Of a DNA stretch of 64,000 bases, positions 1 to 64,000 are shown piece by piece (positions within the stretch are counted from its first letter, which is position 1; each line of letters begins with the position of its first letter). The stretch spans positions 279,638 through 343,637 of the forward strand of contig SPEL01000004.1 in NCBI GenBank assembly GCA_009360885.1, given 5' to 3'. The notes beneath the pieces were generated by a model that was not told the origin of the DNA, did no database searches, and saw nothing but the letters and a program-made list of their open reading frames with translations. A program made the position numbers and the translations under genes. This stretch comes from Sphingobium sp. (lineage in GTDB: Bacteria > Pseudomonadota > Alphaproteobacteria > Sphingomonadales > Sphingomonadaceae).

Positions 1-162
1 GCACCCGCCATATCCGCTTTATCAGGCCAAAGCAAAATGATCTGCGCCTTTCCTGCCAGAATTCACTGCCACATCATTAACCCTATGTTGAAACAGCTTT
101 GCGATTCATTGCCCCTATATCCTGACCTACATGTTTTCCGCGATTCATCATCAGGACCTATT

Positions 163-804
163 ATGACCTCATCCGATGCTGCCACCGTCCATGAGCCAAC
201 CACCTCGCAACAGGACCGACGCAAGGGATCTGAACGCTATGTTACGGTCCTGAAAATTGGACGGGCAGTGGTGAACGGGCAGGATCAGCTATGCCTGATC
301 CGGAACATGTCTGCGGAAGGCGCAAAGCTGGAATTGTCCGATAGTGTTGATGCTGACCAGAAAATTCAGTTGGAATTGCGGTCAGACCGCGTCGTTTCCG
401 GCACGGTACGCTGGTCAGGAGACAAAGCGGTTGGGATTCAGTTTGATGAGCCTGTCAATGTGCAGGATTTGCTCAACACCCCGCCGGCGCGCAGCATATT
501 GCGGAAATTACCGCGCGGCCCACGGTTTGAGGCAGAAGGCCGGGTTCAGATCGATCAGGATGGCGGCCACACTTTCTCCGGGCAAGTCGTCAACATTTCT
601 CTGCATGGGTTATGCGCTGAGGCCGGGGCGGGCCTGAAAGTCGAAGAACGGGTTGTTGTACGGATTATCGGCCTGCCCCCTCGCCGGGCAACAGTGCGCT
701 GGACACAGGATGACATGGTCGGCCTGCATTTTGAAAATTCTCTGGGCTTTAATGAGCTTGCCCAATGGTTGCGCGACCATCGCAGCCAACACTCGCTGGA
801 CTAA
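163..804 (+). CDS. PilZ domain protein (two PilZ-like repeats)
   Basis: A 213-residue cytoplasmic protein with two successive PilZ-like beta-barrel units. The first runs roughly from residue 20 to 105 and starts with the RRKGSERY stretch, a typical PilZ RxxxR cyclic-di-GMP arginine patch. The second runs from about 115 to 205 and carries VNISLHG, which resembles the (D/N)xSxxG motif. PilZ proteins bind c-di-GMP or act as degenerate adaptors in motility, cell-cycle and exopolysaccharide control. The second unit lacks a clear RxxxR, so it may be a non-binding copy. I chose the ATG at 163 because PilZ homology begins shortly after it; upstream in-frame ATGs at 37 and 85 would add a stretch with no recognisable domain. 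The gene is monocistronic and convergent with prfC. Its specific target is unknown. Confidence 0.8.
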   Translation: MTSSDAATVHEPTTSQQDRRKGSERYVTVLKIGRAVVNGQDQLCLIRNMSAEGAKLELSDSVDADQKIQLELRSDRVVSGTVRWSGDKAVGIQFDEPVNVQDLLNTPPARSILRKLPRGPRFEAEGRVQIDQDGGHTFSGQVVNISLHGLCAEAGAGLKVEERVVVRIIGLPPRRATVRWTQDDMVGLHFENSLGFNELAQWLRDHRSQHSLD

Positions 805-865
805 AGCAGAATAAACCGGATGGATGAGCCTCATATCGCTTATCCATCCGTCCTCGGTTCCTTCT

Positions 866-2446
866 TTACCGCTCCTTGGTGGCGGAAAAGATCAGGTCCG
901 GGTGCTTTTCCTGCTGATAGCCCACATCCCATGCGCTTTTGGCCAGATAAACAGGGATGCCATCACGGTCTTTCGCCAAAGTGCTGCTATTAAAATCGGT
1001 AAATTGTTTGATCGCGGCGTCGCTGCCGGAAATCCAGCGGGCCGTATCAAAAGGTGATGCTTCCAGCACCGCTTCCACCTTATATTCAGCCGACAGGCGC
1101 GAAATCAGCACATCAAGCTGTAGCTGCCCCACCACACCGATAATCCACTGACTACCGATTTCCGGGTAGAAAACCTGAATCACCCCTTCTTCGGACAGAT
1201 CATCCAATGCCTTACGAAGCTGTTTGGTTTTGGTGGGGTCCTTGAGGACCACCCGGCGCAAGATTTCCGGGGCGAAATTAGGAAGGCCAGTGATGCGCAC
1301 ATCGGCCTTTTCCGACAAAGTATCCCCCACACGCAGCGTCCCATGATTGGGGATACCGATAATATCACCGGGATAAGCCTCATCGGCCAGTTCACGATCC
1401 TGCGCAAAAAAGAGGATGGGCGAATGCACGGCTATAGGCTTTCCCGTGCCTGATGGGGTGAGTTTCATCCCGCGCCGGAATTTACCCGAACATAGCCGCA
1501 TGAAGGCAATACGATCCCGATGCTGCGGGTCCATATTGGCCTGCACCTTGAAGATGAAGCCCGTGACGTCTGGACGCTCCGGCTCAATCGGTTCCGGTTC
1601 AGCAGGCTGTGGGCGCGGCGGCGGCGCATAAGCGGTGAGCGCGTCCAACAATTCTGTAATGCCGAATAATTTGAGCGCAGAACCGAAAAAGACCGGCGTC
1701 AAATCCCCATTGCGATAGGCAACATGGTCAAAAGGCGCATAGCCCTCCTGCGCCAGCGCCCCTTCTTCCTGCAAATGGGCAAGGCCGTCAGCAGACAGGA
1801 CCTCAGCCAGTTTCGGATCATCCATGCCGGTGAATTGCAAGGCTGGCCCCTCAAATTCCTTCGATGGCCCGCTAGGCTGGCGCAGCTTATGGGTGGCGAA
1901 ATCATAAATCCCTTCAAAAGTGCCGCCCATGCCCACCGGCCAGTTCATCGGGCTGACGTCCAGCGCAAGGGCTTCGCTCACCTCATCCAGCAAGGTGAAA
2001 GGTTCGCGGCCTTCGCGGTCCACCTTATTGACGAAGGTGATGATCGGCACACTGCGCAGGCGGCATACCTCAAACAGCTTCAGCGTCTGCGGCTCAATCC
2101 CCTTTGCGGCGTCGATTACCATCACCGCGCTATCCACCGCCGTCAGCGTACGATAGGTATCTTCAGAGAAATCCTCGTGTCCCGGCGTATCGAGCAGATT
2201 AAAGACGACGACATTCCCATCCTTATCGGGCCGTTCAAAGGTCATCACCGACGAGGTAACGGAAATACCGCGCTGCTGTTCAATCTTCATCCAGTCCGAC
2301 CGCGCGCGCCGATTGGCCCCACGTGCCTTCACCTCACCCGCAAGGTGGATGGCGCCGCCCTCCAGCAGCAATTTTTCGGTCAGCGTTGTTTTACCAGCGT
2401 CCGGATGGGCGATAATGGCAAAGGTACGGCGGGAAGCGATCGTCAC
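866..2446 (-). CDS. prfC: peptide chain release factor 3 (RF3)
   Basis: This translational GTPase recycles class I release factors RF1/RF2 from the ribosome after peptide release. The G domain is at the N-terminus, with the P-loop AHPDAGKTTL near residue 15, the DTPGHEDF switch II motif near 90 and NKVD near 145. Domains II and III follow, and 526 residues is normal for the family. The reading frame stays open to 2524 but contains no ATG before the conserved region, so I place the start at the GTG at 2446, directly before TIASRRTFAI. That gives the expected RF3 length. It is transcribed alone and is divergent from the signal-peptide protein at 2570. Identification is secure from the RF3-specific sequence after the P-loop; only the start is uncertain. 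Confidence 0.93.
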   Translation of the reverse strand: MTIASRRTFAIIAHPDAGKTTLTEKLLLEGGAIHLAGEVKARGANRRARSDWMKIEQQRGISVTSSVMTFERPDKDGNVVVFNLLDTPGHEDFSEDTYRTLTAVDSAVMVIDAAKGIEPQTLKLFEVCRLRSVPIITFVNKVDREGREPFTLLDEVSEALALDVSPMNWPVGMGGTFEGIYDFATHKLRQPSGPSKEFEGPALQFTGMDDPKLAEVLSADGLAHLQEEGALAQEGYAPFDHVAYRNGDLTPVFFGSALKLFGITELLDALTAYAPPPRPQPAEPEPIEPERPDVTGFIFKVQANMDPQHRDRIAFMRLCSGKFRRGMKLTPSGTGKPIAVHSPILFFAQDRELADEAYPGDIIGIPNHGTLRVGDTLSEKADVRITGLPNFAPEILRRVVLKDPTKTKQLRKALDDLSEEGVIQVFYPEIGSQWIIGVVGQLQLDVLISRLSAEYKVEAVLEASPFDTARWISGSDAAIKQFTDFNSSTLAKDRDGIPVYLAKSAWDVGYQQEKHPDLIFSATKER

Positions 2447-2569
2447 AGGCTGACACTTTCTGGTAAAAACGAACAATCTGTCGGGCTGTGCCCGAATACA
2501 TAGGGCGACTATAGGGAACAGCATTGCCCCTTCGCAAGTTTCCTTATCAGATAGCGAAAAGGAAAGTGC

Positions 2570-3106
2570 ATGATGAACCGGAAAATCCTGTCAACTATCG
2601 CTTCTGCCGGATTAATAACGCTACTGGTATCCCCTTCATGGGCCATTGCCAGTCAGGAGCAGGAAAAACCCGCTCAGGATAGCGGAGACAAGAAAGAGGA
2701 TAAAACCCTCGATACCGCTGGCGACATAGCATCTCAGCCCGCAAAGGACGTCGGCATCGCCAAGACGAAAATTCCCCCCGTGCTGAGCGAGGCCGTAAAA
2801 AACCCTTATGCAACGCCGGGCAATGGTAAATGCGCAGCGATACAAAGAGACATGGCCACACTTAATGAGGCTCTAGGGCCGGATTTTAGCGCCAGCGAGG
2901 TCGAAAATGAAGACCGAGTGGGCAAAATTGCCGAAGCAGGCGGAAAAATGATCGTGAATTCGCTCATTCCTTTTCGCGGGCTGGTGCGCGAGGTCACTGG
3001 TGCAGCCCCTGCTCAGCGCAGGCTGGAGGCGGCCATCGGCGCAGGGCTGGCCCGGCGTGGGTATTTACGCGGGATAGCGGTCACGCGCGGGTGCAAGATC
3101 CCCTAA
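2570..3106 (+). CDS. secreted hypothetical protein with Sec signal peptide
   Basis: A 178-residue protein I do not recognise. The first 27 residues form a Sec signal peptide: a positively charged MMNRK start, a hydrophobic stretch, and a likely cleavage after AIA. A charged, low-complexity Glu/Lys/Asp linker (about residues 28-60) follows. The conserved-looking C-terminal part contains two cysteines, in GKCAAIQRDM and in the final GCKIP, which could form a disulfide in the periplasm. A good Shine-Dalgarno (AAGGAAA) lies 5 bases before two consecutive ATG codons. Similar small secreted proteins are common in sphingomonads, but no function can be inferred. It stands between the divergent prfC and a convergent flagellar-rod-like gene. 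Confidence 0.72.
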   Translation: MMNRKILSTIASAGLITLLVSPSWAIASQEQEKPAQDSGDKKEDKTLDTAGDIASQPAKDVGIAKTKIPPVLSEAVKNPYATPGNGKCAAIQRDMATLNEALGPDFSASEVENEDRVGKIAEAGGKMIVNSLIPFRGLVREVTGAAPAQRRLEAAIGAGLARRGYLRGIAVTRGCKIP

Positions 3107-3219
3107 ACGAAACCGGGTCTGGCCTCAACATATCACCCGAATCCGAAGTTCGTGACAGTATCTGACAGCTCTGAACGAACTTTGGATTCATCAGAGTCAT
3201 TAGAAACTCCATGTTTCTG

Positions 3220-3291
3220 AGGCGGTTTATGAATTTGAGATATGCTCTGTGCCTTGCCTCTAAAATGAGGCGTATTTCAAATTCGCCGCCT
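3220..3291. other. long imperfect inverted repeat in a convergent intergenic gap
   Basis: The outer arms AGGCGG / CCGCCT and the inner arms GAATTTGA / TCAAATTC can pair around a loop. The loop itself contains GCCTC / GAGGC. The structure lies between two convergent genes, where a bidirectional terminator would be expected, but neither side has a clear T-tract. It may be a folded RNA or DNA element. No further function is visible. Confidence 0.5.
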
Positions 3292-3297
3292 TGGTGG

Positions 3298-3726
3298 TCA
3301 GGCCCAGCTTTCCAGCAAAGAGCCTGTTGCCTTATGCGCGGTTTCAATGACCTTTACATTCGCCTCGAAAGAGAGGCGTGCCATCTGCTGTTCCGTTAAT
3401 TCGCTAACGAAGCTGACATTAGGCATGGCGACCATTCCTGCCTCATTGGCATGAGAAGATGAGGGGTCATAAGAGGGCAAGGTTGCCGGTTTTGTCGGCG
3501 CATAAGTAGCAACTGTACCGCCACCCGCACTCTCACTTTGCACGGTGTAAATGGGTTGATAAGCGGAGACTGAAGAAGAAGCTGGCGGGTTAGCAGACGT
3601 ATCGCCACCCGCTCCTTCGCCCGGCATTACGCCAGTGCTGCGGATGTTGGCGATGTTAGAGGCACTGGCGTTCAGCCTCATCATGCTGGCCTGCATAGCG
3701 GACAATGCATTTCCAATAGCAGTCAT
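3298..3726 (-). CDS. orphan flagellar basal-body rod-like protein (FlgB/FlgC type)
   Basis: A 142-residue protein built like a short flagellar rod protein. The N-terminal helix (MTAIGNALSAMQ, then NASASNIANI) matches the start of rod and hook proteins. The C-terminal segment (MPNVSFVSELTEQQMARLSFEANVKVIETA) matches the rod-family C-terminal domain that packs into the coiled core. The middle is Ser/Pro/Ala-rich. The ATG at 3726 was chosen over the longer reading frame because rod homology begins there and a GGAAGGA Shine-Dalgarno precedes it. No other flagellar gene lies in the window, so this is an isolated rod-like gene. It may serve a distant flagellar locus or be a relic. Confidence 0.7.
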   Translation of the reverse strand: MTAIGNALSAMQASMMRLNASASNIANIRSTGVMPGEGAGGDTSANPPASSSVSAYQPIYTVQSESAGGGTVATYAPTKPATLPSYDPSSSHANEAGMVAMPNVSFVSELTEQQMARLSFEANVKVIETAHKATGSLLESWA

Positions 3727-3921
3727 AAGGCAATCCTTCCCGCAATCAGGCAAAAATACCGAATTATGTGCAGAATCCATCATATAGGATTGGGATTTAA
3801 CCAATGCTGGCAGGAACAGGTTATGCAGCGGGTAACCATCATGTTGACGCCTCTGCTCCAAATAAAGAAAGCGGCGCAGTCACCAGACCACGCCGCCGCC
3901 TCTATCTTCGGAGCAATTGCT

Positions 3922-6369
3922 TTAACCGCGCAAAGTGCCGCCCAACTTAGCCGCAGCCTTCACCACGGCGGCGCTGATGGCAGTAAGTTCTTCCTCGGTA
4001 AAGCTCTTGTCGCCCGGTTGCAGAGTCACTTCGATCGCGAGCGACTTCTGTCCCGTTTCAACGCCTGCGCCGGTGAATATATCGAACAGGCGCGCATCAA
4101 CGATATGCTTCTTGTCTGCCCCCTTAACAGCGCGGACGAGCGAATCCCCTTCGACATTTTCCGGCACGAGGAAAGCAAAATCGCGGGTGACAGATTGCAA
4201 TGCTGGCGGCGCATATGGCGGACGCATGAACCCATTTTTTCGCTTTTGCGGGATAGCATTTAGGAAAATCTGCACCGCTACCACAGTGCCGCTAAGGCCA
4301 AATTGCTTCGCCAGATTAGGATGCAACACCCCATATTCTGCAAGAATTGCCTTTGGCCCCAGACGCAGCGTCCCGGACTGGCCGGGATGATATGCCGCGC
4401 CAGCATCCCCCATCATCTGGAGGTTCCCCACCGGCGCACCCGCCGCCGCGAGTAACGCAAGCGCCTCCGCCTTGGCATCATAAGCCGTGAAGGGCTGCGC
4501 CTTACCGGTCGCCCAGCCCCGCGGCGCCTTATCCCCCGCCAGCACAACGCCAACGGTCAAACGTTCATCGCTGCTCCCGTCAGCAGCGCGGAAATAACGG
4601 CGACCAATTTCAAACAGACGGATGGAGGACGCGCCGCGATCGCTATTGCGCCGTGCTGCGGAGAGCAGGCCCGGCAATAACGAAGGCCGCATCACCTTCA
4701 AATCTTCGCTGATCGGGTTAGCGAGCGTCCAGTCGCCGCCGCCAACCGTCGCGGCTTCTTTTTCGGAAATGAAGGACCAGTTGATCGCTTCGTTGAGGCC
4801 ACGCGCCGCCGCAGCACGCCGTACGCGACGCTCCATCATCTGTTCAGGCGTCGCTGTCGGCTTCGCAACACCCGGCACACGCGGCAAGGGCGTGGACGGC
4901 ACTTTATCAAGGCCGTGGATACGCACCACTTCCTCAACCAGATCAGCCGCGCCATCAACATCACGCCGCCATGTGGGGACGGTAACCTTCCACCGCCCGG
5001 CTGAAATCTCAACCGGAGAGCCATCCTGCATTTCAATGACGGGTGCCGTCGCTTCTATACCAAAGCCCAGCTTCTCAAGGATAGTACGCTGCGTCGCGGC
5101 ATCCACATCTACCCCGGCAAGGGATAGACAGCGCGCCGGATCATAATCCACAATCTTCGGCGTTACCGGAGGTTCACCCGCGCGCGTTATCTCGCTGGCT
5201 TTGCCGCCACAGAGGTGCAGCACCAGGCGGGTCGCAATATCCAGACCTTCCCCAAGGAAAGCCGGATCAACACCGCGCTCAAAACGCTGACGCGCATCGG
5301 AAGTGAGGTTGAGCTTCTGCCCGGTTTTGGCGATGCTTTCCGGGGTGAAATAGGCGCACTCAATCAGCACATCCGTGGTGCCATCCTGCGCGCCGCTATG
5401 TTCGCCGCCCATGATGCCGCCAATATCATGTACTGCCTCATCATCGACGATCACCGTCATCGTCTCATCAAGCACATAGCTCTTGCCGTTAAGGGCCAGC
5501 ACCTCTTCGCCCGACTTTGCCTTACGCGCCACCAGCGCGCCTTTCAGCGTCGCACGATCATAGACATGGAGCGGGCGGCCAAGGCCCAGCATCACATAAT
5601 TGGTGACATCAACAAGAGCGCTGATGGGTTTTTGCCCAACAGCCTTTAACCGCTGCTGCAACCAGTCTGGTGAAGGGCCATTTGTAACGCCAGCTACAGA
5701 ACGTGCGAAGAAAGCGGGGCAGCCTTCGCTATCTTCCACCCGCACATCAGGTCCGGCCCCTTGTGCGGTTATGCCGGGAAGCTGCGCAACCACATCCTCC
5801 AGCGGACGGAGAGCGCCAATACCAGCGGCAGCAAGGTCCCGCGCTATGCCACGCACACCCATGCAATCCTGCCGGTTCGGGGTGATAGAAAGGTCAATTA
5901 CCGGGTCATCCAGCCGCGCATAATCGGCAAAGGCCGTGCCAATGGGCGTATCAGCGGGCAGTTCAATAATGCCCTCATGATCTTCGCCCAGTTCCAGTTC
6001 GCGAGTCGAACACATCATGCCATTCGATTCTACGCCGCGAATGGCCGCCTTACGTAGCACCATGCCATTGGCGGGGACCGTCGCACCTTCAACACCGAAA
6101 ACGCCAACAAGGCCCGCGCGCGCATTGGGCGCACCGCACACGACCTGAAGCACACCTTGACCGCCATCAACGGTCAATATCTGAAGCTTATCGGCCTGCG
6201 GATGTGGCCCCGCCGTCAGGACCTTCGCCACGAAAAAGCCATTGAGCTTTTCCGCAGGATTCTCAACGCCTTCAACCTCCAGCCCGATATCATTACAGGC
6301 CTGCAGGATCGTTTCGAGGCTGGCATCCGTATCCAGATGCTCCTTGAGCCAGCTCAGGGTGAATTTCAT
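3922..6369 (-). CDS. pheT: phenylalanine--tRNA ligase beta subunit
   Basis: The large subunit of the alpha2-beta2 phenylalanyl-tRNA synthetase, which charges tRNA-Phe in the cytoplasm. The 815 residues contain, in order, the N-terminal EMAP/OB tRNA-binding fold ([18 protein letters not shown] near residue 47), the B3/B4 editing domain that hydrolyses mischarged Tyr-tRNA, the B5 domain, the catalytic-core-like domain, and a C-terminal FDX-ACB anticodon-binding domain ([15 protein letters not shown] onward). The length is normal. Its ATG overlaps the pheS stop in an ATGA arrangement, so the two subunits are translationally coupled. Confidence 0.97.
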
Positions 6370-7460
6370 GCGCCCACTCCCCCGGAAAGCGTGGGAATAT
6401 CTAGCGCGGTAAAGCCATAATGCCGCAGCCAGCGCAAATCGCCATCAAAGAAAGCGCGCAAATCATTCATCCCATATTTCAGCATCGCCAGACGATCGAC
6501 CCCCGTGCCGAAGGCAAAGCCCTGCCACTCATCCGGGTCCAACCCGCAGGCCTCTATCACCCGGCGGTTGACCATGCCGCTGCCCAACACTTCCAGCCAG
6601 CCGCCATTGTCATCATCACCGCTGCCGCCAATGACCCGCTGGCCATTAATCAGCGTATAGCCAACATCAACCTCGACCGATGGTTCAGTGAACGGGAAAT
6701 AGCTGGGCCGCAGACGCAGGACGATGTCATCCCGCTCAAAAAAGGCCTTCAGAAAGGTTTCCAACGTCCACTTAAGATGGCCGAGGTGGATGCCCTTGTC
6801 GATTACCAGTCCCTCTATCTGATGGAACATCGGGGTATGCGTGGCGTCGGAATCGCTACGATAGACCCGTCCCGGCGCAATGATGCGAATAGGCGGTTCC
6901 TGGCTCGTCATGGTGCGCACCTGCACTGGCGATGTATGCGTGCGCAGCAACATGGCCCGACCTTCGGCGTCCTGATCGGGGAAATAAAAGGTGTCATGCA
7001 TTGCGCGGGCAGGATGCGTCTCAGGTATATTGAGCGCGGTAAAGTTGCGCCAGTCATCCTCTACCTCTGGCCCGGTGGCGACGGCAAAACCCATATCCGC
7101 AAAAATCTCAGCCAGTTCATCCATCACCTGCGAAACCGGATGGACGGACCCCTGCCCTGCCATATCGACGGGCAAGGTCATATCCAGCTTTTCGGTGGCG
7201 AGGCGCGCATCCATAATTGCCTGTTCCATCGCCGTCTTTTTCGCGGCGATGGCATCGGTCAGCGACTGGCGCAGATCATGAATAGCAGGACCACGGACCT
7301 GCCGTTCCTCCGGCGTCATAGCGCCCAAGGTCTTGAGCAAAGCGGTTATCACCCCTTGCTTGCCCAAAGCGCCTACGCGCAGTTCCTCGACCCGCTCTGG
7401 CGTGTCGGCCCCATCAAGATCGGCCAGCAACCCGGCCTTAAGTGCAGCTATTTCAGTCAT
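6366..7460 (-). CDS. pheS: phenylalanine--tRNA ligase alpha subunit
   Basis: The catalytic alpha subunit of phenylalanyl-tRNA synthetase, a class II enzyme. The N-terminal coiled coil (residues 1-90) binds tRNA. The catalytic domain shows class II motif 2 (GRVYRSD near residue 200) and motif 3 ([18 protein letters not shown] near residue 330). The 364-residue length is normal. It overlaps pheT by four bases and lies downstream of rpmI-rplT on the same strand, separated by a strong hairpin terminator. It therefore probably has its own promoter in the short gap. The rplT-pheS-pheT order is common in bacteria. Confidence 0.97.
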
Positions 7461-7493
7461 GCCTGCCGCCTACCCTAATTTGCCCCAAAGGAA

Positions 7494-7530
7494 AAGGGCG
7501 CCGAGGATAGCCCCGACGCCCTTTTCTATC
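7494..7530 (-). terminator. hairpin terminator between rplT and pheS
   Basis: Read on the minus strand, a GC-rich stem (GGGCGtCGGGG paired with CCTCGGCGCCC) closes a short CTAT loop and is followed by TTTTCCTTT, about 20 bases after the rplT stop. The other strand also ends in a T-rich run, so it could work both ways. It probably ends or attenuates rpmI-rplT transcription before pheST. Confidence 0.75.
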
Positions 7531-7543
7531 ATTTTTTATGCAT

Positions 7544-7906
7544 TCAGGCTGCGGGGAGAGCCGCGCGAGCCTGTGCTACTATGCCTTTAAATGCTTCGCC
7601 TTCGTTCATCGCGATGTCTGCAAGAACCTTCCGGTCCAGTTCAACACCAGCGAGCTTCAGGCCATGCATGAACTGGCCATAGGTGAGGCCTTCCAACCGC
7701 ACAGCAGCATTGATACGCTGAATCCACAGGGCGCGGAAGCTGCGCTTCTTTACCTTACGGTCACGATATGCATACTGGCCTGCCTTTTCGACGGCCTGAC
7801 GTGCAATACGGATCGTATTTTTGCGACGGCCATAATAGCCCTTCGCCTGCTTCAGGATATTGTTATGCTTTGCGCGGGTAGTTGTACCCCGTTTTACGCG
7901 TGCCAT
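7544..7906 (-). CDS. rplT: 50S ribosomal protein L20
   Basis: A 120-residue, highly basic protein of the large ribosomal subunit that binds 23S rRNA early in assembly. It begins [18 protein letters not shown] and contains [15 protein letters not shown] and a [10 protein letters not shown] segment, all characteristic of L20. It is the second gene of a two-gene unit with rpmI, 14 bases downstream, and is followed by a hairpin terminator. In many bacteria L20 represses this operon by binding its mRNA; infC is not next to it here, and no L20 site is obvious. Confidence 0.97.
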
Positions 7907-7920
7907 AGTCCGTTAACTCC

Positions 7921-8124
7921 TTATTTCAGGCCGTAGGGTGCCCAGAGACGGACGTGTGCAACGTCTGAATCGGACATGACCGAGGTGCCACGGTTCTGGC
8001 GAATATATTTCGCGTTATGGCTCATGAGGCGGTGGCGCTTACCAGCCACACCATGCTTCACTTTGCCGGTTGCGGTGAATTTGAAGCGCTTCTTCACACC
8101 GCTCTTGGTCTTGAGCTTGGGCAT
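7921..8124 (-). CDS. rpmI: 50S ribosomal protein L35
   Basis: A 67-residue basic ribosomal protein of the large subunit. [17 protein letters not shown] and [12 protein letters not shown] are diagnostic of L35. The start is the ATG at 8124 with an AAGGAG Shine-Dalgarno; the longer open frame upstream has no L35 similarity. It is the first gene of the rpmI-rplT unit, and the 233-bp gap to the divergent pfkB gene must hold the promoter for this operon. I could not pick a convincing -35/-10 pair by eye. Confidence 0.97.
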
Positions 8125-8357
8125 TTTCGTCTCCTTAAAGTCTGACGTTGCGGACAAACTCGGCAGCCCTCTGAGGCCGGCCTGTCCCTTCAGAATCGCT
8201 ATACTTGCGCACGGCGAAGGCTGCGCTATACGCCCCTGACCAAGGGAAAGCAAGCAAAAGCACTAATATTTTGCGCCTGTCACAGCCGGGAAAAGCACCG
8301 TTGCCAATGCCCCACCTATTGGCAATTATGATACTGCCACAGCATTATGAGCCGGAC

Positions 8358-9293
8358 ATGAGCGAGAACATATTTACCCTTACCCTTAACCCGGCAATTG
8401 ACGCCTATTGTACGGCAGAGAAGATAGAGCCTGTCATCAAAATCCGTACCGGCCCGATGCGTTATGATGCAGGCGGGGGCGGAATTAACGTCGCCCATGT
8501 CCTCAACAGGCTGGGCAGCGATGTATGCGCCTGCTTTCTGGCCGGCGGCCTGACCGGACAGTTGCTAGAAAATTTGCTGGAGGAAGCGGACCTCCCGATG
8601 CTCTCGCTCCCCATCGCTGGCTCTACCCGCATTTCGCAAACCGTTCATGAACGCAGCAGCCAGCAGGATTTCCGCTTTGTGCCAGAAGGCCCCATGGTGC
8701 AGCAAAGGGAATGGCAGGCGGCTCTGGATAGCATCAGCATCAGCAATTTCTCGATATTAGTTGCCAGCGGCTCCATCGCCCCCGGCGTACCAGAGGATTT
8801 TTATGCGCGCCTTCTCCGAATTATGAAGGCCAAGGGCGCGCGGATGATCCTCGATTGCACCGGGCCTGCGCTCGCCCACGCAGTGCGAGAAGGTGGGCTA
8901 TGGATGATTAAGCCCAGTATTGATGAGTTTGAAGTACTGATTGGCCGCCCCATGGCGGGGCCGGAGGAATATATCAAAGAGGCCCATAGCCTGATTGAAA
9001 CTGGCGCGGCGACAATCATAGCAATCACCATGGGCAGCGATGGGGCAATTCTGGTGCATGAAGGCGGCGCACTGTATCGCAAGGCACCTGCGGTGGAAGT
9101 CGTTAGCACTGTTGGGGCCGGGGATAGTTTTGTTGCCGGAATGACGCATCGTTTAGCACAAGGCTGGATGCCAGAACGCGCCTTTCTATATGGTATGGCG
9201 ACTGGCACCGCCGCAGTCCTTACCCCCGGTACTGAGATATGCAGGATAGAGGATGTCGAGCGGCTATTCAGCGCAATAGAGGCAATGGCATAG
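8358..9293 (+). CDS. pfkB: PfkB-family 6-phosphofructokinase-like sugar kinase
   Basis: A ribokinase-fold (PfkB family) kinase of 311 residues. The N-terminal region FTLTLNPAIDAY and the GGGGINVAHVL segment near residue 40 closely match the E. coli PfkB (Pfk-2) type. The C-terminal PfkB signature STVGAGDSF (near residue 250) contains the catalytic Asp. The likely reaction is ATP-dependent phosphorylation of fructose-6-phosphate, although 1-phosphofructokinases and tagatose-6-phosphate kinases share these motifs. The start at 8358 is where family similarity begins. Sphingomonads are usually thought to rely on the Entner-Doudoroff route, so the substrate should be regarded as unproven. It is divergent from rpmI and convergent with hisN. 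Confidence 0.85.
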   Translation: MSENIFTLTLNPAIDAYCTAEKIEPVIKIRTGPMRYDAGGGGINVAHVLNRLGSDVCACFLAGGLTGQLLENLLEEADLPMLSLPIAGSTRISQTVHERSSQQDFRFVPEGPMVQQREWQAALDSISISNFSILVASGSIAPGVPEDFYARLLRIMKAKGARMILDCTGPALAHAVREGGLWMIKPSIDEFEVLIGRPMAGPEEYIKEAHSLIETGAATIIAITMGSDGAILVHEGGALYRKAPAVEVVSTVGAGDSFVAGMTHRLAQGWMPERAFLYGMATGTAAVLTPGTEICRIEDVERLFSAIEAMA

Positions 9294-9311
9294 CCGCCTT
9301 ACCCTCTCATT

Positions 9312-10124
9312 TTAATCATGGTCATGCATATGGTGATGATGGTCATGACCTCCGCTATGCAGCGCCTCCAGCACATCATCCAGCCGCGCCGCATCGCCTA
9401 ATGCGATAACATTGCCATCGCTGGCATCGGTAAGGGGGTCGCCGTGCCAATCGCACATGCGCCCTCCAGCCCCCTCAACCACGGGCACCAGAGCCGCCAG
9501 ATCATGCAGTTTCAGCCCGGATTCAACCACCAGATCAATATGGCCACTGGCGAGTAGTGCATAATTATAGCAATCCCCACCCCAGAGTGTATCGCGGCAA
9601 TCCCGCGCTAAAACAGAAAAACGTTCCCCCGTATCGCCGGCAAAGAGCTGAGGCGCGGTGCTGGCAAGGATGGCATCCGATAATTTACGGCATGCCCGCG
9701 CCTTAACAGGCGCGCCATTGAGGGTCGCCCCCTGCCCAATTGCACCCACCCAGCGTTCCTTTATGATGGGCTGATCTATCACCCCCATCACCGGCCAGCC
9801 CGCCTGCATAAAGCCTATGAGCGTGCCGAATATCGGCCTTCCCGCAATAAAGCTGCGCGTGCCGTCAATTGGGTCCAGCACCCAAACACGTTCAGCCTCT
9901 TCGCGGGTAGTGCCATATTCCTCACCGATAATACCGTCATTGGGGCGCTCTTTTTCCAATATCACCCGCATCGCGGCCTCTGCCGCACGGTCTGCCTGCG
10001 TGACGGGAGAGTCGTCCGATTTATAATCCATCTCATAACGAGCGCGGAAGAAAGGGCGGATCACCTCTGCGGCGGCATCAGCCAGCCGCGTGGCAAGGTT
10101 CATATCATCGGTAAGGCTGCTCAT
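9312..10124 (-). CDS. hisN: inositol-monophosphatase-family histidinol-phosphatase, His-rich C-terminus
   Basis: A 270-residue member of the IMPase superfamily. The metal-binding motifs are GEEYG (near residue 72), WVLDPIDGTRSF (near residue 88) and the C-terminal GLKLHDLAALVPVVEGAGG. Its closest fit is the HisN histidinol-phosphate phosphatase of Actinobacteria and Alphaproteobacteria, which performs the penultimate step of histidine synthesis; inositol-phosphatase activity cannot be excluded from sequence. The protein ends in a run of about ten His and Asp residues after SGG, an unusual metal-binding-like tail. It is convergent with pfkB, with only 18 bases between the stops. Confidence 0.85.
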   Translation of the reverse strand: MSSLTDDMNLATRLADAAAEVIRPFFRARYEMDYKSDDSPVTQADRAAEAAMRVILEKERPNDGIIGEEYGTTREEAERVWVLDPIDGTRSFIAGRPIFGTLIGFMQAGWPVMGVIDQPIIKERWVGAIGQGATLNGAPVKARACRKLSDAILASTAPQLFAGDTGERFSVLARDCRDTLWGGDCYNYALLASGHIDLVVESGLKLHDLAALVPVVEGAGGRMCDWHGDPLTDASDGNVIALGDAARLDDVLEALHSGGHDHHHHMHDHD

Positions 10125-10231
10125 AACGGCTCCCTTCTGGGCGAGGGGCCGCGCCGAAGCAAGTATGCAATGGCATATCTTGCTAAATTTCCGGCAAAAA
10201 CGACCGTTACTTCTTTTTGAAGGGACAGGCT

Positions 10232-10474
10232 ATGGCGGCAATAAGCTGGATTATCTGTGTATGTGCATTTCTGGCGGCATTAGCCTGCCATCAGGACATG
10301 CCATCGCTGATGGGCTGGCACCTCAGCCTTGGCCTCATGATTGCCAGCCTGCTTTGTTGTCCAATTTTATGGCGCGGGCCGGTAATGTCCAATGTCCTGA
10401 CCGGCAAGCAACGCTTTATGGGCTGCGTTGCACTTATCCTTGCCCTACCGCTGGTTCTTCCACCCGTTATCTGA
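10232..10474 (+). CDS. small hydrophobic membrane protein, unknown function
   Basis: An 80-residue protein with three hydrophobic stretches (about residues 3-20, 26-43 and 59-78), consistent with a small inner-membrane protein. The ATG at 10232 is preceded by AAGGGACA at suitable spacing, which favours it over the ATG at 10217. I do not recognise a family. It sits between the divergent hisN and the convergent prs, with a parS site 16 bases after its stop. It is supported only by the ribosome binding site and the hydrophobic pattern. Confidence 0.5.
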   Translation: MAAISWIICVCAFLAALACHQDMPSLMGWHLSLGLMIASLLCCPILWRGPVMSNVLTGKQRFMGCVALILALPLVLPPVI

Positions 10475-10489
10475 CCTTCGCAGATAAAA

Positions 10490-10505
10490 TGTTTCACGTG
10501 AAACA
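10490..10505. promoter_or_regulatory. parS centromere site 1
   Basis: A perfect 16-bp palindrome TGTTTCACGTGAAACA, the canonical parS sequence bound by chromosomal ParB. It lies between the small membrane-protein gene and prs, about 5 kb from parB. ParB spreads from such sites and the ParA ATPase segregates the origin. Confidence 0.95.
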
Positions 10506-10539
10506 TTGGGCAGCACGATCATGCTGTCCATCTGGCGAT

Positions 10540-11475
10540 TCAATCAAACAGGCTGGAAACGGAGCTTTCATCCGCGATGCGCTTAATAGCTTCACCCAAA
10601 AGTGGCGAGATTGGCAAGTGACGGATTTTCTGGGCCGCCTGCACCGCATCATTGCCAAGGATAGAGTCCGTAATGACCAATTCCCTGAGTTGTGATGCCT
10701 CAACGCGGGCAACCGCCCCGCCAGACAACACACCGTGGGTCACATAAGCGACTACTTCTTCCGCGCCCTGAGCCTTCAGTGCAGCAGCTGCATTGCAAAG
10801 CGTACCAGCCGAATCGACAATATCATCGATCAGCACACAGAAGCGCCCCTTCACATCACCGATGATGTTCATCACCTCAGATTCGCCAGCGCGTTCCCGG
10901 CGCTTATCCACAATAGCCAGCGGCGCGTTATCGAGTCGCTTGGCAAGGGCGCGGGCACGAACCACGCCGCCAACGTCCGGTGACACCACCATGATATTCT
11001 TATCACCAAAACGCGCCTGAATGTCAGCAGACATCACCGGAGCGGCGAACAGGTTATCCGTCGGTATATCAAAGAAGCCCTGAATCTGCCCGGCGTGAAG
11101 ATCAACGCACAATACGCGATCTGCCCCGGCAACGGTAATCAGGTTCGCCACCAGCTTCGCCGATATCGGCGTGCGCGGTCCCGGCTTACGATCTTGCCGG
11201 GCATAGCCGAAATAAGGGACAACGGCGGTGATTCGCTTAGCAGAAGCGCGCTTCAATGCGTCAATGCAGATCAGCAATTCCATCAGATTGTCATTGGTGG
11301 GAAAACTGGTGGACTGAATGAGGAAGACATCCTCACCCCGCACATTTTCCTGCACCTCAACGAATACTTCTTCGTCAGCAAAGCGACGCACACTGGCATT
11401 GGTCAGCGGCATTTCGAGATATTCGGCAATCGCCTTCGCCAGAGGGAGGTTGCTGTTGCCAGTCATCAATTTCAT
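10540..11475 (-). CDS. prs: ribose-phosphate pyrophosphokinase (PRPP synthetase)
   Basis: Makes phosphoribosyl pyrophosphate from ribose-5-phosphate and ATP, feeding nucleotide, histidine, tryptophan and NAD synthesis. The 311 residues contain the flexible loop ([10 protein letters not shown] near residue 100), the [18 protein letters not shown] segment near 130, and the PRPP-binding motif [12 protein letters not shown] near residue 218. The ATG at 11475 follows AAGGG and begins [13 protein letters not shown], as in class I enzymes. It is divergent from nadE, and the 183-bp gap must contain both promoters. Pairing PRPP synthetase with an NAD synthetase is metabolically sensible because NAD synthesis consumes PRPP. 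Confidence 0.96.
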
Positions 11476-11658
11476 GGGAATGCCCTTCGTTACGCTGATG
11501 TGACGCCGGATTATGGGGGTTCCTTTAGCGGCCATAGCGCAAAGTGCAACCGCCATTTCGGTTATTTACCCTCTTTTGCCCAATGCATGTGTTGTTTCGG
11601 CATAAAGGTCATTATCAATGCTTTTGCCAGAGGCCAAAATATTCTACCAGCCATTGAC

Positions 11659-13323
11659 ATGACCAACATCACCTCCCTCACCATCGCGCTGGCCCAAATC
11701 ACCCAGTCGGTCGGCGATCTTCGCGGTAATGCCGACCAGATGTTGCACTGGCGTAGTCAGGCACCAGAGGCGGACCTGATCCTCTTCCCCGAATTACAAC
11801 TTATTGGCTATCCGCCAGAAGATCTGGTGCTGAAACCTGCCCTTGCCGAGCGCGCCGGGGACGAGTTGCTCAGACTCGCCGCGGCCACCAAAGATGGCGG
11901 CCCGGCAATGCTGGTTGGCACGGTGATCGCCAATCGTGGTATATTGTTCAACGCCGTCGCTTTGCTGGATGGTGGCGAGATAAAAGCGCTGCGTCAAAAG
12001 CGGGAGCTTCCCAATTATGGCACTTTTGATGAAAAGCGCCTGTTCGCGCCCGGCCCTCTGCCAGAACCAATTGAGTTTCGTGGCGTCAAAATCGGCGTAC
12101 CGATCTGCGAAGATGTCTGGTATCCATTTGTCTGCGCGCATCTGAAGGCACAAGGCGCGGAAATTCTCCTTACCCCCAATGGCAGCCCCTATGAAATCGG
12201 CAAGGATGATCGCCGCATATCCCAGGTCGCCTTGGCGCGGGTACAGGAAACCGGCCTGCCTATCGCTTATCTCAACCGGGTTGGCGGGCAGGACGAGCTG
12301 GTGTTCGACGGCGCTTCCTTTGTGATGAACGCCGATGGCAGCATCGCCCATCAAATGGCGGACTGGCGCGAAGAACTGCGCCTTACTCGCTGGGAAAAAG
12401 CGGAACGTGGCATTTGGAATTGCGCGCCCGGTGCGACGGCTGAATTCGCTGATTATCCCGAAGATGTATATAGCGCGATGGTCGTCGGTTTGCGGGATTA
12501 TGTGGAACGCAATCGCTTCCCTGGCGTGGTGCTGGGCCTTTCCGGCGGAATCGACAGTGCATTATCCGCCGCCGTCGCCGTGGATGCTTTGGGCGCAGAC
12601 AAGGTGTGGTGCGTGATGATGCCATCGCGCTTCACCAGTCAGGAAAGTCTGGATGATGCCGAAGGCTGCGCCCGGATGCTGGGCGTGCGGCTCGATACCG
12701 TCGCGATAGAGCCTGCCGTGACAGCCTTTGATGGGATGCTGGCAGAACTATTCGCTGGCAAGGACCGCGATATTACCGAAGAAAATATCCAATCGCGCAT
12801 ACGCGGCGTGACCCTGATGGCGATCAGCAATAAATTTGGCCATATGGTGCTAACCACTGGCAATAAGAGCGAAATGGCCGTCGGCTACGCCACTATTTAT
12901 GGCGACATGGCGGGCGGCTATTCCGTACTGAAGGACGCCTATAAAACCACCGTGTTTGATCTGTCCCGCTGGCGTAACGATCATCGCCCGGCCATTGGCC
13001 TTGGCCCCGATGGCCCCGTCATGCCGGAGCGCGTCATGACCAAGCCGCCATCAGCGGAACTGCGCGATAATCAGAAGGATGAGGACAGCCTGCCCCCTTA
13101 TGAGGTGCTGGATCCTATCCTCCATGGCCTGATCGAGAGCGAATTGTCGGTCGATGATCTGGTTGCACGCGGATTTGACCGCGCCACTGTCATCCGCATC
13201 GAGCATCTGCTTTACATTGCCGAATATAAACGCCGACAAGCCCCGCCCGGTGTTAAATTGGGCAACCGCAATTTCGGGCGGGATCGCCGCTATCCTATCA
13301 CCAACGCATTTCGGACATTATGA
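11659..13323 (+). CDS. nadE: glutamine-dependent NAD+ synthetase
   Basis: A two-domain enzyme of 554 residues that amidates nicotinic-acid adenine dinucleotide. Residues 1-270 form the nitrilase-type glutaminase domain with the Glu-Lys-Cys triad in LFPEL, KRELPNYGTFDEKR and PICEDVW. The remainder is the synthetase domain with the ATP-binding SGGIDSA P-loop near residue 297 and TTGNKSEMAVGY. The start at 11659 (MTNITSLTIALAQ) is where nitrilase homology begins; the longer open frame runs antisense into prs and is not coding. The stop overlaps the gltX start in an ATGA junction, so the two genes form an operon. Confidence 0.96.
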   Translation: MTNITSLTIALAQITQSVGDLRGNADQMLHWRSQAPEADLILFPELQLIGYPPEDLVLKPALAERAGDELLRLAAATKDGGPAMLVGTVIANRGILFNAVALLDGGEIKALRQKRELPNYGTFDEKRLFAPGPLPEPIEFRGVKIGVPICEDVWYPFVCAHLKAQGAEILLTPNGSPYEIGKDDRRISQVALARVQETGLPIAYLNRVGGQDELVFDGASFVMNADGSIAHQMADWREELRLTRWEKAERGIWNCAPGATAEFADYPEDVYSAMVVGLRDYVERNRFPGVVLGLSGGIDSALSAAVAVDALGADKVWCVMMPSRFTSQESLDDAEGCARMLGVRLDTVAIEPAVTAFDGMLAELFAGKDRDITEENIQSRIRGVTLMAISNKFGHMVLTTGNKSEMAVGYATIYGDMAGGYSVLKDAYKTTVFDLSRWRNDHRPAIGLGPDGPVMPERVMTKPPSAELRDNQKDEDSLPPYEVLDPILHGLIESELSVDDLVARGFDRATVIRIEHLLYIAEYKRRQAPPGVKLGNRNFGRDRRYPITNAFRTL

Positions 13324-14666
13324 GCAACCAGCCTGTCATCACTCGTTTCGCACCGTCCCCCACCGGGCAGATGCATGTCGGCAATCTGCGCACTGCGCTC
13401 CATAACTGGCTGTTGGCACAGCGCCATGGCGGACAGTTCTGGTTACGCATGGATGATACTGATGCACAGCGTTCCACCGAGGAATATGCCGCCAGCATTC
13501 GCACAGATTTGCAATGGCTGGGTCTCGTTCCCGCGGGAGAGAAGAAGCAATCAGATCGCTTCGCCCTATATGAAGAGCATTTCACACGTCTGGCAGCAGA
13601 AGGCCGTGTCTATCCCTGCTATGAAACATCGCAAGAGCTAGACCTAAAGCGTAAGGTGCAACTGGGCCGCGGCCTGCCTCCGGTGTATGACCGAGCCGCC
13701 CTTACGTTGACCGACGCGGAAAAGGCCGCGTTGGAGGCAGAGGGCATCGCCCCCCATTGGCGTTTCAAACTGGATCATGACACCCCGATTCATTGGGCGG
13801 ATATGGTGCGCGGCGAACAGAATTTTGACCCAAAGTTGCTCTCTGATCCGGTTATTCGCCGGGCGGACGGTAGCTGGCTCTATATGCTGCCTTCTGTAAT
13901 CGACGATATAGATATGGGTATCACCCATATTGTGCGCGGAGAAGACCATGTTTCCAACACCGCTGCACAGATTCAGATGTTCGCGGCATTGGGCGCTGAT
14001 GCCCCTTCTTTTGCCCATGAGGCTCTGCTGGTCGGCACCGAAGGCAAGCTGTCCAAGCGCCTCGGTTCAATCGGTATAGATTCATTTCGGGAAGCAGGGA
14101 TGGAGCCAATTAGCCTGATTGCCCTACTCGCTCGCATTGGCACCAGTGATCCGGTCATTCCAGTAACGGAGCTAAGCCCGCTAATTGAGACTTTCGATTT
14201 TGCTCATTTTGGTCGGGCTCCTGCCCGCTTTGATGAGCAGGAACTCGCCATGCTGAATCAGAAAATCCTGCACTTACTGGATTTCACGGCGGTTCAATCC
14301 CGCCTGCCCCATGGCATGACGGAGGCAGCATGGCACGCCATCCGCCCGAACATCGCAACTGTAGCCCAAGCAGCGGGCTGGTGGGCAGTCGTCACCGGAC
14401 CGCTGAGCGTTCCGGCAGTCGCCGAGGACGATAGGGACTTTATCGCGAAGGCGAAGGAAATTCTGACAACTCTTACCTTTGGTGATGATGTGTGGAAACA
14501 GCTCACCTCTGCCCTCAAGGAACAAACGGGCCGCAAGGGTAAGGCGTTATTTCTACCTCTGCGCCGCGCTCTCACAGCGCAAGATCATGGCCCAGATATG
14601 AGCGAGTTTTTACCGCTGATTGGACAAGAACAAGCCCTAGAACGATTACAGGCCGCGCTTTCCTGA
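13320..14666 (+). CDS. gltX: glutamate--tRNA ligase
   Basis: A class I aminoacyl-tRNA synthetase of 448 residues. It has the N-terminal RFAPSPTGQMHVGNLRTAL signature, in which MHVG replaces the usual HIGH-type tetrad, and KLSKRLG near residue 243 as the KMSKS equivalent. The C-terminal anticodon-binding region is short, as expected for discriminating or non-discriminating alphaproteobacterial GluRS. Many alphaproteobacteria carry two GltX paralogues, one of which mischarges tRNA-Gln for GatCAB; which one this is cannot be told here. It overlaps nadE by four bases and is followed by a strong bidirectional terminator. Confidence 0.95.
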   Translation: MSNQPVITRFAPSPTGQMHVGNLRTALHNWLLAQRHGGQFWLRMDDTDAQRSTEEYAASIRTDLQWLGLVPAGEKKQSDRFALYEEHFTRLAAEGRVYPCYETSQELDLKRKVQLGRGLPPVYDRAALTLTDAEKAALEAEGIAPHWRFKLDHDTPIHWADMVRGEQNFDPKLLSDPVIRRADGSWLYMLPSVIDDIDMGITHIVRGEDHVSNTAAQIQMFAALGADAPSFAHEALLVGTEGKLSKRLGSIGIDSFREAGMEPISLIALLARIGTSDPVIPVTELSPLIETFDFAHFGRAPARFDEQELAMLNQKILHLLDFTAVQSRLPHGMTEAAWHAIRPNIATVAQAAGWWAVVTGPLSVPAVAEDDRDFIAKAKEILTTLTFGDDVWKQLTSALKEQTGRKGKALFLPLRRALTAQDHGPDMSEFLPLIGQEQALERLQAALS

Positions 14667-14674
14667 CCATAAGC

Positions 14675-14718
14675 AATAAGGGCGGGAACTATATAAGACC
14701 CGCCCTTATTACATGATA
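14675..14718. terminator. bidirectional hairpin terminator after gltX
   Basis: A perfect 12-bp stem, AATAAGGGCGGG paired with CCCGCCCTTATT, with a 12-base loop. It separates the convergent gltX and nitroreductase genes, with A-rich and T-rich flanks on either side. A good intrinsic terminator for both directions. Confidence 0.85.
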
Positions 14719-14725
14719 ACCGAAA

Positions 14726-15304
14726 CTAAATCAGTGGCCCGTTAAATGCGCTTTCAGCAACAGGCCGCCGATCACTGGGCGTTTCCCGTTCCTGCAAAGC
14801 TTCCGGCAGATCATCCTTGTTACCCGGATAACCAATGGCAATGGCGGCTTCTATCTGTAGCCGTTCTGGCGCATGGAGAATATTGCGCGCTGCATCCCAA
14901 TCTACCCCCGCCATCGCATGCGTGGCCAGACCCATGCTCTGCGCCTGCAAAGCCAGGGACATCCACGCAGCCCCGGCATCAAAGCTATGGCTGCGCGATG
15001 GCTTAGGCTCTCCATGATAATCCGACATTGTATCAGACATGATAAAAACCAGCGCCGAGGCGTTTTTAACCCAAAGCTGATTTCCCGGTAGCAAGGTAGA
15101 GAGGAAATCATCCCAGTGAACATCGTCCCGCAATGCATAGGCAAAGCACCAGGGCTGAATATTCATGCTGGATGGTGCCCAACGAGCGGCCTCAAACAAG
15201 GAAAACAGCTTTTCCTGTGGTAATGGACGTGGATCAAATGCTCGCGGAGACCAGCGCCGCGTGAACACAGGCAGGACAGGATAATCAGCACAGCGATTGT
15301 TCAT
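14726..15304 (-). CDS. nitroreductase-family flavoprotein
   Basis: A 192-residue FMN-dependent nitroreductase-family protein. The N-terminal FMN-contact segment (FTRRWSPRAFDPRPL, then EAARWAPSSMNIQPW near residue 40) and the C-terminal AIAIGYPG are typical. Such enzymes use NAD(P)H to reduce nitroaromatics, quinones or unsaturated aldehydes; the physiological substrate is not predictable. It is transcribed alone, convergent with gltX, and is followed upstream by a 178-bp gap that carries a dispersed repeat. Confidence 0.85.
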   Translation of the reverse strand: MNNRCADYPVLPVFTRRWSPRAFDPRPLPQEKLFSLFEAARWAPSSMNIQPWCFAYALRDDVHWDDFLSTLLPGNQLWVKNASALVFIMSDTMSDYHGEPKPSRSHSFDAGAAWMSLALQAQSMGLATHAMAGVDWDAARNILHAPERLQIEAAIAIGYPGNKDDLPEALQERETPSDRRPVAESAFNGPLI

Positions 15305-15323
15305 AATATCCTCTTTGCTTGGT

Positions 15324-15450
15324 TTAGAGCAATTTCCATACAGATGGCATCATCTGGCTGGTTAAGAAAAGCAGTTTACCACAGCTACATTGCAGCAAAA
15401 TAAAATCTTAGAGTGATTCAGCCGATACAAAAATGATCGAAAACCGCTCC
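15324..15450. repeat. dispersed intergenic repeat, copy A
   Basis: About 127 bp that aligns over most of its length with a second intergenic segment at 32380-32490. Shared blocks include TTAGAGCA, GGTTAAGAA, ATTGCAG, AATCTTAGAG, TTCAG.CGAT and AAAATGATCG.AAACCGCT. The ends are partly complementary (CTTAGAG...CTCTAA type), suggesting a foldable REP/BIME-like element. It sits between the nitroreductase gene and parB. Confidence 0.65.
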
Positions 15451-15481
15451 GGAAAGTATTTCAGAAAATGCGTGCCGGAAA

Positions 15482-16495
15482 TTATATTAACTCACCCGAA
15501 AGGCGCTGGCACAGCATATCGAGCTGATCCAGCGTTGAATAGCGCAGCAACAAGGTGCCGCCACCATTTGCACCATGATCCACTGACACTTTCATGCCTA
15601 ATATATCGGACAGATGCTGTTCCAGCGCAGCGATATCGGCATCAGCTTGTTGCCCATTGGACAGACCTGCATCAGGCCGCCGAACAGAAGTGGATTCACT
15701 TCGGGCTGGCTTTCCTTTGCTTTGCTGCGCCAGTTTTTCGACCTGACGAACAGACAGCCCCTTATCAATGATCTTCTGTGCAATTTGGGGGGCTTCTTCC
15801 ACCCCAATCAATGCGCGGGCATGGCCCATGCTGAGGCGACCATCGCGCACAACATCTAAAACCGTGCCGGGCAAATCCAGCAACCGCATCATATTGGCAA
15901 CATGACTGCGGGATTTACCCACCAACCTGCCTAATGCCTCCTGACTATGACCAAATTGCGCGATCAGCCGGGAATAAGCCTCTGCCTCTTCAATCGGGTT
16001 CAGGTCTTGCCGCTGCACATTTTCGATGAGCGCAATTTCCATTGTTTCGGCATCGGTAAAATCCCGAACAATCGCAGGAATGCGGTGCAAACGCGCCCTC
16101 TGTGCCGCACGCCAACGCCGTTCACCCGCGACGATCTGATAATTGCCGCTGGAAACAATCCGCACGATAATCGGCTGAATCACGCCGCGTAACGAAATAC
16201 TTTCTGCAAGTTCCTGAAGAGCGGTTTCATCAAATTGTTTACGCGGCTGATCCGGGTGGGGCTGAATTGAGGCGATCTCAATATGCTGAACAGACCGACC
16301 ATTAGCCACGCCACCAGCCGGTGCATTGCCGCCATCAGTACTGTCACCGCTAGCGACAGGTTCTTCACGCAATGTCTCACCCAGCAAAGCGGACAGACCA
16401 CGCCCCAAACCATGCGTACGACGATGGGCCTTTCCGCCTTTTTCTTCCTTAGCCTCTTCACTCACCGCCGCAACCTGTCCTTCCTTATTCGTCAC
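15482..16495 (-). CDS. parB: chromosome partitioning protein ParB
   Basis: The CTP-dependent parS-binding clamp protein, 337 residues. The N-terminal ParB/Srx CTPase domain shows HPDQPRKQFDE, then GERRWRAAQRARLHRIPAIV (CTP-binding motif near residue 130) and ENVQRQDLNPIEEA. A central helix-turn-helix (LGRLVGKSRSHVANMMRLL) reads parS, and the C-terminal dimerisation domain ends the protein. The first 50 residues are charged, as expected for the ParA-activating tail. It overlaps parA by four bases. Three parS palindromes lie within 5.1 kb of the gene. Confidence 0.97.
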   Translation of the reverse strand: MTNKEGQVAAVSEEAKEEKGGKAHRRTHGLGRGLSALLGETLREEPVASGDSTDGGNAPAGGVANGRSVQHIEIASIQPHPDQPRKQFDETALQELAESISLRGVIQPIIVRIVSSGNYQIVAGERRWRAAQRARLHRIPAIVRDFTDAETMEIALIENVQRQDLNPIEEAEAYSRLIAQFGHSQEALGRLVGKSRSHVANMMRLLDLPGTVLDVVRDGRLSMGHARALIGVEEAPQIAQKIIDKGLSVRQVEKLAQQSKGKPARSESTSVRRPDAGLSNGQQADADIAALEQHLSDILGMKVSVDHGANGGGTLLLRYSTLDQLDMLCQRLSGELI

Positions 16496-17271
16496 GCAGC
16501 CATTTCCGGCAACGGCAATCGTTCAATCAATTCCCGCGCCAACTGCATATAGGCCTCTGACCCAACGCAGCGATGATCGTAAATCAACGCAGGCAGACCA
16601 TGACTGGGAGCCTCTGACAAACGAACATTGCGCGGAATAACGGTTTCAAATACAATTTTACCAAGACAGGATCGCACATCATCAGCAACCTGATCCGTCA
16701 GGCGATTGCGCCGATCATACATGGTGAGCGCAACCCCCATGATGGATAGCGTCGGGTTAAAGCGCCCCCTAATCCGTTCCACCGTGGTCAGTAATTGCGA
16801 CAGACCTTCCAGCGCAAAAAACTCACATTGCAACGGCACCAATAAAGAATGGGCCGCGACCAAAGCATTGACCGTCAAAAGACCCAGAGACGGCGGGCAA
16901 TCGATCAAGCAAATATCCCAATGGCCCGGAACATCCTCAAGGCTATTTTTTAAGCGATGCGTACGCTCAGCAATGTCAATGAGCTCGATTTCTGCACCGG
17001 ACAGGTCTTGCGTTGCAGGCACAATATCCAGTTTCGGCACGCGGGTGGGAATTACCGCATCGCTAAGCGCAGCGGAACCGATGAGCAGATCGTAGCTCGA
17101 ATATTCGCGAGATTTATGGTCAATCCCAAGGCCAGTGGACGCATTGCCTTGCGGATCAAGGTCAATCAGCAAAACGCGCTGCCCCGTCGCGGCCAGTGCC
17201 GTTGCCACATTGATAGCCGTCGTGGTTTTCCCTACGCCGCCTTTCTGGTTGGCAATCGCAATGCAAATCAT
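16492..17271 (-). CDS. parA: chromosome partitioning ATPase ParA
   Basis: A 259-residue deviant-Walker ATPase that forms a nucleoid gradient and moves ParB-parS complexes during segregation. The N-terminal P-loop QKGGVGKTTTAINVA carries the signature lysine, followed by DLDPQGNAS (Walker A') and IDCPPSLGLLTVNAL (Walker B). Length and motif order match chromosomal ParA/Soj. It lies between rsmG and parB in a leftward operon mnmG-rsmG-parA-parB whose members overlap by four bases. Confidence 0.97.
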   Translation of the reverse strand: MICIAIANQKGGVGKTTTAINVATALAATGQRVLLIDLDPQGNASTGLGIDHKSREYSSYDLLIGSAALSDAVIPTRVPKLDIVPATQDLSGAEIELIDIAERTHRLKNSLEDVPGHWDICLIDCPPSLGLLTVNALVAAHSLLVPLQCEFFALEGLSQLLTTVERIRGRFNPTLSIMGVALTMYDRRNRLTDQVADDVRSCLGKIVFETVIPRNVRLSEAPSHGLPALIYDHRCVGSEAYMQLARELIERLPLPEMAA

Positions 17272-17915
17272 GCTTTACGCCCCTTTTTCCGCACATTTTT
17301 CAGGACCAAAATCGCGCTATCTTCTGCCGTCAGGCTGGGCGCGACACTGGCATCACTGTGCCACAGGGTTTGGGCGATATCCAATTCATTTTGAAAATTT
17401 TGTCCCTTTGGCAAAACCCAGATTGTCCCTTTACGGGCAAGCGGCAGGGCAGACGCAATCAACCTATCCATCGGCGCATAGGCACGGGCGCTGATGACAG
17501 ACACCGGCCCATTCAGCGAAGGTCCAGCCTGCTCTACTTTGCCGCCAAAAACAGATGCATTAAGCCCTAATTGCTGAATGACATACTCCAGAAACTCTAC
17601 GCGTTTACGGCGCATTTCTATCATCTTCACATGATAGCCAGAGAGAATCGCCACCACAATACCGGGCAGCCCTGCCCCCGCGCCGAGGTCCGCCCATATC
17701 TGTTTGCCATCAGCGGCAGGCGGGACCAATTTCAGTAATTGCGCGCTATCAACTATATGACGCGCCCAGACATGATCCCGTGTCGATTCCGCAATAAGAT
17801 TCTGGTTCGCCATCTCCGTCAATAAGATGGCGACATAGCGTTCCAGCCTGTCCCATGTTTCACGTGAAACATCAAAATTACTCTGCAACCATATGCGGGC
17901 TTCTTCTTCGGTCAT
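17268..17915 (-). CDS. rsmG: 16S rRNA (guanine527-N7)-methyltransferase
   Basis: The GidB/RsmG enzyme, which methylates G527 of 16S rRNA; loss gives low-level streptomycin resistance in other bacteria. The 215 residues contain the SAM-binding motif [17 protein letters not shown] near residue 73, followed by a [12 protein letters not shown] helix. It overlaps mnmG upstream and parA downstream by four bases each. A parS site (17856-17871) lies inside the coding sequence near its 5' end, so codons 15-20 encode the palindrome. Confidence 0.95.
17856..17871. promoter_or_regulatory. parS centromere site 2, inside rsmG
   Basis: A perfect TGTTTCACGTGAAACA palindrome embedded in the first 60 codons of rsmG. 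An intragenic parS near parAB is common in chromosomal systems. The local protein sequence must accommodate the site. Confidence 0.95.
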
Positions 17916-19777
17916 GCTGCTTGCCCTCCGCTTTCTGACCGACGCCTGATATGCACTAATATCGCGGCCAATGCTGCCGGGGTAATGCCCGCTATACGCG
18001 ATGCTGCCGCCAATGTTTCGGGCTTCGCCGCCAATAAGCGCTCTCGCATTTCAAGCGATAGTCCGCCTATTCCGTCATAGTCAAAAGTCGCGGGTATGCG
18101 GATAGCTTCATTGCGATGTAATTCTTCTATCTCTGCCGACTGCCGTTCAAGATAGGGCGCATAATGAGCATCCTCCAATATCTCATCGCGCAAATCGGCA
18201 TCAACCGACGCCAACAACGGGGCGAGATCGACAATAACCTTTTCCATTTCCGGAAAACGCGCCCATTCAAATAGGGAACGCTTGGTTCCGTCTTGCCGCA
18301 CCGAAACACCTTCACGTGCCAGTTCATTCGGCGATTTCTCTATGCTCAGCTCTTCCATGACAGAGTCGCGTTGCTCCATCCTGCGGAGGAACCAGTCGCG
18401 TCTTTCTGACCCGATCAACCCATGTTCCAATGCCTGCCCGGTAAGGCGGGTTGTCGCATTATCTGCCCGCAAACGCAGGCGATATTCCGCCCGAGCCGTC
18501 AGCATTCGATAAGGCTCTGTCACGCCATGCAGGATGAGGTCATCGACCATCACTCCAATATAGCTGCCTGTACGCTCGAGAATAAGTGCATCCTGCCCCA
18601 GCGCATAGGCCGCCGCATTCGCACCGGCAACCAGCCCCTGCGCAGAGGCTTCCTCATATCCGGTGGTGCCGTTGATCTGTCCGGCACAATATAGGCCCGG
18701 CATCGCCAATAGCCCCAATGTTCTATCTAACGCACGCGGATCAACATAATCATATTCCACCGCATAGCCTGGAACGACCATATCCACCTTTTCCAAACCG
18801 CGAATAGACCGCAGCATCTGCCACTGAATATCTACCGGTAAGGAGGTGCTAATCCCATTAGGATAAACCAGATGCGTGTTCAGCCCTTCCGGTTCCAGAA
18901 AAATCTGATGCCCATCTCTGTCCCCAAAGCGGAAAATCTTATCCTCAATGGAAGGACAATAGCGCGGCCCCTTTCCTTCAATGGCGCCACTGAATAGGGG
19001 CGAACGATCAAGCCCGGAGCGAATGATGTCGTGGGTTTGCGCATTGGTGCGGGTAATCGCGCAGGCCAGTTGCGGAACCTTACGCCCACCAGCCATAGCC
19101 CCCATGGTCCAGCCCTCTTCATCTGATGGCTGCTCATCCAATATAGCCCAGTTAATTGTGCGGCCATCCAGACGAGCTGGCGTGCCGGTTTTCAGGCGCG
19201 ACAAAGGAAGCCCCAACCCCCGAAGCCTCTCCCCTAAGCGGGTTGCAGCGCGCTCTTCCACCCGTCCACCGATGGATATTTCTTCGCCGCGAAATAGTTT
19301 GCCACCCAGAAAGGTTCCTGTCGCCAGCACCACTGCTGCCGCAGTGACAATGCTGCCATCCGCCAGTTCGACCCCGGTGATGGCACCATCCTTAACCGGG
19401 AGGTCTGCCGCTTCTCCAGCTATGATCGTCAACCCCTGTTGCGCGGCAAGCTGGCGTTGAACGGACGCACGAAACAAAGTACGGTCTGCCTGAACACGAG
19501 GTCCCTGCACTGCCTTGCCCTTGCTGCTGTTCAGCATCCGGTGATGGATAGCCGCGTCATCAGCAGCGCGCGCTATGATACCGTCAAAGGCGTCAACCTC
19601 CCGCACCAGATGCCCTTTACCCAGCCCGCCGATGGCCGGATTACAGGACATGGCACCGATTGTTCCTGCATCAAAAGTGATAAGGGCAGTGCGAGCGCCT
19701 TTGCGCGCCGCCGCCATAGCAGCCTCACACCCGGCATGACCGCCGCCAATGACAATCACATCAAAATCTGTCTTCAT
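17912..19777 (-). CDS. mnmG: tRNA uridine-5-carboxymethylaminomethyl modification enzyme MnmG
   Basis: The FAD-dependent GidA/MnmG subunit that, with MnmE, installs the carboxymethylaminomethyl group on U34 of several tRNAs. The 621 residues start with the FAD-binding [18 protein letters not shown] motif and contain [18 protein letters not shown] near residue 47 and the second signature near 280 with [12 protein letters not shown]. The C-terminal helical MnmE-binding domain ends with the conserved region [14 protein letters not shown]. It overlaps rsmG by four bases. Its partner mnmE is 107 bp upstream on the same strand, separated by a parS site. Confidence 0.97.
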
Positions 19778-19852
19778 CGCTGCTCCATAAATCAGCAGAG
19801 AGGCAGCGTCAAAGACCGTTATGAAAGAATGATTCGAAAAGCCATAAAGCGA

Positions 19853-19868
19853 TGTTTCACGTGAAACA
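19853..19868. promoter_or_regulatory. parS centromere site 3, mnmE-mnmG gap
   Basis: A perfect TGTTTCACGTGAAACA palindrome in the 107-bp gap between mnmE and mnmG, about 3.4 kb from the parB start. Together with sites at 10490 and 17856 it forms a parS cluster on the left side of the putative origin. Confidence 0.95.
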
Positions 19869-19884
19869 TTCGCCGCTTATTATC

Positions 19885-21189
19885 TCATTTACCGATACAG
19901 AAACGGGAGAAAAGACTATCCAGCATATCCTCAACACCACTGCGCCCAATCAGCCGGTCCATGGCATCTCGTGATAATCGCAATTGCTCCGCGACAATCA
20001 ATAAATCCGTTTCCAACTGCGCATCCCGAAGCAATTGAACAATATTGGTAACGGCATCGCGCTGGCGCTTGTGCAGTGCATAGCTTCCCTCTGTTGGAAT
20101 AAGATGTTTTACCTTGTTCAGTATCATCTCGACCAGCACCGCCATATTTTTACCTGTCCGTGCGGATATACAAATAGTTGTGCCTTCAGATTCAACCCAA
20201 TCCACCCTATCCATCTGGGCAGACACGCATATCGCATCTTCTCGCGGGCTATCATCAGGTGCGCCAAGCCACAGCACTATATCCGCACTGTCGATTGCCT
20301 GCTTTGCCCGATCAATACCAATTTGCTCAATCCGGTCATCGGTTGTTTCCGCAAGCCCTGCAGTATCCGTGAGCACAAAAGCCACCCCACCAAGGCTTAC
20401 CGGTACTTCTATCCGATCCCGCGTTGTTCCGGCTATGTCAGATACAATCGCGGCTTCCCGTCCCGCGAGCGCATTTAACAATGTGGACTTCCCTGCATTG
20501 GGCGGACCTGCCAGAACCAGATGAATGCCATCACGCAAACGTTCTGCCGATGGCGCAGAAAGCTGCGCTGCCATATCCAGCATCAGATCGGCCAAATTCT
20601 TACGAACGCCTGACTCTAATCCCTCATCAGGCACATCATCTTCATCAGAAAAATCGAGGAGAGATTCCACCTGCGCGCTACATGCCAGTAAACGTCCGCG
20701 CCAATCCTCCAAACGGCGAGAAAAATGCCCATCCGCCATCATAATCGCAGCGCGGCGCTGACTCTCTGTTTCGGCCGAGAGAAGGTCCGCCAAACCCTCT
20801 GCTTCGTTCAAATCTATTCGGCCATTTTCAAAAGAACGGCGGGTAAATTCACCAGCCTCAGCCTCTCGCAAAGGAAAAGCATTCTCCTGCTTTGCCAGCG
20901 CAGCTAAAACCGCCCGCACCACGGCACTACCGCCATGACAATGCCACTCAACCAAATCCTCACCCGTTACGGTATCCGGCCCCGGCAAACATAATATCAA
21001 TGCCCGGTCCAGCACCTCTCCACTATCAGGATCGAGTAAAGCGCGCACATGGGCCGCTCGTGGCTGAGAGGGCGTCGCGTCCTTTGTAAACAAGGAATGT
21101 ATAGCGAAAGAATGAGGCCCGCTAATGCGGATGACCGCAATAGCTGCGGGAGGGCGTCCACTGGACAACGCAAAAATAGTATCAGTCAC
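19885..21189 (-). CDS. mnmE: tRNA modification GTPase MnmE
   Basis: A 434-residue GTPase that partners MnmG in U34 modification. The N-terminal tetrahydrofolate-binding domain covers residues 1-115 (TIFALSSGRPPAAIAVIRISG). A helical domain is interrupted by the G domain with LAGPPNAGKSTLLNAL (near residue 220), DIAGTTRD and DTAGLAETTD. The protein ends with the diagnostic FCIGK, whose Cys contributes to catalysis. The length is slightly below 450 but typical of alphaproteobacteria. It is 15 bases downstream of the DUF6489 gene. Confidence 0.97.
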   Translation of the reverse strand: MTDTIFALSSGRPPAAIAVIRISGPHSFAIHSLFTKDATPSQPRAAHVRALLDPDSGEVLDRALILCLPGPDTVTGEDLVEWHCHGGSAVVRAVLAALAKQENAFPLREAEAGEFTRRSFENGRIDLNEAEGLADLLSAETESQRRAAIMMADGHFSRRLEDWRGRLLACSAQVESLLDFSDEDDVPDEGLESGVRKNLADLMLDMAAQLSAPSAERLRDGIHLVLAGPPNAGKSTLLNALAGREAAIVSDIAGTTRDRIEVPVSLGGVAFVLTDTAGLAETTDDRIEQIGIDRAKQAIDSADIVLWLGAPDDSPREDAICVSAQMDRVDWVESEGTTICISARTGKNMAVLVEMILNKVKHLIPTEGSYALHKRQRDAVTNIVQLLRDAQLETDLLIVAEQLRLSRDAMDRLIGRSGVEDMLDSLFSRFCIGK

Positions 21190-21204
21190 AGCCTGAACCG
21201 GCCC

Positions 21205-21450
21205 TTAGTCTCTATTGCCAGAAGTTCCACTAAGACCAATATTCATCATCTGCTGGAACATTCGCATGCTTGCATCCCCCATAGGTGCAAAAGCACGGAT
21301 CATTTTTTCCATCTGTTCGATGCTACCGGCACCGTCCATTGCGCCGACCACCGAGGATATATATTTTTCATGAACTGGCGAGAGATCCGGCAGACCGAGA
21401 AAGCTGCGCGCTTCTTCAGGGGTGCAATCAACATTGACTGTGACCTTCAT
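21205..21450 (-). CDS. DUF6489-type small protein
   Basis: An 81-residue acidic protein beginning MKVTVNVDCTPEEARSFLGL and ending in a Met-rich amphipathic helix (MRMFQQMMNIG) plus a short Ser/Gly tail. The family (I recall it as DUF6489) is found next to mnmE in many alphaproteobacteria and has no assigned function. The ATG at 21450 was chosen because the conserved sequence begins there and GGAAGGG lies upstream. It is probably co-transcribed with mnmE, 15 bases downstream. The content resembles phasin-like helical proteins, but this is only an impression. Confidence 0.78.
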   Translation of the reverse strand: MKVTVNVDCTPEEARSFLGLPDLSPVHEKYISSVVGAMDGAGSIEQMEKMIRAFAPMGDASMRMFQQMMNIGLSGTSGNRD

Positions 21451-21522
21451 ATCCCGCCCTTCCCCTTTGCAAAACACATCAGTCGATCAAACCAGACCGA
21501 CTGATGGTTAAGCATTGGACTG

Positions 21523-22248
21523 TTACTTGAACAGGGTCAAGATACCGATATGCTGGTCGGTGATGCCTTCATAGATCATCGTGCCAGCAACGTAGAGAAT
21601 GACGAGCAGGCCAAGATAGGCAATCCAGCGGAAACGCTCAATATATTTGGCGATGACATTGGCAGCAACGCCCATCAAAGCCACTGACAGCACCAGACCA
21701 ACGATAAGGATACCGGGATGTTCTCGCGCTGCACCAGCCACCGCCAGCACGTTATCAAGGCTCATCGAAACGTCAGCAACAGCAACTGCCCAGGCAGCAC
21801 CAGCAAAGCTCTTTGCCGGGCGGACACCGCTATTCTCGTCACCATGAATTTCTGGCGAACCGACATTACCCGTGGTGGGTCGCAGTTCACGATACATTTT
21901 CCAGCTAACCCAAAGCAACAACAAGCCGCCTGCGAAAATCAGGCCGACAATTTGCATCAACTCGGTAACAACCAGCGCAAAGACGATACGCAGCACCAAT
22001 GCAGCTACAATACCGATCATGATAACTTTACGGCGCTGATTTTCCGGTAGACCTGCCGCCAATGCACCAACGATGATGGCATTATCACCCGCCAGCATGA
22101 TATCAATCATCAGCACCTTGAAAAAGGCGGACATCTCTGCTGGTTCAGTAATATTGGCAAAATCATTGACAATATGGGCCCATAGCTCAGCTAACGGCAT
22201 AGGGGCTGCTGATACAGCGGCTGTGGCGGCAGATAATATTTCAAGCAT
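21523..22248 (-). CDS. TerC-family integral membrane protein
   Basis: A 241-residue inner-membrane protein with about seven transmembrane segments. The family signature is visible in LMIDIMLAGDNAIIVGALAAGLP near residue 48, with a membrane-embedded Asp, and its repeat AVAVADVSMSLDNVLAVAGAA near residue 157. TerC/YjbE-type proteins are implicated in Mn2+ export and metalation of exported enzymes; the original tellurite-resistance label is not a prediction for this protein. It is 33 bases downstream of rho on the same strand, so may be read through from it. Confidence 0.9.
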   Translation of the reverse strand: MLEILSAATAAVSAAPMPLAELWAHIVNDFANITEPAEMSAFFKVLMIDIMLAGDNAIIVGALAAGLPENQRRKVIMIGIVAALVLRIVFALVVTELMQIVGLIFAGGLLLLWVSWKMYRELRPTTGNVGSPEIHGDENSGVRPAKSFAGAAWAVAVADVSMSLDNVLAVAGAAREHPGILIVGLVLSVALMGVAANVIAKYIERFRWIAYLGLLVILYVAGTMIYEGITDQHIGILTLFK

Positions 22249-22281
22249 GGGAAAGAAACGCCCTTTTTGAAGAAAGGTTCA

Positions 22282-23538
22282 TCACTGATTCATAGAATCA
22301 AAGAAATCTTCATTAGTTTTGGAATTTTTCATCTTATCGAGCAAGAATTCCATAGCATCTACAGTGCCCATTTGCATCAATATACGGCGCAGGACCCACA
22401 TTTTGGAAAGTGTTGTTTTCTCAACCAACAATTCTTCCTTACGCGTGCCGGATTTACCAACGTCAAGCGCCGGGAAGATACGTTTGTCGGCTACCTTACG
22501 GTCCAGCACCATTTCGCTATTACCCGTGCCTTTGAATTCTTCAAAGATCACTTCATCCATACGGCTACCCGTATCAATGAGGGCCGTCGCGATAATAGAA
22601 AGCGAGCCGCCTTCTTCAATATTACGGGCCGCACCAAAGAAACGCTTAGGCCGCTGGAGGGCATTAGCATCCACACCACCGGTCAGCACCTTACCCGATG
22701 AAGGCACAACAGTATTATAAGCGCGCCCGAGGCGGGTGATACTATCGAGCAGGATGACAACATCCTTCTTATGCTCAACAAGGCGTTTTGCCTTTTCTAT
22801 AACCATTTCAGCAACTTGTACATGGCGTGCTGCTGGTTCGTCAAAGGTAGAGGATACAACCTCTCCCTTCACACTACGCTGCATATCGGTGACTTCTTCC
22901 GGACGTTCGTCAATCAGCAATACGATCAGGAACACTTCCGGATGATTATCCGTAATCGCCTTAGCGATATTCTGCAGCAGAACCGTTTTACCCGTGCGCG
23001 GCGGCGCAACGATAAGCGCGCGCTGCCCCTTCCCCTGCGGCGCAACAATATCAATAACGCGGGCTGATCGGTCCTTAATAGTCGGGTCCAGCGTATCCAG
23101 CCGTAATTTCTCGGTTGGGTAAAGCGGTGTAAGGTTATCGAAATTAACCCGATGACGCACGGCCTCGGGATTATCGAAATTCACGCTAATCAGCTTGGTC
23201 AGTGCAAAATAACGTTCGCCATCCTTGGGCGCACGGATTTCGCCTTCGACTGTGTCACCGGTGCGCAGCCCATATTTACGGACCTGATTGGGCGATACAT
23301 AAATATCATCCGGCCCGGCGAGGAAATTTGCTTCCGCCGAACGAAGAAAACCAAAACCGTCCTGCAAGACCTCAATCGTGCCGACACCCATAATCTGTTC
23401 GCCATTTTCAGCCTCAGCCTTCAATATGGCAAACATCAGATCTTGCTTGCGCAGGGTGGATGCTCCCTCAACACCCAGCTCTTCAGCCATGGTGACAAGT
23501 TCAGCGGGCGTATGATTTTTGAGGTCTTTCAAATGCAT
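22282..23538 (-). CDS. rho: transcription termination factor Rho
   Basis: The hexameric RNA-dependent ATPase/translocase that ends transcription. The 418 residues begin with the Rho_N helical domain ([22 protein letters not shown]). The cold-shock-like RNA-binding domain follows ([11 protein letters not shown] near residue 60). The RecA-type motor has Walker [14 protein letters not shown] (near residue 175), the Walker [14 protein letters not shown], and the Q/R-loop region. The length is normal. The Rho domain gene is in a leftward run with hemE-hemJ upstream and terC downstream. Rho commonly autoregulates; the 190-bp leader has a large hairpin. Confidence 0.97.
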
Positions 23539-23669
23539 ATAGAAATCCGGGGTGCGATTATAGCGTGATAGGGATGAGTATCAAAAGCCGCCCGGGGACA
23601 TATGAATTGGGAAAATATCTTCTAACAGGCCGGACGGCCACAGATTCCAACCAGCGTTAGAACGCAACA

Positions 23670-23701
23670 GGCAGAGTGTCAAGCAACTGCTGCACTCTGC
23701 C
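23670..23701 (-). other. hairpin between hemJ and rho
   Basis: Perfect 9-bp arms GGCAGAGTG and CACTCTGCC enclose a 14-base loop, 28 bases after the hemJ stop and 130 bases before rho. There is no following T-run on the minus strand, so it is not a classic intrinsic terminator. It could be a Rho-dependent pause structure, an mRNA 3'-end stabiliser, or part of the rho leader. Confidence 0.55.
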
Positions 23702-23728
23702 TATATTACAAAATATGTCAAAAGAAAA

Positions 23729-24184
23729 TCAGAAGGGTTTAACTACGGCCAGTACAACAATAATGGCCGCCATAATGCCGGGTATTTCATTAATCATCCG
23801 CAATTTCTTATCGCTTAATGATCTCTGGCCCTTGGCGAGCTTTTTTGCATAGCCAATCATCCAGCCATGATAGCCAGACAGAAGCAGCACCAATAATAAT
23901 TTCAGGTGAAACCAGCCACCCGTCGCCCACGCCTCAATATTCACCATCAGCATCAGGCCTAACACCCAGACAATGATGAGAGATGGGTTTAGGATGATAC
24001 GGCGGAGTTTATCCTCACGCTCTATCCATTTACTGTCTTCATCTGAACCGATTTCGGTTTCCTGATGATAAACAAAGAAGCGGGGCATCATGAACAAGCC
24101 CGCCATCAGGAAGATAACAAAGATGATATGCGCAGCCTTCACCCAAAGATAGGCATTGCCAAGGAATCCTGCGAAATCGCTCAT
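23729..24184 (-). CDS. hemJ: HemJ-type protoporphyrinogen IX oxidase
   Basis: A 151-residue membrane protein with four predicted transmembrane helices, of the HemJ (UPF0093) family. It oxidises protoporphyrinogen IX to protoporphyrin IX in the inner membrane in bacteria lacking HemG/HemY. The conserved His in KAAHIIFVIFLMAGLF (near residue 20) and the WFHLKLLLVLLLSGYH segment (near residue 95) fit the heme-binding residues of the family. It overlaps hemE by four bases, so two heme-pathway genes form an operon. This context makes the HemJ call strong. Confidence 0.92.
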   Translation of the reverse strand: MSDFAGFLGNAYLWVKAAHIIFVIFLMAGLFMMPRFFVYHQETEIGSDEDSKWIEREDKLRRIILNPSLIIVWVLGLMLMVNIEAWATGGWFHLKLLLVLLLSGYHGWMIGYAKKLAKGQRSLSDKKLRMINEIPGIMAAIIVVLAVVKPF

Positions 24185-25230
24185 TTCTGTCCTCCTGCCC
24201 GCTTCAGCATCTGTTCCACATGGGTAATGGGGGTATCCTGCACTATGCCATGACCCAGATTGAAAATATGGGGCCTGTCCGGAAATGCCGCAAGGATGCG
24301 GTCAATCGCTTCATCAAGGATTTGCTCGCCTGCAATTAACGCGAGAGGATCCAGATTCCCTTGAACTGGAATGCCAGCAGGAAGATGGTCATTAGCCCAG
24401 ACCGGATCAATTGTTTCATCAAGTCCAACCGCATCAACGCCGGTTTCCCGCGCATAATTTACCAGCTTTGACCCTGCTCCTTTCGGAAAACCAATAATCG
24501 GCACATCAGGTCGCGCAGCCTTCAAACGATTCACAATTTCTCGGTTTGGTGCAATGACCCAGCGTTCAAATTGCGTCGGGGAAAGAGTGCCTGCCCAGCT
24601 ATCAAATAGCTGTACAGCATCAACCCCCGCATCAATCTGACCAATGAGATAAGGCACGGTTGCATCAATAATGGCATCAATGATGCGCTGAAACCGCTCA
24701 GGATCAGCATATGCGAGCCGCCGTGCGGTGGCTTGATCCCGGCTCCCCTGCCCTGCAACCATATATGTGGCAATGGTCCAGGGGCTGCCTGCAAAGCCCA
24801 GAAAGGTCGTTTCTGGTGCCAGACGTGCCTTTACCAGCCGTACTGTCTCATAAATCGCATCATAACGTGACCAATCCGGAATCAGTGTCTCAATGCCATT
24901 TTCTGCTAGTATAGGGGCAAGGCGAGGCCCTTCTCCTGCTTCGAACCATAATTTTTGTCCCATCGCATAAGGGACAATCAATATGTCCGAAAAGAGAATG
25001 GCGGCCTGAAGCCCATCAGGCCCGGTACCAAATCGGGCAAGGGGTTGTACCGTTACTTCTGCGGCGGCCATGCTATCATAGACCAGCTCAAGAAATCCCC
25101 CTTTATCGGCCCGCAATGCCCGATATTCCGGCAAATAGCGGCCTGCCTGACGCATCATCCATTTAGGCGCGACTGTCTGACGCTGGCCGTTGAGAACAGC
25201 AAGGAGAGGTTTTTCCGGGGCCGCAGACAT
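24181..25230 (-). CDS. hemE: uroporphyrinogen decarboxylase
   Basis: Decarboxylates uroporphyrinogen III to coproporphyrinogen III in heme synthesis. The 349-residue protein has the N-terminal signature PKWMMRQAGRYLPEYR near residue 22, the GFAGSPWTIATYM segment near residue 145 and the C-terminal FNLGHGI motif with the conserved His. It overlaps hemJ. Its 5' end faces the DnaA-box-rich gap, and an adjacent hemE is the landmark of the alphaproteobacterial origin, as in Caulobacter crescentus. Confidence 0.97.
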   Translation of the reverse strand: MSAAPEKPLLAVLNGQRQTVAPKWMMRQAGRYLPEYRALRADKGGFLELVYDSMAAAEVTVQPLARFGTGPDGLQAAILFSDILIVPYAMGQKLWFEAGEGPRLAPILAENGIETLIPDWSRYDAIYETVRLVKARLAPETTFLGFAGSPWTIATYMVAGQGSRDQATARRLAYADPERFQRIIDAIIDATVPYLIGQIDAGVDAVQLFDSWAGTLSPTQFERWVIAPNREIVNRLKAARPDVPIIGFPKGAGSKLVNYARETGVDAVGLDETIDPVWANDHLPAGIPVQGNLDPLALIAGEQILDEAIDRILAAFPDRPHIFNLGHGIVQDTPITHVEQMLKRAGGQK

Positions 25231-25519
25231 GGATCCTATATATCCTATTATTAAGATTCAGATTGATATTGTAGATAGTCGGTTGAAACCGGGGTTTATG
25301 CATTGTCCCCATTTTTGCCAACAGTCATGCTGTATTTATGCCTGCTTCATTCCACGAGTCTGACATTTTATCCTCATTTTCCACAGGCTGTGGATAAGTT
25401 TATGCCCATCTGGATAGCCTGTGGATAAAGTTCCACAAAGCGTGGGAGGAATCCCACTTTTTACTTATCCCCATTTCTATCCCTTGATTTATCCACAGCT
25501 AATCAACAGAGTCATCCGC
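25231..25519. other. oriC: putative chromosome replication origin (oriC)
   Basis: A 289-bp gap between the divergent hemE and PEP-synthase-regulator genes. It contains three perfect DnaA boxes (TTATCCACA or its complement) at 25389-25397, 25420-25428 and 25489-25497. Near-matches are TTATCCCCA at 25465-25473 and TTATCCTCA at 25368-25376. An AT-rich stretch at 25231-25285 next to hemE could serve as the unwinding element. The gene context matches the hemE-flanked origin of Caulobacter. Origin activity is inferred, not shown; promoters of both neighbours must lie here too. Confidence 0.8.
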
Positions 25520-26359
25520 ATGACCCGTCTCCATCTTCATCTTATCTCAGACTCTACCGGTGAAACGCTGGAGAATATCGTTAAAGCCTCTATCGCTCAG
25601 TTTGAGGATGTAGAAGCTATCCGCCATTTTTGGCCAATGGTACGCTCGGAAGATCATCTTCAGCGCATCATGCAGGAAATTTCTAATAATCCGGGTCTGG
25701 TTCTTTTCACGCTGGTCAACCCGATCATGAGGCGAAAGCTAGAACAGCAATGTAGGGTGCTGGGCCTTCCTCATGTTGCACCGCTTGATGACGTGACGGA
25801 CTCTATGTCCAACATATTGGGGCAGGAAACCCGCAACAGACCGGGTCGTAAACATAAGCTGGATGATGCCTATTTCGCGAGGATAGAGGCGATACAATTT
25901 ACCATCGCCCATGATGATGGCGTGGGTGAGGACAATTGGGAAGAGGCAGATATTGTCCTCGTCGGGGTATCGCGTACGTCCAAGACGCCGACATCCATCT
26001 ATCTTGCTAATCGCGGATTTAAGACGGCCAATATCCCTGTGGTGCCAGAATCCCCTCCGCCTTCTGTTCTCTATCGTCTCAAGCACCCATTAGTGGTTGG
26101 CCTTGTCATCAGCCCCGACCGGTTGATTCAAATCAGACGAAATCGGCTGCTTTCGCTTAATCAGGCACCGGAAACAGCCTATGTCGATCTGGATCAGGTG
26201 CAAAGAGAGCTAGCTTTTGCCCGAAGGTTAATCGCTGATAATGATTGGCCAGTGATTGATGTTACCCGCAGGTCGATTGAGGAAGCCTCTGCTGCCATCA
26301 TCAATCTGTTCAATGAAAGGCAGATCCGTCCGCATAATATGCCTGAGGCCGGAGCGTGA
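25520..26359 (+). CDS. pyruvate, water dikinase (PEP synthase) regulatory protein
   Basis: A DUF299/PPSR-family bifunctional kinase/phosphorylase, 279 residues, that inactivates and reactivates PEP synthase or pyruvate phosphate dikinase by ADP-dependent phosphorylation and Pi-dependent dephosphorylation. It begins LHLHLISDSTGETLENI and carries the P-loop-like GVSRTSKTPTSIYLANRG near residue 150. The ATG at 25520 is where homology begins; the longer frame would run into the DnaA boxes. It heads a rightward run (maf, aroE, coaE, dnaQ) next to the putative origin. Which dikinase is the target here is not visible in the window. Confidence 0.92.
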   Translation: MTRLHLHLISDSTGETLENIVKASIAQFEDVEAIRHFWPMVRSEDHLQRIMQEISNNPGLVLFTLVNPIMRRKLEQQCRVLGLPHVAPLDDVTDSMSNILGQETRNRPGRKHKLDDAYFARIEAIQFTIAHDDGVGEDNWEEADIVLVGVSRTSKTPTSIYLANRGFKTANIPVVPESPPPSVLYRLKHPLVVGLVISPDRLIQIRRNRLLSLNQAPETAYVDLDQVQRELAFARRLIADNDWPVIDVTRRSIEEASAAIINLFNERQIRPHNMPEAGA

Positions 26360-26361
26360 GC

Positions 26362-26979
26362 ATGGCTGACACATCCTCCTCGCCGGTTTTGATACTGGCC
26401 TCCCAAAGTGCAAGCCGTCGGGCCATGCTGGAGGCTGCAGGCGTTCCTTATGAGGCCTTGTCGCCTAATGTGGATGAGGACGCCTTTAAGGAGCAATTGC
26501 GTGCAGAAGGTCATAATGCCCGGCAATTGGCGGATGCTCTTGCAGAATTAAAGGCGCTGCGTCTTTCGGCGCGGGTGCCGGGTGCTTTGGTATTGGGTTG
26601 CGATCAGACGCTGGAACTGGCGGATGGCAGCATGATTGATAAGGCAGTAGACCTTTCTGATGCTGCCGCTATTCTGCGCCGTCTTTCAGGGGAAAGACAT
26701 CATCTCCATAGTGCGGCGGTAATTTGCCTGAATGGTCAGCCCGTGTGGCGACATATTGAAAAGGCAAAGATGACGGTTCGGCCTTTGTCCGATGCCTTTA
26801 TTGCTGATTATCTGGACCAGGAATGGGAAGAAATCCGCTGGTGCGTGGGGTGTTATCGCATTGAAGGCCCCGGCGCACAGCTTTTCAGTGCGATCGAAGG
26901 AACGCATTTTGCGATTCAGGGCCTGCCTATGCTGGCTTTGCTTGACTTTTTGCGGGTTCGAGGCGTTTTGGCGGCATGA
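26362..26979 (+). CDS. maf: Maf-family nucleotide pyrophosphatase
   Basis: A 205-residue member of the Maf/HAM1-like family that hydrolyses non-canonical or canonical NTPs (dTTP/UTP or m7GTP) to NMP and PPi. The characteristic LILASQSASRRAMLEAAGV opens the protein. The LGCDQTLEL motif near residue 75 and the IEGTHFAIQGLPM segment near the C-terminus fit the family, though TLEL differs from the usual VV. The ATG at 26362 starts three bases after the preceding stop. Its substrate class cannot be assigned by eye. It overlaps aroE by four bases. Confidence 0.88.
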   Translation: MADTSSSPVLILASQSASRRAMLEAAGVPYEALSPNVDEDAFKEQLRAEGHNARQLADALAELKALRLSARVPGALVLGCDQTLELADGSMIDKAVDLSDAAAILRRLSGERHHLHSAAVICLNGQPVWRHIEKAKMTVRPLSDAFIADYLDQEWEEIRWCVGCYRIEGPGAQLFSAIEGTHFAIQGLPMLALLDFLRVRGVLAA

Positions 26980-27812
26980 GCAAGACTATAACAGAACAGC
27001 CCCTTCCTTATGCCGAGGTGATTGGGGACCCGATTGCGCATAGCAAGTCACCTATCATCCATGGTTTCTGGCTGGAAAAGCTGGGTATAGAGGCGGAATA
27101 TCGGAAAACCCATGTCCGGCCTGAGGAATTATCCATTTATTTCCTGAAACGCAGGGCTGATCCGGATTGGTTGGGGTGCAATGTCACCATACCGCATAAG
27201 GTTGCGGTGCTGGATTATTGCAGTGATCCGGCCAAAGTCGGGGATATAATCGGTGCGGTAAATACCATTGCCTGCGAGACCGGCGGGCCTCTCATTGGTA
27301 CCAATACCGATGCGGGCGGTTTTCTGGCGCCTTTAATAGCATTGGGCTGGAAGGGAAAAAGCGCGGCTTTAATCGGCGCAGGCGGCGCAGCGCGGGCAGT
27401 GCTTTATGCGCTTAGCCAGACGGGCGTTACAGATTTCACCGTCATTGTGCGGGATAAGGCCAAGGGTCAGGCCTTGCTGGATCGCGCCGGGGTCAAGGGA
27501 ATGGTCATCACCATGGATGATGCCGTGCCAGCGGTGGATTTGCTGGTGAATTGCTCTCCGCTTGGCATGGTAGGCAAAGATGATCTGAACGTTGATCTCA
27601 GTTCCCTCCCCGATCATGCGGTGGTCTATGACATTGTTTATATACCGCTCGATACAAAATTACTGCTAGATGCGCGTGCGCGTGGGTTAAAGACAATAGA
27701 CGGGCTGGAAATGCTGATCGGGCAGGCGGCGCTTGCCTTTGATATTTTCTTCGATGCCCCAGCCCCGCGCGAATATGATGCGGAATTAAGGGAATTATTG
27801 CTGGCGGAATGA
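26976..27812 (+). CDS. aroE: shikimate dehydrogenase
   Basis: NADPH-dependent reduction of 3-dehydroshikimate in the aromatic amino-acid pathway. The 278 residues carry the substrate-binding GDPIAHSKSPIIHGFWL near residue 14, VTIPHK (catalytic Lys) near residue 70, NTDAGGF, and the Rossmann motif IGAGGAARAVLYAL near residue 135. The length is normal. The ATGA overlap with maf and the short gap to coaE support one operon. Confidence 0.96.
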   Translation: MSKTITEQPLPYAEVIGDPIAHSKSPIIHGFWLEKLGIEAEYRKTHVRPEELSIYFLKRRADPDWLGCNVTIPHKVAVLDYCSDPAKVGDIIGAVNTIACETGGPLIGTNTDAGGFLAPLIALGWKGKSAALIGAGGAARAVLYALSQTGVTDFTVIVRDKAKGQALLDRAGVKGMVITMDDAVPAVDLLVNCSPLGMVGKDDLNVDLSSLPDHAVVYDIVYIPLDTKLLLDARARGLKTIDGLEMLIGQAALAFDIFFDAPAPREYDAELRELLLAE

Positions 27813-27836
27813 GGTGCTGACCGGGCGGAGCGCATA

Positions 27837-28430
27837 ATGGCGAAAATCTATGGTCTGACGGGTTCTATCGGCATGGGAAAAAGCGCGGTTGCCGCCATGT
27901 TTCGCCGCGAAGGGATACCCGTTTTCGATGCTGATGCAGAGGTCCGCAAGATGCAGGCCATTGGAGGCAAAGCTCTGCCGCTCATCGAGGCTCATTTTCC
28001 CGGCACTACTGGCCCGGATGGGCTGGACCGGGCCAAATTGGGGGCCATTGTTTTTGCCCACCCCCATCGGCGTAAAGAGCTGGAGGGGATCATGCATCCT
28101 TTGGTTAAGCAGGCGCGGCATGCATTTCTGCGCCGCCATCAGGCAAAACCACTTATCTTGCTCGATATTCCGTTGCTTTACGAAACCAGCGGGGAAAAGG
28201 CGCTTGATGGTGTTATTGTCGTTACTGCGCCAGCTTGGAAACAACGCAAACGGGTTCTGGCACGCGCTGGTATGACGCCCGGAAAATTTCGTTCAATCGT
28301 CAAATTACAAATGCCCGATGCATTGAAACGGAGCCGGGCCGATCATATCATCCATACAGGAACCACATTTCATCGAACACGGGAACAGGTTCGTGCATTG
28401 GTGGCTTGCCTTCTGCGTAAGGCGGGGTGA
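27837..28430 (+). CDS. coaE: dephospho-CoA kinase
   Basis: The last step of coenzyme A synthesis, phosphorylating the ribose 3'-hydroxyl of dephospho-CoA. The 197-residue protein starts YGLTGSIGMGKSAVAAMF, the P-loop of the family with Met in place of the usual Ser. DADAEVRKM and the DIPLLYE motif near residue 110 are typical. It lies 24 bases downstream of aroE and 30 bases before dnaQ. Confidence 0.95.
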   Translation: MAKIYGLTGSIGMGKSAVAAMFRREGIPVFDADAEVRKMQAIGGKALPLIEAHFPGTTGPDGLDRAKLGAIVFAHPHRRKELEGIMHPLVKQARHAFLRRHQAKPLILLDIPLLYETSGEKALDGVIVVTAPAWKQRKRVLARAGMTPGKFRSIVKLQMPDALKRSRADHIIHTGTTFHRTREQVRALVACLLRKAG

Positions 28431-28460
28431 TAGTTAGAAAAAGAAGGTCGGTAAGAATCA

Positions 28461-29180
28461 ATGCGCGAGATTATTTTCGATACGGAAACCACCGGGTTTG
28501 ATCCCCTTTCGGGCGACCGTCTCGTTGAAATAGGCTGCATTGAAATGGTCAACCGTGTGCCAACTGGCGCGACCTATCATGCTTATTATAACCCGCAGCG
28601 TTCCATGCCTCCTTCGGCGGAAGCTGTGCATGGTCTTTCTGAGAAATTCCTGTCGGATAAGCCTTTGTTCGGCAGCAAAGTAGATGAATTGCTGGAATTT
28701 CTGGGTGATAGCAATCTGGTTGCTCATAATGCCCGGTTTGACTTTGGTTTCCTTAATCATGAGTTGGAACGCTGTGGGCGGGAACCTGTATCCTATGACC
28801 GGATGATTGATACGGTGGCGATGGCGCGTACCGCCCATCCCGGTGCAAAGCACAGCCTTGATGCGCTGTGCAGTCGTTACGGTATCGACCGTAGCCACCG
28901 TGTGAAGCATGGCGCGTTGCTTGACGCAGAATTGCTGGCGCAGGTTTATATTGAACTTACCGGTGGGCGTCAGATTGGCCTGGGGCTGGCTGATGCAGCC
29001 GCCTCCGTTACGGTGGCGGCAACGGAAACAACGAGAACATCTATTAGCGCAGTGAAAATTCGCCGGGAACCGCGCGACTTTTCGGCACTGCCAGAGGAAT
29101 TGGAACGGCACAGAGAATTTGTGCAGGCCCTGAATAACCCGATTTGGGGGAAGGAGGCTGCACAACCGGAAACGGTCTGA
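28461..29180 (+). CDS. dnaQ: DNA polymerase III epsilon subunit (proofreading 3'-5' exonuclease)
   Basis: A 239-residue DEDDh exonuclease. Motif I IIFDTETTGFDP is at the N-terminus, motif II VAHNARFDFGFL near residue 92, and motif III HGALLDAELLAQVY near residue 152. The C-terminal 60 residues, rich in Thr, Ala and Pro, probably form the flexible tail that binds the alpha subunit. The length matches other alphaproteobacterial DnaQ proteins and the gene is in the expected place next to coaE near the origin. Confidence 0.95.
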   Translation: MREIIFDTETTGFDPLSGDRLVEIGCIEMVNRVPTGATYHAYYNPQRSMPPSAEAVHGLSEKFLSDKPLFGSKVDELLEFLGDSNLVAHNARFDFGFLNHELERCGREPVSYDRMIDTVAMARTAHPGAKHSLDALCSRYGIDRSHRVKHGALLDAELLAQVYIELTGGRQIGLGLADAAASVTVAATETTRTSISAVKIRREPRDFSALPEELERHREFVQALNNPIWGKEAAQPETV

Positions 29181-29235
29181 CTGTTCCAACTTTCGGGGCG
29201 CAATTGCTCCGCAAAAAGCAAAGGAGAAAATTGAG

Positions 29236-29838
29236 ATGGACATTCGTATTTCTGGTCAGCAGGTCGATACCGGTGATGCCCTTAGGGAGCATGTAACGAC
29301 CCGATTAGAAGCAGTCGTCGAAAAATATTTCTCCCGGACCTTGTCGGCGCAGGTAACGTTCAGACGCGGTCCTCATGGCGGTTTTCATTGCCATATAGTG
29401 CTGCATGTCATGGCGGGTCTGATCCTGAAAGGTGGCGGGGACGCGCAGGAAGCGCATCCGGCTTTTGATCAGGCAGCAGAACGTATCGACAAGCAGTTGC
29501 GCCGTTATAAGCGGCGGCTGAATAGTCGTCAGGCGCAAACCGCTGCGGCAGAAGCTGCCCGTAATCCCGAAGCAGAAATTGCCGGATTTGAGGTGGATAA
29601 TGCGGCTTATACCATTTTTGCTCCGACGATGGAGGAAGAAGAAACCGAATCCGCCGATGCACCTGTCATCATTGCGGAAACCCGTGTTGATATTCCAGAG
29701 GCCAGCGTGTCTGATGCAGTGATGATGCTTGATTTGCGCAACACCAATGCGTTGCTGTTCGTCAATGCGGGCACATCGGCCTATAATATGGTTTATCGGC
29801 GTGAGGATGGTTCCATCGGCTGGGTAGAACCACGCTGA
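29236..29838 (+). CDS. hpf: long-form ribosome hibernation promoting factor
   Basis: A 200-residue long HPF (YfiA/RaiA family). The N-terminal beta-alpha-beta domain (DIRISGQQVDTGDALREHVTTRLE to the RRYKRRLNSRQ region) binds the decoding region of the 30S subunit. The C-terminal domain (about residues 140-200, MMLDLRNTNALLFVNAGTSAYNMVYRREDGSIGWVEP) is the dimerisation module that links two ribosomes into a 100S particle. A linker rich in Glu/Ala separates them. In this gene order, with ptsN next, it resembles the rpoN-hpf-ptsN cluster of proteobacteria, although rpoN is about 14 kb away here. Confidence 0.95.
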   Translation: MDIRISGQQVDTGDALREHVTTRLEAVVEKYFSRTLSAQVTFRRGPHGGFHCHIVLHVMAGLILKGGGDAQEAHPAFDQAAERIDKQLRRYKRRLNSRQAQTAAAEAARNPEAEIAGFEVDNAAYTIFAPTMEEEETESADAPVIIAETRVDIPEASVSDAVMMLDLRNTNALLFVNAGTSAYNMVYRREDGSIGWVEPR

Positions 29839-29863
29839 CCCCGTCTGATTATAAGGAATTTGC

Positions 29864-29936
29864 GTTCTCAGGCCGGTAATGGCCGCCACATGGTTGACGT
29901 GGTGACATAGCAGGACTATGCGCACGGCCTGAGAAC
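29864..29936 (+). ncRNA. candidate structured RNA element in the hpf-ptsN gap
   Basis: A perfect 12-bp closing stem, GTTCTCAGGCCG (29864-29875) with CGGCCTGAGAAC (29925-29936). Inside it two smaller hairpins can form: CCAC/GTGG (29886-29902) and CATAG/CTATG (29906-29920). The overall fold would be a three-way junction 80 bases before the ptsN start. It lacks a T-tract, so it is unlikely to be an intrinsic terminator. I do not recognise it as a named riboswitch. Confidence 0.5.
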
Positions 29937-30016
29937 CAATTATGGCGCCGGGATAATGATAAAGGGGGACTCTGGCGCGTGGCATGGGGAAACCTGTGCA
30001 TAGCCAGAGCAATGTA

Positions 30017-30484
30017 ATGACCGATTTTCAGGATCTCGTTAGCCCAAAGGCTGTTGTTGCCAAGGCTTCATTTACCGGCAAAAAGCCGTTGTTTCAGAAA
30101 ATAGCAGATATGGCCGACTATGCTTATGGTCAGCCAGCCAGCATCGTTTATGAACGATTGATGGAGCGGGAAAATCTAGGGTCCACCGGATTTGGGGGAG
30201 GAATAGCGATTCCTCATGCCAAGATTGACGGGTTGGAACGGGTTTGTGGCCTCGTTCTGTGTCTGGAAACACCGATTCCGTTCGAGGCGGTGGATGATGC
30301 GCCGGTCGATATTATTTTCTCTCTCTTATCTCCGGTGGAAAGCGGGGCAGAGCATTTGAAGACTCTGGCGCGTGTCTCTCGTTATCTCCGTAGCGGCCAG
30401 AATGCAGCGCGTATTCGCGGGGCTGGTTCGGATGAAGCGTTATTGGCGCTTTTATCTGAAGTGCAGGCCCATGACCCGGCCTGA
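30017..30484 (+). CDS. ptsN: PTS IIA-like nitrogen-regulatory protein PtsN (EIIANtr)
   Basis: A 155-residue PTS fructose/mannitol-type IIA domain. The phospho-acceptor His is in GGIAIPHAKI near residue 65. EIIANtr receives phosphate from the Npr/PtsP branch and regulates potassium transport, K+/H+ antiport and sigma-54-related functions. The ATG at 30017 is chosen over the GTG/ATG at 29984 because it starts the conserved region MTDFQDLVSPKAV. Its stop lies 14 bases inside the next gene, so the two are probably co-translated. Confidence 0.93.
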   Translation: MTDFQDLVSPKAVVAKASFTGKKPLFQKIADMADYAYGQPASIVYERLMERENLGSTGFGGGIAIPHAKIDGLERVCGLVLCLETPIPFEAVDDAPVDIIFSLLSPVESGAEHLKTLARVSRYLRSGQNAARIRGAGSDEALLALLSEVQAHDPA

Positions 30485-30971
30485 TTCGGCGGAGTCTGGC
30501 CTTTCAGGGCAGGCTCCTTCTTTGCCAACTGGCGAACAGGCTCATTTTCGGGCGCTGGAGCGTTTATATGCTTCGGCACCAATTAATCGTATGTTCCCAT
30601 CGCAGTTAGTAATTACCGCTGCAGGGCAATCCAGCATTGAATTTTCTGTCGATGAAAATGTTTTCCATGCAGCCGGCGCGGTGCATGGCACTGTCTATTT
30701 CAAGATGCTGGATGATGCGGCCTTTTACGCGGCCAACAGCCTTGTGAATGACCGCTTCCTACTGACAACCGCGTTTAACCTGCTCTTCACGCGGCCATTA
30801 AAGGCTGGCAAGGTCACAGCCATTGGTCGCTGGATAAGCGGGCGTCGCAGAGTTTATGTTGCCGAAGCCAGTCTGATTGATAGCGATGGCGAAGAAATAG
30901 GTCGGGGGACCGGCACGTTCATGCGATCACAGCATGTATTGGCGACTCTGCCGGGGTATCGCATCGATTGA
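30471..30971 (+). CDS. PaaI-like hotdog thioesterase family protein
   Basis: A 166-residue single hotdog-fold domain of the PaaI/acyl-CoA thioesterase type. The helix after the core strand, FHAAGAVHGTVYFKMLDDAAFYAA near residues 63-86, contains the HG and D residues typical of the active site. The C-terminal strands GRRRVYVAEASLIDSDGEEIGRGTGTF are also characteristic. The start at 30471 overlaps the ptsN stop by 14 bases. Substrate unknown. Confidence 0.82.
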   Translation: MTRPDSAESGLSGQAPSLPTGEQAHFRALERLYASAPINRMFPSQLVITAAGQSSIEFSVDENVFHAAGAVHGTVYFKMLDDAAFYAANSLVNDRFLLTTAFNLLFTRPLKAGKVTAIGRWISGRRRVYVAEASLIDSDGEEIGRGTGTFMRSQHVLATLPGYRID

Positions 30972-31063
30972 AGCTATAAATTCGCCTATAGCGCGGCGAG
31001 TCGATGATTCAAAACCGATAGAATCATGTAGATATCAGTAAAAATAACCCAGAAAGGGCTTCT

Positions 31064-31405
31064 GTGGCGCATCGCTTGCAAACTTCTTTACTGGTTCAGT
31101 CATTGGTTCGTTGCGTTGCTGCGGAGGGTGGTTTTGCGGCCGTTCTGCAAAAAGGCGATGCCGTTAGCGGTACGATAATAGTGGCCTGTATTGGGGGTGA
31201 CAGACAAATTTGCCTTTATGAAAGAATGTCTGATTTTTCAGGCGGTTATAGTCTTAGCCCGATAGCCCGGAAAGACTGGGGCAATGATGAAGCGATCATG
31301 GCCTATATAGGCAGGCGCACGCAATCAGACCCAGACCTCTGGGTGGTTGAACTGGACGTCCCGAATGGAGAACAACTCGCCGCTGGCCTGTTGGGTTCCA
31401 ATTGA
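31064..31405 (+). CDS. DUF1491 family protein
   Basis: A 113-residue protein that matches what I recall as DUF1491, widely present in alphaproteobacteria. It begins with a GTG at 31064 after an AAAGGG sequence. Conserved-looking parts are LVRCVAAEGGFAAVLQKGDAVSG and DPDLWVVELD. The fold is likely alpha/beta with no membrane segment. Function unknown. The gene stands alone with 92 bp upstream and 175 bp downstream. Confidence 0.72.
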   Translation: MAHRLQTSLLVQSLVRCVAAEGGFAAVLQKGDAVSGTIIVACIGGDRQICLYERMSDFSGGYSLSPIARKDWGNDEAIMAYIGRRTQSDPDLWVVELDVPNGEQLAAGLLGSN

Positions 31406-31429
31406 CATACTCGGTTCGTCGCTTATTAG
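31402..31429 (+). promoter_or_regulatory. candidate sigma-70-type promoter upstream of the SleB-like gene
   Basis: TTGACA (31402-31407) and TATTAG (31424-31429) with 16 bases between. It lies 152 bases before the cell-wall hydrolase start. The -10 match is moderate, so the call is tentative. Confidence 0.3.
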
Positions 31430-31580
31430 GCAGTGCATATTTGCCCATGCGCAGGTTGCTGATTGCCATTCGAAGGGGGATGGAATGTGGTAAACACGCA
31501 GACGGGGGGACGATGCGGCGCCTATAAGATAATGAGGATGCGGCGTTTCGGATCGGCCAACCGCATGTTTTTGGACGTTT

Positions 31581-32285
31581 ATGAGTTTCCCGTTAAAGAC
31601 CGTAATTGCTGCGGCACTTAGTTTTACTTCTTTCACCGCTGCGGTTGCTGGTGGTGTTGTCGGGGCGGATGAAGCCCCTGCGGTAACGGGCAAACAGCCC
31701 ATCACTATTTCATCTTCTTCTTTGCCTTCCGCGTCGACAGCTTCGGTCCAGACGGTCCGTTTTGCTCCGCTGAAGGAAATTGTTCAGCCGCTTGGTGGTG
31801 CAACACCCCCCGCGGAAGAGGAAATCTCTCCGCTGCGTGCAGACGATATTCTGAAAGTTCCAGAAAAGAAATTCGCGTCACTGGCCGAAATGGTTCGCAC
31901 TGTGGATTCTGCGGCTTCGGTTGATGAACAGACCAAATGCCTTGCAACAGCGATTTATTATGAATCCCGCAGCGAAAGCCTTGATGGCCAGCTCGCTGTA
32001 GCACGGGTTATCATTAATCGCGTTGAATCCAACCGTTTTGCTGATAGCCTATGTGGTGTGGTGAAGCAGCCTGGCCAGTTTAGCTTTGTGCGCAAGGGCG
32101 TTCTTCCTCAGCCAAATATAAGCCATAATCAGTGGAAGAATTCTGTCGCTATTGCTCTTATCGCTCAGCAGGATGCATGGGAAAGCAAGGCAGAAGGTGC
32201 ATTGTTTTTCCATGCACGCCATGTTTCTCCGTCGTGGAATCGCGCACGGGTAGCGGTGATTGATAATCACGTATTTTACCGCTGA
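31581..32285 (+). CDS. SleB-like cell wall hydrolase
   Basis: A 234-residue exported protein with an N-terminal signal peptide (about residues 1-24, ending AAVAGG) and a C-terminal Hydrolase_2 (SleB) domain from about residue 118. The catalytic-site motifs CLATAIYYESRSESLDGQLAVARVIINRV, GVVKQPGQFSF and ALFFHARHVSPSW are diagnostic. SleB-like enzymes are spore-cortex lytic transglycosylases in Firmicutes; in alphaproteobacteria the family (CwlJ-like) acts on peptidoglycan in the periplasm. A hairpin terminator follows 17 bases after its stop. Confidence 0.88.
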   Translation: MSFPLKTVIAAALSFTSFTAAVAGGVVGADEAPAVTGKQPITISSSSLPSASTASVQTVRFAPLKEIVQPLGGATPPAEEEISPLRADDILKVPEKKFASLAEMVRTVDSAASVDEQTKCLATAIYYESRSESLDGQLAVARVIINRVESNRFADSLCGVVKQPGQFSFVRKGVLPQPNISHNQWKNSVAIALIAQQDAWESKAEGALFFHARHVSPSWNRARVAVIDNHVFYR

Positions 32286-32301
32286 AGGCTGGTAAACTGA
32301 G

Positions 32302-32342
32302 AATGCCGGACGTTGCCTGCGTGCGACGGTCCGGCATTTTTG
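32302..32342 (+). terminator. intrinsic terminator after the SleB-like gene
   Basis: AATGCCGGAC (32302-32311) pairs with GTCCGGCATT (32329-32338), a 10-bp stem with a 17-base loop, followed by TTTTTG. A textbook intrinsic terminator. Confidence 0.88.
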
Positions 32343-32379
32343 TAATAGCGACTATGTAATTAGAATATCGGGCAGGCTG

Positions 32380-32490
32380 TTAGAGCATTTTCTATGCAGA
32401 CTGCGCCATCTGTCGGTTAAGAAGCGCTTAAATTGCAGTAAAACACAATCTTAGAGCGCTTCAGTCGATCCAAAATGATCGGAAACCGCT
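32380..32490. repeat. dispersed intergenic repeat, copy B
   Basis: Aligns with the copy at 15324-15450 in the same orientation with short gaps. It ends exactly next to the stop of the ankyrin gene. Its core reads TTAGAGCGCTTCAGTCGAT followed by CCAAAATGATCGGAAACCG. Similar AT/GC-mixed elements are spread through many alphaproteobacterial genomes. Confidence 0.65.
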
Positions 32491-33093
32491 TTAAAATACC
32501 GGGCCTTGTACCGGGCCAGTTGAGGATTTACTGGTTTTTGCATCATCCAGAATCTGCAAAATGGCCTGCCCCCGGCTATCTCGTTCGGCATATTGGCGTG
32601 CGGACATACCCGCAAGTGTGTCTGCCTTATTGGGGTTTGCTCCCTTGCTGATAAGCAACCGGATCAGCGGTAGATCGCGCAATTGCACTGCACGGATGAG
32701 GGGGGTTTCCCCACTGTCATTGGCGCGATCAACCTGTGCGCCATTATCAAGCAAGAGTTGCGCACCCTCAACAAAGCGCAGCCGGGTTGCCAGCATCAGC
32801 GGGGTTGCCCCCTGCCCATCCGTCAGATTGGGATTTGCGCCTTTACCCAACAGAAAGCTGAGCCAGCTGATGTCCCGGCGTTCTGTCACAATGTGCAGGG
32901 CCGTCTGGCCTGATGATGCATCACGGGCATTCACAATGGTGGAACCGGGCTTGCTGATGAGTTCCGTTGCCTTGGTGCCATCTCTGTCGCGCACGGCCTT
33001 CAGGAAATTATAACCATCAGAAAACTGGGCTGATGCCGTGGCAGGGAACAAGGCAAGAGCCAGTAAGACAAGGAAAAAACGGCGCAACGACAT
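32491..33093 (-). CDS. exported ankyrin-repeat protein
   Basis: A 200-residue protein with a Sec signal peptide (MSLRRFFLVLLALALFPATASA) and four ankyrin repeats between about residues 45 and 185. Each has the G-x-TALHxA/PLMxAxxxG-like core, for example QGATPLMLATRLRFVEGAQLL and SGETPLIRAVQLRDLPLIRLL. Ankyrin repeats mediate protein-protein contacts in the periplasm in this setting. The ATG at 33093 is preferred over the upstream TTG because it begins the signal peptide. The C-terminal Ser/Thr-rich tail ends in GPVQGPVF. Confidence 0.83.
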   Translation of the reverse strand: MSLRRFFLVLLALALFPATASAQFSDGYNFLKAVRDRDGTKATELISKPGSTIVNARDASSGQTALHIVTERRDISWLSFLLGKGANPNLTDGQGATPLMLATRLRFVEGAQLLLDNGAQVDRANDSGETPLIRAVQLRDLPLIRLLISKGANPNKADTLAGMSARQYAERDSRGQAILQILDDAKTSKSSTGPVQGPVF

Positions 33094-33201
33094 ATTATCT
33101 ACCCGAAACAAGGAGGAACACTGCTAATATGGCCCTAACTGATGGATATTTCAAAGGGGATTTACATTGCCAAATGGGGCGCGTCACGGCATGTCAGGGG
33201 C

Positions 33202-33834
33202 ATGATGCATAAGACGCAAATTGCCTTTATGGCGGGGTTGGCACTGTTTCTCACAGGATGTTCGTCGGATACCGGTAAAAGTGGTGATGAGCCTATGGGT
33301 AATCTGGCCGGCGCGAAAATTGGTGGCCCCTTCACCTTGACCGATCAAAATGGCCAGAAACGCAGTTGGGGTGACTTTAAGGGCAAATATCGTATCGTCT
33401 ATTTTGGCTATAGCTATTGCCCGGATGTCTGCCCGGTTGATTTGCAGCATATAGCCCAAGGTTATAGTCAGTTTGAGAAAGAGCATGCTGAGCGTGCCGC
33501 AAAAGTGCAGCCGATTTTCATCACGCTGGACCCGGAGCGGGACACCCCTGATGTTGTGAAGAATTATGTAGCGGCTTTTCACCCGAAAATGATTGGCTTT
33601 ACCGGTACATCAGAGGAGATCGCTGCTGTCGCAAAGGCGTTTGTCATCGTTTACATGAAGGACAAACCCAAGGATTCAAGCGAATATCTCGTCAATCATA
33701 GCCGGACGCCTTATTTATTTGGGCCAGAAGGAGAGCCGATAGCCCTCATCCCGGTGGACGACCCATCCACCCCGGATAAGGATGAAGGCGCACCCGAAGA
33801 AGTTGCCAAAGCGCTTGATCGCTGGGTGAAATAA
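33202..33834 (+). CDS. Sco1/SenC-family copper chaperone lipoprotein
   Basis: A 210-residue lipoprotein with an N-terminal signal and lipobox LFLTGC (Cys near residue 19). The thioredoxin-fold Sco domain starts near residue 45. Copper ligands are the CPDVC motif near residue 75 and the His in VNHSRTPYLF near residue 170. Sco proteins deliver copper to the CuA centre of cytochrome c oxidase in the periplasm. The ATG at 33202 follows AGGGG and precedes the signal peptide. It overlaps the next gene by one base (TAATG), so the two are coupled. Confidence 0.92.
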   Translation: MMHKTQIAFMAGLALFLTGCSSDTGKSGDEPMGNLAGAKIGGPFTLTDQNGQKRSWGDFKGKYRIVYFGYSYCPDVCPVDLQHIAQGYSQFEKEHAERAAKVQPIFITLDPERDTPDVVKNYVAAFHPKMIGFTGTSEEIAAVAKAFVIVYMKDKPKDSSEYLVNHSRTPYLFGPEGEPIALIPVDDPSTPDKDEGAPEEVAKALDRWVK

Positions 33835-34268
33835 TGCTGCGCTCGCAATTCTGGAACCTGCCTCTTGATGATCTCAATGCTGAGGAGTGGGAGGCATTAT
33901 GTGATGGGTGCGGAAAATGCTGCCTGCACAAGGCAGAAGATGAAGATACGGGTCGTATCTACTTTACCAATATATGCTGCCGCTTGCTGGATAAAGAGCA
34001 GGGCTGCTGCACCCATTATGAAACGCGCCATAATTATGTGCCAGATTGTGTGCGCCTGACACCGGAAACAGTGAAAGATATTCCGTGGTTACCGCGGAGC
34101 TGCGCTTATCGCCTGCGCAATGAAGGGAAGGACTTGCCAGTCTGGCATTATCTTCTTTCCGGAGACAGGGAGGCCGTTCATCGCGCAGGGGAATCTGTGC
34201 GCGGCTGGACGGTGGATGAAGATGATAGCCTCGATTGGGAAAAACATCTTGTCGAGCATGAAATCTGA
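33834..34268 (+). CDS. UPF0260 (YcgN-family) Cys-rich protein
   Basis: A 144-residue cytoplasmic protein rich in cysteines. The N-terminal signature CDGCGKCCLHKAEDEDTG, the middle ICCRLLDKEQGCC and CVRLTPE match the UPF0260 (YcgN) family, whose members bind a metal or [Fe-S] cluster through Cys residues. No function is established. The start ATG overlaps the Sco1 stop and its own stop overlaps the next gene by 11 bases, making a three-gene unit. Confidence 0.88.
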   Translation: MLRSQFWNLPLDDLNAEEWEALCDGCGKCCLHKAEDEDTGRIYFTNICCRLLDKEQGCCTHYETRHNYVPDCVRLTPETVKDIPWLPRSCAYRLRNEGKDLPVWHYLLSGDREAVHRAGESVRGWTVDEDDSLDWEKHLVEHEI

Positions 34269-34959
34269 ATCCAGCCTGCTGATACGAGGCCAGATGATTC
34301 CGGTACTGGTGCGTCGCTATGCACAGGCCCGAGGTTATAAATTGCGATATGACGGGGCAAAGGGACGGGTTTTGCTGTCTGTTCCGGCGCGAGGGGCCAT
34401 TCGTAAGGCGCTTGACTGGGCACAGGGGCAGGAAGGCTGGATCAGCCAGCAGATGACAGCCGCGCCCGATGTAATTGTGCCGGTGCCGGGTTGTCTGTTA
34501 CCCATAAATGGGGTGGAGAGGCGGATATGTTGGCATCCATCCTTTCCGCGCAGGCCTGAACTGGCCGAGGGGGAACTGTGTGTCGGCGGGCCGGAGGAGC
34601 AGGTGAGCGCGCGCATAGGCCGATGGCTGCGGGCCTATGCTTTATCGACATTAACAGACGAAACCCATGCGATTGCTGCTCAGGAGGACATATATGTGGC
34701 CGCTGTGCGCATTGGGGACCCGCGTAGCCGATGGGGAAGCTGCGCGGCCGATGGGGTGATACGCTATAGCTGGCGTCTCATTCTGGCCCCGGCGGAGGTG
34801 CGCCAGTCCACTGTCGCGCATGAGGTTGCGCATAGGTTGCACATGGACCACAGCGCGGCCTTTCATGCGGCCCACGCCAGATTATTGGGACGCGATCCCG
34901 CCCCGGCGCGGGCATGGCTCCGGGCCCATGGGGCGTCCTTGCACCGGGTCAGATTATAA
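34258..34959 (+). CDS. YgjP/SprT-like zinc metallopeptidase (DUF45)
   Basis: A 233-residue protein with the DUF45/YgjP domain. The zinc-binding HExxH motif is in VAHEVAHRLHMDHSAAFH near residue 190, with a downstream His. The substrate-side SRWGSCAADGVIRYSWRLIL segment precedes it, as in this family. The start at 34258 (MKSESSLLIRGQ) is chosen because the earlier ATGs lie in the other frame's gene, and it overlaps the UPF0260 gene. Predicted cytosolic; substrate unknown. Confidence 0.86.
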   Translation: MKSESSLLIRGQMIPVLVRRYAQARGYKLRYDGAKGRVLLSVPARGAIRKALDWAQGQEGWISQQMTAAPDVIVPVPGCLLPINGVERRICWHPSFPRRPELAEGELCVGGPEEQVSARIGRWLRAYALSTLTDETHAIAAQEDIYVAAVRIGDPRSRWGSCAADGVIRYSWRLILAPAEVRQSTVAHEVAHRLHMDHSAAFHAAHARLLGRDPAPARAWLRAHGASLHRVRL

Positions 34960-34975
34960 GGGCAAGTGAGTGGCC

Positions 34976-37090
34976 CTAATTTTGCGATGATGGTTCCGCA
35001 GGCCTGTTGCTGTTGGCGGGTCTTGTTGCAGCAGGCCGGGGTGGTGTCGTGCCAGTCGCCGGAGCAGGCCGGTTACGATTACCGTCCCGACCCAGCACAT
35101 TATCAATCCATTCCTGATCGAGTTTACCGGTTGGTGTGGCGGGCGCAGGTCCGCCATTATCATCGGGAGCTGTAGGGGGAGGGCTATCCTGCGCAGCGCC
35201 TGCTATGGGGTTGCCATCTTCATCGACATAGAGTGTGTCGTCCGGGTCGCCATAATAGGATTCATTATCCGGTTCGAGCTGCCATTCCGGTAATGTCACC
35301 TCGGTTTCGAACTTTTCGGTGGGACGGCGGGCAACAGCTACCTTCATATAGCTGGCGAAGGCGCGGGCAGGGGCGCGGCCACCCTGAAGGCCGCCGACGG
35401 CCTTGGCATCATCCCGGCCCATCCATACGCCTGTGGTGATACCGCTGGAAAAGCCGAGGAACCAGCCATCCTTATTGCTGTTGGTGGTGCCGGTTTTACC
35501 TGCTACCGGGCGGCCAATTTGCGCGGCCCGGCCTGTGCCGGTGTTAACCGCGGTTTGCAGTAGATCGGTAATGCCAGCGGCTACCCATGGGGCCACCAGA
35601 ACGCGGCTGGTATCGTCCTTATGGGTATAAAGGATGCGACCGTCGCCGGTTGTAACCTTGGTAATGCCATAGGGTGTCACCGCAATGCCCTTGCGCGATA
35701 CAGAGGCGAAGGCGCGGGTCATGTCGATCAGGCGCACTTCATTGGATCCCAGCACCATAGAGGGGTGGGTATCAATTTTCGTGGTCACGCCAAAGCGTCG
35801 GGCCATATCGGCAATGGTGCCAAAACCGACATCCTGACCCAGCTTTGCCGCGACCGTATTGATGGAGTAAGCAAAGGCGGTACGGATATTGATTTCGCCG
35901 GAATAGCGGCCACTGCTGTTGCGGGGATTCCACCCGTTAATGTCAACGGGCTCATCCACAATAGTGGTTTCCGGGGTATATCCCCCCTCCAGCGCAGCCA
36001 GATAGACGAACAGCTTAAAGGCAGAGCCGGGCTGACGCATTGCAGTTGTGGCGCGGTTATAGTTGGAAGAAACATAATCCAGCCCGCCGACCATTGCCCG
36101 AACCGCGCCATCGCGATCCAGCGAGACAAGCGCACCCTGCGCCCCGGCAGGTACATTGGCGCGCAGGGAATCTGCGGCGGCGCGCTGCATCGCCGGGTCG
36201 ATCGTCGTGTATACGTCGAGCGGTTCATTGGGTTCGTCGATCAGCGTATCAAGCTGCGGCAAAGCCCAGTCGGTGAAATATCGGACGCTGTTCTGGGGTG
36301 GCTCTGGCGCCATTTTCACATCGTTAAGATCTGCTTCGGCCCGTTGCTGGGCGGTGATGGTGCCATTGGCCTTCATCACATCCAGAACGACACTGGCGCG
36401 GCCAAGGGCGGCATCGGCATCTGCCGTTGGGCTGTAGCTGGACGGAGCCTTGACCAGACCGGCGATGATCGCGGATTCTGGAAGGCTGAGCTTCGTACCG
36501 GGGTGGCCGAAGAATTTGCGGCTGGCGGCATCAATGCCATAGGCCCCGCCGCCAAAATAGACCTTGTTGAGGTAAAGTTCGAGAATCTGCTGCTTGGAAA
36601 ATTTCCGTTCCAGCGCCAGCGCCAATATCATCTCGCGCACTTTACGGCCAAAAGTGTAACTGTTGTTGAGGAAAATATTACGCGTTAGCTGCTGGGTGAT
36701 GGTCGATGCACCCTGCATACGGCGGCCCGTGCCGCGCGTTTCCAATGCAAACCAGGCGGCGCGCGCCATGCCGATGGGATCAACGCCGGGGTGGCTGTAA
36801 AAGCGCTTATCCTCAACCGAAACCATGGCTTTTGTCATGATATCGGGAATTTGGTCATAGGACAGCCAGCGACCATAGCTCGGCCCCAGAGAGACGATGA
36901 TGGACCCATCGGCGGCATGCACGCGGATCATCTGCCCATTGGGGGATGATTTCAGGCTCTCAAAACTGGGAAGCGATTGCATGGCGACAAAGACCGCTGC
37001 GACCAGCGCGATTATTCCGCCCAGCCCAAGAAACAAGCCCGTTTTGAAAAGCCGCCCGAGCCAGATTTTCGCCTTTTGCGGCATTGCCAT
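34976..37090 (-). CDS. class A penicillin-binding protein (PBP1A type)
   Basis: A bifunctional peptidoglycan synthase of 704 residues. There is a short cytoplasmic start and one transmembrane helix (about residues 18-42). The GT51 glycosyltransferase domain has VSVEDKRFYSHPGVDPIG near residue 90, QGASTITQQLTRN near 127 and ERKFSKQQILELYLN. The transpeptidase domain carries the serine motif PGSAFKLF (SxxK), SINT (SxN) and KTGTT. The tail is Pro/Asp/Asn-rich and probably disordered. It is smaller than E. coli PBP1a but typical for sphingomonads. It is transcribed alone; msrB on the same strand is 103 bases upstream. Confidence 0.93.
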   Translation of the reverse strand: MAMPQKAKIWLGRLFKTGLFLGLGGIIALVAAVFVAMQSLPSFESLKSSPNGQMIRVHAADGSIIVSLGPSYGRWLSYDQIPDIMTKAMVSVEDKRFYSHPGVDPIGMARAAWFALETRGTGRRMQGASTITQQLTRNIFLNNSYTFGRKVREMILALALERKFSKQQILELYLNKVYFGGGAYGIDAASRKFFGHPGTKLSLPESAIIAGLVKAPSSYSPTADADAALGRASVVLDVMKANGTITAQQRAEADLNDVKMAPEPPQNSVRYFTDWALPQLDTLIDEPNEPLDVYTTIDPAMQRAAADSLRANVPAGAQGALVSLDRDGAVRAMVGGLDYVSSNYNRATTAMRQPGSAFKLFVYLAALEGGYTPETTIVDEPVDINGWNPRNSSGRYSGEINIRTAFAYSINTVAAKLGQDVGFGTIADMARRFGVTTKIDTHPSMVLGSNEVRLIDMTRAFASVSRKGIAVTPYGITKVTTGDGRILYTHKDDTSRVLVAPWVAAGITDLLQTAVNTGTGRAAQIGRPVAGKTGTTNSNKDGWFLGFSSGITTGVWMGRDDAKAVGGLQGGRAPARAFASYMKVAVARRPTEKFETEVTLPEWQLEPDNESYYGDPDDTLYVDEDGNPIAGAAQDSPPPTAPDDNGGPAPATPTGKLDQEWIDNVLGRDGNRNRPAPATGTTPPRPAATRPANSNRPAEPSSQN

Positions 37091-37193
37091 GCTATAATTG
37101 TTCCGCTCTGTTATTCATACCCGACTTACTCTGCCTGAGGGCAAGCCGCAAGTTGCCTTCTGATGCTATTTGGGTTGAATGAGCGCTGAATGT

Positions 37194-37589
37194 TTATCGC
37201 GGTTCAAATTCCATGGAGGCACTGTTAATGCAGTAACGCAGGCCGTTGTCGCCGGGGCCATCGGGAAAAACATGGCCAAGATGTCCGTCACAACGGGCGC
37301 AGCGTACTTCTATACGGCGCATACCGTGGCTACTGTCTTCATAAGCGGTGACAGTGTCCTGCGCGACGGGTTCGGTAAAGCTGGGCCAGCCAGAACCGCT
37401 ATTATATTTGCTGTCAGAGTTGAACAATTCATTGCCACATCCGGCGCAAAGATAGATGCCGTCGGCTTTCAACGATTCATACGCCCCGGTGAAGGCGCGT
37501 TCTGTCCCTGCTTCCCGCAGCACATGATATTGCTGTGGGGTCAGGCGATCCCGCCATTGCTCATCCGTCAGAATAAGTTTTTCGGTCAT
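37194..37589 (-). CDS. msrB: peptide-methionine (R)-S-oxide reductase
   Basis: A 131-residue MsrB that repairs methionine-R-sulfoxide. The SelR domain is seen in [31 protein letters not shown] and the catalytic [11 protein letters not shown] near the C-terminus. Two CxxC pairs (CAGC and CARC) are the structural zinc site. The start at 37589 matches the family's beginning ([18 protein letters not shown]). The upstream frame reads into the cold-shock terminator and is not coding. It is separated from csp by a terminator. Confidence 0.95.
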
Positions 37590-37675
37590 AGATGGAATAT
37601 GAGAGACTTGTGACGGCTGTGCAAGGGGGGAGGGCCGCGAAAATGAGGGGAGAAATGACATGACTCTCACCCATA

Positions 37676-37716
37676 GAAAAAGCCTGCCAGCACCATCCGC
37701 GCCAGCAGGCCTTTTA
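37676..37716 (-). terminator. intrinsic terminator after the cold-shock gene
   Basis: On the minus strand a GCCTGC/GCAGGC stem with an inner GC-rich part is followed by TTTTTC, 15 bases after the double-CSD gene stop. It separates that gene from msrB. Confidence 0.78.
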
Positions 37717-37731
37717 AATTTAAAGCGAGAT

Positions 37732-38508
37732 TCAGTCTGCTTTGGATTGCAGATTGACGGCAGCATATTTGCCGCGACGATCAACCTCAATTTCAAATTC
37801 CAGACGATCGCCTTCCTGCAGGTTCGACATGCCAGCACGTTCAACCGCACTGATGTGAACAAAGGCGTCAGGCTGGCCGTCATCACGCTGGATGAAGCCG
37901 AAACCCTTGGTTCCGTTGAAGAACTTAACGACACCGGTAGCGCGTTCGCCGGTCAGCTGACGCTGCGGGGCACCGCCACGATCACCACTCGGAGCCGGAC
38001 GTTCGGAGCGCGGACGCTCTTCAACCGGAAGAGGTTCGCCATCGATCTTGAGATCGGTTGCGGAAACCTTGCCACCACGATCAACGAGGGTGAAGCCGAG
38101 CTGCTGCCCTTCGGCAAGACCAGTCAAGCCAGCCTGTTCAACGGCGCTGATGTGAACGAAAACGTCTTCGCCGCCATCATCACGAACGATAAAGCCGAAG
38201 CCTTTCTGTCCGTTGAAGAATTTTACGACACCAGTGCCTTCGCCGACGACCTGCGCAGGCATGCCGCCGCGGAAACCGCCGCCACCGCCACCGCCGCCGC
38301 TGCGGAAACCGCCGCCGCCAAAGCCACCACGGTCACGATCACCGAAGCCGCCGCGGTCACCAAAACCACCCCGGTCGCCGAAACCGCCACGGTCACCGAA
38401 GCCACCGCCAAAGTGACTGCCATGATCCGGGAAGCCGCCAAAATCGTCGCCGCCGAAACCGTCCCTTTTATCCCTGCCGCGTCCGCGGCGACCTCTATCA
38501 AAACTCAT
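37732..38508 (-). CDS. tandem cold-shock-domain protein with Gly/Arg-rich N-terminus
   Basis: A 258-residue RNA-binding protein with two cold-shock domains, at about residues 90-155 and 190-255. Each has an RNP1-like KGFGFI and an RNP2-like VFVHIS or AFVHIS motif. The N-terminal 80 residues are very rich in Gly, Arg, Phe and Asp, with a repeated GGFGDRG unit (four copies) and RGG-like segments. Double-CSD proteins are typical of alphaproteobacteria and act as RNA chaperones; the RGG part may add nonspecific RNA affinity. The 181-bp upstream gap could hold the cold-sensing 5' UTR. Confidence 0.9.
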
Positions 38509-38689
38509 GCCCTGTTAGTCACTTTCACTTCGCCCGAATCTAAGTATCGGATGATACATGCCGGACGAAGGGCATGTAGAATCCGCCGCTACACTACGGT
38601 CAGACCAGAACCGTATCAAATTTTACACGGCAGGGCTAATATTTTCTTTGATACGAAATATTGCTGAAAATATTATTAGGAACGCAGTT

Positions 38690-39955
38690 TTACGGTCGGG
38701 TCTGCCCTGTACCACGCACTACCCATTTATAGGTGGTCAGTCCCTCCAGCGCGACTGGCCCGCGCGCATGGAGTCGTCCGGTGGAGATACCGATTTCTGC
38801 GCCCAGCCCGAACTCGCCGCCATCGGCAAACTGGGTGGATGCATTCCACATCACAATTGCGCTATCTACCTGATTCAAAAAGCGTTCTGCTACGTCAGCA
38901 TCTTCGGTAATAATGGCATCGGTGTGGTGGCTGCTATGTGCGGCGATATGGGTGAGGGCTTCATCCGGGCCGCTTACCTGCGCCGCTGAAACGATAGCGT
39001 CGAGATATTCTGTATCCCAATCTTCTTCGCTGGCAGGGGTAACGCGATTATCCAGTGCGGTGATTGCTTCATCCCCGCGCACAGCGCATCCGGCATCAAT
39101 CAGCGCTGCAATAATCTCTGCGGTTGCAGGGAAAGCTGAGTCGAAAAGAATCGTTTCCGTAGCACCGCAAATGCCGGTGCGGCGCATCTTGGCATTGACG
39201 ATCAGCGATTTTGCCATGGCCGAATCGGCTTTGCTGTGGACATAGCTGCTGTTCATGCCATCAAGATGGGCGAGAACAGGAACGCGGGCTTCTTCCTGAA
39301 CGCGGGCAACCAGCGATTTGCCACCGCGCGGCACGATCAGGTCAATAAGGCCCGATGCACGCAGCATTGCGCCCACGGCGGCACGGTCTGTCGTGGGGAC
39401 GAGCTGGATGGCATGAACCGGCAGACCAGCGGCGGTAATTCCTTCGGTCATAGCCGCGTGAATGGCCCGGTTGCTCTCCACCGCCTCGCTACCGCCACGC
39501 AGAATCGCGGCATTGCCAGCGCGCAGGCACAGGGCCGCGGCATCGGCGGTCACATTGGGGCGGCTTTCGTAAATAATACCGATCACACCCAAAGGAACGC
39601 GGACACGCTGTAATATCAGGCCGTTGGGACGGCGGGTTTCTTCGATGATGCTGCCCAGAGGGTTAGAAAGCCGGGCTACCTGCTCCACGCCTTTGGCGGT
39701 TCCCTCAACCCGGTCTGTATCCAGACGCAGACGATCCAGCAAAGCCGGAGTCAGGCCACGCGCTGCGGCATTTTCCATATCCTGCTCATTAGCGCGGCAT
39801 ATGTCATTGCATTTATCCCGCAACGCCTGAGCGGCGAGTTCCAGCCCACGCGCCTTGGTTGCGTCATCGGCAAGGGCCAGCGCCGCTCCTGCGCCACGGG
39901 CACGATTCGCCATGGTGGCGATCAGCATTTCGGGGCTTTGGGTCATATCGTTCAT
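38690..39955 (-). CDS. proA: glutamate-5-semialdehyde dehydrogenase (gamma-glutamyl phosphate reductase)
   Basis: The second step of proline synthesis, NADPH-dependent reduction of gamma-glutamyl phosphate. The protein is 421 residues from the ATG at 39955. The aldehyde dehydrogenase-like fold shows VPLGVIGIIYESRPNVTADAAALC (near residue 110), DLIVPRGGKSLV and the catalytic NAKMRRTGICGATETIL (Cys near residue 260), with the C-terminal EFGLGAEIGIST. The ATG at 39946 is a possible alternative start. It is divergent from the RNase D-like gene. A proB gene is not in this window. Confidence 0.95.
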   Translation of the reverse strand: MNDMTQSPEMLIATMANRARGAGAALALADDATKARGLELAAQALRDKCNDICRANEQDMENAAARGLTPALLDRLRLDTDRVEGTAKGVEQVARLSNPLGSIIEETRRPNGLILQRVRVPLGVIGIIYESRPNVTADAAALCLRAGNAAILRGGSEAVESNRAIHAAMTEGITAAGLPVHAIQLVPTTDRAAVGAMLRASGLIDLIVPRGGKSLVARVQEEARVPVLAHLDGMNSSYVHSKADSAMAKSLIVNAKMRRTGICGATETILFDSAFPATAEIIAALIDAGCAVRGDEAITALDNRVTPASEEDWDTEYLDAIVSAAQVSGPDEALTHIAAHSSHHTDAIITEDADVAERFLNQVDSAIVMWNASTQFADGGEFGLGAEIGISTGRLHARGPVALEGLTTYKWVVRGTGQTRP

Positions 39956-40142
39956 ATCTTGTCCGGTTCGTTCTATTCGCTGAGTGCGGGCTCTACCATG
40001 CTCGGATGGCCGCGCAAAGTCGCAATAGGATGACAGTGCGCCATGCCAGATGAGGGCCAGACGAAAAGAGGCATCCCGATGAGGTAAGCGATTTATCGCA
40101 GAATCCGTTGAGCTTTCGTCTCCGGGCAGATAAGGGAACTGC

Positions 40143-40760
40143 ATGACCGTTTATTTCCATGAAGAAGATCTGCCGGAAGGCGTGCTGGCTGATGGCCCTG
40201 TTGCCATTGATACTGAAACCATGGGGCTGATTACCCCGCGTGATCGCCTTTGCGTTGTGCAGATCAGCGATGGCAAAGGGGATGAGCATCTGGTGCGCTT
40301 CAACCCCGGCAGCAAATATAATGCGCCGAATCTGAAGGCCGTCATCGCCGACCCTAACCGACTGAAAATATTCCATTTCGGGCGTTTTGATATTGCCGCT
40401 ATGCAGCATTATCTGGGCGTGCTGGCTACGCCGGTTTACTGCACGAAGATCGCGTCGCGGCTCATCCGCACTTATACTGACCGCCATGGCCTCAAGGAAC
40501 TGGTGCGTGAATTGCTGGGTCAGGAAATCAGCAAGCAACAGCAAAGCTCTGATTGGGGTGGCCCGGTTCTTTCTGAAGCGCAGCGGGATTATGCGGCATC
40601 TGATGTGCGGTATCTGCACCGGCTGATGGATGAGCTGAATCGCCGTCTTGTGCGCGAAGGCCGCATGGAAATGGCGCAGGCCTGCTTTGATTTTCTGCCG
40701 CACCGGGCCTTGCTGGATTTGGCAGGCTGGCCGGAAACAGATATTTTCTCGCACGCCTGA
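40143..40760 (+). CDS. RNase D-like 3'-5' exonuclease
   Basis: A 205-residue DEDDy-type exonuclease corresponding to the catalytic domain of RNase D without HRDC domains. Motif I AIDTETMGLI is near residue 21, motif II FHFGRFDIAAM near residue 77, and motif III YAASDVRYLHRLMDEL near residue 150. Short RNase D-like proteins of this kind are common in alphaproteobacteria and may trim structured RNA 3' ends. It is followed 29 bases later by lptC. Confidence 0.9.
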   Translation: MTVYFHEEDLPEGVLADGPVAIDTETMGLITPRDRLCVVQISDGKGDEHLVRFNPGSKYNAPNLKAVIADPNRLKIFHFGRFDIAAMQHYLGVLATPVYCTKIASRLIRTYTDRHGLKELVRELLGQEISKQQQSSDWGGPVLSEAQRDYAASDVRYLHRLMDELNRRLVREGRMEMAQACFDFLPHRALLDLAGWPETDIFSHA

Positions 40761-40789
40761 TGGCGCGTTTCACGAAAGGCTGAGCCCTT

Positions 40790-41434
40790 ATGTCGCAGCT
40801 TGCAGATACCCAGCGGACAGCGCGCCAGCAATGGGCGATGCCGGGCGGCCTGCATGACCGGCTGGTGCGCATTGCCAAAAATGTCCTGCCCGTAGCGGTA
40901 GGCGCATTGGTTGCTTTTCTGGCGGCTGCTCCGTTCACGACCCAGAATGAGGTGAGCTTCGTTCTGGATAAAAAGGGCGTTGATGTCGCCTCTGAGCGGA
41001 TGAAGGTTAAGGAAGCGCTTTATCGCGGCACCGATAGCAAGGGGAGGCCTTTCTCTCTACGGGCGGGGTCTGCCGTACAGAAAACATCGCGTGATCCGAT
41101 TGTAGAAATGCAGGATTTATCTGCCCGGCTGATGATGAACGAAGGCGCGGCTGTGCTGAAGGCGGACCGGGGGCGCTATAATATGGATCAGGAGCGGATG
41201 AGCATTGTCGGCCCGGTTCAGTTTGATTCTGCACAGAAATATCGGCTGACGACGCGCGATGTGGATATTGACCTCAAGACCCGCAGCATGGAAAGTAACG
41301 GCCCGGTTTATGGGCGAATTCCGATGGGGCCGTTTAATGCCAACCATCTGGAGGCGGATTTGAATGCGCGCACTGTCACGCTGGTGGGCAATGCGCGCTT
41401 GCGTATCGAACAAAATGCACTCAAAGGACGATGA
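40790..41434 (+). CDS. lptC: LPS export protein LptC
   Basis: A 214-residue bitopic inner-membrane protein. One transmembrane helix is near residues 33-50 (VLPVAVGALVAFLAAAPF) and the periplasmic LptC beta-jellyroll follows. It receives LPS from the LptBFG transporter and passes it to LptA. The domain is recognised from its position between rnd and lptA, and from the YRLTTRDVDIDLKTRSMESNGPV repeat-like strands. Start at the ATG at 40790. It overlaps lptA by four bases. Confidence 0.87.
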   Translation: MSQLADTQRTARQQWAMPGGLHDRLVRIAKNVLPVAVGALVAFLAAAPFTTQNEVSFVLDKKGVDVASERMKVKEALYRGTDSKGRPFSLRAGSAVQKTSRDPIVEMQDLSARLMMNEGAAVLKADRGRYNMDQERMSIVGPVQFDSAQKYRLTTRDVDIDLKTRSMESNGPVYGRIPMGPFNANHLEADLNARTVTLVGNARLRIEQNALKGR

Positions 41435-41997
41435 TGATGGTTCGGCCTTTTTTCCTTGCTTCCCTGTCGGTGATGATCGGCGTTTCCGGCGCGTTTCTCT
41501 ATGGCTCTGCCGGGGGAGAGGCGCAGGCACAGTTACTGAGCGGGCATGACAGTAATGCCCCGGTTAATTTCGCGGCGGACCGCATAGAGGTGCAGGACCG
41601 TGCAGACCGCGTTGTGGTTTCCGGCAATGTGCATGTGACGCAGGGCGGGCTGACGTTGGATTCGACGCGGATGACCGTCGCCTATCGGAACAGCGGCGGC
41701 ATAGAAATTGATCGCATCGACGCATCCGGCAATGTGCGGGTGTCGCGTGGTAATGAGCGCGCCCGGGGTGATGTCGCTATATATGATCTCAATAACCGTA
41801 TCATTACGATGATGGGTAATGTTGAACTCAATCAGGGCAGCAACCGCCTGTCGGGCGGGCGTCTGGTGATGGATTTGCAAAGTGGCCGGTCAACGGTTGA
41901 TGGTAAATCCTCTGCTGCTTCTGGCGGGAATCAGGCTGGCGGCGGTGGCCGGGTGACGGGTACCTTCACCGTACCGCAGCGGGATACCAATCGCTAA
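41431..41997 (+). CDS. lptA: LPS transport periplasmic protein LptA
   Basis: A 188-residue periplasmic protein with a signal peptide (MMMVRPFFLASLSVMIGVSGAF) and the OstA-like N-terminal fold (VNFAADRIEVQDRADRVVVSGNVHVTQGG). It bridges LptC and the outer-membrane LptD in the LPS transenvelope bridge. Its tail is rich in Gly, Ser and Ala. It overlaps lptC by four bases and is followed by an intrinsic terminator before lptB, so this part of the transporter is probably transcribed separately from lptB. Confidence 0.88.
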   Translation: MMMVRPFFLASLSVMIGVSGAFLYGSAGGEAQAQLLSGHDSNAPVNFAADRIEVQDRADRVVVSGNVHVTQGGLTLDSTRMTVAYRNSGGIEIDRIDASGNVRVSRGNERARGDVAIYDLNNRIITMMGNVELNQGSNRLSGGRLVMDLQSGRSTVDGKSSAASGGNQAGGGGRVTGTFTVPQRDTNR

Positions 41998-42007
41998 TCA
42001 TGGGCGG

Positions 42008-42028
42008 GGCAGGGGCGCCCTGCCTTTT
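42008..42028 (+). terminator. intrinsic terminator between lptA and lptB
   Basis: A perfect 7-bp stem GGCAGGG/CCCTGCC with a three-base GCG loop followed by TTTT, ten bases after the lptA stop. It interrupts the usual lptC-lptA-lptB transcription unit. Confidence 0.75.
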
Positions 42029-42145
42029 GGGAGGCAGGATGCTTCTCTTTTCCAAATATTATCATGCATAAAGCTTGCCAGATCGGGGAGGATACCCGAT
42101 ATTTCTGGTCCATGCCCGCCTGCCGCTTGCCAGCAAGGATAGACT

Positions 42146-42934
42146 ATGACTGATACAGTGATGACCCGACCTGACGGGCAAAGCGCCAAAGAGGCGGAGA
42201 GAATAGCGCAGCAAGGCGGGCTGGAAGTCATTTCCATCGCCAAAAGCTATGATCGACGACCGATATTGACCGACATCTCTCTCAGCGTGGCAAAGGGTGA
42301 GGTTGTTGGCCTGCTTGGCCCCAATGGCGCGGGCAAGACAACCTGCTTCTATTCCATCATGGGGCTGGTGCGGCCAGATAGTGGCCGTATTGCGCTGGAT
42401 GGCCATGATATTACCGGCCTCCCCATGTATCGCCGTGCGATATTGGGGCTGGGTTATTTGCCGCAGGAAACCTCTATTTTCCGGGGCATGACGGTGGAGC
42501 AGAATATTACCGCCGTGCTGGAACTGGCGGAACCGGATGCGGCGGAACGGGCGCGTCGGCTGGAGGAATTGCTCGGTGAATTTGGCCTGACGCGTTTACG
42601 TGCCAGCGCCGCCATGGCGCTGTCTGGCGGGGAAAGGCGGCGCTGTGAAATTGCGCGGGCTTTGGCCGCTAATCCCTCTATCGTTCTGCTGGATGAGCCT
42701 TTTGCGGGTATTGATCCGCTGTCGATTGCGGATATTCGTGATCTGGTAAAGCAACTTCGTACACGCGGCATTGGTGTGCTGATTACCGACCATAATGTGC
42801 GTGAAACGCTGGAAATTGTGGACCGTGCCTGCATCATTTATGATGGTAAAGTGCTGTTTACCGGCAGCCCCGATGAGCTGGTCTCCAATGCTGAGGTTCG
42901 CCGCCTTTACCTGGGCGAGAGCTTCTCGATGTAA
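42146..42934 (+). CDS. lptB: LPS export ABC transporter ATP-binding protein LptB
   Basis: A 262-residue ABC ATPase powering LPS extraction. Walker A GLLGPNGAGKTTCFY is near residue 53, the Q-loop YLPQETSIFRGMT near 110, the signature LSGGERRRCEIARAL near 157 and Walker B VLLDEPFAGIDP near 180, followed by H-loop ITDHNVRETL. The N-terminal 25 residues are an extension before the ABC domain. It lies 25 bases before rpoN, as in many proteobacteria. Confidence 0.95.
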   Translation: MTDTVMTRPDGQSAKEAERIAQQGGLEVISIAKSYDRRPILTDISLSVAKGEVVGLLGPNGAGKTTCFYSIMGLVRPDSGRIALDGHDITGLPMYRRAILGLGYLPQETSIFRGMTVEQNITAVLELAEPDAAERARRLEELLGEFGLTRLRASAAMALSGGERRRCEIARALAANPSIVLLDEPFAGIDPLSIADIRDLVKQLRTRGIGVLITDHNVRETLEIVDRACIIYDGKVLFTGSPDELVSNAEVRRLYLGESFSM

Positions 42935-42958
42935 GCCTATGGGTGGGGGCGGATCATC

Positions 42959-44479
42959 ATGGCGCTGACACCGCGTCTCGACCTGCGGCAGAGCCAGTCT
43001 CTGGTGATGACGCCGCAGCTACAGCAGGCGATAAAGCTGCTTGCCCTCTCCAATATCGAACTTGAAACTCATATTGCCGAAGAGGTAGAGCGTAACCCTC
43101 TGCTCGAACTGGTCCGTGCGGGTGAAGGGCCAGAGGAGAGCGCGCCTAATGGCCCCACCGAAGCGCGTAATAATGCTGAGGCACTGACTGCCGATGCAGG
43201 TAGTGATGCGATGATGCGCGATGGTGCGGTGATGACCGATAGCCCGCTTGATGTAGAGGGAGGACCGGAGGACGGTGCAGACCGTGGCGCGCGGGAGGAG
43301 GGGACGGATGCCGCCGCCAGCGCCATCGGCGCAGGGGATTCTTTCCTATCGGTTGGATATAGTGAAAACGGCCCTGATTTCGATAGTTTTGCTAGCGCGG
43401 ATATCAGCCTTCAGGAGCATCTGATGGAACAGGCGCGGCTGCGTCTTTCCGACATGGATTTGCTGATCGCCAGCCAGCTTATTGGTCAGATGGATGATTC
43501 CGGCTATCTGGAGGTGGAGCTTTTCAACATTGCTGATGCTTTGGGGCTGCCTCTGGCGCGGATAGAGGCTGTTCTGGCGGTTATTCATGGTTTTGATCCG
43601 GTTGGTGTAGGCGCGCGGTCTCTCTCCGAATGTCTGGCGTTACAGGCTAAGGAGGCGGATCGCTATGATCCTGCGATGGCGACGCTGATTGCCAATCTTG
43701 ATTTGCTAGCGAAGAGGGCGCTGCCACAGCTGCGCCGGATTTGCGGGGTGGATGAAGAAGACCTGTTCGATATGATCCGTGAACTGCGTGGTTATGACCC
43801 GAAGCCGGGCCTGCGTTTTTCCAGCAACGATAGCCATGGTGTCATTGCGGATGTGTTCGTAACCCCGCGGGGGCAAGGTTGGGCGATAGAGATTAATGCG
43901 GCGACCTTGCCCCAAATTCTGATTAATCGCCATTATCATGCCGAACTGCTGGACGGTGCGCAGGATAAAGCCTCTAAAACATGGCTGACGGAGTGCATGA
44001 CGAGCGCGAACTGGCTGGTCCGCGCACTAGACCAGCGCCAGCGCACGATCATCCGTGTTGTTGCGGAAATCGTACGGCAGCAGGAGGAGTTTTTCCGGCG
44101 CGGTGTTTCCGGTCTCAGGCCCATGACATTAAAGGCTGTGGCCGACGCAATTGATATGCATGAATCGACGGTCAGCCGCGTAACCAGCAATAAATATCTC
44201 TCTTGCCCGCGTGGCCTGTATGAACTCAAATATTTCTTCACCAGCGCCATCGCATCGGTTGATGGTGGTGAAGGGGCATCGGCTGAGGCCGTGAAAAGCA
44301 GGATACAGGCCCTTATCAGCGGTGAAGACGCACGAAAAATCCTTTCGGATGATACACTGGTTGATCTGCTGAAGGCAGAGGGTTTTGACATTGCCCGGCG
44401 TACTGTCGCCAAATATCGGGAATCGCTGGGTATTGGCTCTTCCGTGCAGCGACGCAGGCAGAAAGCTCTGGCGGGCTAA
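42959..44479 (+). CDS. rpoN: RNA polymerase sigma-54 factor
   Basis: A 506-residue sigma-54. Region I at the N-terminus (QSQSLVMTPQLQQAIKLLALSNIELE) interacts with enhancer-binding proteins. The acidic region II occupies residues 50-130. Core-binding and HTH regions follow, and the diagnostic RpoN box ARRTVAKYRESLGI is near residue 480. It directs transcription from -24/-12 promoters for nitrogen assimilation, motility and other functions. It follows lptB by 25 bases; the hpf-ptsN pair that often lies next to rpoN is about 14 kb away. Confidence 0.96.
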   Translation: MALTPRLDLRQSQSLVMTPQLQQAIKLLALSNIELETHIAEEVERNPLLELVRAGEGPEESAPNGPTEARNNAEALTADAGSDAMMRDGAVMTDSPLDVEGGPEDGADRGAREEGTDAAASAIGAGDSFLSVGYSENGPDFDSFASADISLQEHLMEQARLRLSDMDLLIASQLIGQMDDSGYLEVELFNIADALGLPLARIEAVLAVIHGFDPVGVGARSLSECLALQAKEADRYDPAMATLIANLDLLAKRALPQLRRICGVDEEDLFDMIRELRGYDPKPGLRFSSNDSHGVIADVFVTPRGQGWAIEINAATLPQILINRHYHAELLDGAQDKASKTWLTECMTSANWLVRALDQRQRTIIRVVAEIVRQQEEFFRRGVSGLRPMTLKAVADAIDMHESTVSRVTSNKYLSCPRGLYELKYFFTSAIASVDGGEGASAEAVKSRIQALISGEDARKILSDDTLVDLLKAEGFDIARRTVAKYRESLGIGSSVQRRRQKALAG

Positions 44480-44650
44480 TACTAAAGTCCTGCCCGATGT
44501 GTCTTGTTCGTTCCACTTGCCTGATGATAGGTTAGGCGTGGCCTGAGTTGATCCGGGTCAATGCCTCATCAGGGCGGAGGGGTATAGAAACCTGCAGTGG
44601 CGGTCGTTGTTGCTGACCATAGAGCGGGGCTAAGAGGAAGGATTTGTCTC

Positions 44651-45193
44651 ATGATCGGTGGAAATCAGACCATTAAAGTCTCTGGCGGCTGGGAAAAGCA
44701 ATTGATAACCCGCAGCGGATATCATTTTCATGTGCGCCCGGCGATGGATATGGATGCAGAGGCGCTGGATGGTTTTTTCGCTCATGTGTCGCCGTCAGAT
44801 TTGCGGTTTCGCTTCCTCACGGGAGTGGCGCAGGTTCCGCAGGAAACTATTACGCGGATGGTGCAGGTCGATCATCGTAAAACGGAAAATTTCCTTGCGA
44901 TTGATCCGGATGGGGCATTGGTGGGCAGTGCGATGGTTGCGGCGGACGATAAGCTGGATACCGCAGAAGTCGCGATTTCCATCCATCAGGATTATAAGGG
45001 GCGTGGTATCGGCTGGATGCTGCTCGATCACGTCGCAGCCTATGCCAAGGCGCAGGGTATCCGGAAATTGCAATCAATCGAGAGCCGCGAGAATCATGCG
45101 GCGATTGAGCTGGAGCGAGAAATGGGTTTTACGGCGCGTCCTTGCCCTGATGAACCGGGGCTCGTTTTGGTGGAGACGGTGCTCAACCCCTGA
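44651..45193 (+). CDS. GNAT-family N-acetyltransferase
   Basis: A 180-residue GNAT-fold protein. The acetyl-CoA-binding motif A is at YKGRGIGWMLLDHVAAYAK near residue 118, and the C-terminal SRENHAAIELEREMGF is typical. The N-terminal region starts MIGGNQTIKV and the ATG at 44651 is preceded by AGGAAGGA at good spacing. Substrate unknown: proteins of this shape resemble CoA-ligase-associated or PAT-type lysine acetyltransferase domains, but no second domain is present. It lies 138 bases before tRNA-Ser. Confidence 0.85.
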   Translation: MIGGNQTIKVSGGWEKQLITRSGYHFHVRPAMDMDAEALDGFFAHVSPSDLRFRFLTGVAQVPQETITRMVQVDHRKTENFLAIDPDGALVGSAMVAADDKLDTAEVAISIHQDYKGRGIGWMLLDHVAAYAKAQGIRKLQSIESRENHAAIELEREMGFTARPCPDEPGLVLVETVLNP

Positions 45194-45330
45194 TCGGGCC
45201 TTGTGAAACAAGATCATGCGGCATGATGGATAGGTTTTGGCGACGGGCGGCTTTTTTCTGATATATTGCCTCTTTGGGCGCTTGCCAGATCAAAAAGAAG
45301 CCGCTAGACGCCTCGCTTCCAGCGCATTGC

Positions 45331-45421
45331 GGAGCGGTGGCCGAGTGGTCGAAGGCGCTCGCCTGGAAAGTGAGTATACGTCAAAAGCGTATCGAGGGTT
45401 CGAATCCCTCCCGCTCCGCCA
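45331..45421 (+). tRNA. tRNA-Ser (anticodon GGA)
   Basis: A 91-base class II tRNA with encoded CCA. Acceptor arms GGAGCGG / CCGCTCC (then G and CCA) pair. The anticodon stem CTCGC/GTGAG encloses a seven-base loop CTGGAAA, giving anticodon GGA for UCC/UCU codons. A long variable arm is present (TATACGTCAAAAGCGTAT). The T-loop is GGTTCGAATCC. The genomic island begins directly after its last base, so this gene is the integration target; it remains intact. Confidence 0.95.
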
Positions 45422-45569
45422 TTACTTTTTCCAAAACATTGATATTACGCCATAATTCATAGATGGCGTTTTTATCCCCACCAATATACCCACACAAGAA
45501 ACGCGCTAGAGCCTATATTGAGAGCCTGCGAGCGTCAGCCAGCAGATCGTCAATCGCTTTGTCGGTCGG
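45416..45569 (+). repeat. island left direct repeat (copy 1)
   Basis: About 154 bp beginning with the CCGCCATTAC junction of the tRNA 3' end. It matches 63747-63901 at roughly nine bases in ten (judged by eye). The shared part covers the noncoding strip downstream of the tRNA and the last codons of the neighbouring 112-residue lipoprotein-like gene. Confidence 0.85.
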
Positions 45570-45863
45570 ATAGCAGTCCTCTCCGTATAGCGCGCTGAAC
45601 TTCCGCACGAATTGGTCTGCCGTTTCCGGCCTGATCCGCTCTAAGCGTACAAGGGCTTTGTCGTAGATATCGCCATAATCATCATCCGCCGTGTCTGGTG
45701 GTGCGGCGTTATAAGCGGCATGGATACGCCTATACTCAGCCCACACGGCCTCCCATTCCCCCACCGGCGCACAAAGCACAGCCTGCGCCACGGCGGGCGT
45801 TGCAGCACAAGCGGCGAGTGGGGCGATAGCCGCTGCGGTTACGAAAGAACGGCGGTTCATCAT
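45513..45863 (-). CDS. exported hypothetical protein (Tat/lipoprotein-like signal)
   Basis: A 116-residue protein beginning MMNRRSFVTAAAIAPLAACAATPAVA, which combines a twin-arginine-like NRRSF with an AAC lipobox-like cysteine. The rest is mildly acidic with a conserved-looking C-terminus (DKAIDDLLADARRLSI). The ATG at 45863 has a strong GGAGG Shine-Dalgarno and overlaps the preceding gene's stop. I do not recognise a family. A second, truncated copy of its 3' end lies at 63845-63901 next to an IS66 element, showing it is part of a repeated element. Confidence 0.65.
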   Translation of the reverse strand: MMNRRSFVTAAAIAPLAACAATPAVAQAVLCAPVGEWEAVWAEYRRIHAAYNAAPPDTADDDYGDIYDKALVRLERIRPETADQFVRKFSALYGEDCYPTDKAIDDLLADARRLSI

Positions 45864-46288
45864 GCTGCCTCCTTCATGGAAAGGCGCTGGGCGTCGGCCT
45901 CCACATAATCGAAGGCATCTTCCGTCCCGACATAGCAATAGAGTTCTTCGCTCTTGATAAGGTCCACTTTGAACCGGAGCGCGTCGAGGTCTGGCGCTGG
46001 TATCTTGACGAGCGCCTGTGCGGCTTCCCGCTTCGGGTCGCCATATTTCTCATAATAGGGGTCCATCAACGCCTCATGCCGGAAAGCCTCGGCATCATAT
46101 GCGGCGCGGGTTTCGGTTCCCTTCGCAGCAGCAGAGCGACACCCGTATTTCTGCTCAAGCATATATTCATTGGCGATATTAAGCTGTTCACCTCTGAACA
46201 GCGGGCCAAACTCGCCAGCAGCATCACGAACAAGGGCGGCCAGATTATACTGTGCCATTGCGGCATTCCAAGCGGTCCGGCTCATCAT
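45860..46288 (-). CDS. hypothetical phage-block protein
   Basis: A 142-residue protein with no signal or membrane segment. It begins MMSRTAWNAAMAQYN and is rich in Ala, Glu and Tyr. It overlaps the tape-measure fragment upstream and the lipoprotein-like gene downstream (ATGATG/TGA junctions), so all are in one leftward operon. The final residues (VEADAQRLSMKEAA) show a weak resemblance to the end of the neighbour (LLADARRLSI), possibly a distant duplicate. Function unknown. Confidence 0.55.
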   Translation of the reverse strand: MMSRTAWNAAMAQYNLAALVRDAAGEFGPLFRGEQLNIANEYMLEQKYGCRSAAAKGTETRAAYDAEAFRHEALMDPYYEKYGDPKREAAQALVKIPAPDLDALRFKVDLIKSEELYCYVGTEDAFDYVEADAQRLSMKEAA

Positions 46289-47370
46289 GCGACCATCCCC
46301 AAAACTGCGATGTCGTCATCACCAAAAGCGGGGTCGGCGATAGGGCAGCCAGCGCCGGGGTAAACCGAGCCATGGAGGTAGAACACACCGTTGCCGGTAT
46401 TCATCCCGTCTTCGTCATTCTGGCCGGTGGGATCGCTGCCCACTCCTTTAACGCCCTCCGCCGCTCTATTCGCTCCGTCTTCGGCGGTATCGAGCTTATT
46501 GGCGGCCTTTTCGGCTTCGCGCTCCAGATTATCCAAAGCGGCGCTGGTTCGTCTGCTTTCAGCGGCTATGCTGGTGAGGCCAATAGTGAAGGCCGCAATC
46601 GCCATGCCAGCGGGGCCACCTAGCATAGTCACAAGGTTGGATAGCCCACGGCCCGCAATGAGGCTTGCTGTTGTTCCAAAGCGCGTGATGGAAGCGGTTG
46701 CCGCCACTGCTGAAGCAGAGGTGGAAGCAAAGGCAGGGTTGAGCCGCATCTGCATGGCAACAGCGAGCGCGTTGGCTGATGCCGTAGCACGAACGTCTGC
46801 CGCTGCCTTGGCCGTCGTGGAGAATGTTGCGGCCGCCGCCGCTGCCACATATTTGGAACCAAACATGACTGCGATGGTCGCCAGTGCAGGGATGAGAATG
46901 TCTATGTTCTCGGCCAGCTTGCCTATAGCGGCCCCCATAACGACGGATGCGCCGGAACTTTTGTCGGATTCCCCCACATACACGGTGAGAGCATTGGTAA
47001 GAGTGGTCAGGCTGGAGGAAAGAGTGAGATTTGCTTTTGCTGCTTTGCCTTCCAACGCATCGGAGCCAGCGATGATTGCGTCAAAGAACTCCTTGGAAGA
47101 GACTTTTCCGTCCTTTACAGCGGCAGTCAGCTTCGCAACAGAACCACCGAACCGGTCAGACCCGCCTGCAGCAGCCTCCAGCAGCGGATAGAGCCCATCA
47201 AGGAGGCTGTTATATTCCTCTGCCTGTATCTTGCCGCCACGCAGAGCTTGTCCCAGCTGCAACAATGCACCGGATGCCTCTTGCGCGCTCAGCCCTCTCA
47301 GCTGTCGCGGCGTCATTGATTGAGGTGCCAAAGTTATGCGCTGCCTGTGATTGGGCCATTGCAGCGGCAA
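46285..47370 (-). CDS. phage tail tape measure protein fragment
   Basis: A 361-residue fragment of a long tail tape measure protein. Residues 30-110 (SGALLQLGQALRGGKIQAEE, then LTAAVKDGKVSSKEFFDAIIAGSDALE) match the tape-measure N-terminal domain recalled as TIGR02675. The rest is a long Ala-rich helical stretch with two hydrophobic segments (near residues 155 and 250). Intact tape measures are usually 600 or more residues, and the expected upstream part is missing: the 5' end overlaps a different open frame over about 160 bp. It therefore looks like a deletion remnant; no other tail genes survive here. Confidence 0.7.
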   Translation of the reverse strand: MPLQWPNHRQRITLAPQSMTPRQLRGLSAQEASGALLQLGQALRGGKIQAEEYNSLLDGLYPLLEAAAGGSDRFGGSVAKLTAAVKDGKVSSKEFFDAIIAGSDALEGKAAKANLTLSSSLTTLTNALTVYVGESDKSSGASVVMGAAIGKLAENIDILIPALATIAVMFGSKYVAAAAAATFSTTAKAAADVRATASANALAVAMQMRLNPAFASTSASAVAATASITRFGTTASLIAGRGLSNLVTMLGGPAGMAIAAFTIGLTSIAAESRRTSAALDNLEREAEKAANKLDTAEDGANRAAEGVKGVGSDPTGQNDEDGMNTGNGVFYLHGSVYPGAGCPIADPAFGDDDIAVLGMVA

Positions 47371-47662
47371 TTGCTTCCCGCACTTTCCCTTGATCCCAGA
47401 CCCCGGCTCTCGGTCCGTTCAATGCGTGCTTGGATTTGGCATAGGCGATGACTTCACGGCCTTCCGCGCTATCGGCAAAGGCCCGCTCTGCATCGTTGAG
47501 GGTGACTGGGGCATCGGTCAGAAACGTGCCGCTATGGATTGGGGCGGCATCAGCGGCGAACACGTCGAAGGAAAGATAAGCGCCGGGGCGCATCATCAGT
47601 TTGCCGTCGCGTTTTTGGAATTGCCCGTTCGGATCGGGCCGCCCGTGCTGGTCATAATACAC
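47210..47662 (-). CDS. hypothetical phage protein, 3' end fused out of frame to the tape-measure remnant
   Basis: A 150-residue frame starting at a GTG at 47662 with an AAGGAG Shine-Dalgarno seven bases upstream; earlier in-frame ATGs lack one. The first 115 residues (VYYDQHGRPDPNGQF, then LNDAERAFADSAEGREVIAYAK) look like a genuine small phage protein. The last 40 residues are read from DNA that also encodes the start of the tape-measure fragment in another frame, so the natural end of this gene was probably lost in a deletion. No family recognised. Confidence 0.5.
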   Translation of the reverse strand: MYYDQHGRPDPNGQFQKRDGKLMMRPGAYLSFDVFAADAAPIHSGTFLTDAPVTLNDAERAFADSAEGREVIAYAKSKHALNGPRAGVWDQGKVREAIAAAMAQSQAAHNFGTSINDAATAERAERARGIRCIVAAGTSSAWRQDTGRGI

Positions 47663-47767
47663 ATTCAATCTCCTTGGCCCCTGTTGGTTGGGGGTAACTC
47701 TACTGGTGTCGGGGGGCTGGCCGGACATCAGCAACAGGGAGGAGAATATCGGGTTCCTCGAACCCGT

Positions 47768-48013
47768 TTACCGCCGTCGATATTTTTCTATGGGTTCGTG
47801 AAATCGGATTTGCCCGCGCTGGCGAACCACGGCTGCTCTGGCGTCTCTCAGTTCGTCACCGCCGCATTCATCGATCCACCGGGCGATGCAGCACCAGTTG
47901 GCGTGATAATGTTCCCCGATGCCATCCCAACCCATTTCGAGATATGTTTCCCGAAAGTCCTTTGGGCATGGGCGGGTTGGTCTTTGACGACCGGGGAGAG
48001 ATTCACGGGGCAT
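47768..48013 (-). CDS. small phage-type protein, paralogue 1
   Basis: An 81-residue basic protein (start placed at the ATG at 48013) whose core PKDFRETYLEMGWDGIGEHY and IARWIDECGGDELRDARAA is closely related to the gene at 48595-48843. Pattern shared by both: DFRE...GWD.I..HY.A.W..I.RWIDE.G...L..ARAA.VR..G. The short, helical, Arg/Trp-rich sequence resembles a DNA-binding adaptor, but no family is recognised. The two start codons both follow an MP(R/E) pattern. Confidence 0.6.
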   Translation of the reverse strand: MPRESLPGRQRPTRPCPKDFRETYLEMGWDGIGEHYHANWCCIARWIDECGGDELRDARAAVVRQRGQIRFHEPIEKYRRR

Positions 48014-48219
48014 GACAAGGCGGCTGCGTCCAGACATGCCGGGGATGGTATTAGGCCATAGGGTCGGCCATTACCTACATCACCTTGGCAGAGATAGCGT
48101 CTGCCGTTCACGGCCCTGTAACCGGCCTGCATCGTGGTTTTATGAATGCCCCATAAAACTTTCCCCACCGCTATGCATACCGGATGGAGGTTTCCACCAA
48201 TGGTGGGTGTTGCCATCAT
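47848..48219 (-). CDS. possible small phage protein overlapping paralogue 1 (uncertain)
   Basis: A 123-codon frame with a good GAGGGG ribosome-binding site before ATGATG at 48219, starting MMATPTIGGNLHPVCIAVG. Its 5' half covers a gap otherwise without a gene. Its 3' half overlaps paralogue 1 in a different frame and cannot both be coding there. It may be the 5' end of a gene truncated by a rearrangement, similar to the primase fragment before paralogue 2. Confidence 0.3.
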   Translation of the reverse strand: MMATPTIGGNLHPVCIAVGKVLWGIHKTTMQAGYRAVNGRRYLCQGDVGNGRPYGLIPSPACLDAAALSCPVNLSPVVKDQPAHAQRTFGKHISKWVGMASGNIITPTGAASPGGSMNAAVTN

Positions 48220-48230
48220 GGCAATACCCC

Positions 48231-48464
48231 TCAGTTGAACGCGCTCGGTTTCCCCTCATTGGCAAGCAGGGTTTGCAGCCAGCGCTTGGCCATCTCAATG
48301 CTCTGGTCCTTGGTCATTGTGCGGTTAAGGGCGCTCAGCGCCGCACCCATGAGTAGACCCGGTGCATCATGCTCGCCATGCCCGATGATCGCAATATCCG
48401 CCAAATGCTCGCAGACTGCCAGCGTATGATTTTCCTGCATGAAATGTTGTTCTTCGGGTGTCAT
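48231..48464 (-). CDS. hypothetical small protein
   Basis: A 77-residue protein starting at the ATG at 48464 with an excellent AGAGGAGA Shine-Dalgarno. It has a helical look (MTPEEQHFMQENHTLAVCEH, then TKDQSIEMAKRWLQTLLANE). No transmembrane segment or recognisable domain. It is part of the leftward phage-like operon, 11 bases before the next frame. Confidence 0.55.
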   Translation of the reverse strand: MTPEEQHFMQENHTLAVCEHLADIAIIGHGEHDAPGLLMGAALSALNRTMTKDQSIEMAKRWLQTLLANEGKPSAFN

Positions 48465-48556
48465 GTGTCGTTTCTCCTCTGATCCTGCCTCACGCATGCG
48501 CGTGCGCGTAATGGGGCCGTTTTAACGGGAGTGAGCCCAAATCCCTTTCCCATGGC

Positions 48557-49063
48557 TCAAATCTGAGCCATCCCCATGATCCAAATCTGGATCATCAACT
48601 TACCGGCCTTCGTTTGTGCCTGACCACTTCGGGATGCACCCGCTGGACGCCGTGTTTCCGTACATGGGCTGCCCGTGCTGCCTTGAGGCTTTCCCTGCCT
48701 TCCTCGTCGATCCAGCGCTTGATGGTCAGCCAATGCGCCCGATAGTGCCAGCAGATCGTATCCCAGCCCTGCAGGATGAATTGCTCGCGAAAGTCGTCCG
48801 GCTTGTGCCGCCATCGTTTCGGGTTGTGTTCGGGCTCCGGCATGCAGCATGGCTTGCCAAAGTCCATCGCGCCTGAATTGATCTTTTATCGCCAGCGGAT
48901 CGCCGCCATTAAAGCTATTAACCAGCACACCATCAGGCGCACTTGGTTCATCCTTAACCGTGGTGCCACGGTCAGATATGCTATGGCCCGGTGTTGGAAT
49001 GGCCCCATAGCTCCCATGCCACTCCCCCTTGTAATGACGGGTGATATCTTGGGCGAGCGTCAC
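48557..49063 (-). pseudogene. truncated Toprim/CHC2-type primase N-terminal remnant
   Basis: From a GTG at 49063 the first 68 residues (ITRHYKGEWHGSYGAIPTPGH, then DGVLVNSFNGGDPLAIKDQF) look like the N-terminal end of the phage and plasmid primase/Toprim proteins common in sphingomonads. After about 48860 the frame runs through paralogue 2 in a different register and is not protein-like (Arg/Gly/Pro-rich). A normal primase is several hundred residues, so only a stub remains. I infer a deletion that joined this stub to paralogue 2. Confidence 0.5.
48595..48843 (-). CDS. small phage-type protein, paralogue 2
   Basis: An 82-residue basic protein (start placed at 48843, MPEPEHNPKRW) closely related to paralogue 1 at 47768. 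Conserved core: PDDFREQFILQGWDTICWHY and IKRWIDEEGRESLKAARAAH. The pair probably arose by duplication in the phage block. The start is uncertain, as no good ribosome-binding site is visible; an upstream ATG at 48867 is also possible. It overlaps the primase remnant. Confidence 0.6.
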   Translation of the reverse strand: MPEPEHNPKRWRHKPDDFREQFILQGWDTICWHYRAHWLTIKRWIDEEGRESLKAARAAHVRKHGVQRVHPEVVRHKRRPVS

Positions 49064-49067
49064 GCAG

Positions 49068-49289
49068 TCATGCCCCCTGTTCTGTGAGGTCGATCACAGG
49101 AAGGCCTGTTCTCTCTGCAACGCTTAACGCGCAATCGAGGGCCTCTCCCGCATCTTTAAACCATTCGAGAATGTCAGGATTGCAACGAAAATGAACGGCC
49201 TCCACACGATATTTATCCCATGCGTAATCCCAACATAGCAGGACATGAGGCTTGCGACGCTCAACAGGGAAACGGATGGTTTTACTCAT
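49068..49289 (-). CDS. hypothetical small protein
   Basis: A 73-residue protein with a GGAGGG ribosome-binding site. It begins MSKTIRFPVERRKPHVLLCW and ends ALSVAERTGLPVIDLTEQGA. The ending resembles that of the upstream neighbour (ACANAQHKAHGWPVIDKTEG), so the two may be distant relatives. It overlaps the upstream gene's 3' end by eight bases. No known domain. Confidence 0.55.
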   Translation of the reverse strand: MSKTIRFPVERRKPHVLLCWDYAWDKYRVEAVHFRCNPDILEWFKDAGEALDCALSVAERTGLPVIDLTEQGA

Positions 49290-49608
49290 GATGCTGACCC
49301 TCCGTCTTATCGATTACAGGCCACCCATGGGCTTTATGCTGTGCATTGGCGCAAGCTACCGCTTCGTCATAGGAGCGAAATTCAAGGCTGGGCCATGCGA
49401 TGGATCGCGGCTCAAAGGTGACAACATATCGCCCACCAAAGACGCAAGCCTGTATGAGGATCGTGCGCTGGGGGTTACCTCGCCCTCCATCATTATGTTG
49501 AACAAAGGCGGGGTTTGCGGTATAAGCAGTTTTGTCAGCCGCCAAGCTTTGACATGATGCGCTCTCACCCCTCTGGGTGGGGGCGTTTTTCATATGGGGC
49601 ATATCCAT
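49282..49608 (-). CDS. hypothetical protein of the phage block
   Basis: A 108-residue protein starting at a TAATG junction with the HTH gene upstream (its ATG uses the preceding stop's A). A GGAG lies seven bases before. The C-terminal half contains a beta-strand-like GGRYVVTFEPRSIAWPSLEF and a PVIDKTEG end. Function unknown. Confidence 0.52.
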   Translation of the reverse strand: MDMPHMKNAPTQRGESASCQSLAADKTAYTANPAFVQHNDGGRGNPQRTILIQACVFGGRYVVTFEPRSIAWPSLEFRSYDEAVACANAQHKAHGWPVIDKTEGQHHE

Positions 49609-49790
49609 TACTCCACTCCGGCAAGGCGTTTAACGCTTGCGATGTTCACAAGGCGACGACCACCTACGCGGCGTGTCTCCAGACGCCCTTCGCGTATCCA
49701 GTTGTATAGCGTTGTGCGGCATACGCCGATGGAACTGGCAGCGTCATTCATGCTGCATGTGAGGGGTTGCATCCGCTGTGGTTCAGCCAT
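49608..49790 (-). CDS. AlpA/excisionase-like HTH protein
   Basis: A 60-residue winged-helix DNA-binding protein. The core MNDAASSIGVCRTTLYNWIR followed by EGRLETRRVGGRRLVNIASVKRL is a clear excisionase/MerR-like helix-turn-helix with wing. The ATG at 49790 follows a strong GGAGG, which favours it over the ATG at 49820. Proteins of this type act as excisionases or early regulators in integrative elements. It overlaps the next HTH gene slightly. Confidence 0.78.
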   Translation of the reverse strand: MAEPQRMQPLTCSMNDAASSIGVCRTTLYNWIREGRLETRRVGGRRLVNIASVKRLAGVE

Positions 49791-49977
49791 GGGACGCCTC
49801 CGAACGGAAGGCGGCATCAAGATCGCTTTTCCGATAAAAGAGCCGGCGCGATTTTCGAATGACGGGGAGCAGCCCCTTTTTTGTCATGTGATAGATAGAA
49901 GCGCGCGGTAAACCCATATATTTCGCGGCTTCTGCTGCACCATTGAGAAGGTCGTCTGATAGCATGGCGATTTCCAT
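49783..49977 (-). CDS. AlpA-like HTH regulator/excisionase
   Basis: A 64-residue HTH protein: LLNGAAEAAKYMGLPRASIY followed by HMTKKGLLPVIRKSRRLFYRKSDLDAAF. It is the first gene of the leftward phage block and overlaps the second HTH gene by eight bases. It is divergent from the 231-residue gene at 50085; the 108-bp gap between them is the likely control region for both. Confidence 0.75.
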   Translation of the reverse strand: MEIAMLSDDLLNGAAEAAKYMGLPRASIYHMTKKGLLPVIRKSRRLFYRKSDLDAAFRSEASHG

Positions 49978-50084
49978 TCATTCTTATTGATGTGAAATGA
50001 TATCTAAACCGGAATGGGTATTATTAGACATTCGTATCGGCTTGTGCAACAGAAAACCCAATTAGGTTTGGTGGGCGTACGATT

Positions 50085-50780
50085 ATGCACTTGAGCTACC
50101 CGCAAGTTATTACGGTTTTGGCCGGAGTGAACAGTATATCGAAAACAGGCCTAGGGGCTTTCCGTGCTCGCATTAGGAAGCTGCAAGGCGAAGGCGTCCC
50201 GCATGGTGCAAACCCCGGGAAAGGCAAAAGTGTGGCCTATACTCTCGGAATGGTCGTCGAATTAGCTATCGCGATTGAATTAATACAGTGCGGTTTTTCC
50301 CCAGCTGATGCGGGAGGTATTATCAAACCTATCCGTTCGGATGTTTATTGGGCCGCTTTAATGTCTTTGGAAAAAAGTGAGGATCCAGATGCAGAAGATC
50401 CCATTATTTTGATAAGCCCAGAGTCATTAATGCTATATTCGAGAACAACGGAGGTAAAAGATCGATCGAGCGTGATGGCGGCAGCGAGTATCGTGACGCG
50501 TGAAATTTTCTTGAATATCGTCGCGAATGGTTCCGAATTTGATCCGATTATAGGGGTGTATTGGAGATGGTCTTTTATAGATTTGAAGGAGTTGTTCAAA
50601 AATATTAGAAACCATTCTTGGGATGCATTGGATCGTGAAGTTGATGTCGATCATTATATAGAATCAGAAATAAAGAATAACGAAAAAGAATTGCTTTCTT
50701 TCAAGAAAGAGAAGCTGAACAACATGATGTCATGGGGAGGCACATATGGGGGCGCTTCTTTGGTAAAAATTATTTCTTAA
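50085..50780 (+). CDS. MerR-like N-terminal regulator-type protein, function unknown
   Basis: A 231-residue protein with markedly AT-richer codons than its surroundings. Residues 1-80 look like a MerR/HTH module (SISKTGLGAFRARIRKLQGE, YTLGMVVELAIAIELIQCGFSPADAG). This region is distantly similar to the HTH protein at 54087. The remainder has a two-part alpha/beta look with a Lys-rich coiled segment near the C-terminus. Divergent from the AlpA-like gene, it may be the repressor of the element. No recognised family; a regulator role is inference. Confidence 0.55.
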   Translation: MHLSYPQVITVLAGVNSISKTGLGAFRARIRKLQGEGVPHGANPGKGKSVAYTLGMVVELAIAIELIQCGFSPADAGGIIKPIRSDVYWAALMSLEKSEDPDAEDPIILISPESLMLYSRTTEVKDRSSVMAAASIVTREIFLNIVANGSEFDPIIGVYWRWSFIDLKELFKNIRNHSWDALDREVDVDHYIESEIKNNEKELLSFKKEKLNNMMSWGGTYGGASLVKIIS

Positions 50781-51026
50781 CCTTATCGCCCCACCCCAAA
50801 TCCCTCACATTGAGGTAATTCCTGCCTAATATAGCTGCCCCAAATTTGGGGAGGCCAAAGGCACCTCCATCATGGAGACACCTTCACCATCCGTGGCCCG
50901 GACAGTGGGACTTATTTGGGAAGTTCCAAAAAAGGTCAGGGGTATCACTAATGATGATACCCTATGTTAAACATAGACCGTCCCCAGCGACTGCGTACGA
51001 ATTTCGTCCGCGCTTGCGATAAACAA
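50781..51026. other. palindrome-rich intergenic region next to fic
   Basis: Within 246 bp there are three inverted repeats: CCCCAAATTTGGGG (50835-50848), GGTATCA/TGATACC (50941-50961) and CTATGTTAAACATAG (50962-50976). A fourth short palindrome ACGAATTTCGT (50997-51007) also occurs on the far side of the fic gene. I see no open frame. They could be operators, transcription ends, or recombination remnants. Confidence 0.5.
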
Positions 51027-52181
51027 CTATTCGCGCACGATTCTCAACAATGGTTCAAAGCTGTATAAAGCCGGGCGACGACCAGAAGCGGCTTCTATCG
51101 TCTTTAACCATTCTTTCTCAACCAATATGCGCGTAAAACGGTGCGCTGTAGCTTCTGGAATGCCGGAGCGTCGAGTAAAAATGTTATTCCGGAACACTGG
51201 CCGAGCAAATAAGAAATCTAAAGCTGCGGTACTCCATTGAGAGCTGAGTAATTGAGGAAACTCTTTCTTTAACTCTTCATATAAGTCGCGGATACGCTCA
51301 GCAGTTGCAAGATTTTTTTGTGCTTGTGCCTCGATAGCTTCAAGGAAGAAAATCGTCCATTCAGTCCATGCGCCAGATTTTGATACCTCGCGCATACGAT
51401 CGATATATTCATCGCGCCGATCTTCAAAATAGCCACTGATATAAAAATGAGGAGCAGAAATTGCACCGTATTTCCATAACATTAGCGTAATAAGCATTCG
51501 ACCGATGCGGCCGTTACCGTCTTTAAATGGATGCAATGCTTCAAATTCAAGATGAGCGAGGGCTGTTCTGATGAGGATTTGCCAATCCTCAGCTTCTATA
51601 AAATCAAACAGACGATCAAGCCCATCTTGAAGGTGTTCTGGTCGCACTGGTACAAAAAGCACTTTGCGTTTTCCACGGTCGGCTAAATAATTCTGCTCCG
51701 TTTTAAAATCTCCCGGCGAGAGGCTTGCACCGCGACCGAACCCTAACAAAACGCGATGAACGCTTTTAATAAGAAAGCTGGAAAGCGGGGCTCCCTGTTC
51801 GATGCTGCGTTGTGCGTTAGTTAAAGCCCGACCATAAAGAAAAACTTCTACCGCTTCATTTCGGTAATGCGTGCTCCCTGAGGAACCATCTTCCTCTTGA
51901 TCAGCTTCATAACGCAGAACTTCATCAAGTGTACTGATGGTGCCTTCCATACGCGATGATACAACAGCTTCTTGGCTGCGTAATGGTCCCAGAAGGATTT
52001 CGCTATTGTGCATCCCTTTAAGCATCTGATCGTATCGTGCGAGAGCAGAGGCAGCAGCAGCAACGGGCATCATTAGTTTGTTCGCATCCAACTGAGTGGG
52101 CGGGAACTGATCGTAGTGGTAATCAACAGCCTCGGAGAGATCTAAGCCTTGTTGAATCGTCATTTTGATTTCCATATTCAT
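51027..52181 (-). CDS. Fic/DOC-family AMP-transferase-like protein
   Basis: A 384-residue Fic protein. The active-site loop HPFKDGNGRIGRML (consensus HxFx(D/E)GNGRxxR) lies near residue 205 and is intact. An N-terminal inhibitory helix motif SRMEGTISTL (near residue 75) fits the (S/T)xxxE(G/N) of class II Fic proteins, which lack a separate antitoxin and are self-inhibited by this Glu. The C-terminal winged-helix (GIPEATAHRFTRILVEKEWL) may bind DNA. Fic proteins AMPylate or otherwise modify proteins; targets vary. The start at 52181 is one of three possible ATGs. Flanked on both sides by ACGAATTTCGTC. Confidence 0.88.
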   Translation of the reverse strand: MNMEIKMTIQQGLDLSEAVDYHYDQFPPTQLDANKLMMPVAAAASALARYDQMLKGMHNSEILLGPLRSQEAVVSSRMEGTISTLDEVLRYEADQEEDGSSGSTHYRNEAVEVFLYGRALTNAQRSIEQGAPLSSFLIKSVHRVLLGFGRGASLSPGDFKTEQNYLADRGKRKVLFVPVRPEHLQDGLDRLFDFIEAEDWQILIRTALAHLEFEALHPFKDGNGRIGRMLITLMLWKYGAISAPHFYISGYFEDRRDEYIDRMREVSKSGAWTEWTIFFLEAIEAQAQKNLATAERIRDLYEELKKEFPQLLSSQWSTAALDFLFARPVFRNNIFTRRSGIPEATAHRFTRILVEKEWLKTIEAASGRRPALYSFEPLLRIVRE

Positions 52182-52218
52182 GCATTTTTGCAAGACAAAG
52201 TTGTTTGAGTTATCTCAA

Positions 52219-52414
52219 CACCTCTCAAAAGCTTTTGTCTATCAAAATTCAAAAAAAATGACAGGCAAGCGATTTTGAATGGCTTCCATGAGAGGCAAAA
52301 AGGCTTGTCTCTCAAAAGTTGCACATTTTGTTGCTCAAGGACATTTGACTGACACACAGGTCACTCAATTTGATTAGGCTGTCGTAAAAACCTAAAAATG
52401 AGAGACAAAAAGCT
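52219..52414. repeat. clustered CTCTCAAAAG / GAGAGxCAAAAAG repeats upstream of fic
   Basis: Four related copies of a GAGAG(G/A)CAAAAAG-type motif in both orientations occur between the fic start and the integrase stop: near 52219-52240, 52289-52300, 52309-52319 and 52399-52412. They could be operators for the fic gene or arm-type sites. No gene is present in the remaining sequence of this 273-bp gap, which is AT-rich. Confidence 0.4.
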
Positions 52415-52465
52415 AAACAGAAATTTAACATTTAATCTAGCACCGACGAATTTCGTCGTCACAAA

Positions 52466-53671
52466 TCACCCCGCCACCATCCGCATGATGTTGCTGCCAC
52501 CCTCGCAATAATGCGCCCATGCGTTCATCATTTCCTTACGCTTCACCAGCAGGGAACCGCGGCGATAGGCTGCCTCAACCTTGTTCCTGATCGTGTGGGC
52601 CAATGCCGCTTCTGCCACATCGCCGGGGAAGCTGGTCTCCTCTGACACCCAATCACGGAAGGCAGAGCGCATGCCGTGAACAGTGCCGGCTTCTTTCGAT
52701 ACGCCAGCCTCTCGCAAGGCTTTGGCCATGGTGGCATCACTCATTGATTTGCCTTTCAAGCCGGGGAACACAATCGTCTCGCTGGACCGTATCTCCTGAG
52801 CCTGCTCGATAATGGCCACAGCGCGGTCACATAGGGGAACGACATGCTCCTTGCCTGCCTTCATGCGCTCGCCGGGGATGGTCCAAATCTGGGCCTTGAG
52901 ATCAAACTCATCCCATGTTGCCCCGCGCACCTCACCAGAGCGCGCCGCCGTCAGGATCAGGAACTCCAGCGCCATGCTACCGATGCTCTCTGTCTGGCGT
53001 ATGCGCCGGACCAGCCCGGATACCTCGGTATAGGGCAAGGCAGCGAAATTGCCCTTGCTGTCTCCTTGCGGCCCCAGACCAAGGCCTACCGCAGCATTGG
53101 GGACCTGCGTGGTGCGATATTCACGGGCATGTGCCCAGTTCAGCACCGCCATAACGCGCTGGCGTAACCGGCGCCCTGTTTCGGGTCGTTTCTGCCAGAC
53201 GCCCGACAATGCGTCGATGACCTGAACAACGCCGATCTTGTCCACGGCGAGATGCCCGATCTTCGGGAAGATATAAGCCTCCATGGAAGAAAGCCACTGA
53301 TCGACATGCTTCCCGTTGCTCCATACGCCTTTGCGTTCCTCATGGACGCGCTGGGCAGCCTCTTTGAAACTTGGCACCTTGCGTACCGCCATGCGGCGTT
53401 GCGTGCGCGTTAATATGGGGTCGCCATCACGTCCGGCCTTGCGAAGAGTGCGCGCCTTTTCCCTTGCTTCTGCCAGCGATAAATCAGCAAAAGGACCAAG
53501 GCCTATATCCCTCCGCTTGCCTTCTGCATCACGCACGCGGGCAATCCAGCTTTTGGAACCAGTAGCACTCACGCACAGGATTAAGCTATCCCCGATGGAA
53601 TGACGCCCCGGCTTCCGTGCCAAGGAATTGACCTCGGCAATCGTTGCAGGCTTGGTACGACGTGGTGTCAT
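52466..53671 (-). CDS. int: P4-type tyrosine recombinase (integrase)
   Basis: A 401-residue site-specific recombinase. The N-terminal DUF4102-type arm-binding domain covers residues 1-80 (IGDSLILCVSATGSKSWIAR, IGLGPFADLSLAEAREKARTL). The core-binding SAM-like domain follows, then the catalytic domain with Arg in LTAARSGEVRGATWDEF, His-x-x-Arg in HGMRSAFRDWV, His in AALAHT and the nucleophile Tyr in AAYRRGSLL. All catalytic residues are present. The ATG at 53671 starts the conserved sequence; a GTG 36 bases upstream is possible. Integrases of this type normally sit next to an att site, but here the tRNA is 7 kb away. Confidence 0.93.
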   Translation of the reverse strand: MTPRRTKPATIAEVNSLARKPGRHSIGDSLILCVSATGSKSWIARVRDAEGKRRDIGLGPFADLSLAEAREKARTLRKAGRDGDPILTRTQRRMAVRKVPSFKEAAQRVHEERKGVWSNGKHVDQWLSSMEAYIFPKIGHLAVDKIGVVQVIDALSGVWQKRPETGRRLRQRVMAVLNWAHAREYRTTQVPNAAVGLGLGPQGDSKGNFAALPYTEVSGLVRRIRQTESIGSMALEFLILTAARSGEVRGATWDEFDLKAQIWTIPGERMKAGKEHVVPLCDRAVAIIEQAQEIRSSETIVFPGLKGKSMSDATMAKALREAGVSKEAGTVHGMRSAFRDWVSEETSFPGDVAEAALAHTIRNKVEAAYRRGSLLVKRKEMMNAWAHYCEGGSNIMRMVAG

Positions 53672-54086
53672 CTCCGCCCAACTTCCTTTCCACACCATTT
53701 TCCCCACTCGGAGAACTGGTCACGATTAAACAACATTGAACAAAGTTCTGCAATTGTTCTTGTGTGATTGGTGGAAAAACGTGCATTTTTTGGTCGCGGT
53801 TGAACAAGCATGAACAGATGGGAGGCAGACTCCCGCCCGCCAAACACCGCCGATTGCCGCACAAATTGATCAGCTATCTTTTTTATTATCAATCAGATAG
53901 CGTCTTTTAGCGGCTGCCGTGCCGGACACGGGTTCTCGCACACCATAGCAATTCCGTAACCCTCGTCGTGTTGCACCGCCACCACCACTCCTCTCGCGCG
54001 GCAGTGTCAACACCGCCTAGTAGGGCTTGCGCGCAAGCAGCAAACAAGGCATCTTGTGGTCAACAACAAGTTGATAGCGCGGCGAA
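53672..54086. promoter_or_regulatory. noncoding region between int and the defence locus, with GAACA repeats and a tRNA-end-like segment
   Basis: 415 bp without a convincing gene. It contains GAACA-type repeats (TTGAACAA at 53736-53743 and 53800-53807, TGAACAG at 53811, and inverted TTGTTC at 53754), which may be integrase arm sites. ACTCCCGCCCGCCA at 53829-53842 resembles the tRNA-Ser 3' end (CTCCCGCTCCGCCA) with one deletion. A 7-bp stem-loop GCTATCT/AGATAGC spans 53873-53901. The promoter of the downstream operon should lie near 54000-54080. Confidence 0.45.
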
Positions 54087-54569
54087 ATGTCAGTTCTCTA
54101 TACACCAGGCCAGTTAAGGAGCGCTGTTTCGATCGCGCCGGAGACCTATCGGCACTGGAAAAAGGCAATAGCCTCGCTTGATCGTGGTCGCGGCCATAGC
54201 CCCTGTTTCAGCTCAGGCGACATGGTCGCCGCGGCGGTCGTTCGAGCGCTCGCTATCGACCTTTCGGTTCGTGTTGGTGCACTGGCTCCAATGGCGGAAA
54301 CATTGTTTGAGCTGTGCAACAGATCACCGTGGCCGGTTCTCGAACGTACTAAGGTTGTCTTAAATTTGCAGGAGGCAGAGGTGCGCCTCGCTGAAGAACT
54401 GGCGGAGGCGCACAGCGATCAACCGCTTATAATCATCCCTCTGAGAGCGATTGTTGCGCACTTGCGCGAGCAACTGCTTGCAGCAACCGATCATGTGGAG
54501 CAACGATCTTTGCTCTTTCCACCCATCCCGATCGCGAGTGCTGCAACGGCGCAACAAGGTCGGCCATGA
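54087..54569 (+). CDS. MerR-like HTH protein of the defence locus
   Basis: A 160-residue protein whose first 65 residues look like a MerR/HTH module: YTPGQLRSAVSIAPETYRHW (helix-turn-helix) followed by a wing-like CFSSGDMVAAAVVRAL. The C-terminal part is helical and ends in a Pro-rich tail. It is the first gene of a three-gene operon and overlaps the methylase start (ATGA). It probably controls this operon; in other systems small HTH proteins before a methylase act as controllers that keep nuclease expression low. No metal-binding Cys cluster is present. Confidence 0.6.
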   Translation: MSVLYTPGQLRSAVSIAPETYRHWKKAIASLDRGRGHSPCFSSGDMVAAAVVRALAIDLSVRVGALAPMAETLFELCNRSPWPVLERTKVVLNLQEAEVRLAEELAEAHSDQPLIIIPLRAIVAHLREQLLAATDHVEQRSLLFPPIPIASAATAQQGRP

Positions 54570-57052
54570 GCGCGCTTGATCAGATCACCTTGGCTGCACA
54601 CCGCGCGGGGTATCGTGCCGAAGCGGTGGTGCGGGACTATGCGTTTGCCGATGTGCTTGCAGAAGGCAACGATACGCGTACCGTGCCACTGGTCGCGTTC
54701 ACGCGGACCCCCCCGTCTTATCGTTCGGCTGCCTTTGGCGTAGTTGAAAGTGACGGACGTTCCACCATCGAGCTCGTCCAGTCGCACCGTGCGCTGGGTG
54801 CGCCGTTATTGTTTGTCATCGACCGCGATGATGTCACGGTCTGGCAGGTTCGCAGCGAAGGGCCGCCGAGAGCGATCGAGAAGGTCAAGGTCGGCCAGCT
54901 CACCGACCTATTCGAACGCAACCAGGCGGACTGGCATCCTGACGCGATCCATCGCGCAAAGGCGGTTGGGAGCCCCGCAGCCGGCCATCAGCTTGACTTC
55001 GTCGACCTAGGGCTCCTGCCGGCGATTGAAGGGGAAGTCCATCTCAAGCTCGACCGCCTGCTTATCGAAACGCTCGATCTGGCCCGCAAGGCTCTTGGTG
55101 GGGGGCGGCTCGATGTGCGAACCATGTTCAGGGTGGTATTCCGCCTGCTGGCCGCTAAGGTTCTAGAGGATCGCCGTCACCCGTTCTCGGCGGAGTGGGA
55201 TGCCGACAATCTGTCTTCGGTTCTGACGGCTATCGAGCGTTATTATAGCCTGTCACAAATCGATGGGCGGACCAATCCCGTGCTGACGCGTATGTTCGAT
55301 GCGGCATGGACACATCTTCGCGCTGGAATTAACTTTTCTAACATTTCCTCGGACGATCTTGCATTCGTGTATGAGAATACGCTGGTGACGCCGGAGGCCC
55401 GCAAGCTGTTCGGGACGCACAGCACGCCGCGCCAAGTGGCTGAATATATCGTTCAGCGACTAGAGTTGCACCGCTATAAACCGATCGATCTCCAGATCTA
55501 CGAGCCATGTGCTGGTGCGGGCGTCTTCCTCGTATCGGCGCTCAGACACTTACGCGACTTGCTTCCCGTGGGATGGTCGGATCAAGAGCGTCACAACTTT
55601 CTGATCGAGCACATCGCGGGTGATGAAATCGATCCCTTCGCCTGCGAGGTGGCAACGCTTTCGTTGATTCTTGCTGACTATCCCAACCACAATGGCTGGC
55701 ACATCCGTGAAGCGGATCTATTCGTCGACGGTGCGTTGGCAAAGGCGCTGGTCGGCAAGAATGTGATCGTCTGCAACCCTCCTTTCGAAGCGTTCACCCA
55801 AGAAGAAAAGGAGCGTTATCCGGTAGCGAGCAGGAAGCCGACGAAGGCGGTCGCAGTGCTCAGCGCGGTGATTGATGCGCAGCCACTCGCCATCGGGTTC
55901 GTATTGCCGAGGTCCTTCATACTGGAGAAGCAGTTCTCGGAACAGCGTCGCCGCATCGAAGATCTTTACGGCTTCGTCGAGATTGTTGAACTGCCGGACC
56001 GGATTTTTGGCGCATCGAGCGTCGAGTCCGCCGTACTGATCGCGCGCGATCTGCGAGCCGAAGGATCGACGCGTGTTACAATCCGGTCAACAGAAGTCGC
56101 CGACCAAGATCGGGCGGAGTTCCTGAAAACTGGCCGCACGACGGTTCAACGTGAGACCACCCGGGAAGTCGTCCGGCCGGAAGGAGAGCTTTGGATTCCC
56201 CCCCTGCACGATTTGTGGACCTATCTTGCAGAAGCTCCCCAGCTCGGAACGATTTTCAAACCGCGGTGGGGGCTGCGCTGGAATTATGAACAGGATCTCG
56301 CTGCAAGCGATGTTGAGAAGGAAGGCTTTCGCAGAGGGTACCTGAATGCCCGACGCTTCCAACAATATGTCGGCATTCGCGCTACCTGGCTCGATTTTAA
56401 CCTAGAGAACCTGCGTGAGGGCTATGATCAGGATTGGTCGAAGCCGAAGCTCATCATGAATGCGACACGGCTTAGCCGAGGTCCCTGGCGGGTAGGTGCG
56501 GTCGCCGATCTGGAATCGCGCCTCTACTCGCAGCAGTTCTTCGGGCTGTGGCCGCTCACCGACATGACGCCGGAAAGTCTGCTTGCTTATAGCGCGATTA
56601 TCAATGGCCCGATCGTCAATGCCTATCTTACTGTTCATTCACCAAGGGATCGCTTCCGTTCAAACGTGGTCGCACAGGCTCCGATGCCAAGCTACATTCC
56701 GAAGGAGTTGCCCGAGCTTGTCCACGATTATCTGAGTATCCTAACGAACGGTCGTCTCTTTACAGAACCTAGTGCGGATCTCGCCCATCTGCTCTCGTCG
56801 ATCGATGCCGCCGTACTTCGTGGGTACGACCTGCCGCTGCGGCAGGAGCGCCAGTTGCTGAACTTTTTCCGTGGCGCCGAACGCCCGGTTCCTCATCAAT
56901 GGGCGCATTGGGACGACTTGTTTCCGGTGCCGGGACTAACGCTTGCCGAGCGAATCTCCGGTCGGTTCCGCGCAAATGGCGACTGGGTCAAAAAGGTCTT
57001 TCGTGCACTTCCCGATGAAGAGATCACGCTCCTACGCGACTATGTGGCTTGA
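54566..57052 (+). CDS. N6-adenine DNA methyltransferase-like protein of the defence locus
   Basis: An 828-residue protein with a class I methyltransferase core. Motif I, YEPCAGAGVFLVSAL, is at about residues 312-326 and motif IV, VIVCNPPFEAF, at about 400-410; both fit gamma-type N6-adenine methylases. The N-terminal 150 residues contain a nuclease-like or sensor-like region (VAFTRTPPSYRSAAFG, LLFVIDRDDVTVWQV) but no clear PD-(D/E)xK triad. The C-terminal 350 residues probably hold a target-recognition domain. It overlaps the HTH gene and is followed immediately by a PIN nuclease gene. I infer a modification role with the PIN protein as effector; it could also be a regulatory methylase. Confidence 0.75.
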   Translation: MSALDQITLAAHRAGYRAEAVVRDYAFADVLAEGNDTRTVPLVAFTRTPPSYRSAAFGVVESDGRSTIELVQSHRALGAPLLFVIDRDDVTVWQVRSEGPPRAIEKVKVGQLTDLFERNQADWHPDAIHRAKAVGSPAAGHQLDFVDLGLLPAIEGEVHLKLDRLLIETLDLARKALGGGRLDVRTMFRVVFRLLAAKVLEDRRHPFSAEWDADNLSSVLTAIERYYSLSQIDGRTNPVLTRMFDAAWTHLRAGINFSNISSDDLAFVYENTLVTPEARKLFGTHSTPRQVAEYIVQRLELHRYKPIDLQIYEPCAGAGVFLVSALRHLRDLLPVGWSDQERHNFLIEHIAGDEIDPFACEVATLSLILADYPNHNGWHIREADLFVDGALAKALVGKNVIVCNPPFEAFTQEEKERYPVASRKPTKAVAVLSAVIDAQPLAIGFVLPRSFILEKQFSEQRRRIEDLYGFVEIVELPDRIFGASSVESAVLIARDLRAEGSTRVTIRSTEVADQDRAEFLKTGRTTVQRETTREVVRPEGELWIPPLHDLWTYLAEAPQLGTIFKPRWGLRWNYEQDLAASDVEKEGFRRGYLNARRFQQYVGIRATWLDFNLENLREGYDQDWSKPKLIMNATRLSRGPWRVGAVADLESRLYSQQFFGLWPLTDMTPESLLAYSAIINGPIVNAYLTVHSPRDRFRSNVVAQAPMPSYIPKELPELVHDYLSILTNGRLFTEPSADLAHLLSSIDAAVLRGYDLPLRQERQLLNFFRGAERPVPHQWAHWDDLFPVPGLTLAERISGRFRANGDWVKKVFRALPDEEITLLRDYVA

Positions 57053-57057
57053 CCAGG

Positions 57058-57561
57058 ATGGACGCTTATCTCCTCGATACGACCGTCTTGTCGATTTATC
57101 TTGATCCGACGCATCCGCTCCATGCTGAGAAAAGCCAATCTTTGAACGCGCTCCCAGCTGAAGCACCACGCTTTGTTTCTACTGTCGCGCTTGCCGAACT
57201 CACGTTCGGAACGCGCCTCGCGGCCGTTATCGGCAAGGGAAATCTTCCCGCACTTGAAGCCATGCTTACGGAGGCGCGGACCTATGCGGTTCTAGATCTC
57301 ACCCACCATACCGCGACTGCCTACGCCGATCTGAAAGCTCGGATCGCGCAAAAATATCTCGCCAAAGTTCTGCGAAAGGATCGGCCTAAATATATTGAAG
57401 AATGGGTAGACAAGGCTACAGGCAAAAAACTGGGCATTGACGAAAATGATCTTTGGATGTGCGCGCAGGCAAAGGAGCGCGACCTTGTTTTCGTGACCGC
57501 CGACGCACGCATGAAGCGCATTCCCGATGCGGATGACCAAGTTAGAATGCTGATCGTCTAA
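57058..57561 (+). CDS. PIN-domain nuclease (VapC-like)
   Basis: A 167-residue PIN-domain protein. The four acidic residues are present: Asp7 in AYLLDTTVL, Glu47 in VALAELTFG, Asp131 in NDLWMCAQA and Asp149 in VTADARM. This arrangement matches VapC-type endoribonuclease toxins. A lysine-rich insert of about 25 residues precedes the third acidic site. There is no VapB antitoxin next to it, so control must come from elsewhere; its immediate partner is the methylase, whose stop lies five bases upstream. It could cut RNA or DNA. The ATG at 57058 is preferred over the TTG at 57049. Confidence 0.85.
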   Translation: MDAYLLDTTVLSIYLDPTHPLHAEKSQSLNALPAEAPRFVSTVALAELTFGTRLAAVIGKGNLPALEAMLTEARTYAVLDLTHHTATAYADLKARIAQKYLAKVLRKDRPKYIEEWVDKATGKKLGIDENDLWMCAQAKERDLVFVTADARMKRIPDADDQVRMLIV

Positions 57562-57739
57562 ATGACAACCATGATGAGACCGCGCGACCTGAACTTGTTA
57601 TGGTCCTCTTGCATGTATTTGCTGTTGACTGGCCAAATTCTGTAGAAGAATGCGCTACAATTAAATTGAAAATAGATATGTCACCGGGCGTCAATCGATT
57701 CGGCGGCGGAACGCAACAGATAGGAACAATTCGAAGAAT
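57562..57739. other. 178-bp gap between the two defence operons
   Basis: No open frame or strong hairpin is visible. TTGACT near 57624 could be a -35 element but a good -10 at standard spacing is absent. The gap shows that the second operon may have its own promoter. Confidence 0.4.
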
Positions 57740-60430
57740 ATGCTGACCCCGGGGGAAATATACTCCAATCTTGACGACCTCGCGGGAAAACCTCCGCCGG
57801 GAGGCGAGTTCGGCTTGGCGCTGATGGAGGCGGTAGGCGCGCCGCGTGCTACGATCACAAAACTGCGCGAAACCGCCAAAGACGGGGCATTCTTGTGGGC
57901 ACGAATGCTCCGCTTCGAAGCCACCGCATCGGGAGGAGCGGACGCAGCGCTGGACCGGATGCGCGCGGAAGCTGAGGCCGCACCTAAGGGACGTCGTCCC
58001 CGCATATTGCTCGCCTATGATGGCGAGCGCATTGCTGTCTACGACACGAGCCCAAAGTTCGACGAGGAACCGCTGCGCGTTGGCCTCGACATGCTCTCGC
58101 TGGAAGGCGACGTTTTCTTTCCGCTTGGTGGGCACGAGCGATACGTCCCGAAAAAAGAGCGCATGGCCGACGTTCGGGCAACGCGTTTTATCTCGCGCTT
58201 TCATGACGCGGTGCGCGATGCGAACCCGAGTTGGACGACGGAAACGGATCGACACGCGCTCAATATCTTCATGGCGCGGATTCTATTTTGCCTGTTCTCG
58301 GACGATGTCGGCATCTTTGATAAGGACGTGTTCGAAACCGCCGTTCGGCAGTCGAACGTGGACGGTAGTGACCTTGCTGCGTTTCTGCAGAGCGCCTTCA
58401 AGTACATGGACACACCACCAGCGAAGCGGTCGTCGGAGACACGCCCTTGGTCCAAACTGAAGTATGTGAACGGCTCGTTGTTCGAAGAAGACGTGCCTAT
58501 GCCAGCGCTGGACGGACGTTGCCGTAAACTGCTGCTTGACTGTGCGGGGTTGAATTGGAAGCTCATCAATCCTGATATCTTTGGCTCGATGCTTCAGGCC
58601 GTCGTTGACGTTGAGAAGCGCGGCGAACTGGGGATGCATTACACATCGCCAGCCAACATCATGAAGGTGCTGGAACCCATCCTACTCGATCCATTACAAG
58701 CGGAGCTGGAACGGGCTGGAGCGAACAAGGGGCGCCTGCGCGAATTCCTTGAAAGGCTCGGTCGCATCCGCGTGTTCGACCCGGCATGTGGCTCCGGCAA
58801 CTTTCTGATCCTCGCCTACAAGGAGCTGCGGACGCTAGAGACCGAAGCTTTGCGCCGTCTTGCCATGCCGCGGCTGTCGGGTATCGCACTGGAACAATTT
58901 TTCGGAATCGAGATCGACGACTTCGCGTGCCAGGCGGCACGGCTGGGCCTTTGGATCGCCAAGTATCAGTGTGACCAGCAATTAGAATTGGACCTGGGCC
59001 AGCGCACCGACTTCCTGCCGCTTCAGAAGGCTGGGGTCATTGTGAAGGGCAACTCGGCTGAGATCGACTGGTTAGAGGTTTGTCCCCCCAATGCCGAGGC
59101 GGAAACCGTGGTGGTAGGGAACCCGCAGTTCCGCGGCTCATCCTACTGGTCGCCCGAGCAAAAGGCCGACATGGCACGCGTGTTCAAGGGACGCGTCAAG
59201 AACTGGGGTAATCTCGACTACGTGACACTCTGGTTCGCCAAAGCGCGTGATTACGCCCTGGCAACCGGCGCGCCATTTGCATTCGTGGCCACCAACTCGA
59301 TCGTACAGGGCGTGCAAGTCCCAGAGCTTTGGCCGCACCTGCTAGAAGATCTCGAAATTCGTTTCGCACATCGTTCGTTTAAGTGGTCAAATCTCGCCGC
59401 CCACAATGCGGGCGTGACTTGCGTGATTGTCGGCATGGGGCCACCCAGCGCCGCACCCAAGCGTCTGTTCGACGGTGATACCGTGCGCGACGTGGAGGTG
59501 ATCGGCCCCTACCTCGCGCCCGGCACCACGGCGATCGTGGCCAAGACGAGCAAGCCGCTCGCACGGGACCTTCAACCCATGGTCTTTGGCAACAAGCCTA
59601 CTGACGGTGGCAACCTGATCCTAGATCGCAGCGAGCGTGACACTCTGCTGCAGGCGCGCCCTGATGCGGCGCGATACGTGCGGCGGCTCTACGGTTCTCA
59701 GGAGTTGATGAAGGGCATCGAGCGGTATTGCCTGTGGGTCGGGGATGATGAAGTCGAAGCGGCCAAGTTGATTCCAGAACTGGCACGCCGGTTCGAGGCC
59801 GTGGCACGGGACCGGTCGAAGGAAGAGGCTTCGGACATCTCGAAGGCGTTTGCGGATCGCCCTCATCGCTTTCTGCAAAGGGCGGGCGCAGCGAAATCGC
59901 ACACGATTATGGTGCCGCGCCCGGCCAGTAAAGACCGCGAATATCTGCCCGTTGACGTAAAGGACGATACCAACATCACCTCCAGCGAGGCTTTCGGCAT
60001 CTTCGACGGTGCGATCTGGCAGGCTGCCGTTCTATCATCGCGCCTGCATCGGTTGTGGTTGGAGACAGTAGGTGGGCGCCTTAAGGAGGATCCACGCTAC
60101 TCGAATACTCTCGTCTGGAACACCTTTCCTCTGCCTTCCATCTCGGAGCGTCGCAAGGCCGATCTGGAAGAGCACTGGTGGGTAATCGACGAGGCACGAA
60201 AGGAGGCGGGGTTCGGGCGTTCGCTTGGCGATCTCTACGTCCCCGCCACCATGCCTCGCCCCCTGCGCCGCGCACATGAAGAGCTGGACGAAACGATGGA
60301 GACAATCTTCGGCTCACGTCGCTACCGCTCGGATGCCGACCGAATCGAGCACATGCTGCAACTCTATGCACGCATGGCGGCAGGAGAAGCAAAGCCGTCC
60401 AAGATCAAGGAAGAAGAGGTGAACGCATGA
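57740..60430 (+). CDS. MmeI/YeeA-like adenine-specific DNA methyltransferase
   Basis: An 896-residue protein with the layout of MmeI-family (type IIL) enzymes and YeeA. The N-terminal region (1-150) aligns with the MmeI nuclease domain, but the catalytic E-x-K is replaced: FEAT (Glu60, Ala, Thr), so cleavage activity is probably lost. A helical spacer follows. The methyltransferase core has motif I VFDPACGSGNFLILAY (about 345-360) and motif IV VVVGNPQFRG (about 457-466), where NPQF replaces NPPF/NPPY. A C-terminal recognition region ends the protein. Its stop overlaps the helicase start (ATGA). The likely role is host DNA modification or DNA recognition for the helicase. Confidence 0.82.
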   Translation: MLTPGEIYSNLDDLAGKPPPGGEFGLALMEAVGAPRATITKLRETAKDGAFLWARMLRFEATASGGADAALDRMRAEAEAAPKGRRPRILLAYDGERIAVYDTSPKFDEEPLRVGLDMLSLEGDVFFPLGGHERYVPKKERMADVRATRFISRFHDAVRDANPSWTTETDRHALNIFMARILFCLFSDDVGIFDKDVFETAVRQSNVDGSDLAAFLQSAFKYMDTPPAKRSSETRPWSKLKYVNGSLFEEDVPMPALDGRCRKLLLDCAGLNWKLINPDIFGSMLQAVVDVEKRGELGMHYTSPANIMKVLEPILLDPLQAELERAGANKGRLREFLERLGRIRVFDPACGSGNFLILAYKELRTLETEALRRLAMPRLSGIALEQFFGIEIDDFACQAARLGLWIAKYQCDQQLELDLGQRTDFLPLQKAGVIVKGNSAEIDWLEVCPPNAEAETVVVGNPQFRGSSYWSPEQKADMARVFKGRVKNWGNLDYVTLWFAKARDYALATGAPFAFVATNSIVQGVQVPELWPHLLEDLEIRFAHRSFKWSNLAAHNAGVTCVIVGMGPPSAAPKRLFDGDTVRDVEVIGPYLAPGTTAIVAKTSKPLARDLQPMVFGNKPTDGGNLILDRSERDTLLQARPDAARYVRRLYGSQELMKGIERYCLWVGDDEVEAAKLIPELARRFEAVARDRSKEEASDISKAFADRPHRFLQRAGAAKSHTIMVPRPASKDREYLPVDVKDDTNITSSEAFGIFDGAIWQAAVLSSRLHRLWLETVGGRLKEDPRYSNTLVWNTFPLPSISERRKADLEEHWWVIDEARKEAGFGRSLGDLYVPATMPRPLRRAHEELDETMETIFGSRRYRSDADRIEHMLQLYARMAAGEAKPSKIKEEEVNA

Positions 60431-62589
60431 GCGAGAGGGTGAACCAGGCGGGTGAAAATGGGCTCGGGTCTATCACGCTCAATTACGACGGAACAGGCGC
60501 CTCCAAGGTCACCGATAGCCTCGGCATGCGCGCCATGCAGGCCAGGGTATGGGACAAGAGAGATGCGCAGCACCTGCTGGTTAAGTCGCCGCCTGCCTCG
60601 GGTAAGTCGCGCGCGGCCATGTTCGTAGGGCTGGAAAAGCTGCGCACAAACGCCGTCGACCGGGTGGTAATCGCGGTGCCCGAGCGCTCCATCGGTTCCT
60701 CGTTCCGAAACACTGGCCTCGCGGCGGGCGGATTCCACACGGACTGGCGGCTCGACCTCGACCTTTGCACCGTTGGCTCGGAAACCGGGCGCAAGGTGGA
60801 TGAACTGATAGGGTTCCTGCGGGGCGAGAGCGGCGGGCAGACGGCGCTTTGCACCCACTCCACCTTACGCGCAGCCTACGCCAAGACGGATGACGTGGGC
60901 ATGTTTGATCGCGCGCTCGTTTGCGTCGACGAACTGCACCACGCTTCCTCGGATGAGAACAGCAGGCTGGGCAACCTGTTGCGCGGATTGGTTGATCGGG
61001 CGGGGGAAGTGGGGTCCCACGCTGCGCACATCCTCGCTATGACTGGATCGTACTTCCGCGGCGACGGTACGGCGGTGCTTCATCCGCAGGACGAGGCTCG
61101 TTTCGAGAAGGTAATCTACACCTACTATGAACAGCTCAACGGCTATGCGTACCTCAAGACGCTTCGCATTAACTTCCGCTTCTACCAGCGCAATTACCTC
61201 GACGCGATCGGCGACGCTCTTGACCCCCACATGAAGACGATCGTGCATATACCGCATGTTGGCTCAGCCGAGGGCAGCGGTGTCAGCAAGATGTTCGCTG
61301 TGGACGCGATCGTGGATGCGATCGGTGATCGATTGGGAAAGAACCCTAAAACTAGTGTCGATGCCACGACCGGTTTCGTTCACCTCACGGCGGACGGCCA
61401 TACACTCAAGATCGCGAATCTCGTGGACGACAGCGCCGAACGAGAGAAGGTGCTGGCGAGCCTTCGCGCCGTAAAGGACCGCGAAGATGTCGACATTATC
61501 ATCGCGCTGGGTATGGCCAAGGAGGGCTTTGACTGGGTGTGGTGCGAACACGTTCTGACGGTTGGTTATCGGGGGTCGCTGACCGAAGTGGTGCAGATCA
61601 TCGGTCGAGCGACACGGGATGCGCCCGGCAAGACGGAGGCGCAGTTCACCAACCTCGTATCCGCGCCATTTGCAAAGGACGAGGCCGTTAGCCGCGCCGT
61701 CAACGACATGCTCAAGGCCATCTCAGTTTCGCTCCTGATGGAGCAGGTAATGGCGCCGGTCTTCAAGTTTCGCACACAAAAAGGCGCAGACCAATTCGAC
61801 GGCTCGCCTAGCGACGATTCTAAGCCTGTTCCGGTGACTAATGCGGGCGAAATCGAAATTGTTGGTATGCCGGAAATCGACGAAAAGGCCGTGGAAGCGA
61901 TCGAAAACGACTTCAATGACCTGTTTGCCGATGTGCAGAATGACTCGCGCACGCTGACGGTTATGATCAACCCCGACGACCACCACACGGACGTGATGTA
62001 TGACCTCGTCGTCACGGATGTAATCAGGCGGCGCTACCCTGGCTTTTCGGCAGAACAGGTACAGGACGCGGTGGGCCTGTTCGGCGTACGCGCCGGACTA
62101 GGTCGCGAGGTCGCCAAGGATCCAAGCATTATCCAGACGCCCGGCATCTCCGAGGGGGAACAGTCTCTCTTTGGGGAGCCGGACGATGGCGCTGGCGAGA
62201 ATGCCCCGAGCGCATCGAGCGCTGGCGACCGGTTTGTGCAGCAAGCCAAGCGGTTCATAAACGTGCGGGAACTGCAGGTCGACCTGCTTGGCGGCCGACG
62301 CGACTTCGATGACGCCTATGAGTTGTTGTCCAAGGAGCTTTCCGAGGAGTTGCTCGCACGCCTTCACGGCGAGGTTCGGGCTTTGAAGGTGAGCATGACC
62401 CAGGATGAGGCCGAAAAGCTCTATCCCCGCATCAAAGAATTCATTCAGCGCGAAGGTCGCGAACCGAACTTGAATTCCCCCAATGGACGCGAGGTCAGGC
62501 TGGCAGAAGGTTTGGCCTTCATGCGCAAACTTTCGCGAGAAAAGCGTGCTGCCATGGCGGGCGCGGACGGGGGGCAGGTCGATGCCTGA
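60427..62589 (+). CDS. DExH-box superfamily 2 helicase of the defence locus
   Basis: A 720-residue SF2 ATPase. Walker A SPPASGKSRAA (about 54-64), DExH box VCVDELHHAS (about 166-175), motif III AMTGSYFRG (about 204) and motif VI QIIGRATRD (about 390-398) are all present, so it should be an active nucleic-acid translocase. The part from about 430 to 720 has no recognised fold. It is rich in acidic residues and probably couples to the partner proteins. It resembles what I recall of YeeB. It is coupled to both neighbours by short overlaps. Confidence 0.85.
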   Translation: MSERVNQAGENGLGSITLNYDGTGASKVTDSLGMRAMQARVWDKRDAQHLLVKSPPASGKSRAAMFVGLEKLRTNAVDRVVIAVPERSIGSSFRNTGLAAGGFHTDWRLDLDLCTVGSETGRKVDELIGFLRGESGGQTALCTHSTLRAAYAKTDDVGMFDRALVCVDELHHASSDENSRLGNLLRGLVDRAGEVGSHAAHILAMTGSYFRGDGTAVLHPQDEARFEKVIYTYYEQLNGYAYLKTLRINFRFYQRNYLDAIGDALDPHMKTIVHIPHVGSAEGSGVSKMFAVDAIVDAIGDRLGKNPKTSVDATTGFVHLTADGHTLKIANLVDDSAEREKVLASLRAVKDREDVDIIIALGMAKEGFDWVWCEHVLTVGYRGSLTEVVQIIGRATRDAPGKTEAQFTNLVSAPFAKDEAVSRAVNDMLKAISVSLLMEQVMAPVFKFRTQKGADQFDGSPSDDSKPVPVTNAGEIEIVGMPEIDEKAVEAIENDFNDLFADVQNDSRTLTVMINPDDHHTDVMYDLVVTDVIRRRYPGFSAEQVQDAVGLFGVRAGLGREVAKDPSIIQTPGISEGEQSLFGEPDDGAGENAPSASSAGDRFVQQAKRFINVRELQVDLLGGRRDFDDAYELLSKELSEELLARLHGEVRALKVSMTQDEAEKLYPRIKEFIQREGREPNLNSPNGREVRLAEGLAFMRKLSREKRAAMAGADGGQVDA

Positions 62590-63637
62590 AACGATCGACT
62601 ATCTCAACGACGAACTTTTAATCACACCAGACGAGAAGCCTAGGGCAGCGCGAACGCCCCTCCTAGCCCGCGCGGTTGAGGTCATCGAACGCATCAACGC
62701 ATTCATGGCAGATACTGGTGCCGAGCCGGTCTCTGAGCCAGGGCGCAGTGTGCGGGAGCGCATGCTCGCGAATGAACTAGCTGGGCTGCGAGCATCGAAG
62801 GCTGACCTGGATGGGCTAGCATCTTACGATACGCGCAATCTCGTCTTCGGTGGGGTACGTGCCGTAGATCCTCTCGATGATCCGCTACTGGCCGATGGCT
62901 TTGATATCTTCGAAGTGCGTGACGAACTAAAGCCGATGGCGCGCCCCGACTTCGTCGCCGACCGGCGTCCTTGCCCGGATTTCGAGCGTTTCGAGCCGCT
63001 GTTTGATAGCATTCGCAAGGCTGTCGACGATAGGACGCGCAGACCCCAGCCTTTTCGGCAAGAGCGCGTCGAGTTGGGAGAGTTCTTCGTCCTCAAGGGG
63101 CAGCTCGTCCATGTTGCGGACCTTCGCGACGAGCACCGGCGGAATAGTAAGCCGGACGCTCGCCTGCGCGTCATTTTCGACAACGGCACGGAGTCCAACC
63201 TGCTGATGTCGTCGCTCGTCCGACGACTTTACGAAGACAAGGATGCGCGGCGCATCGGCACCACAAATGCCGGTCCCCTTTTCGACGGCGCGCGAACTGG
63301 CTTCGTTTACGTGCTGCGTTCCCGCTCGGATAAAACCGAAGTCAATGGATTGCTTAAGGTAGGCACGACATCGGGAACAGTGGAGGATCGCATTGCGCAT
63401 GCCGAAACGCAGGCGACATTCTTGTTCGCACCTGTAGACATTCTAGTTACCTTCGAACTGGTGGGTCACTCGGCAAAGGAAGCTGAACAGCTTATCCACC
63501 GAGCGCTTCGATCATATCACGTCGCCCTGAGGGTTACGGGACCTGACGGACGATCTTTCAGTGCAACCGAGTGGTTCAAAGTGTCGCCAGAGCTGGTGGA
63601 AAAGGCCATAGAAGAAGCGCTCGGTTTACGGCGGTGA
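62582..63637 (+). CDS. GIY-YIG (T5orf172-type) nuclease-domain protein
   Basis: A 351-residue protein whose C-terminal 110 residues form a T5orf172/MUG113 version of the GIY-YIG fold: GFVYVLRSR (about 240), LLKVGTTSGTVEDRI (about 257-271), the Glu-containing SAKEAEQLIHRAL (about 297) and TEWF (about 329). This fits a DNA nuclease. The N-terminal 230 residues are unlike known domains and acidic. The ATG at 62582 sits inside an ATGCCTGA junction that overlaps the helicase stop; a longer upstream frame is not needed. It is the last gene of the locus and resembles YeeC in position and domain. Confidence 0.8.
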   Translation: MPETIDYLNDELLITPDEKPRAARTPLLARAVEVIERINAFMADTGAEPVSEPGRSVRERMLANELAGLRASKADLDGLASYDTRNLVFGGVRAVDPLDDPLLADGFDIFEVRDELKPMARPDFVADRRPCPDFERFEPLFDSIRKAVDDRTRRPQPFRQERVELGEFFVLKGQLVHVADLRDEHRRNSKPDARLRVIFDNGTESNLLMSSLVRRLYEDKDARRIGTTNAGPLFDGARTGFVYVLRSRSDKTEVNGLLKVGTTSGTVEDRIAHAETQATFLFAPVDILVTFELVGHSAKEAEQLIHRALRSYHVALRVTGPDGRSFSATEWFKVSPELVEKAIEEALGLRR

Positions 63638-63746
63638 AGCGGAAGTCTGATGTGCAGCGTAAGCCTGTGCCGTGCCTTCCTACCTACTTTGGAGGGGTAT
63701 AGAGGGCTATGGAGTAGACATAGTTCTGATCGCTATCCCGCACGGC
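63638..63746. other. gap between the last defence gene and the right repeat
   Basis: 109 bp with no gene seen. It ends in a stretch resembling a degenerate tRNA 3' end (TATCCCGCACGGCCCGCCA), the mirror of the true tRNA end at the left repeat. Confidence 0.4.
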
Positions 63747-63901
63747 CCGCCATTACCTTTTTAAAAACATTGATATTACGCCATAATTTATGGATGGTGT
63801 TTTTTATCCCCACCAACATACCCACACAAGAAACACGCTAGAGCCTATATTGAGAGCCGTCGGGCGTCAGCCAGCAGATCGTCAATCGCTTTGTCAGTCG
63901 G
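63747..63901 (+). repeat. island right direct repeat (copy 2)
   Basis: The second copy of the left-end sequence, matching 45416-45569. It starts with the same CCGCCATTAC but without an intact tRNA before it. Its 3' part is a truncated copy of the lipoprotein-like gene, ended by an IS66-type terminus at 63902. Confidence 0.85.
63845..63901 (-). pseudogene. 3' remnant of the lipoprotein-like gene, interrupted by an IS
   Basis: The last 18 codons (PTDKAIDDLLADARRLSI) of a second copy of the gene at 45513-45863, with identical residues. The rest is displaced by the insertion sequence that begins at 63902. Confidence 0.8.
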
Positions 63902-64000
63902 GTGTAAGCGTGTTCTGGAGGCCGCAGGTTATGCGGCTTGACTAGATGTTTTCTGTTCGGGTTTCCAGTTCCACGGCATGAGTTCATCCCATCTGGAAGC
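63902..64000. mobile_element. IS66-family insertion sequence, left portion only
   Basis: Begins at 63902-63904 with GTAAGCG, the typical terminal inverted repeat of IS66-family elements. The first 99 bases are in the window; the rest continues beyond it. The element has inserted in the repeated island gene. Confidence 0.8.
63929..64000 (-). CDS. tnpC: IS66-family transposase (TnpC), C-terminal end, partial
   Basis: On the minus strand the last 23 codons read SRWDELMPWNWKPEQ and end at a stop at 63929. A C-terminus with (L/M)PWNW is a hallmark of the IS66 TnpC transposase. The gene continues past the window end. Confidence 0.82.
   Translation of the reverse strand, partial: ASRWDELMPWNWKPEQKTSSQAA

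What the first reader, a model, noticed from the sequence alone, without database searches (positions are those of the whole stretch)
54087..63637. Two-operon methylase / PIN / helicase / GIY-YIG locus, a candidate undescribed defence system
Six genes in one direction inside an integrase-bearing island. They encode two DNA methylases of different type, two nuclease-fold proteins of different type (PIN and GIY-YIG), one SF2 helicase and an HTH protein. The last three genes overlap and match the YeeA-YeeB-YeeC order I recall from Bacillus subtilis. The first three (HTH, N6 methylase, PIN) are coupled to each other but not to any system I can name. No PglZ, BrxL, DUF1998 or phospholipase-D nuclease is present, so it is not BREX or DISARM by content. 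Co-inheritance of the two halves is the key unknown.
Basis: partly seen in the sequence, partly recalled or inferred. Interest (0 to 1): 0.82.

Follow-up and report, generated by a model that had tools for sequence, protein, structure and literature searches.

The report
Methylase-toxin cassette beside known restriction operon
Two separate bacterial defence-type gene sets lie side by side: one is an already described restriction-like trio, the other an apparently undescribed trio in which a DNA-marking enzyme is paired with a predicted cell poison where distantly related operons seem to carry a DNA-cutting enzyme.

Summary
All six genes are real, intact and co-directional, but they are two modules, not one system. 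D-E-F (57740-63637) is the described dnmA-yeeB-yeeC cluster. A-B-C (54087-57561) is a separate three-gene cassette: a CvkR-like MerR-type regulator, an N6 DNA methyltransferase (MTase) and a VapC-like PIN protein. I found it in 29 other loci. Only one has D-E-F beside it, and there identity to the window steps down (92-97% to 77-90%) at the gap between the trios, so their histories differ.

The cassette is the interesting part. The third slot holds PIN in 29 of 30 loci and a RES-domain protein in one, where the MTase carries a fused Xre/MbcA/ParS-type antitoxin domain. More distant operons with the same regulator carry a PD-(D/E)XK-like protein there. An 18-bp palindrome precedes the regulator in 21 of 24 loci measured.

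Best reading: a restriction-modification-derived, repressor-controlled toxin-antitoxin (abortive-infection type) module with the MTase as sensor and antitoxin. Architecture is shown; neutralisation, trigger and anti-phage activity are inferred. The RES case is n=1. No published description was found in the held library.

The parts
54053..54070 (.). Palindromic operator-like site CTTGTGGTCAACAACAAG (consensus CTTGTTGTNNACAACAAG), ending 16 nt upstream of gene A
   Evidence: <=3 mismatches in 21 of 24 loci with A's start set; only 3 other such matches in ~605 kb; no match in 5 further loci with divergent regulators. In the window 2 matches at <=3 mismatches (this one with 1, another at 22765 with 3) against a shuffle mean of 0.16. 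A -35/-10 pair (CTTGCG 54026, CATCTT 54050) overlapping it is read by eye; the consensus scan did not list it.
54087..54569 (+). Gene A: CvkR-like MerR-type DNA-binding regulator, 160 aa, with a low-confidence tail (136-160) carrying a conserved QxxLxFPP motif
   Evidence: AlphaFold model pLDDT 82; Foldseek 7xn2 CvkR E 2.5e-4; alignment A3
54566..57052 (+). Gene B: N6-adenine DNA methyltransferase, 828 aa; N-terminal domain ~1-130 without conserved nuclease residues, MTase (motif YEPCAGAG, NPPF), TRD-like region, C-terminal tail ~772-828
   Evidence: Pfam N6_Mtase 1e-14; SAM-type and NPPF/NPPW motifs in 30 of 30 loci; model pLDDT 84; top folds DrdV, CamA, BrxX
57058..57561 (+). Gene C: PIN-domain protein of the VapC type, 167 aa (an in-frame TTG at 57049 is less likely the start)
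   Evidence: Pfam PIN 1.4e-9; profile hits in the PDB are 'Trafficking protein B' (recalled as FitB), 'toxin of toxin-antitoxin system' 3zvk and 'Ribonuclease VapC' 6nkl; acidic residues D7, E47, D131, D149 in 28 of 28 intact copies
57740..60430 (+). Gene D: DnmA/YeeA-like (MmeI-family) DNA methyltransferase, 896 aa
   Evidence: Five MmeI domains in Pfam; PADLOC REase_MTase_IIG 816 bits
60427..62589 (+). Gene E: YeeB-like SF2 helicase, 720 aa
   Evidence: Pfam Helicase_C and sub-threshold DEAD; homologues in 16 other genomes of the class sample
62582..63637 (+). Gene F: YeeC-like T5orf172/GIY-YIG protein (listed ORF from 62483; likely start ATG 62582)
   Evidence: Pfam T5orf172 6e-13; PADLOC PDC-S57 29 bits; follows E in 12 of 13 relatives examined
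52466..53707 (-). Tyrosine integrase of the island (context, not part of either module)
   Evidence: Pfam Phage_integrase 8.7e-16
45416..45466 (.). Left attachment-like repeat at the tRNA-Ser 3' end
   Evidence: 51-bp direct repeat, 90% identical to 63747-63797; tRNA-Ser 45331-45421
63747..63797 (.). Right attachment-like repeat of the island

Best explanation
Two neighbouring, independent modules. (1) A-B-C is a repressor-controlled toxin-antitoxin-like module derived from a restriction-modification (R-M) operon. A binds the palindrome overlapping its promoter and represses the operon. B is a site-specific N6 DNA methyltransferase that also holds C inactive through its C-terminal module. C is a VapC-like RNase toxin that takes the place of the restriction endonuclease. 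When B is lost or inhibited (host take-over, anti-restriction proteins that bind methyltransferases), or when it engages unmethylated foreign DNA, C is freed and stops growth (abortive infection and/or addiction of the mobile island). Shown: gene order, conserved active sites, a conserved palindrome, different third genes (PIN, RES, PD-(D/E)XK-like), an antitoxin-type domain fused to the MTase in the RES version. Inferred: repression by A, neutralisation of C by B, the trigger, RNA as target, protection from phage. (2) D-E-F is the described DnmA-YeeB-YeeC restriction-like operon.
For: 30 loci including the window: a regulator-type ORF upstream in 29 of 29 where sequence is available (23 by BLAST to A, 6 by position and other queries), PIN downstream in 29 (one frameshifted, L018), RES in 1. 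The RES case (L049, Rhizobium sp. Q54 plasmid): MTase of 945 aa whose C-terminus matches Xre_MbcA_ParS_C (1.5e-4) and Xre-MbcA-ParS_M (0.011), both below curated cut-offs, and by tblastn 35 plasmid records at residues ~778-945 only, 19 of them annotated as Xre/MbcA/ParS antitoxin and 4 as DUF2384; the next gene is RES (1.5e-16). The PIN-type tail of B is missing there. PIN relatives in IMG/VR contigs L064-L066 directly follow SocA/Panacea-type genes. The solved relatives of C by profile include annotated TA toxins. The regulator also heads four operons with a different MTase and a third gene with conserved D...ExK. Palindrome in 21 of 24 loci. Pairwise identities of A, B and C run in parallel (r 0.93-0.96, 28 loci). 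Independence from D-E-F.
Against: The RES/antitoxin fusion is one locus, and its antitoxin Pfam hits lie below the gathering scores. The PIN-type tail of B matches no known antitoxin, no stand-alone copy was found, and a tail model from the window-like clade does not reach the betaproteobacterial tails. The palindrome is absent in L021 and L049, degenerate in L004, and absent from five more loci with divergent regulators. One of four IMG/VR relatives of C (L063) does not follow a Panacea gene. No complex was modelled and no toxicity, methylation or phage data exist. Distant relatives with a nuclease-like protein in slot 3 allow the alternative that C acts on DNA. PADLOC gives no hit for A or C.
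Confidence: 0.55

Rival explanations
1. A-B-C is an ordinary regulated R-M system in which the PIN protein is the restriction nuclease (it cuts unmethylated DNA) and A is a controller protein.
For: Slot 3 holds a PD-(D/E)XK-like protein in distant operons under the same regulator; B is a full MTase with conserved motifs and structural kin DrdV/BrxX.
Against: C's profile and solved relatives are VapC-type proteins, two distinct sequence kin follow Panacea antitoxin genes, and RES, not known to me as a nuclease family, can fill the slot with an antitoxin-type domain fused to the MTase.
Confidence: 0.2
2. A is the antitoxin of C (DNA-binding N-terminus, disordered tail, as in classical type II pairs) and the MTase is only a passenger or an epigenetic switch of the operon.
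For: A has a DNA-binding fold and a low-confidence, conserved tail, and a conserved palindrome precedes it.
Against: A's tail motif is kept when slot 3 is RES or nuclease-like, so its partner is likely common to all; the MTase lies between A and the third gene in all 29 loci that show both and it is the MTase that carries the antitoxin-type domain in L049.
Confidence: 0.12
3. All six genes form one multi-layer defence system.
For: Adjacent and co-directional in the window and in L003; in L003 the block is flanked by 70-bp direct repeats.
Against: 1 of 19 loci with B has D-E-F adjacent; 4 of 22 distinct other B genomes (23 handles searched) have YeeB anywhere; identity and dS step between the halves in the only shared pair.
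Confidence: 0.04
4. A-B-C serves mainly as an addiction (stability) module of plasmids and islands rather than anti-phage defence.
For: Found on plasmids and near integrases in the window, L005 and L015.
Against: Several neighbours are defence-type genes: R-M, Shedu, AbiEii, defence-type reverse transcriptase (hand-picked neighbours); this does not exclude both roles.
Confidence: 0.09

Closest known systems
dnmA(yeeA)-yeeB-yeeC of Bacillus subtilis and Vibrio crassostreae (PMC9973331, PMC7261158; passages read)
   Same: D-E-F: same order, same domains (MmeI-type MTase, SF2 helicase, T5orf172/GIY-YIG)
   Different: Nothing basic seen; the window copy has open frames. B. subtilis deletions showed no phage effect; deletions of dnmA and yeeB in V. 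crassostreae are reported in PMC9973331 (citing another study) to raise sensitivity to some phages.
Type II toxin-antitoxin systems of the VapBC/FitAB kind and Xre-RES (PMC2701414, passages read)
   Same: C is a VapC-like PIN protein; the RES variant has an Xre/MbcA/ParS-type antitoxin domain
   Different: The partner is an 828-945 aa DNA methyltransferase with a separate MerR-type regulator, a three-gene unit
Type II/IIG R-M enzymes, incl. DrdV (7lo5), and BREX BrxX (9ewz) as structural kin
   Same: MTase fold and motifs; regulator-MTase-effector order; distant relatives carry a PD-(D/E)XK-like third gene
   Different: In the window's family slot 3 is a TA-type toxin and B's N-terminal domain has no conserved acidic or lysine residue between 20 and 100
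EcoprrI-PrrC (anticodon nuclease held by a type I R-M complex; recalled, not from a call)
   Same: An RNA-attacking toxin kept silent by a DNA-modification complex, a functional analogue
   Different: Unrelated toxin, no HsdR/HsdS here, dedicated regulator
CvkR, MerR-type repressor of type V-K CAST (PMC9938897, passages read)
   Same: Fold and size of A; CvkR acts at an inverted repeat in promoters
   Different: Another operon and target; four CvkR-family proteins are reported there as fused to an hsdR-restriction domain

Membership tests
dnmA-yeeB-yeeC (D-E-F) | MmeI-type MTase, SF2 helicase, T5orf172 protein in this order, adjacent | tested here: met
   in 13 relatives F follows E in 12 and D is found upstream in 12, directly in 7 and after a 0.5-1.3 kb gap in 5
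dnmA-yeeB-yeeC (D-E-F) | MTase lacks an active PD-ExK nuclease motif | tested here: inconclusive
   No D...ExK seen by eye in residues 1-172 of D; MmeI_N matches at 6.6e-12; not tested by structure
Type II toxin-antitoxin (A-B-C) | Third gene of a toxin family with intact active site | tested here: met
Type II toxin-antitoxin (A-B-C) | Adjacent gene encodes a protein antitoxin module for that toxin | tested here: inconclusive
   Met for the RES version L049 (sub-threshold Pfam); the tail of the PIN version has no known antitoxin relative
Type II toxin-antitoxin (A-B-C) | Toxicity and neutralisation | not testable with these tools
   needs experiment
Type II R-M (A-B-C) | DNA MTase with SAM and NPPY/F-type motifs | tested here: met
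   NPPF 27, NPPW 3 of 30 loci
Type II R-M (A-B-C) | Cognate DNA endonuclease | tested here: not met
   Slot 3 is PIN; B's N-terminal domain has no invariant D/E/K in residues 20-100. PIN acting on DNA is not excluded experimentally
BREX | PglZ and BrxC/PglY | tested here: not met
   Nine proteins of 50085-63637 scanned; only D touches PglX models, weakly. The rest of the window was not scanned
DISARM | DrmB (DUF1998) and DrmA helicase with phospholipase D protein | tested here: not met
   the same nine proteins: only DrmMI-type MTase similarity of D (97 bits) and B (15.7 bits)
MADS | MAD2 equivalog plus other MAD proteins | tested here: not met
   NF047738 17.5 bits for B against cut-off 720; PADLOC mad2 45.7 bits for B and 58.7 for D, no other MAD model

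The most novel reading that the evidence does not exclude
A class of R-M-derived systems with an interchangeable effector slot: under one CvkR-like repressor, a DNA methyltransferase is paired with a DNA nuclease, a PIN RNase or a RES NAD-consuming toxin. In the toxin versions the methyltransferase itself is the antitoxin and sensor, so the cell answers foreign DNA or methyltransferase inhibitors by attacking RNA or NAD instead of DNA.
Probability: 0.45. Interest if true: 0.85.

Novelty: new variant of a known kind. Interest (0 to 1): 0.66.

Why it matters
If right, it links restriction-modification and toxin-antitoxin systems by showing the restriction enzyme's place taken by toxins that attack RNA or NAD, with a DNA methyltransferase as antitoxin. 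It would give a genetically simple three-gene system to test how a DNA-modifying enzyme can control abortive infection and whether phage anti-restriction proteins trigger it. It also indicates that the neighbouring YeeABC trio is a separate system.

Tried and rejected
One six-gene system: rejected. BREX, DISARM, MADS: rejected by content of the nine proteins scanned. Relatives of B in phage records: none by tblastn at E 1e-8. In viral contigs two scans with B-type queries found none and one gave two contigs that read as DnmA-YeeB pairs, so the cassette was not seen in viral sequence. A stand-alone relative of B's tail next to a PIN gene: not found. A family or solved relative of the nuclease-like third gene: none in Pfam for four copies, none in PADLOC for three, none meaningful in the PDB for one; its PD-(D/E)XK assignment rests on a motif and conservation read by eye. 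Terminators or sigma-70 promoters: no more than in shuffles. YeeB frequency in B genomes (4 of 22 distinct) versus the class sample (16 of 384 others) was not tested statistically, and the B genomes are not a random sample. The neighbour scan for defence genes used 10 hand-picked large neighbours, four of which (L006 and its relative L007, L047, L049) I already knew or suspected to be defence genes; 7 of 10 hit defence models, 3 (L005, L018, L042) did not, so this is no unbiased enrichment.

Literature: paper searches (listings), with passages of PMC9973331, PMC7261158, PMC12839542, PMC2701414, PMC3710099 and PMC9938897, gave no description of an HTH-methylase-PIN or methylase-antitoxin system in the held open-access library. 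Subscription papers and newer defence databases were not searchable here.


Full report
Observation. The six genes are present as described, all on the + strand. Pfam gives N6_Mtase for B, PIN for C, five MmeI domains for D, helicase domains for E (Helicase_C above, DEAD just below the cut-off) and T5orf172 for F. A has no family hit, but its AlphaFold model (mean pLDDT 82) matches the MerR-type repressor CvkR best (7xn2, E 2.5e-4, 20% identity). The island is bounded by a 51-bp direct repeat, 45416-45466 at the end of tRNA-Ser and 63747-63797. The integrase is at 52466-53707.

Two modules, not one. A scan of genome contigs with B gave 19 loci. All 19 have B followed by C, and a regulator-type ORF precedes B in 18; in the nineteenth (L016) the contig starts at the MTase. 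D-E-F is adjacent in one, L003 from Brucella pseudogrignonensis; L014 and L016 hold under 0.4 kb downstream and cannot tell, but no YeeB was found in their genomes. In 385 genomes of the class B is in 3 and E in 17, both only in the window's genome. Among 23 handles carrying B, two of which are one genome (L008 lies in the contig of G318), 4 have YeeB anywhere, adjacent only in L003. In the collinear stretch shared with L003, nucleotide identity per 400 bases is 90% in the first window, 92-97% across 54235-57434, 77-90% across 57435-63434 and 95% at the end. Synonymous divergence is 0.12, 0.17 and 0.24 for A, B and C but 0.64 and 0.91 for D and E (F not computed). The halves therefore seem to have different histories even where they sit together. 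L003 does carry 70-bp direct repeats on both sides of the six-gene block, so the block may have moved as one piece at some point.

D-E-F. This is the dnmA-yeeB-yeeC arrangement. Passages of PMC9973331 and PMC7261158 describe DnmA as an MmeI homologue without a nuclease motif, followed by a helicase and a T5orf172 protein. They report no phage or transformation effect in B. subtilis and cite raised phage sensitivity of dnmA and yeeB deletions in Vibrio crassostreae. Of the 14 loci returned by the class search for E, L025 is the window itself; among the other 13, F follows E in 12 (not L032) and part of D is found upstream in 12 (not L037). D is directly upstream in 7; in 5 (L032-L035, L038) a gap of 0.5-1.3 kb separates D and E, room for a further gene.

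A-B-C is a conserved cassette. Counting once each, I have 30 loci including the window: 19, 3 plasmid loci L047-L049, and 7 further genomes (G097, G573, G582, G1115, G1144, G1204, G1484). MTase motifs are kept in 30 of 30 (NPPF 27, NPPW 3). PIN is the third gene in 29; its acidic residues are kept in 28 of 28 intact copies, and the remaining copy (L018) is frameshifted while its MTase is intact. A regulator-type ORF lies directly upstream in 29 of 29 where sequence exists: 23 match A by BLAST; six (L020, L021, L043, L044, L070, L071) do not and were assigned by position, mutual similarity and a weak alignment or sub-threshold MerR_1 hit (L021's has no Pfam hit). Pairwise identities of A, B and C are correlated (r 0.96, 0.94, 0.93; 28 loci; relatedness not corrected for). 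Frequency is low: besides the window's own, 2 of 384 genomes in the class sample, 2 of 397 in the phylum sample and 2 of 198 in the family sample (the same two as in the phylum sample). In samples centred on known carriers, 6 of 247, 2 of 180 and 2 of 181, of which 4, 1 and 1 are carriers known before.

Operator. An 18-bp palindrome, CTTGTTGTNNACAACAAG, begins 29-40 bases before the start of A as set in the script in 21 of 24 loci with <=3 mismatches. L004 has 4 mismatches; L021 and L049 lack it; five more loci with divergent regulators (L020, L043, L044, L070, L071) have no such match anywhere. Only three other matches occur in about 605 kb. By eye it overlaps the -10 part of a promoter (CTTGCG/CTTGCC, 18 nt, CATCTT/TATCTT), although the E. 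coli-type scan did not list one. This fits autorepression, as an inverted repeat is the reported site of CvkR (PMC9938897, passages).

The third slot varies. In Rhizobium sp. Q54 (L049) the cassette is regulator (34% identical to A), MTase (46% to B over residues 4-775) and a RES-domain protein (1.5e-16) instead of PIN. There the MTase lacks the PIN-type tail and ends in about 165 residues matching Xre/MbcA/ParS antitoxin domains. The Pfam hits are below the gathering scores, but tblastn finds 35 other plasmid records matching only this part, 19 annotated as Xre/MbcA/ParS antitoxin, 4 as DUF2384, two with RES also under the match. A search with A found four more operons (L076-L079): regulator (28-37%), an N6 MTase of about 1030 aa that resembles B only around the motifs (internally deleted in L079), and a third gene of 217-237 aa without Pfam hit. 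Alignments show conserved D...ECK or D...EAK, which I read as PD-(D/E)XK nucleases; a fifth, L080, has such a third gene and MTase without a recognised regulator. Of four sequence relatives of C found in IMG/VR, L064 and L065 directly follow SocA/Panacea antitoxin genes by Pfam, L066 has the same gene pair as L065, and L063 has another neighbour. C's profile hits among solved chains are 'Trafficking protein B' (1.8e-6; recalled as FitB), an uncharacterised protein, a 'toxin of toxin-antitoxin system' and 'Ribonuclease VapC'.

Mechanism. A's low-confidence tail with QxxLxFPP is kept in PIN, RES and nuclease-like versions (FAP or FGP/FVP in the more divergent ones), so I infer that A touches something common to all, most likely the MTase. 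The MTase C-terminus differs where the effector differs, so I infer that it touches the effector. In the RES version that part is an antitoxin-type domain. Hence the MTase is most likely the antitoxin, and the system an R-M operon whose endonuclease was replaced by a toxin. B's model has a helix-strand-strand-strand-helix-strand N-terminal domain and its best fold match is the type IIL enzyme DrdV (the type label is recalled), but no acidic or lysine residue between 20 and 100 is invariant, so any ancestral nuclease there is probably inactive. The trigger is unknown: loss or inhibition of B, or binding of unmethylated DNA.

Limits. The RES fusion is a single locus. The PIN-type tail has no recognised antitoxin relative, and a tail model built from the window-like clade misses the betaproteobacterial tails. 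No complex was predicted and no experiment exists. The defence context (type ISP or IIG R-M, Shedu, AbiEii, defence-type reverse transcriptase next to the cassette) comes from hand-picked neighbours. Novelty rests on absence from Pfam, NCBIfam and PADLOC 2023 and on nine paper searches of one open-access library.

Noticed in passing
window 45416-45466 and 63747-63797: 51-bp direct repeat (90%) bounding an ~18.4 kb island at tRNA-Ser; the contig ends at the window's right edge.
   Followed up: partly
window 51027-52193 (-): Fic-domain gene (PADLOC SoFic 343 bits) in the same island; a Fic gene also precedes the related cassette in Mameliella (L078 5589-6728), and a weak Fic relative follows it in L008.
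   Followed up: no
window 46285-47370 (-): Fragment matching phage tape measure protein, suggesting prophage remains in the left part of the island.
   Followed up: no
L003 9209-9278 and 19133-19202: 70-bp direct repeats (90%) on both sides of the six-gene block, without an integrase seen between them.
   Followed up: partly
L079 7450-9182: Methyltransferase gene of a regulator-MTase-nuclease-like operon is internally deleted while the third gene is open, so the third protein alone may be tolerated.
   Followed up: no
L018 12446-12954: PIN gene frameshifted while its methyltransferase is intact.
   Followed up: no
L064 5251-6399, L065 3196-4318, L066 301-1423: SocA/Panacea-type antitoxin gene directly followed by a PIN gene related to C, in contigs of a viral collection (L066 repeats L065).
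   Followed up: partly
L072 5008-10541, L073 4948-9716: DnmA-like and YeeB-like genes on viral-collection contigs; in L072 an extra 262-aa gene lies between them. Five chromosomal relatives also have a 0.5-1.3 kb gap there.
   Followed up: no
L015 13296-15014 (-): Defence-type reverse transcriptase (RT-Toprim_I-C model, 724 bits) beside the cassette.
   Followed up: no
L006 13117-16647, L007 13014-16646: Type ISP-like restriction enzyme starting about 14-117 bp after the PIN gene, on the same strand (Pfam run on L006 only).
   Followed up: partly
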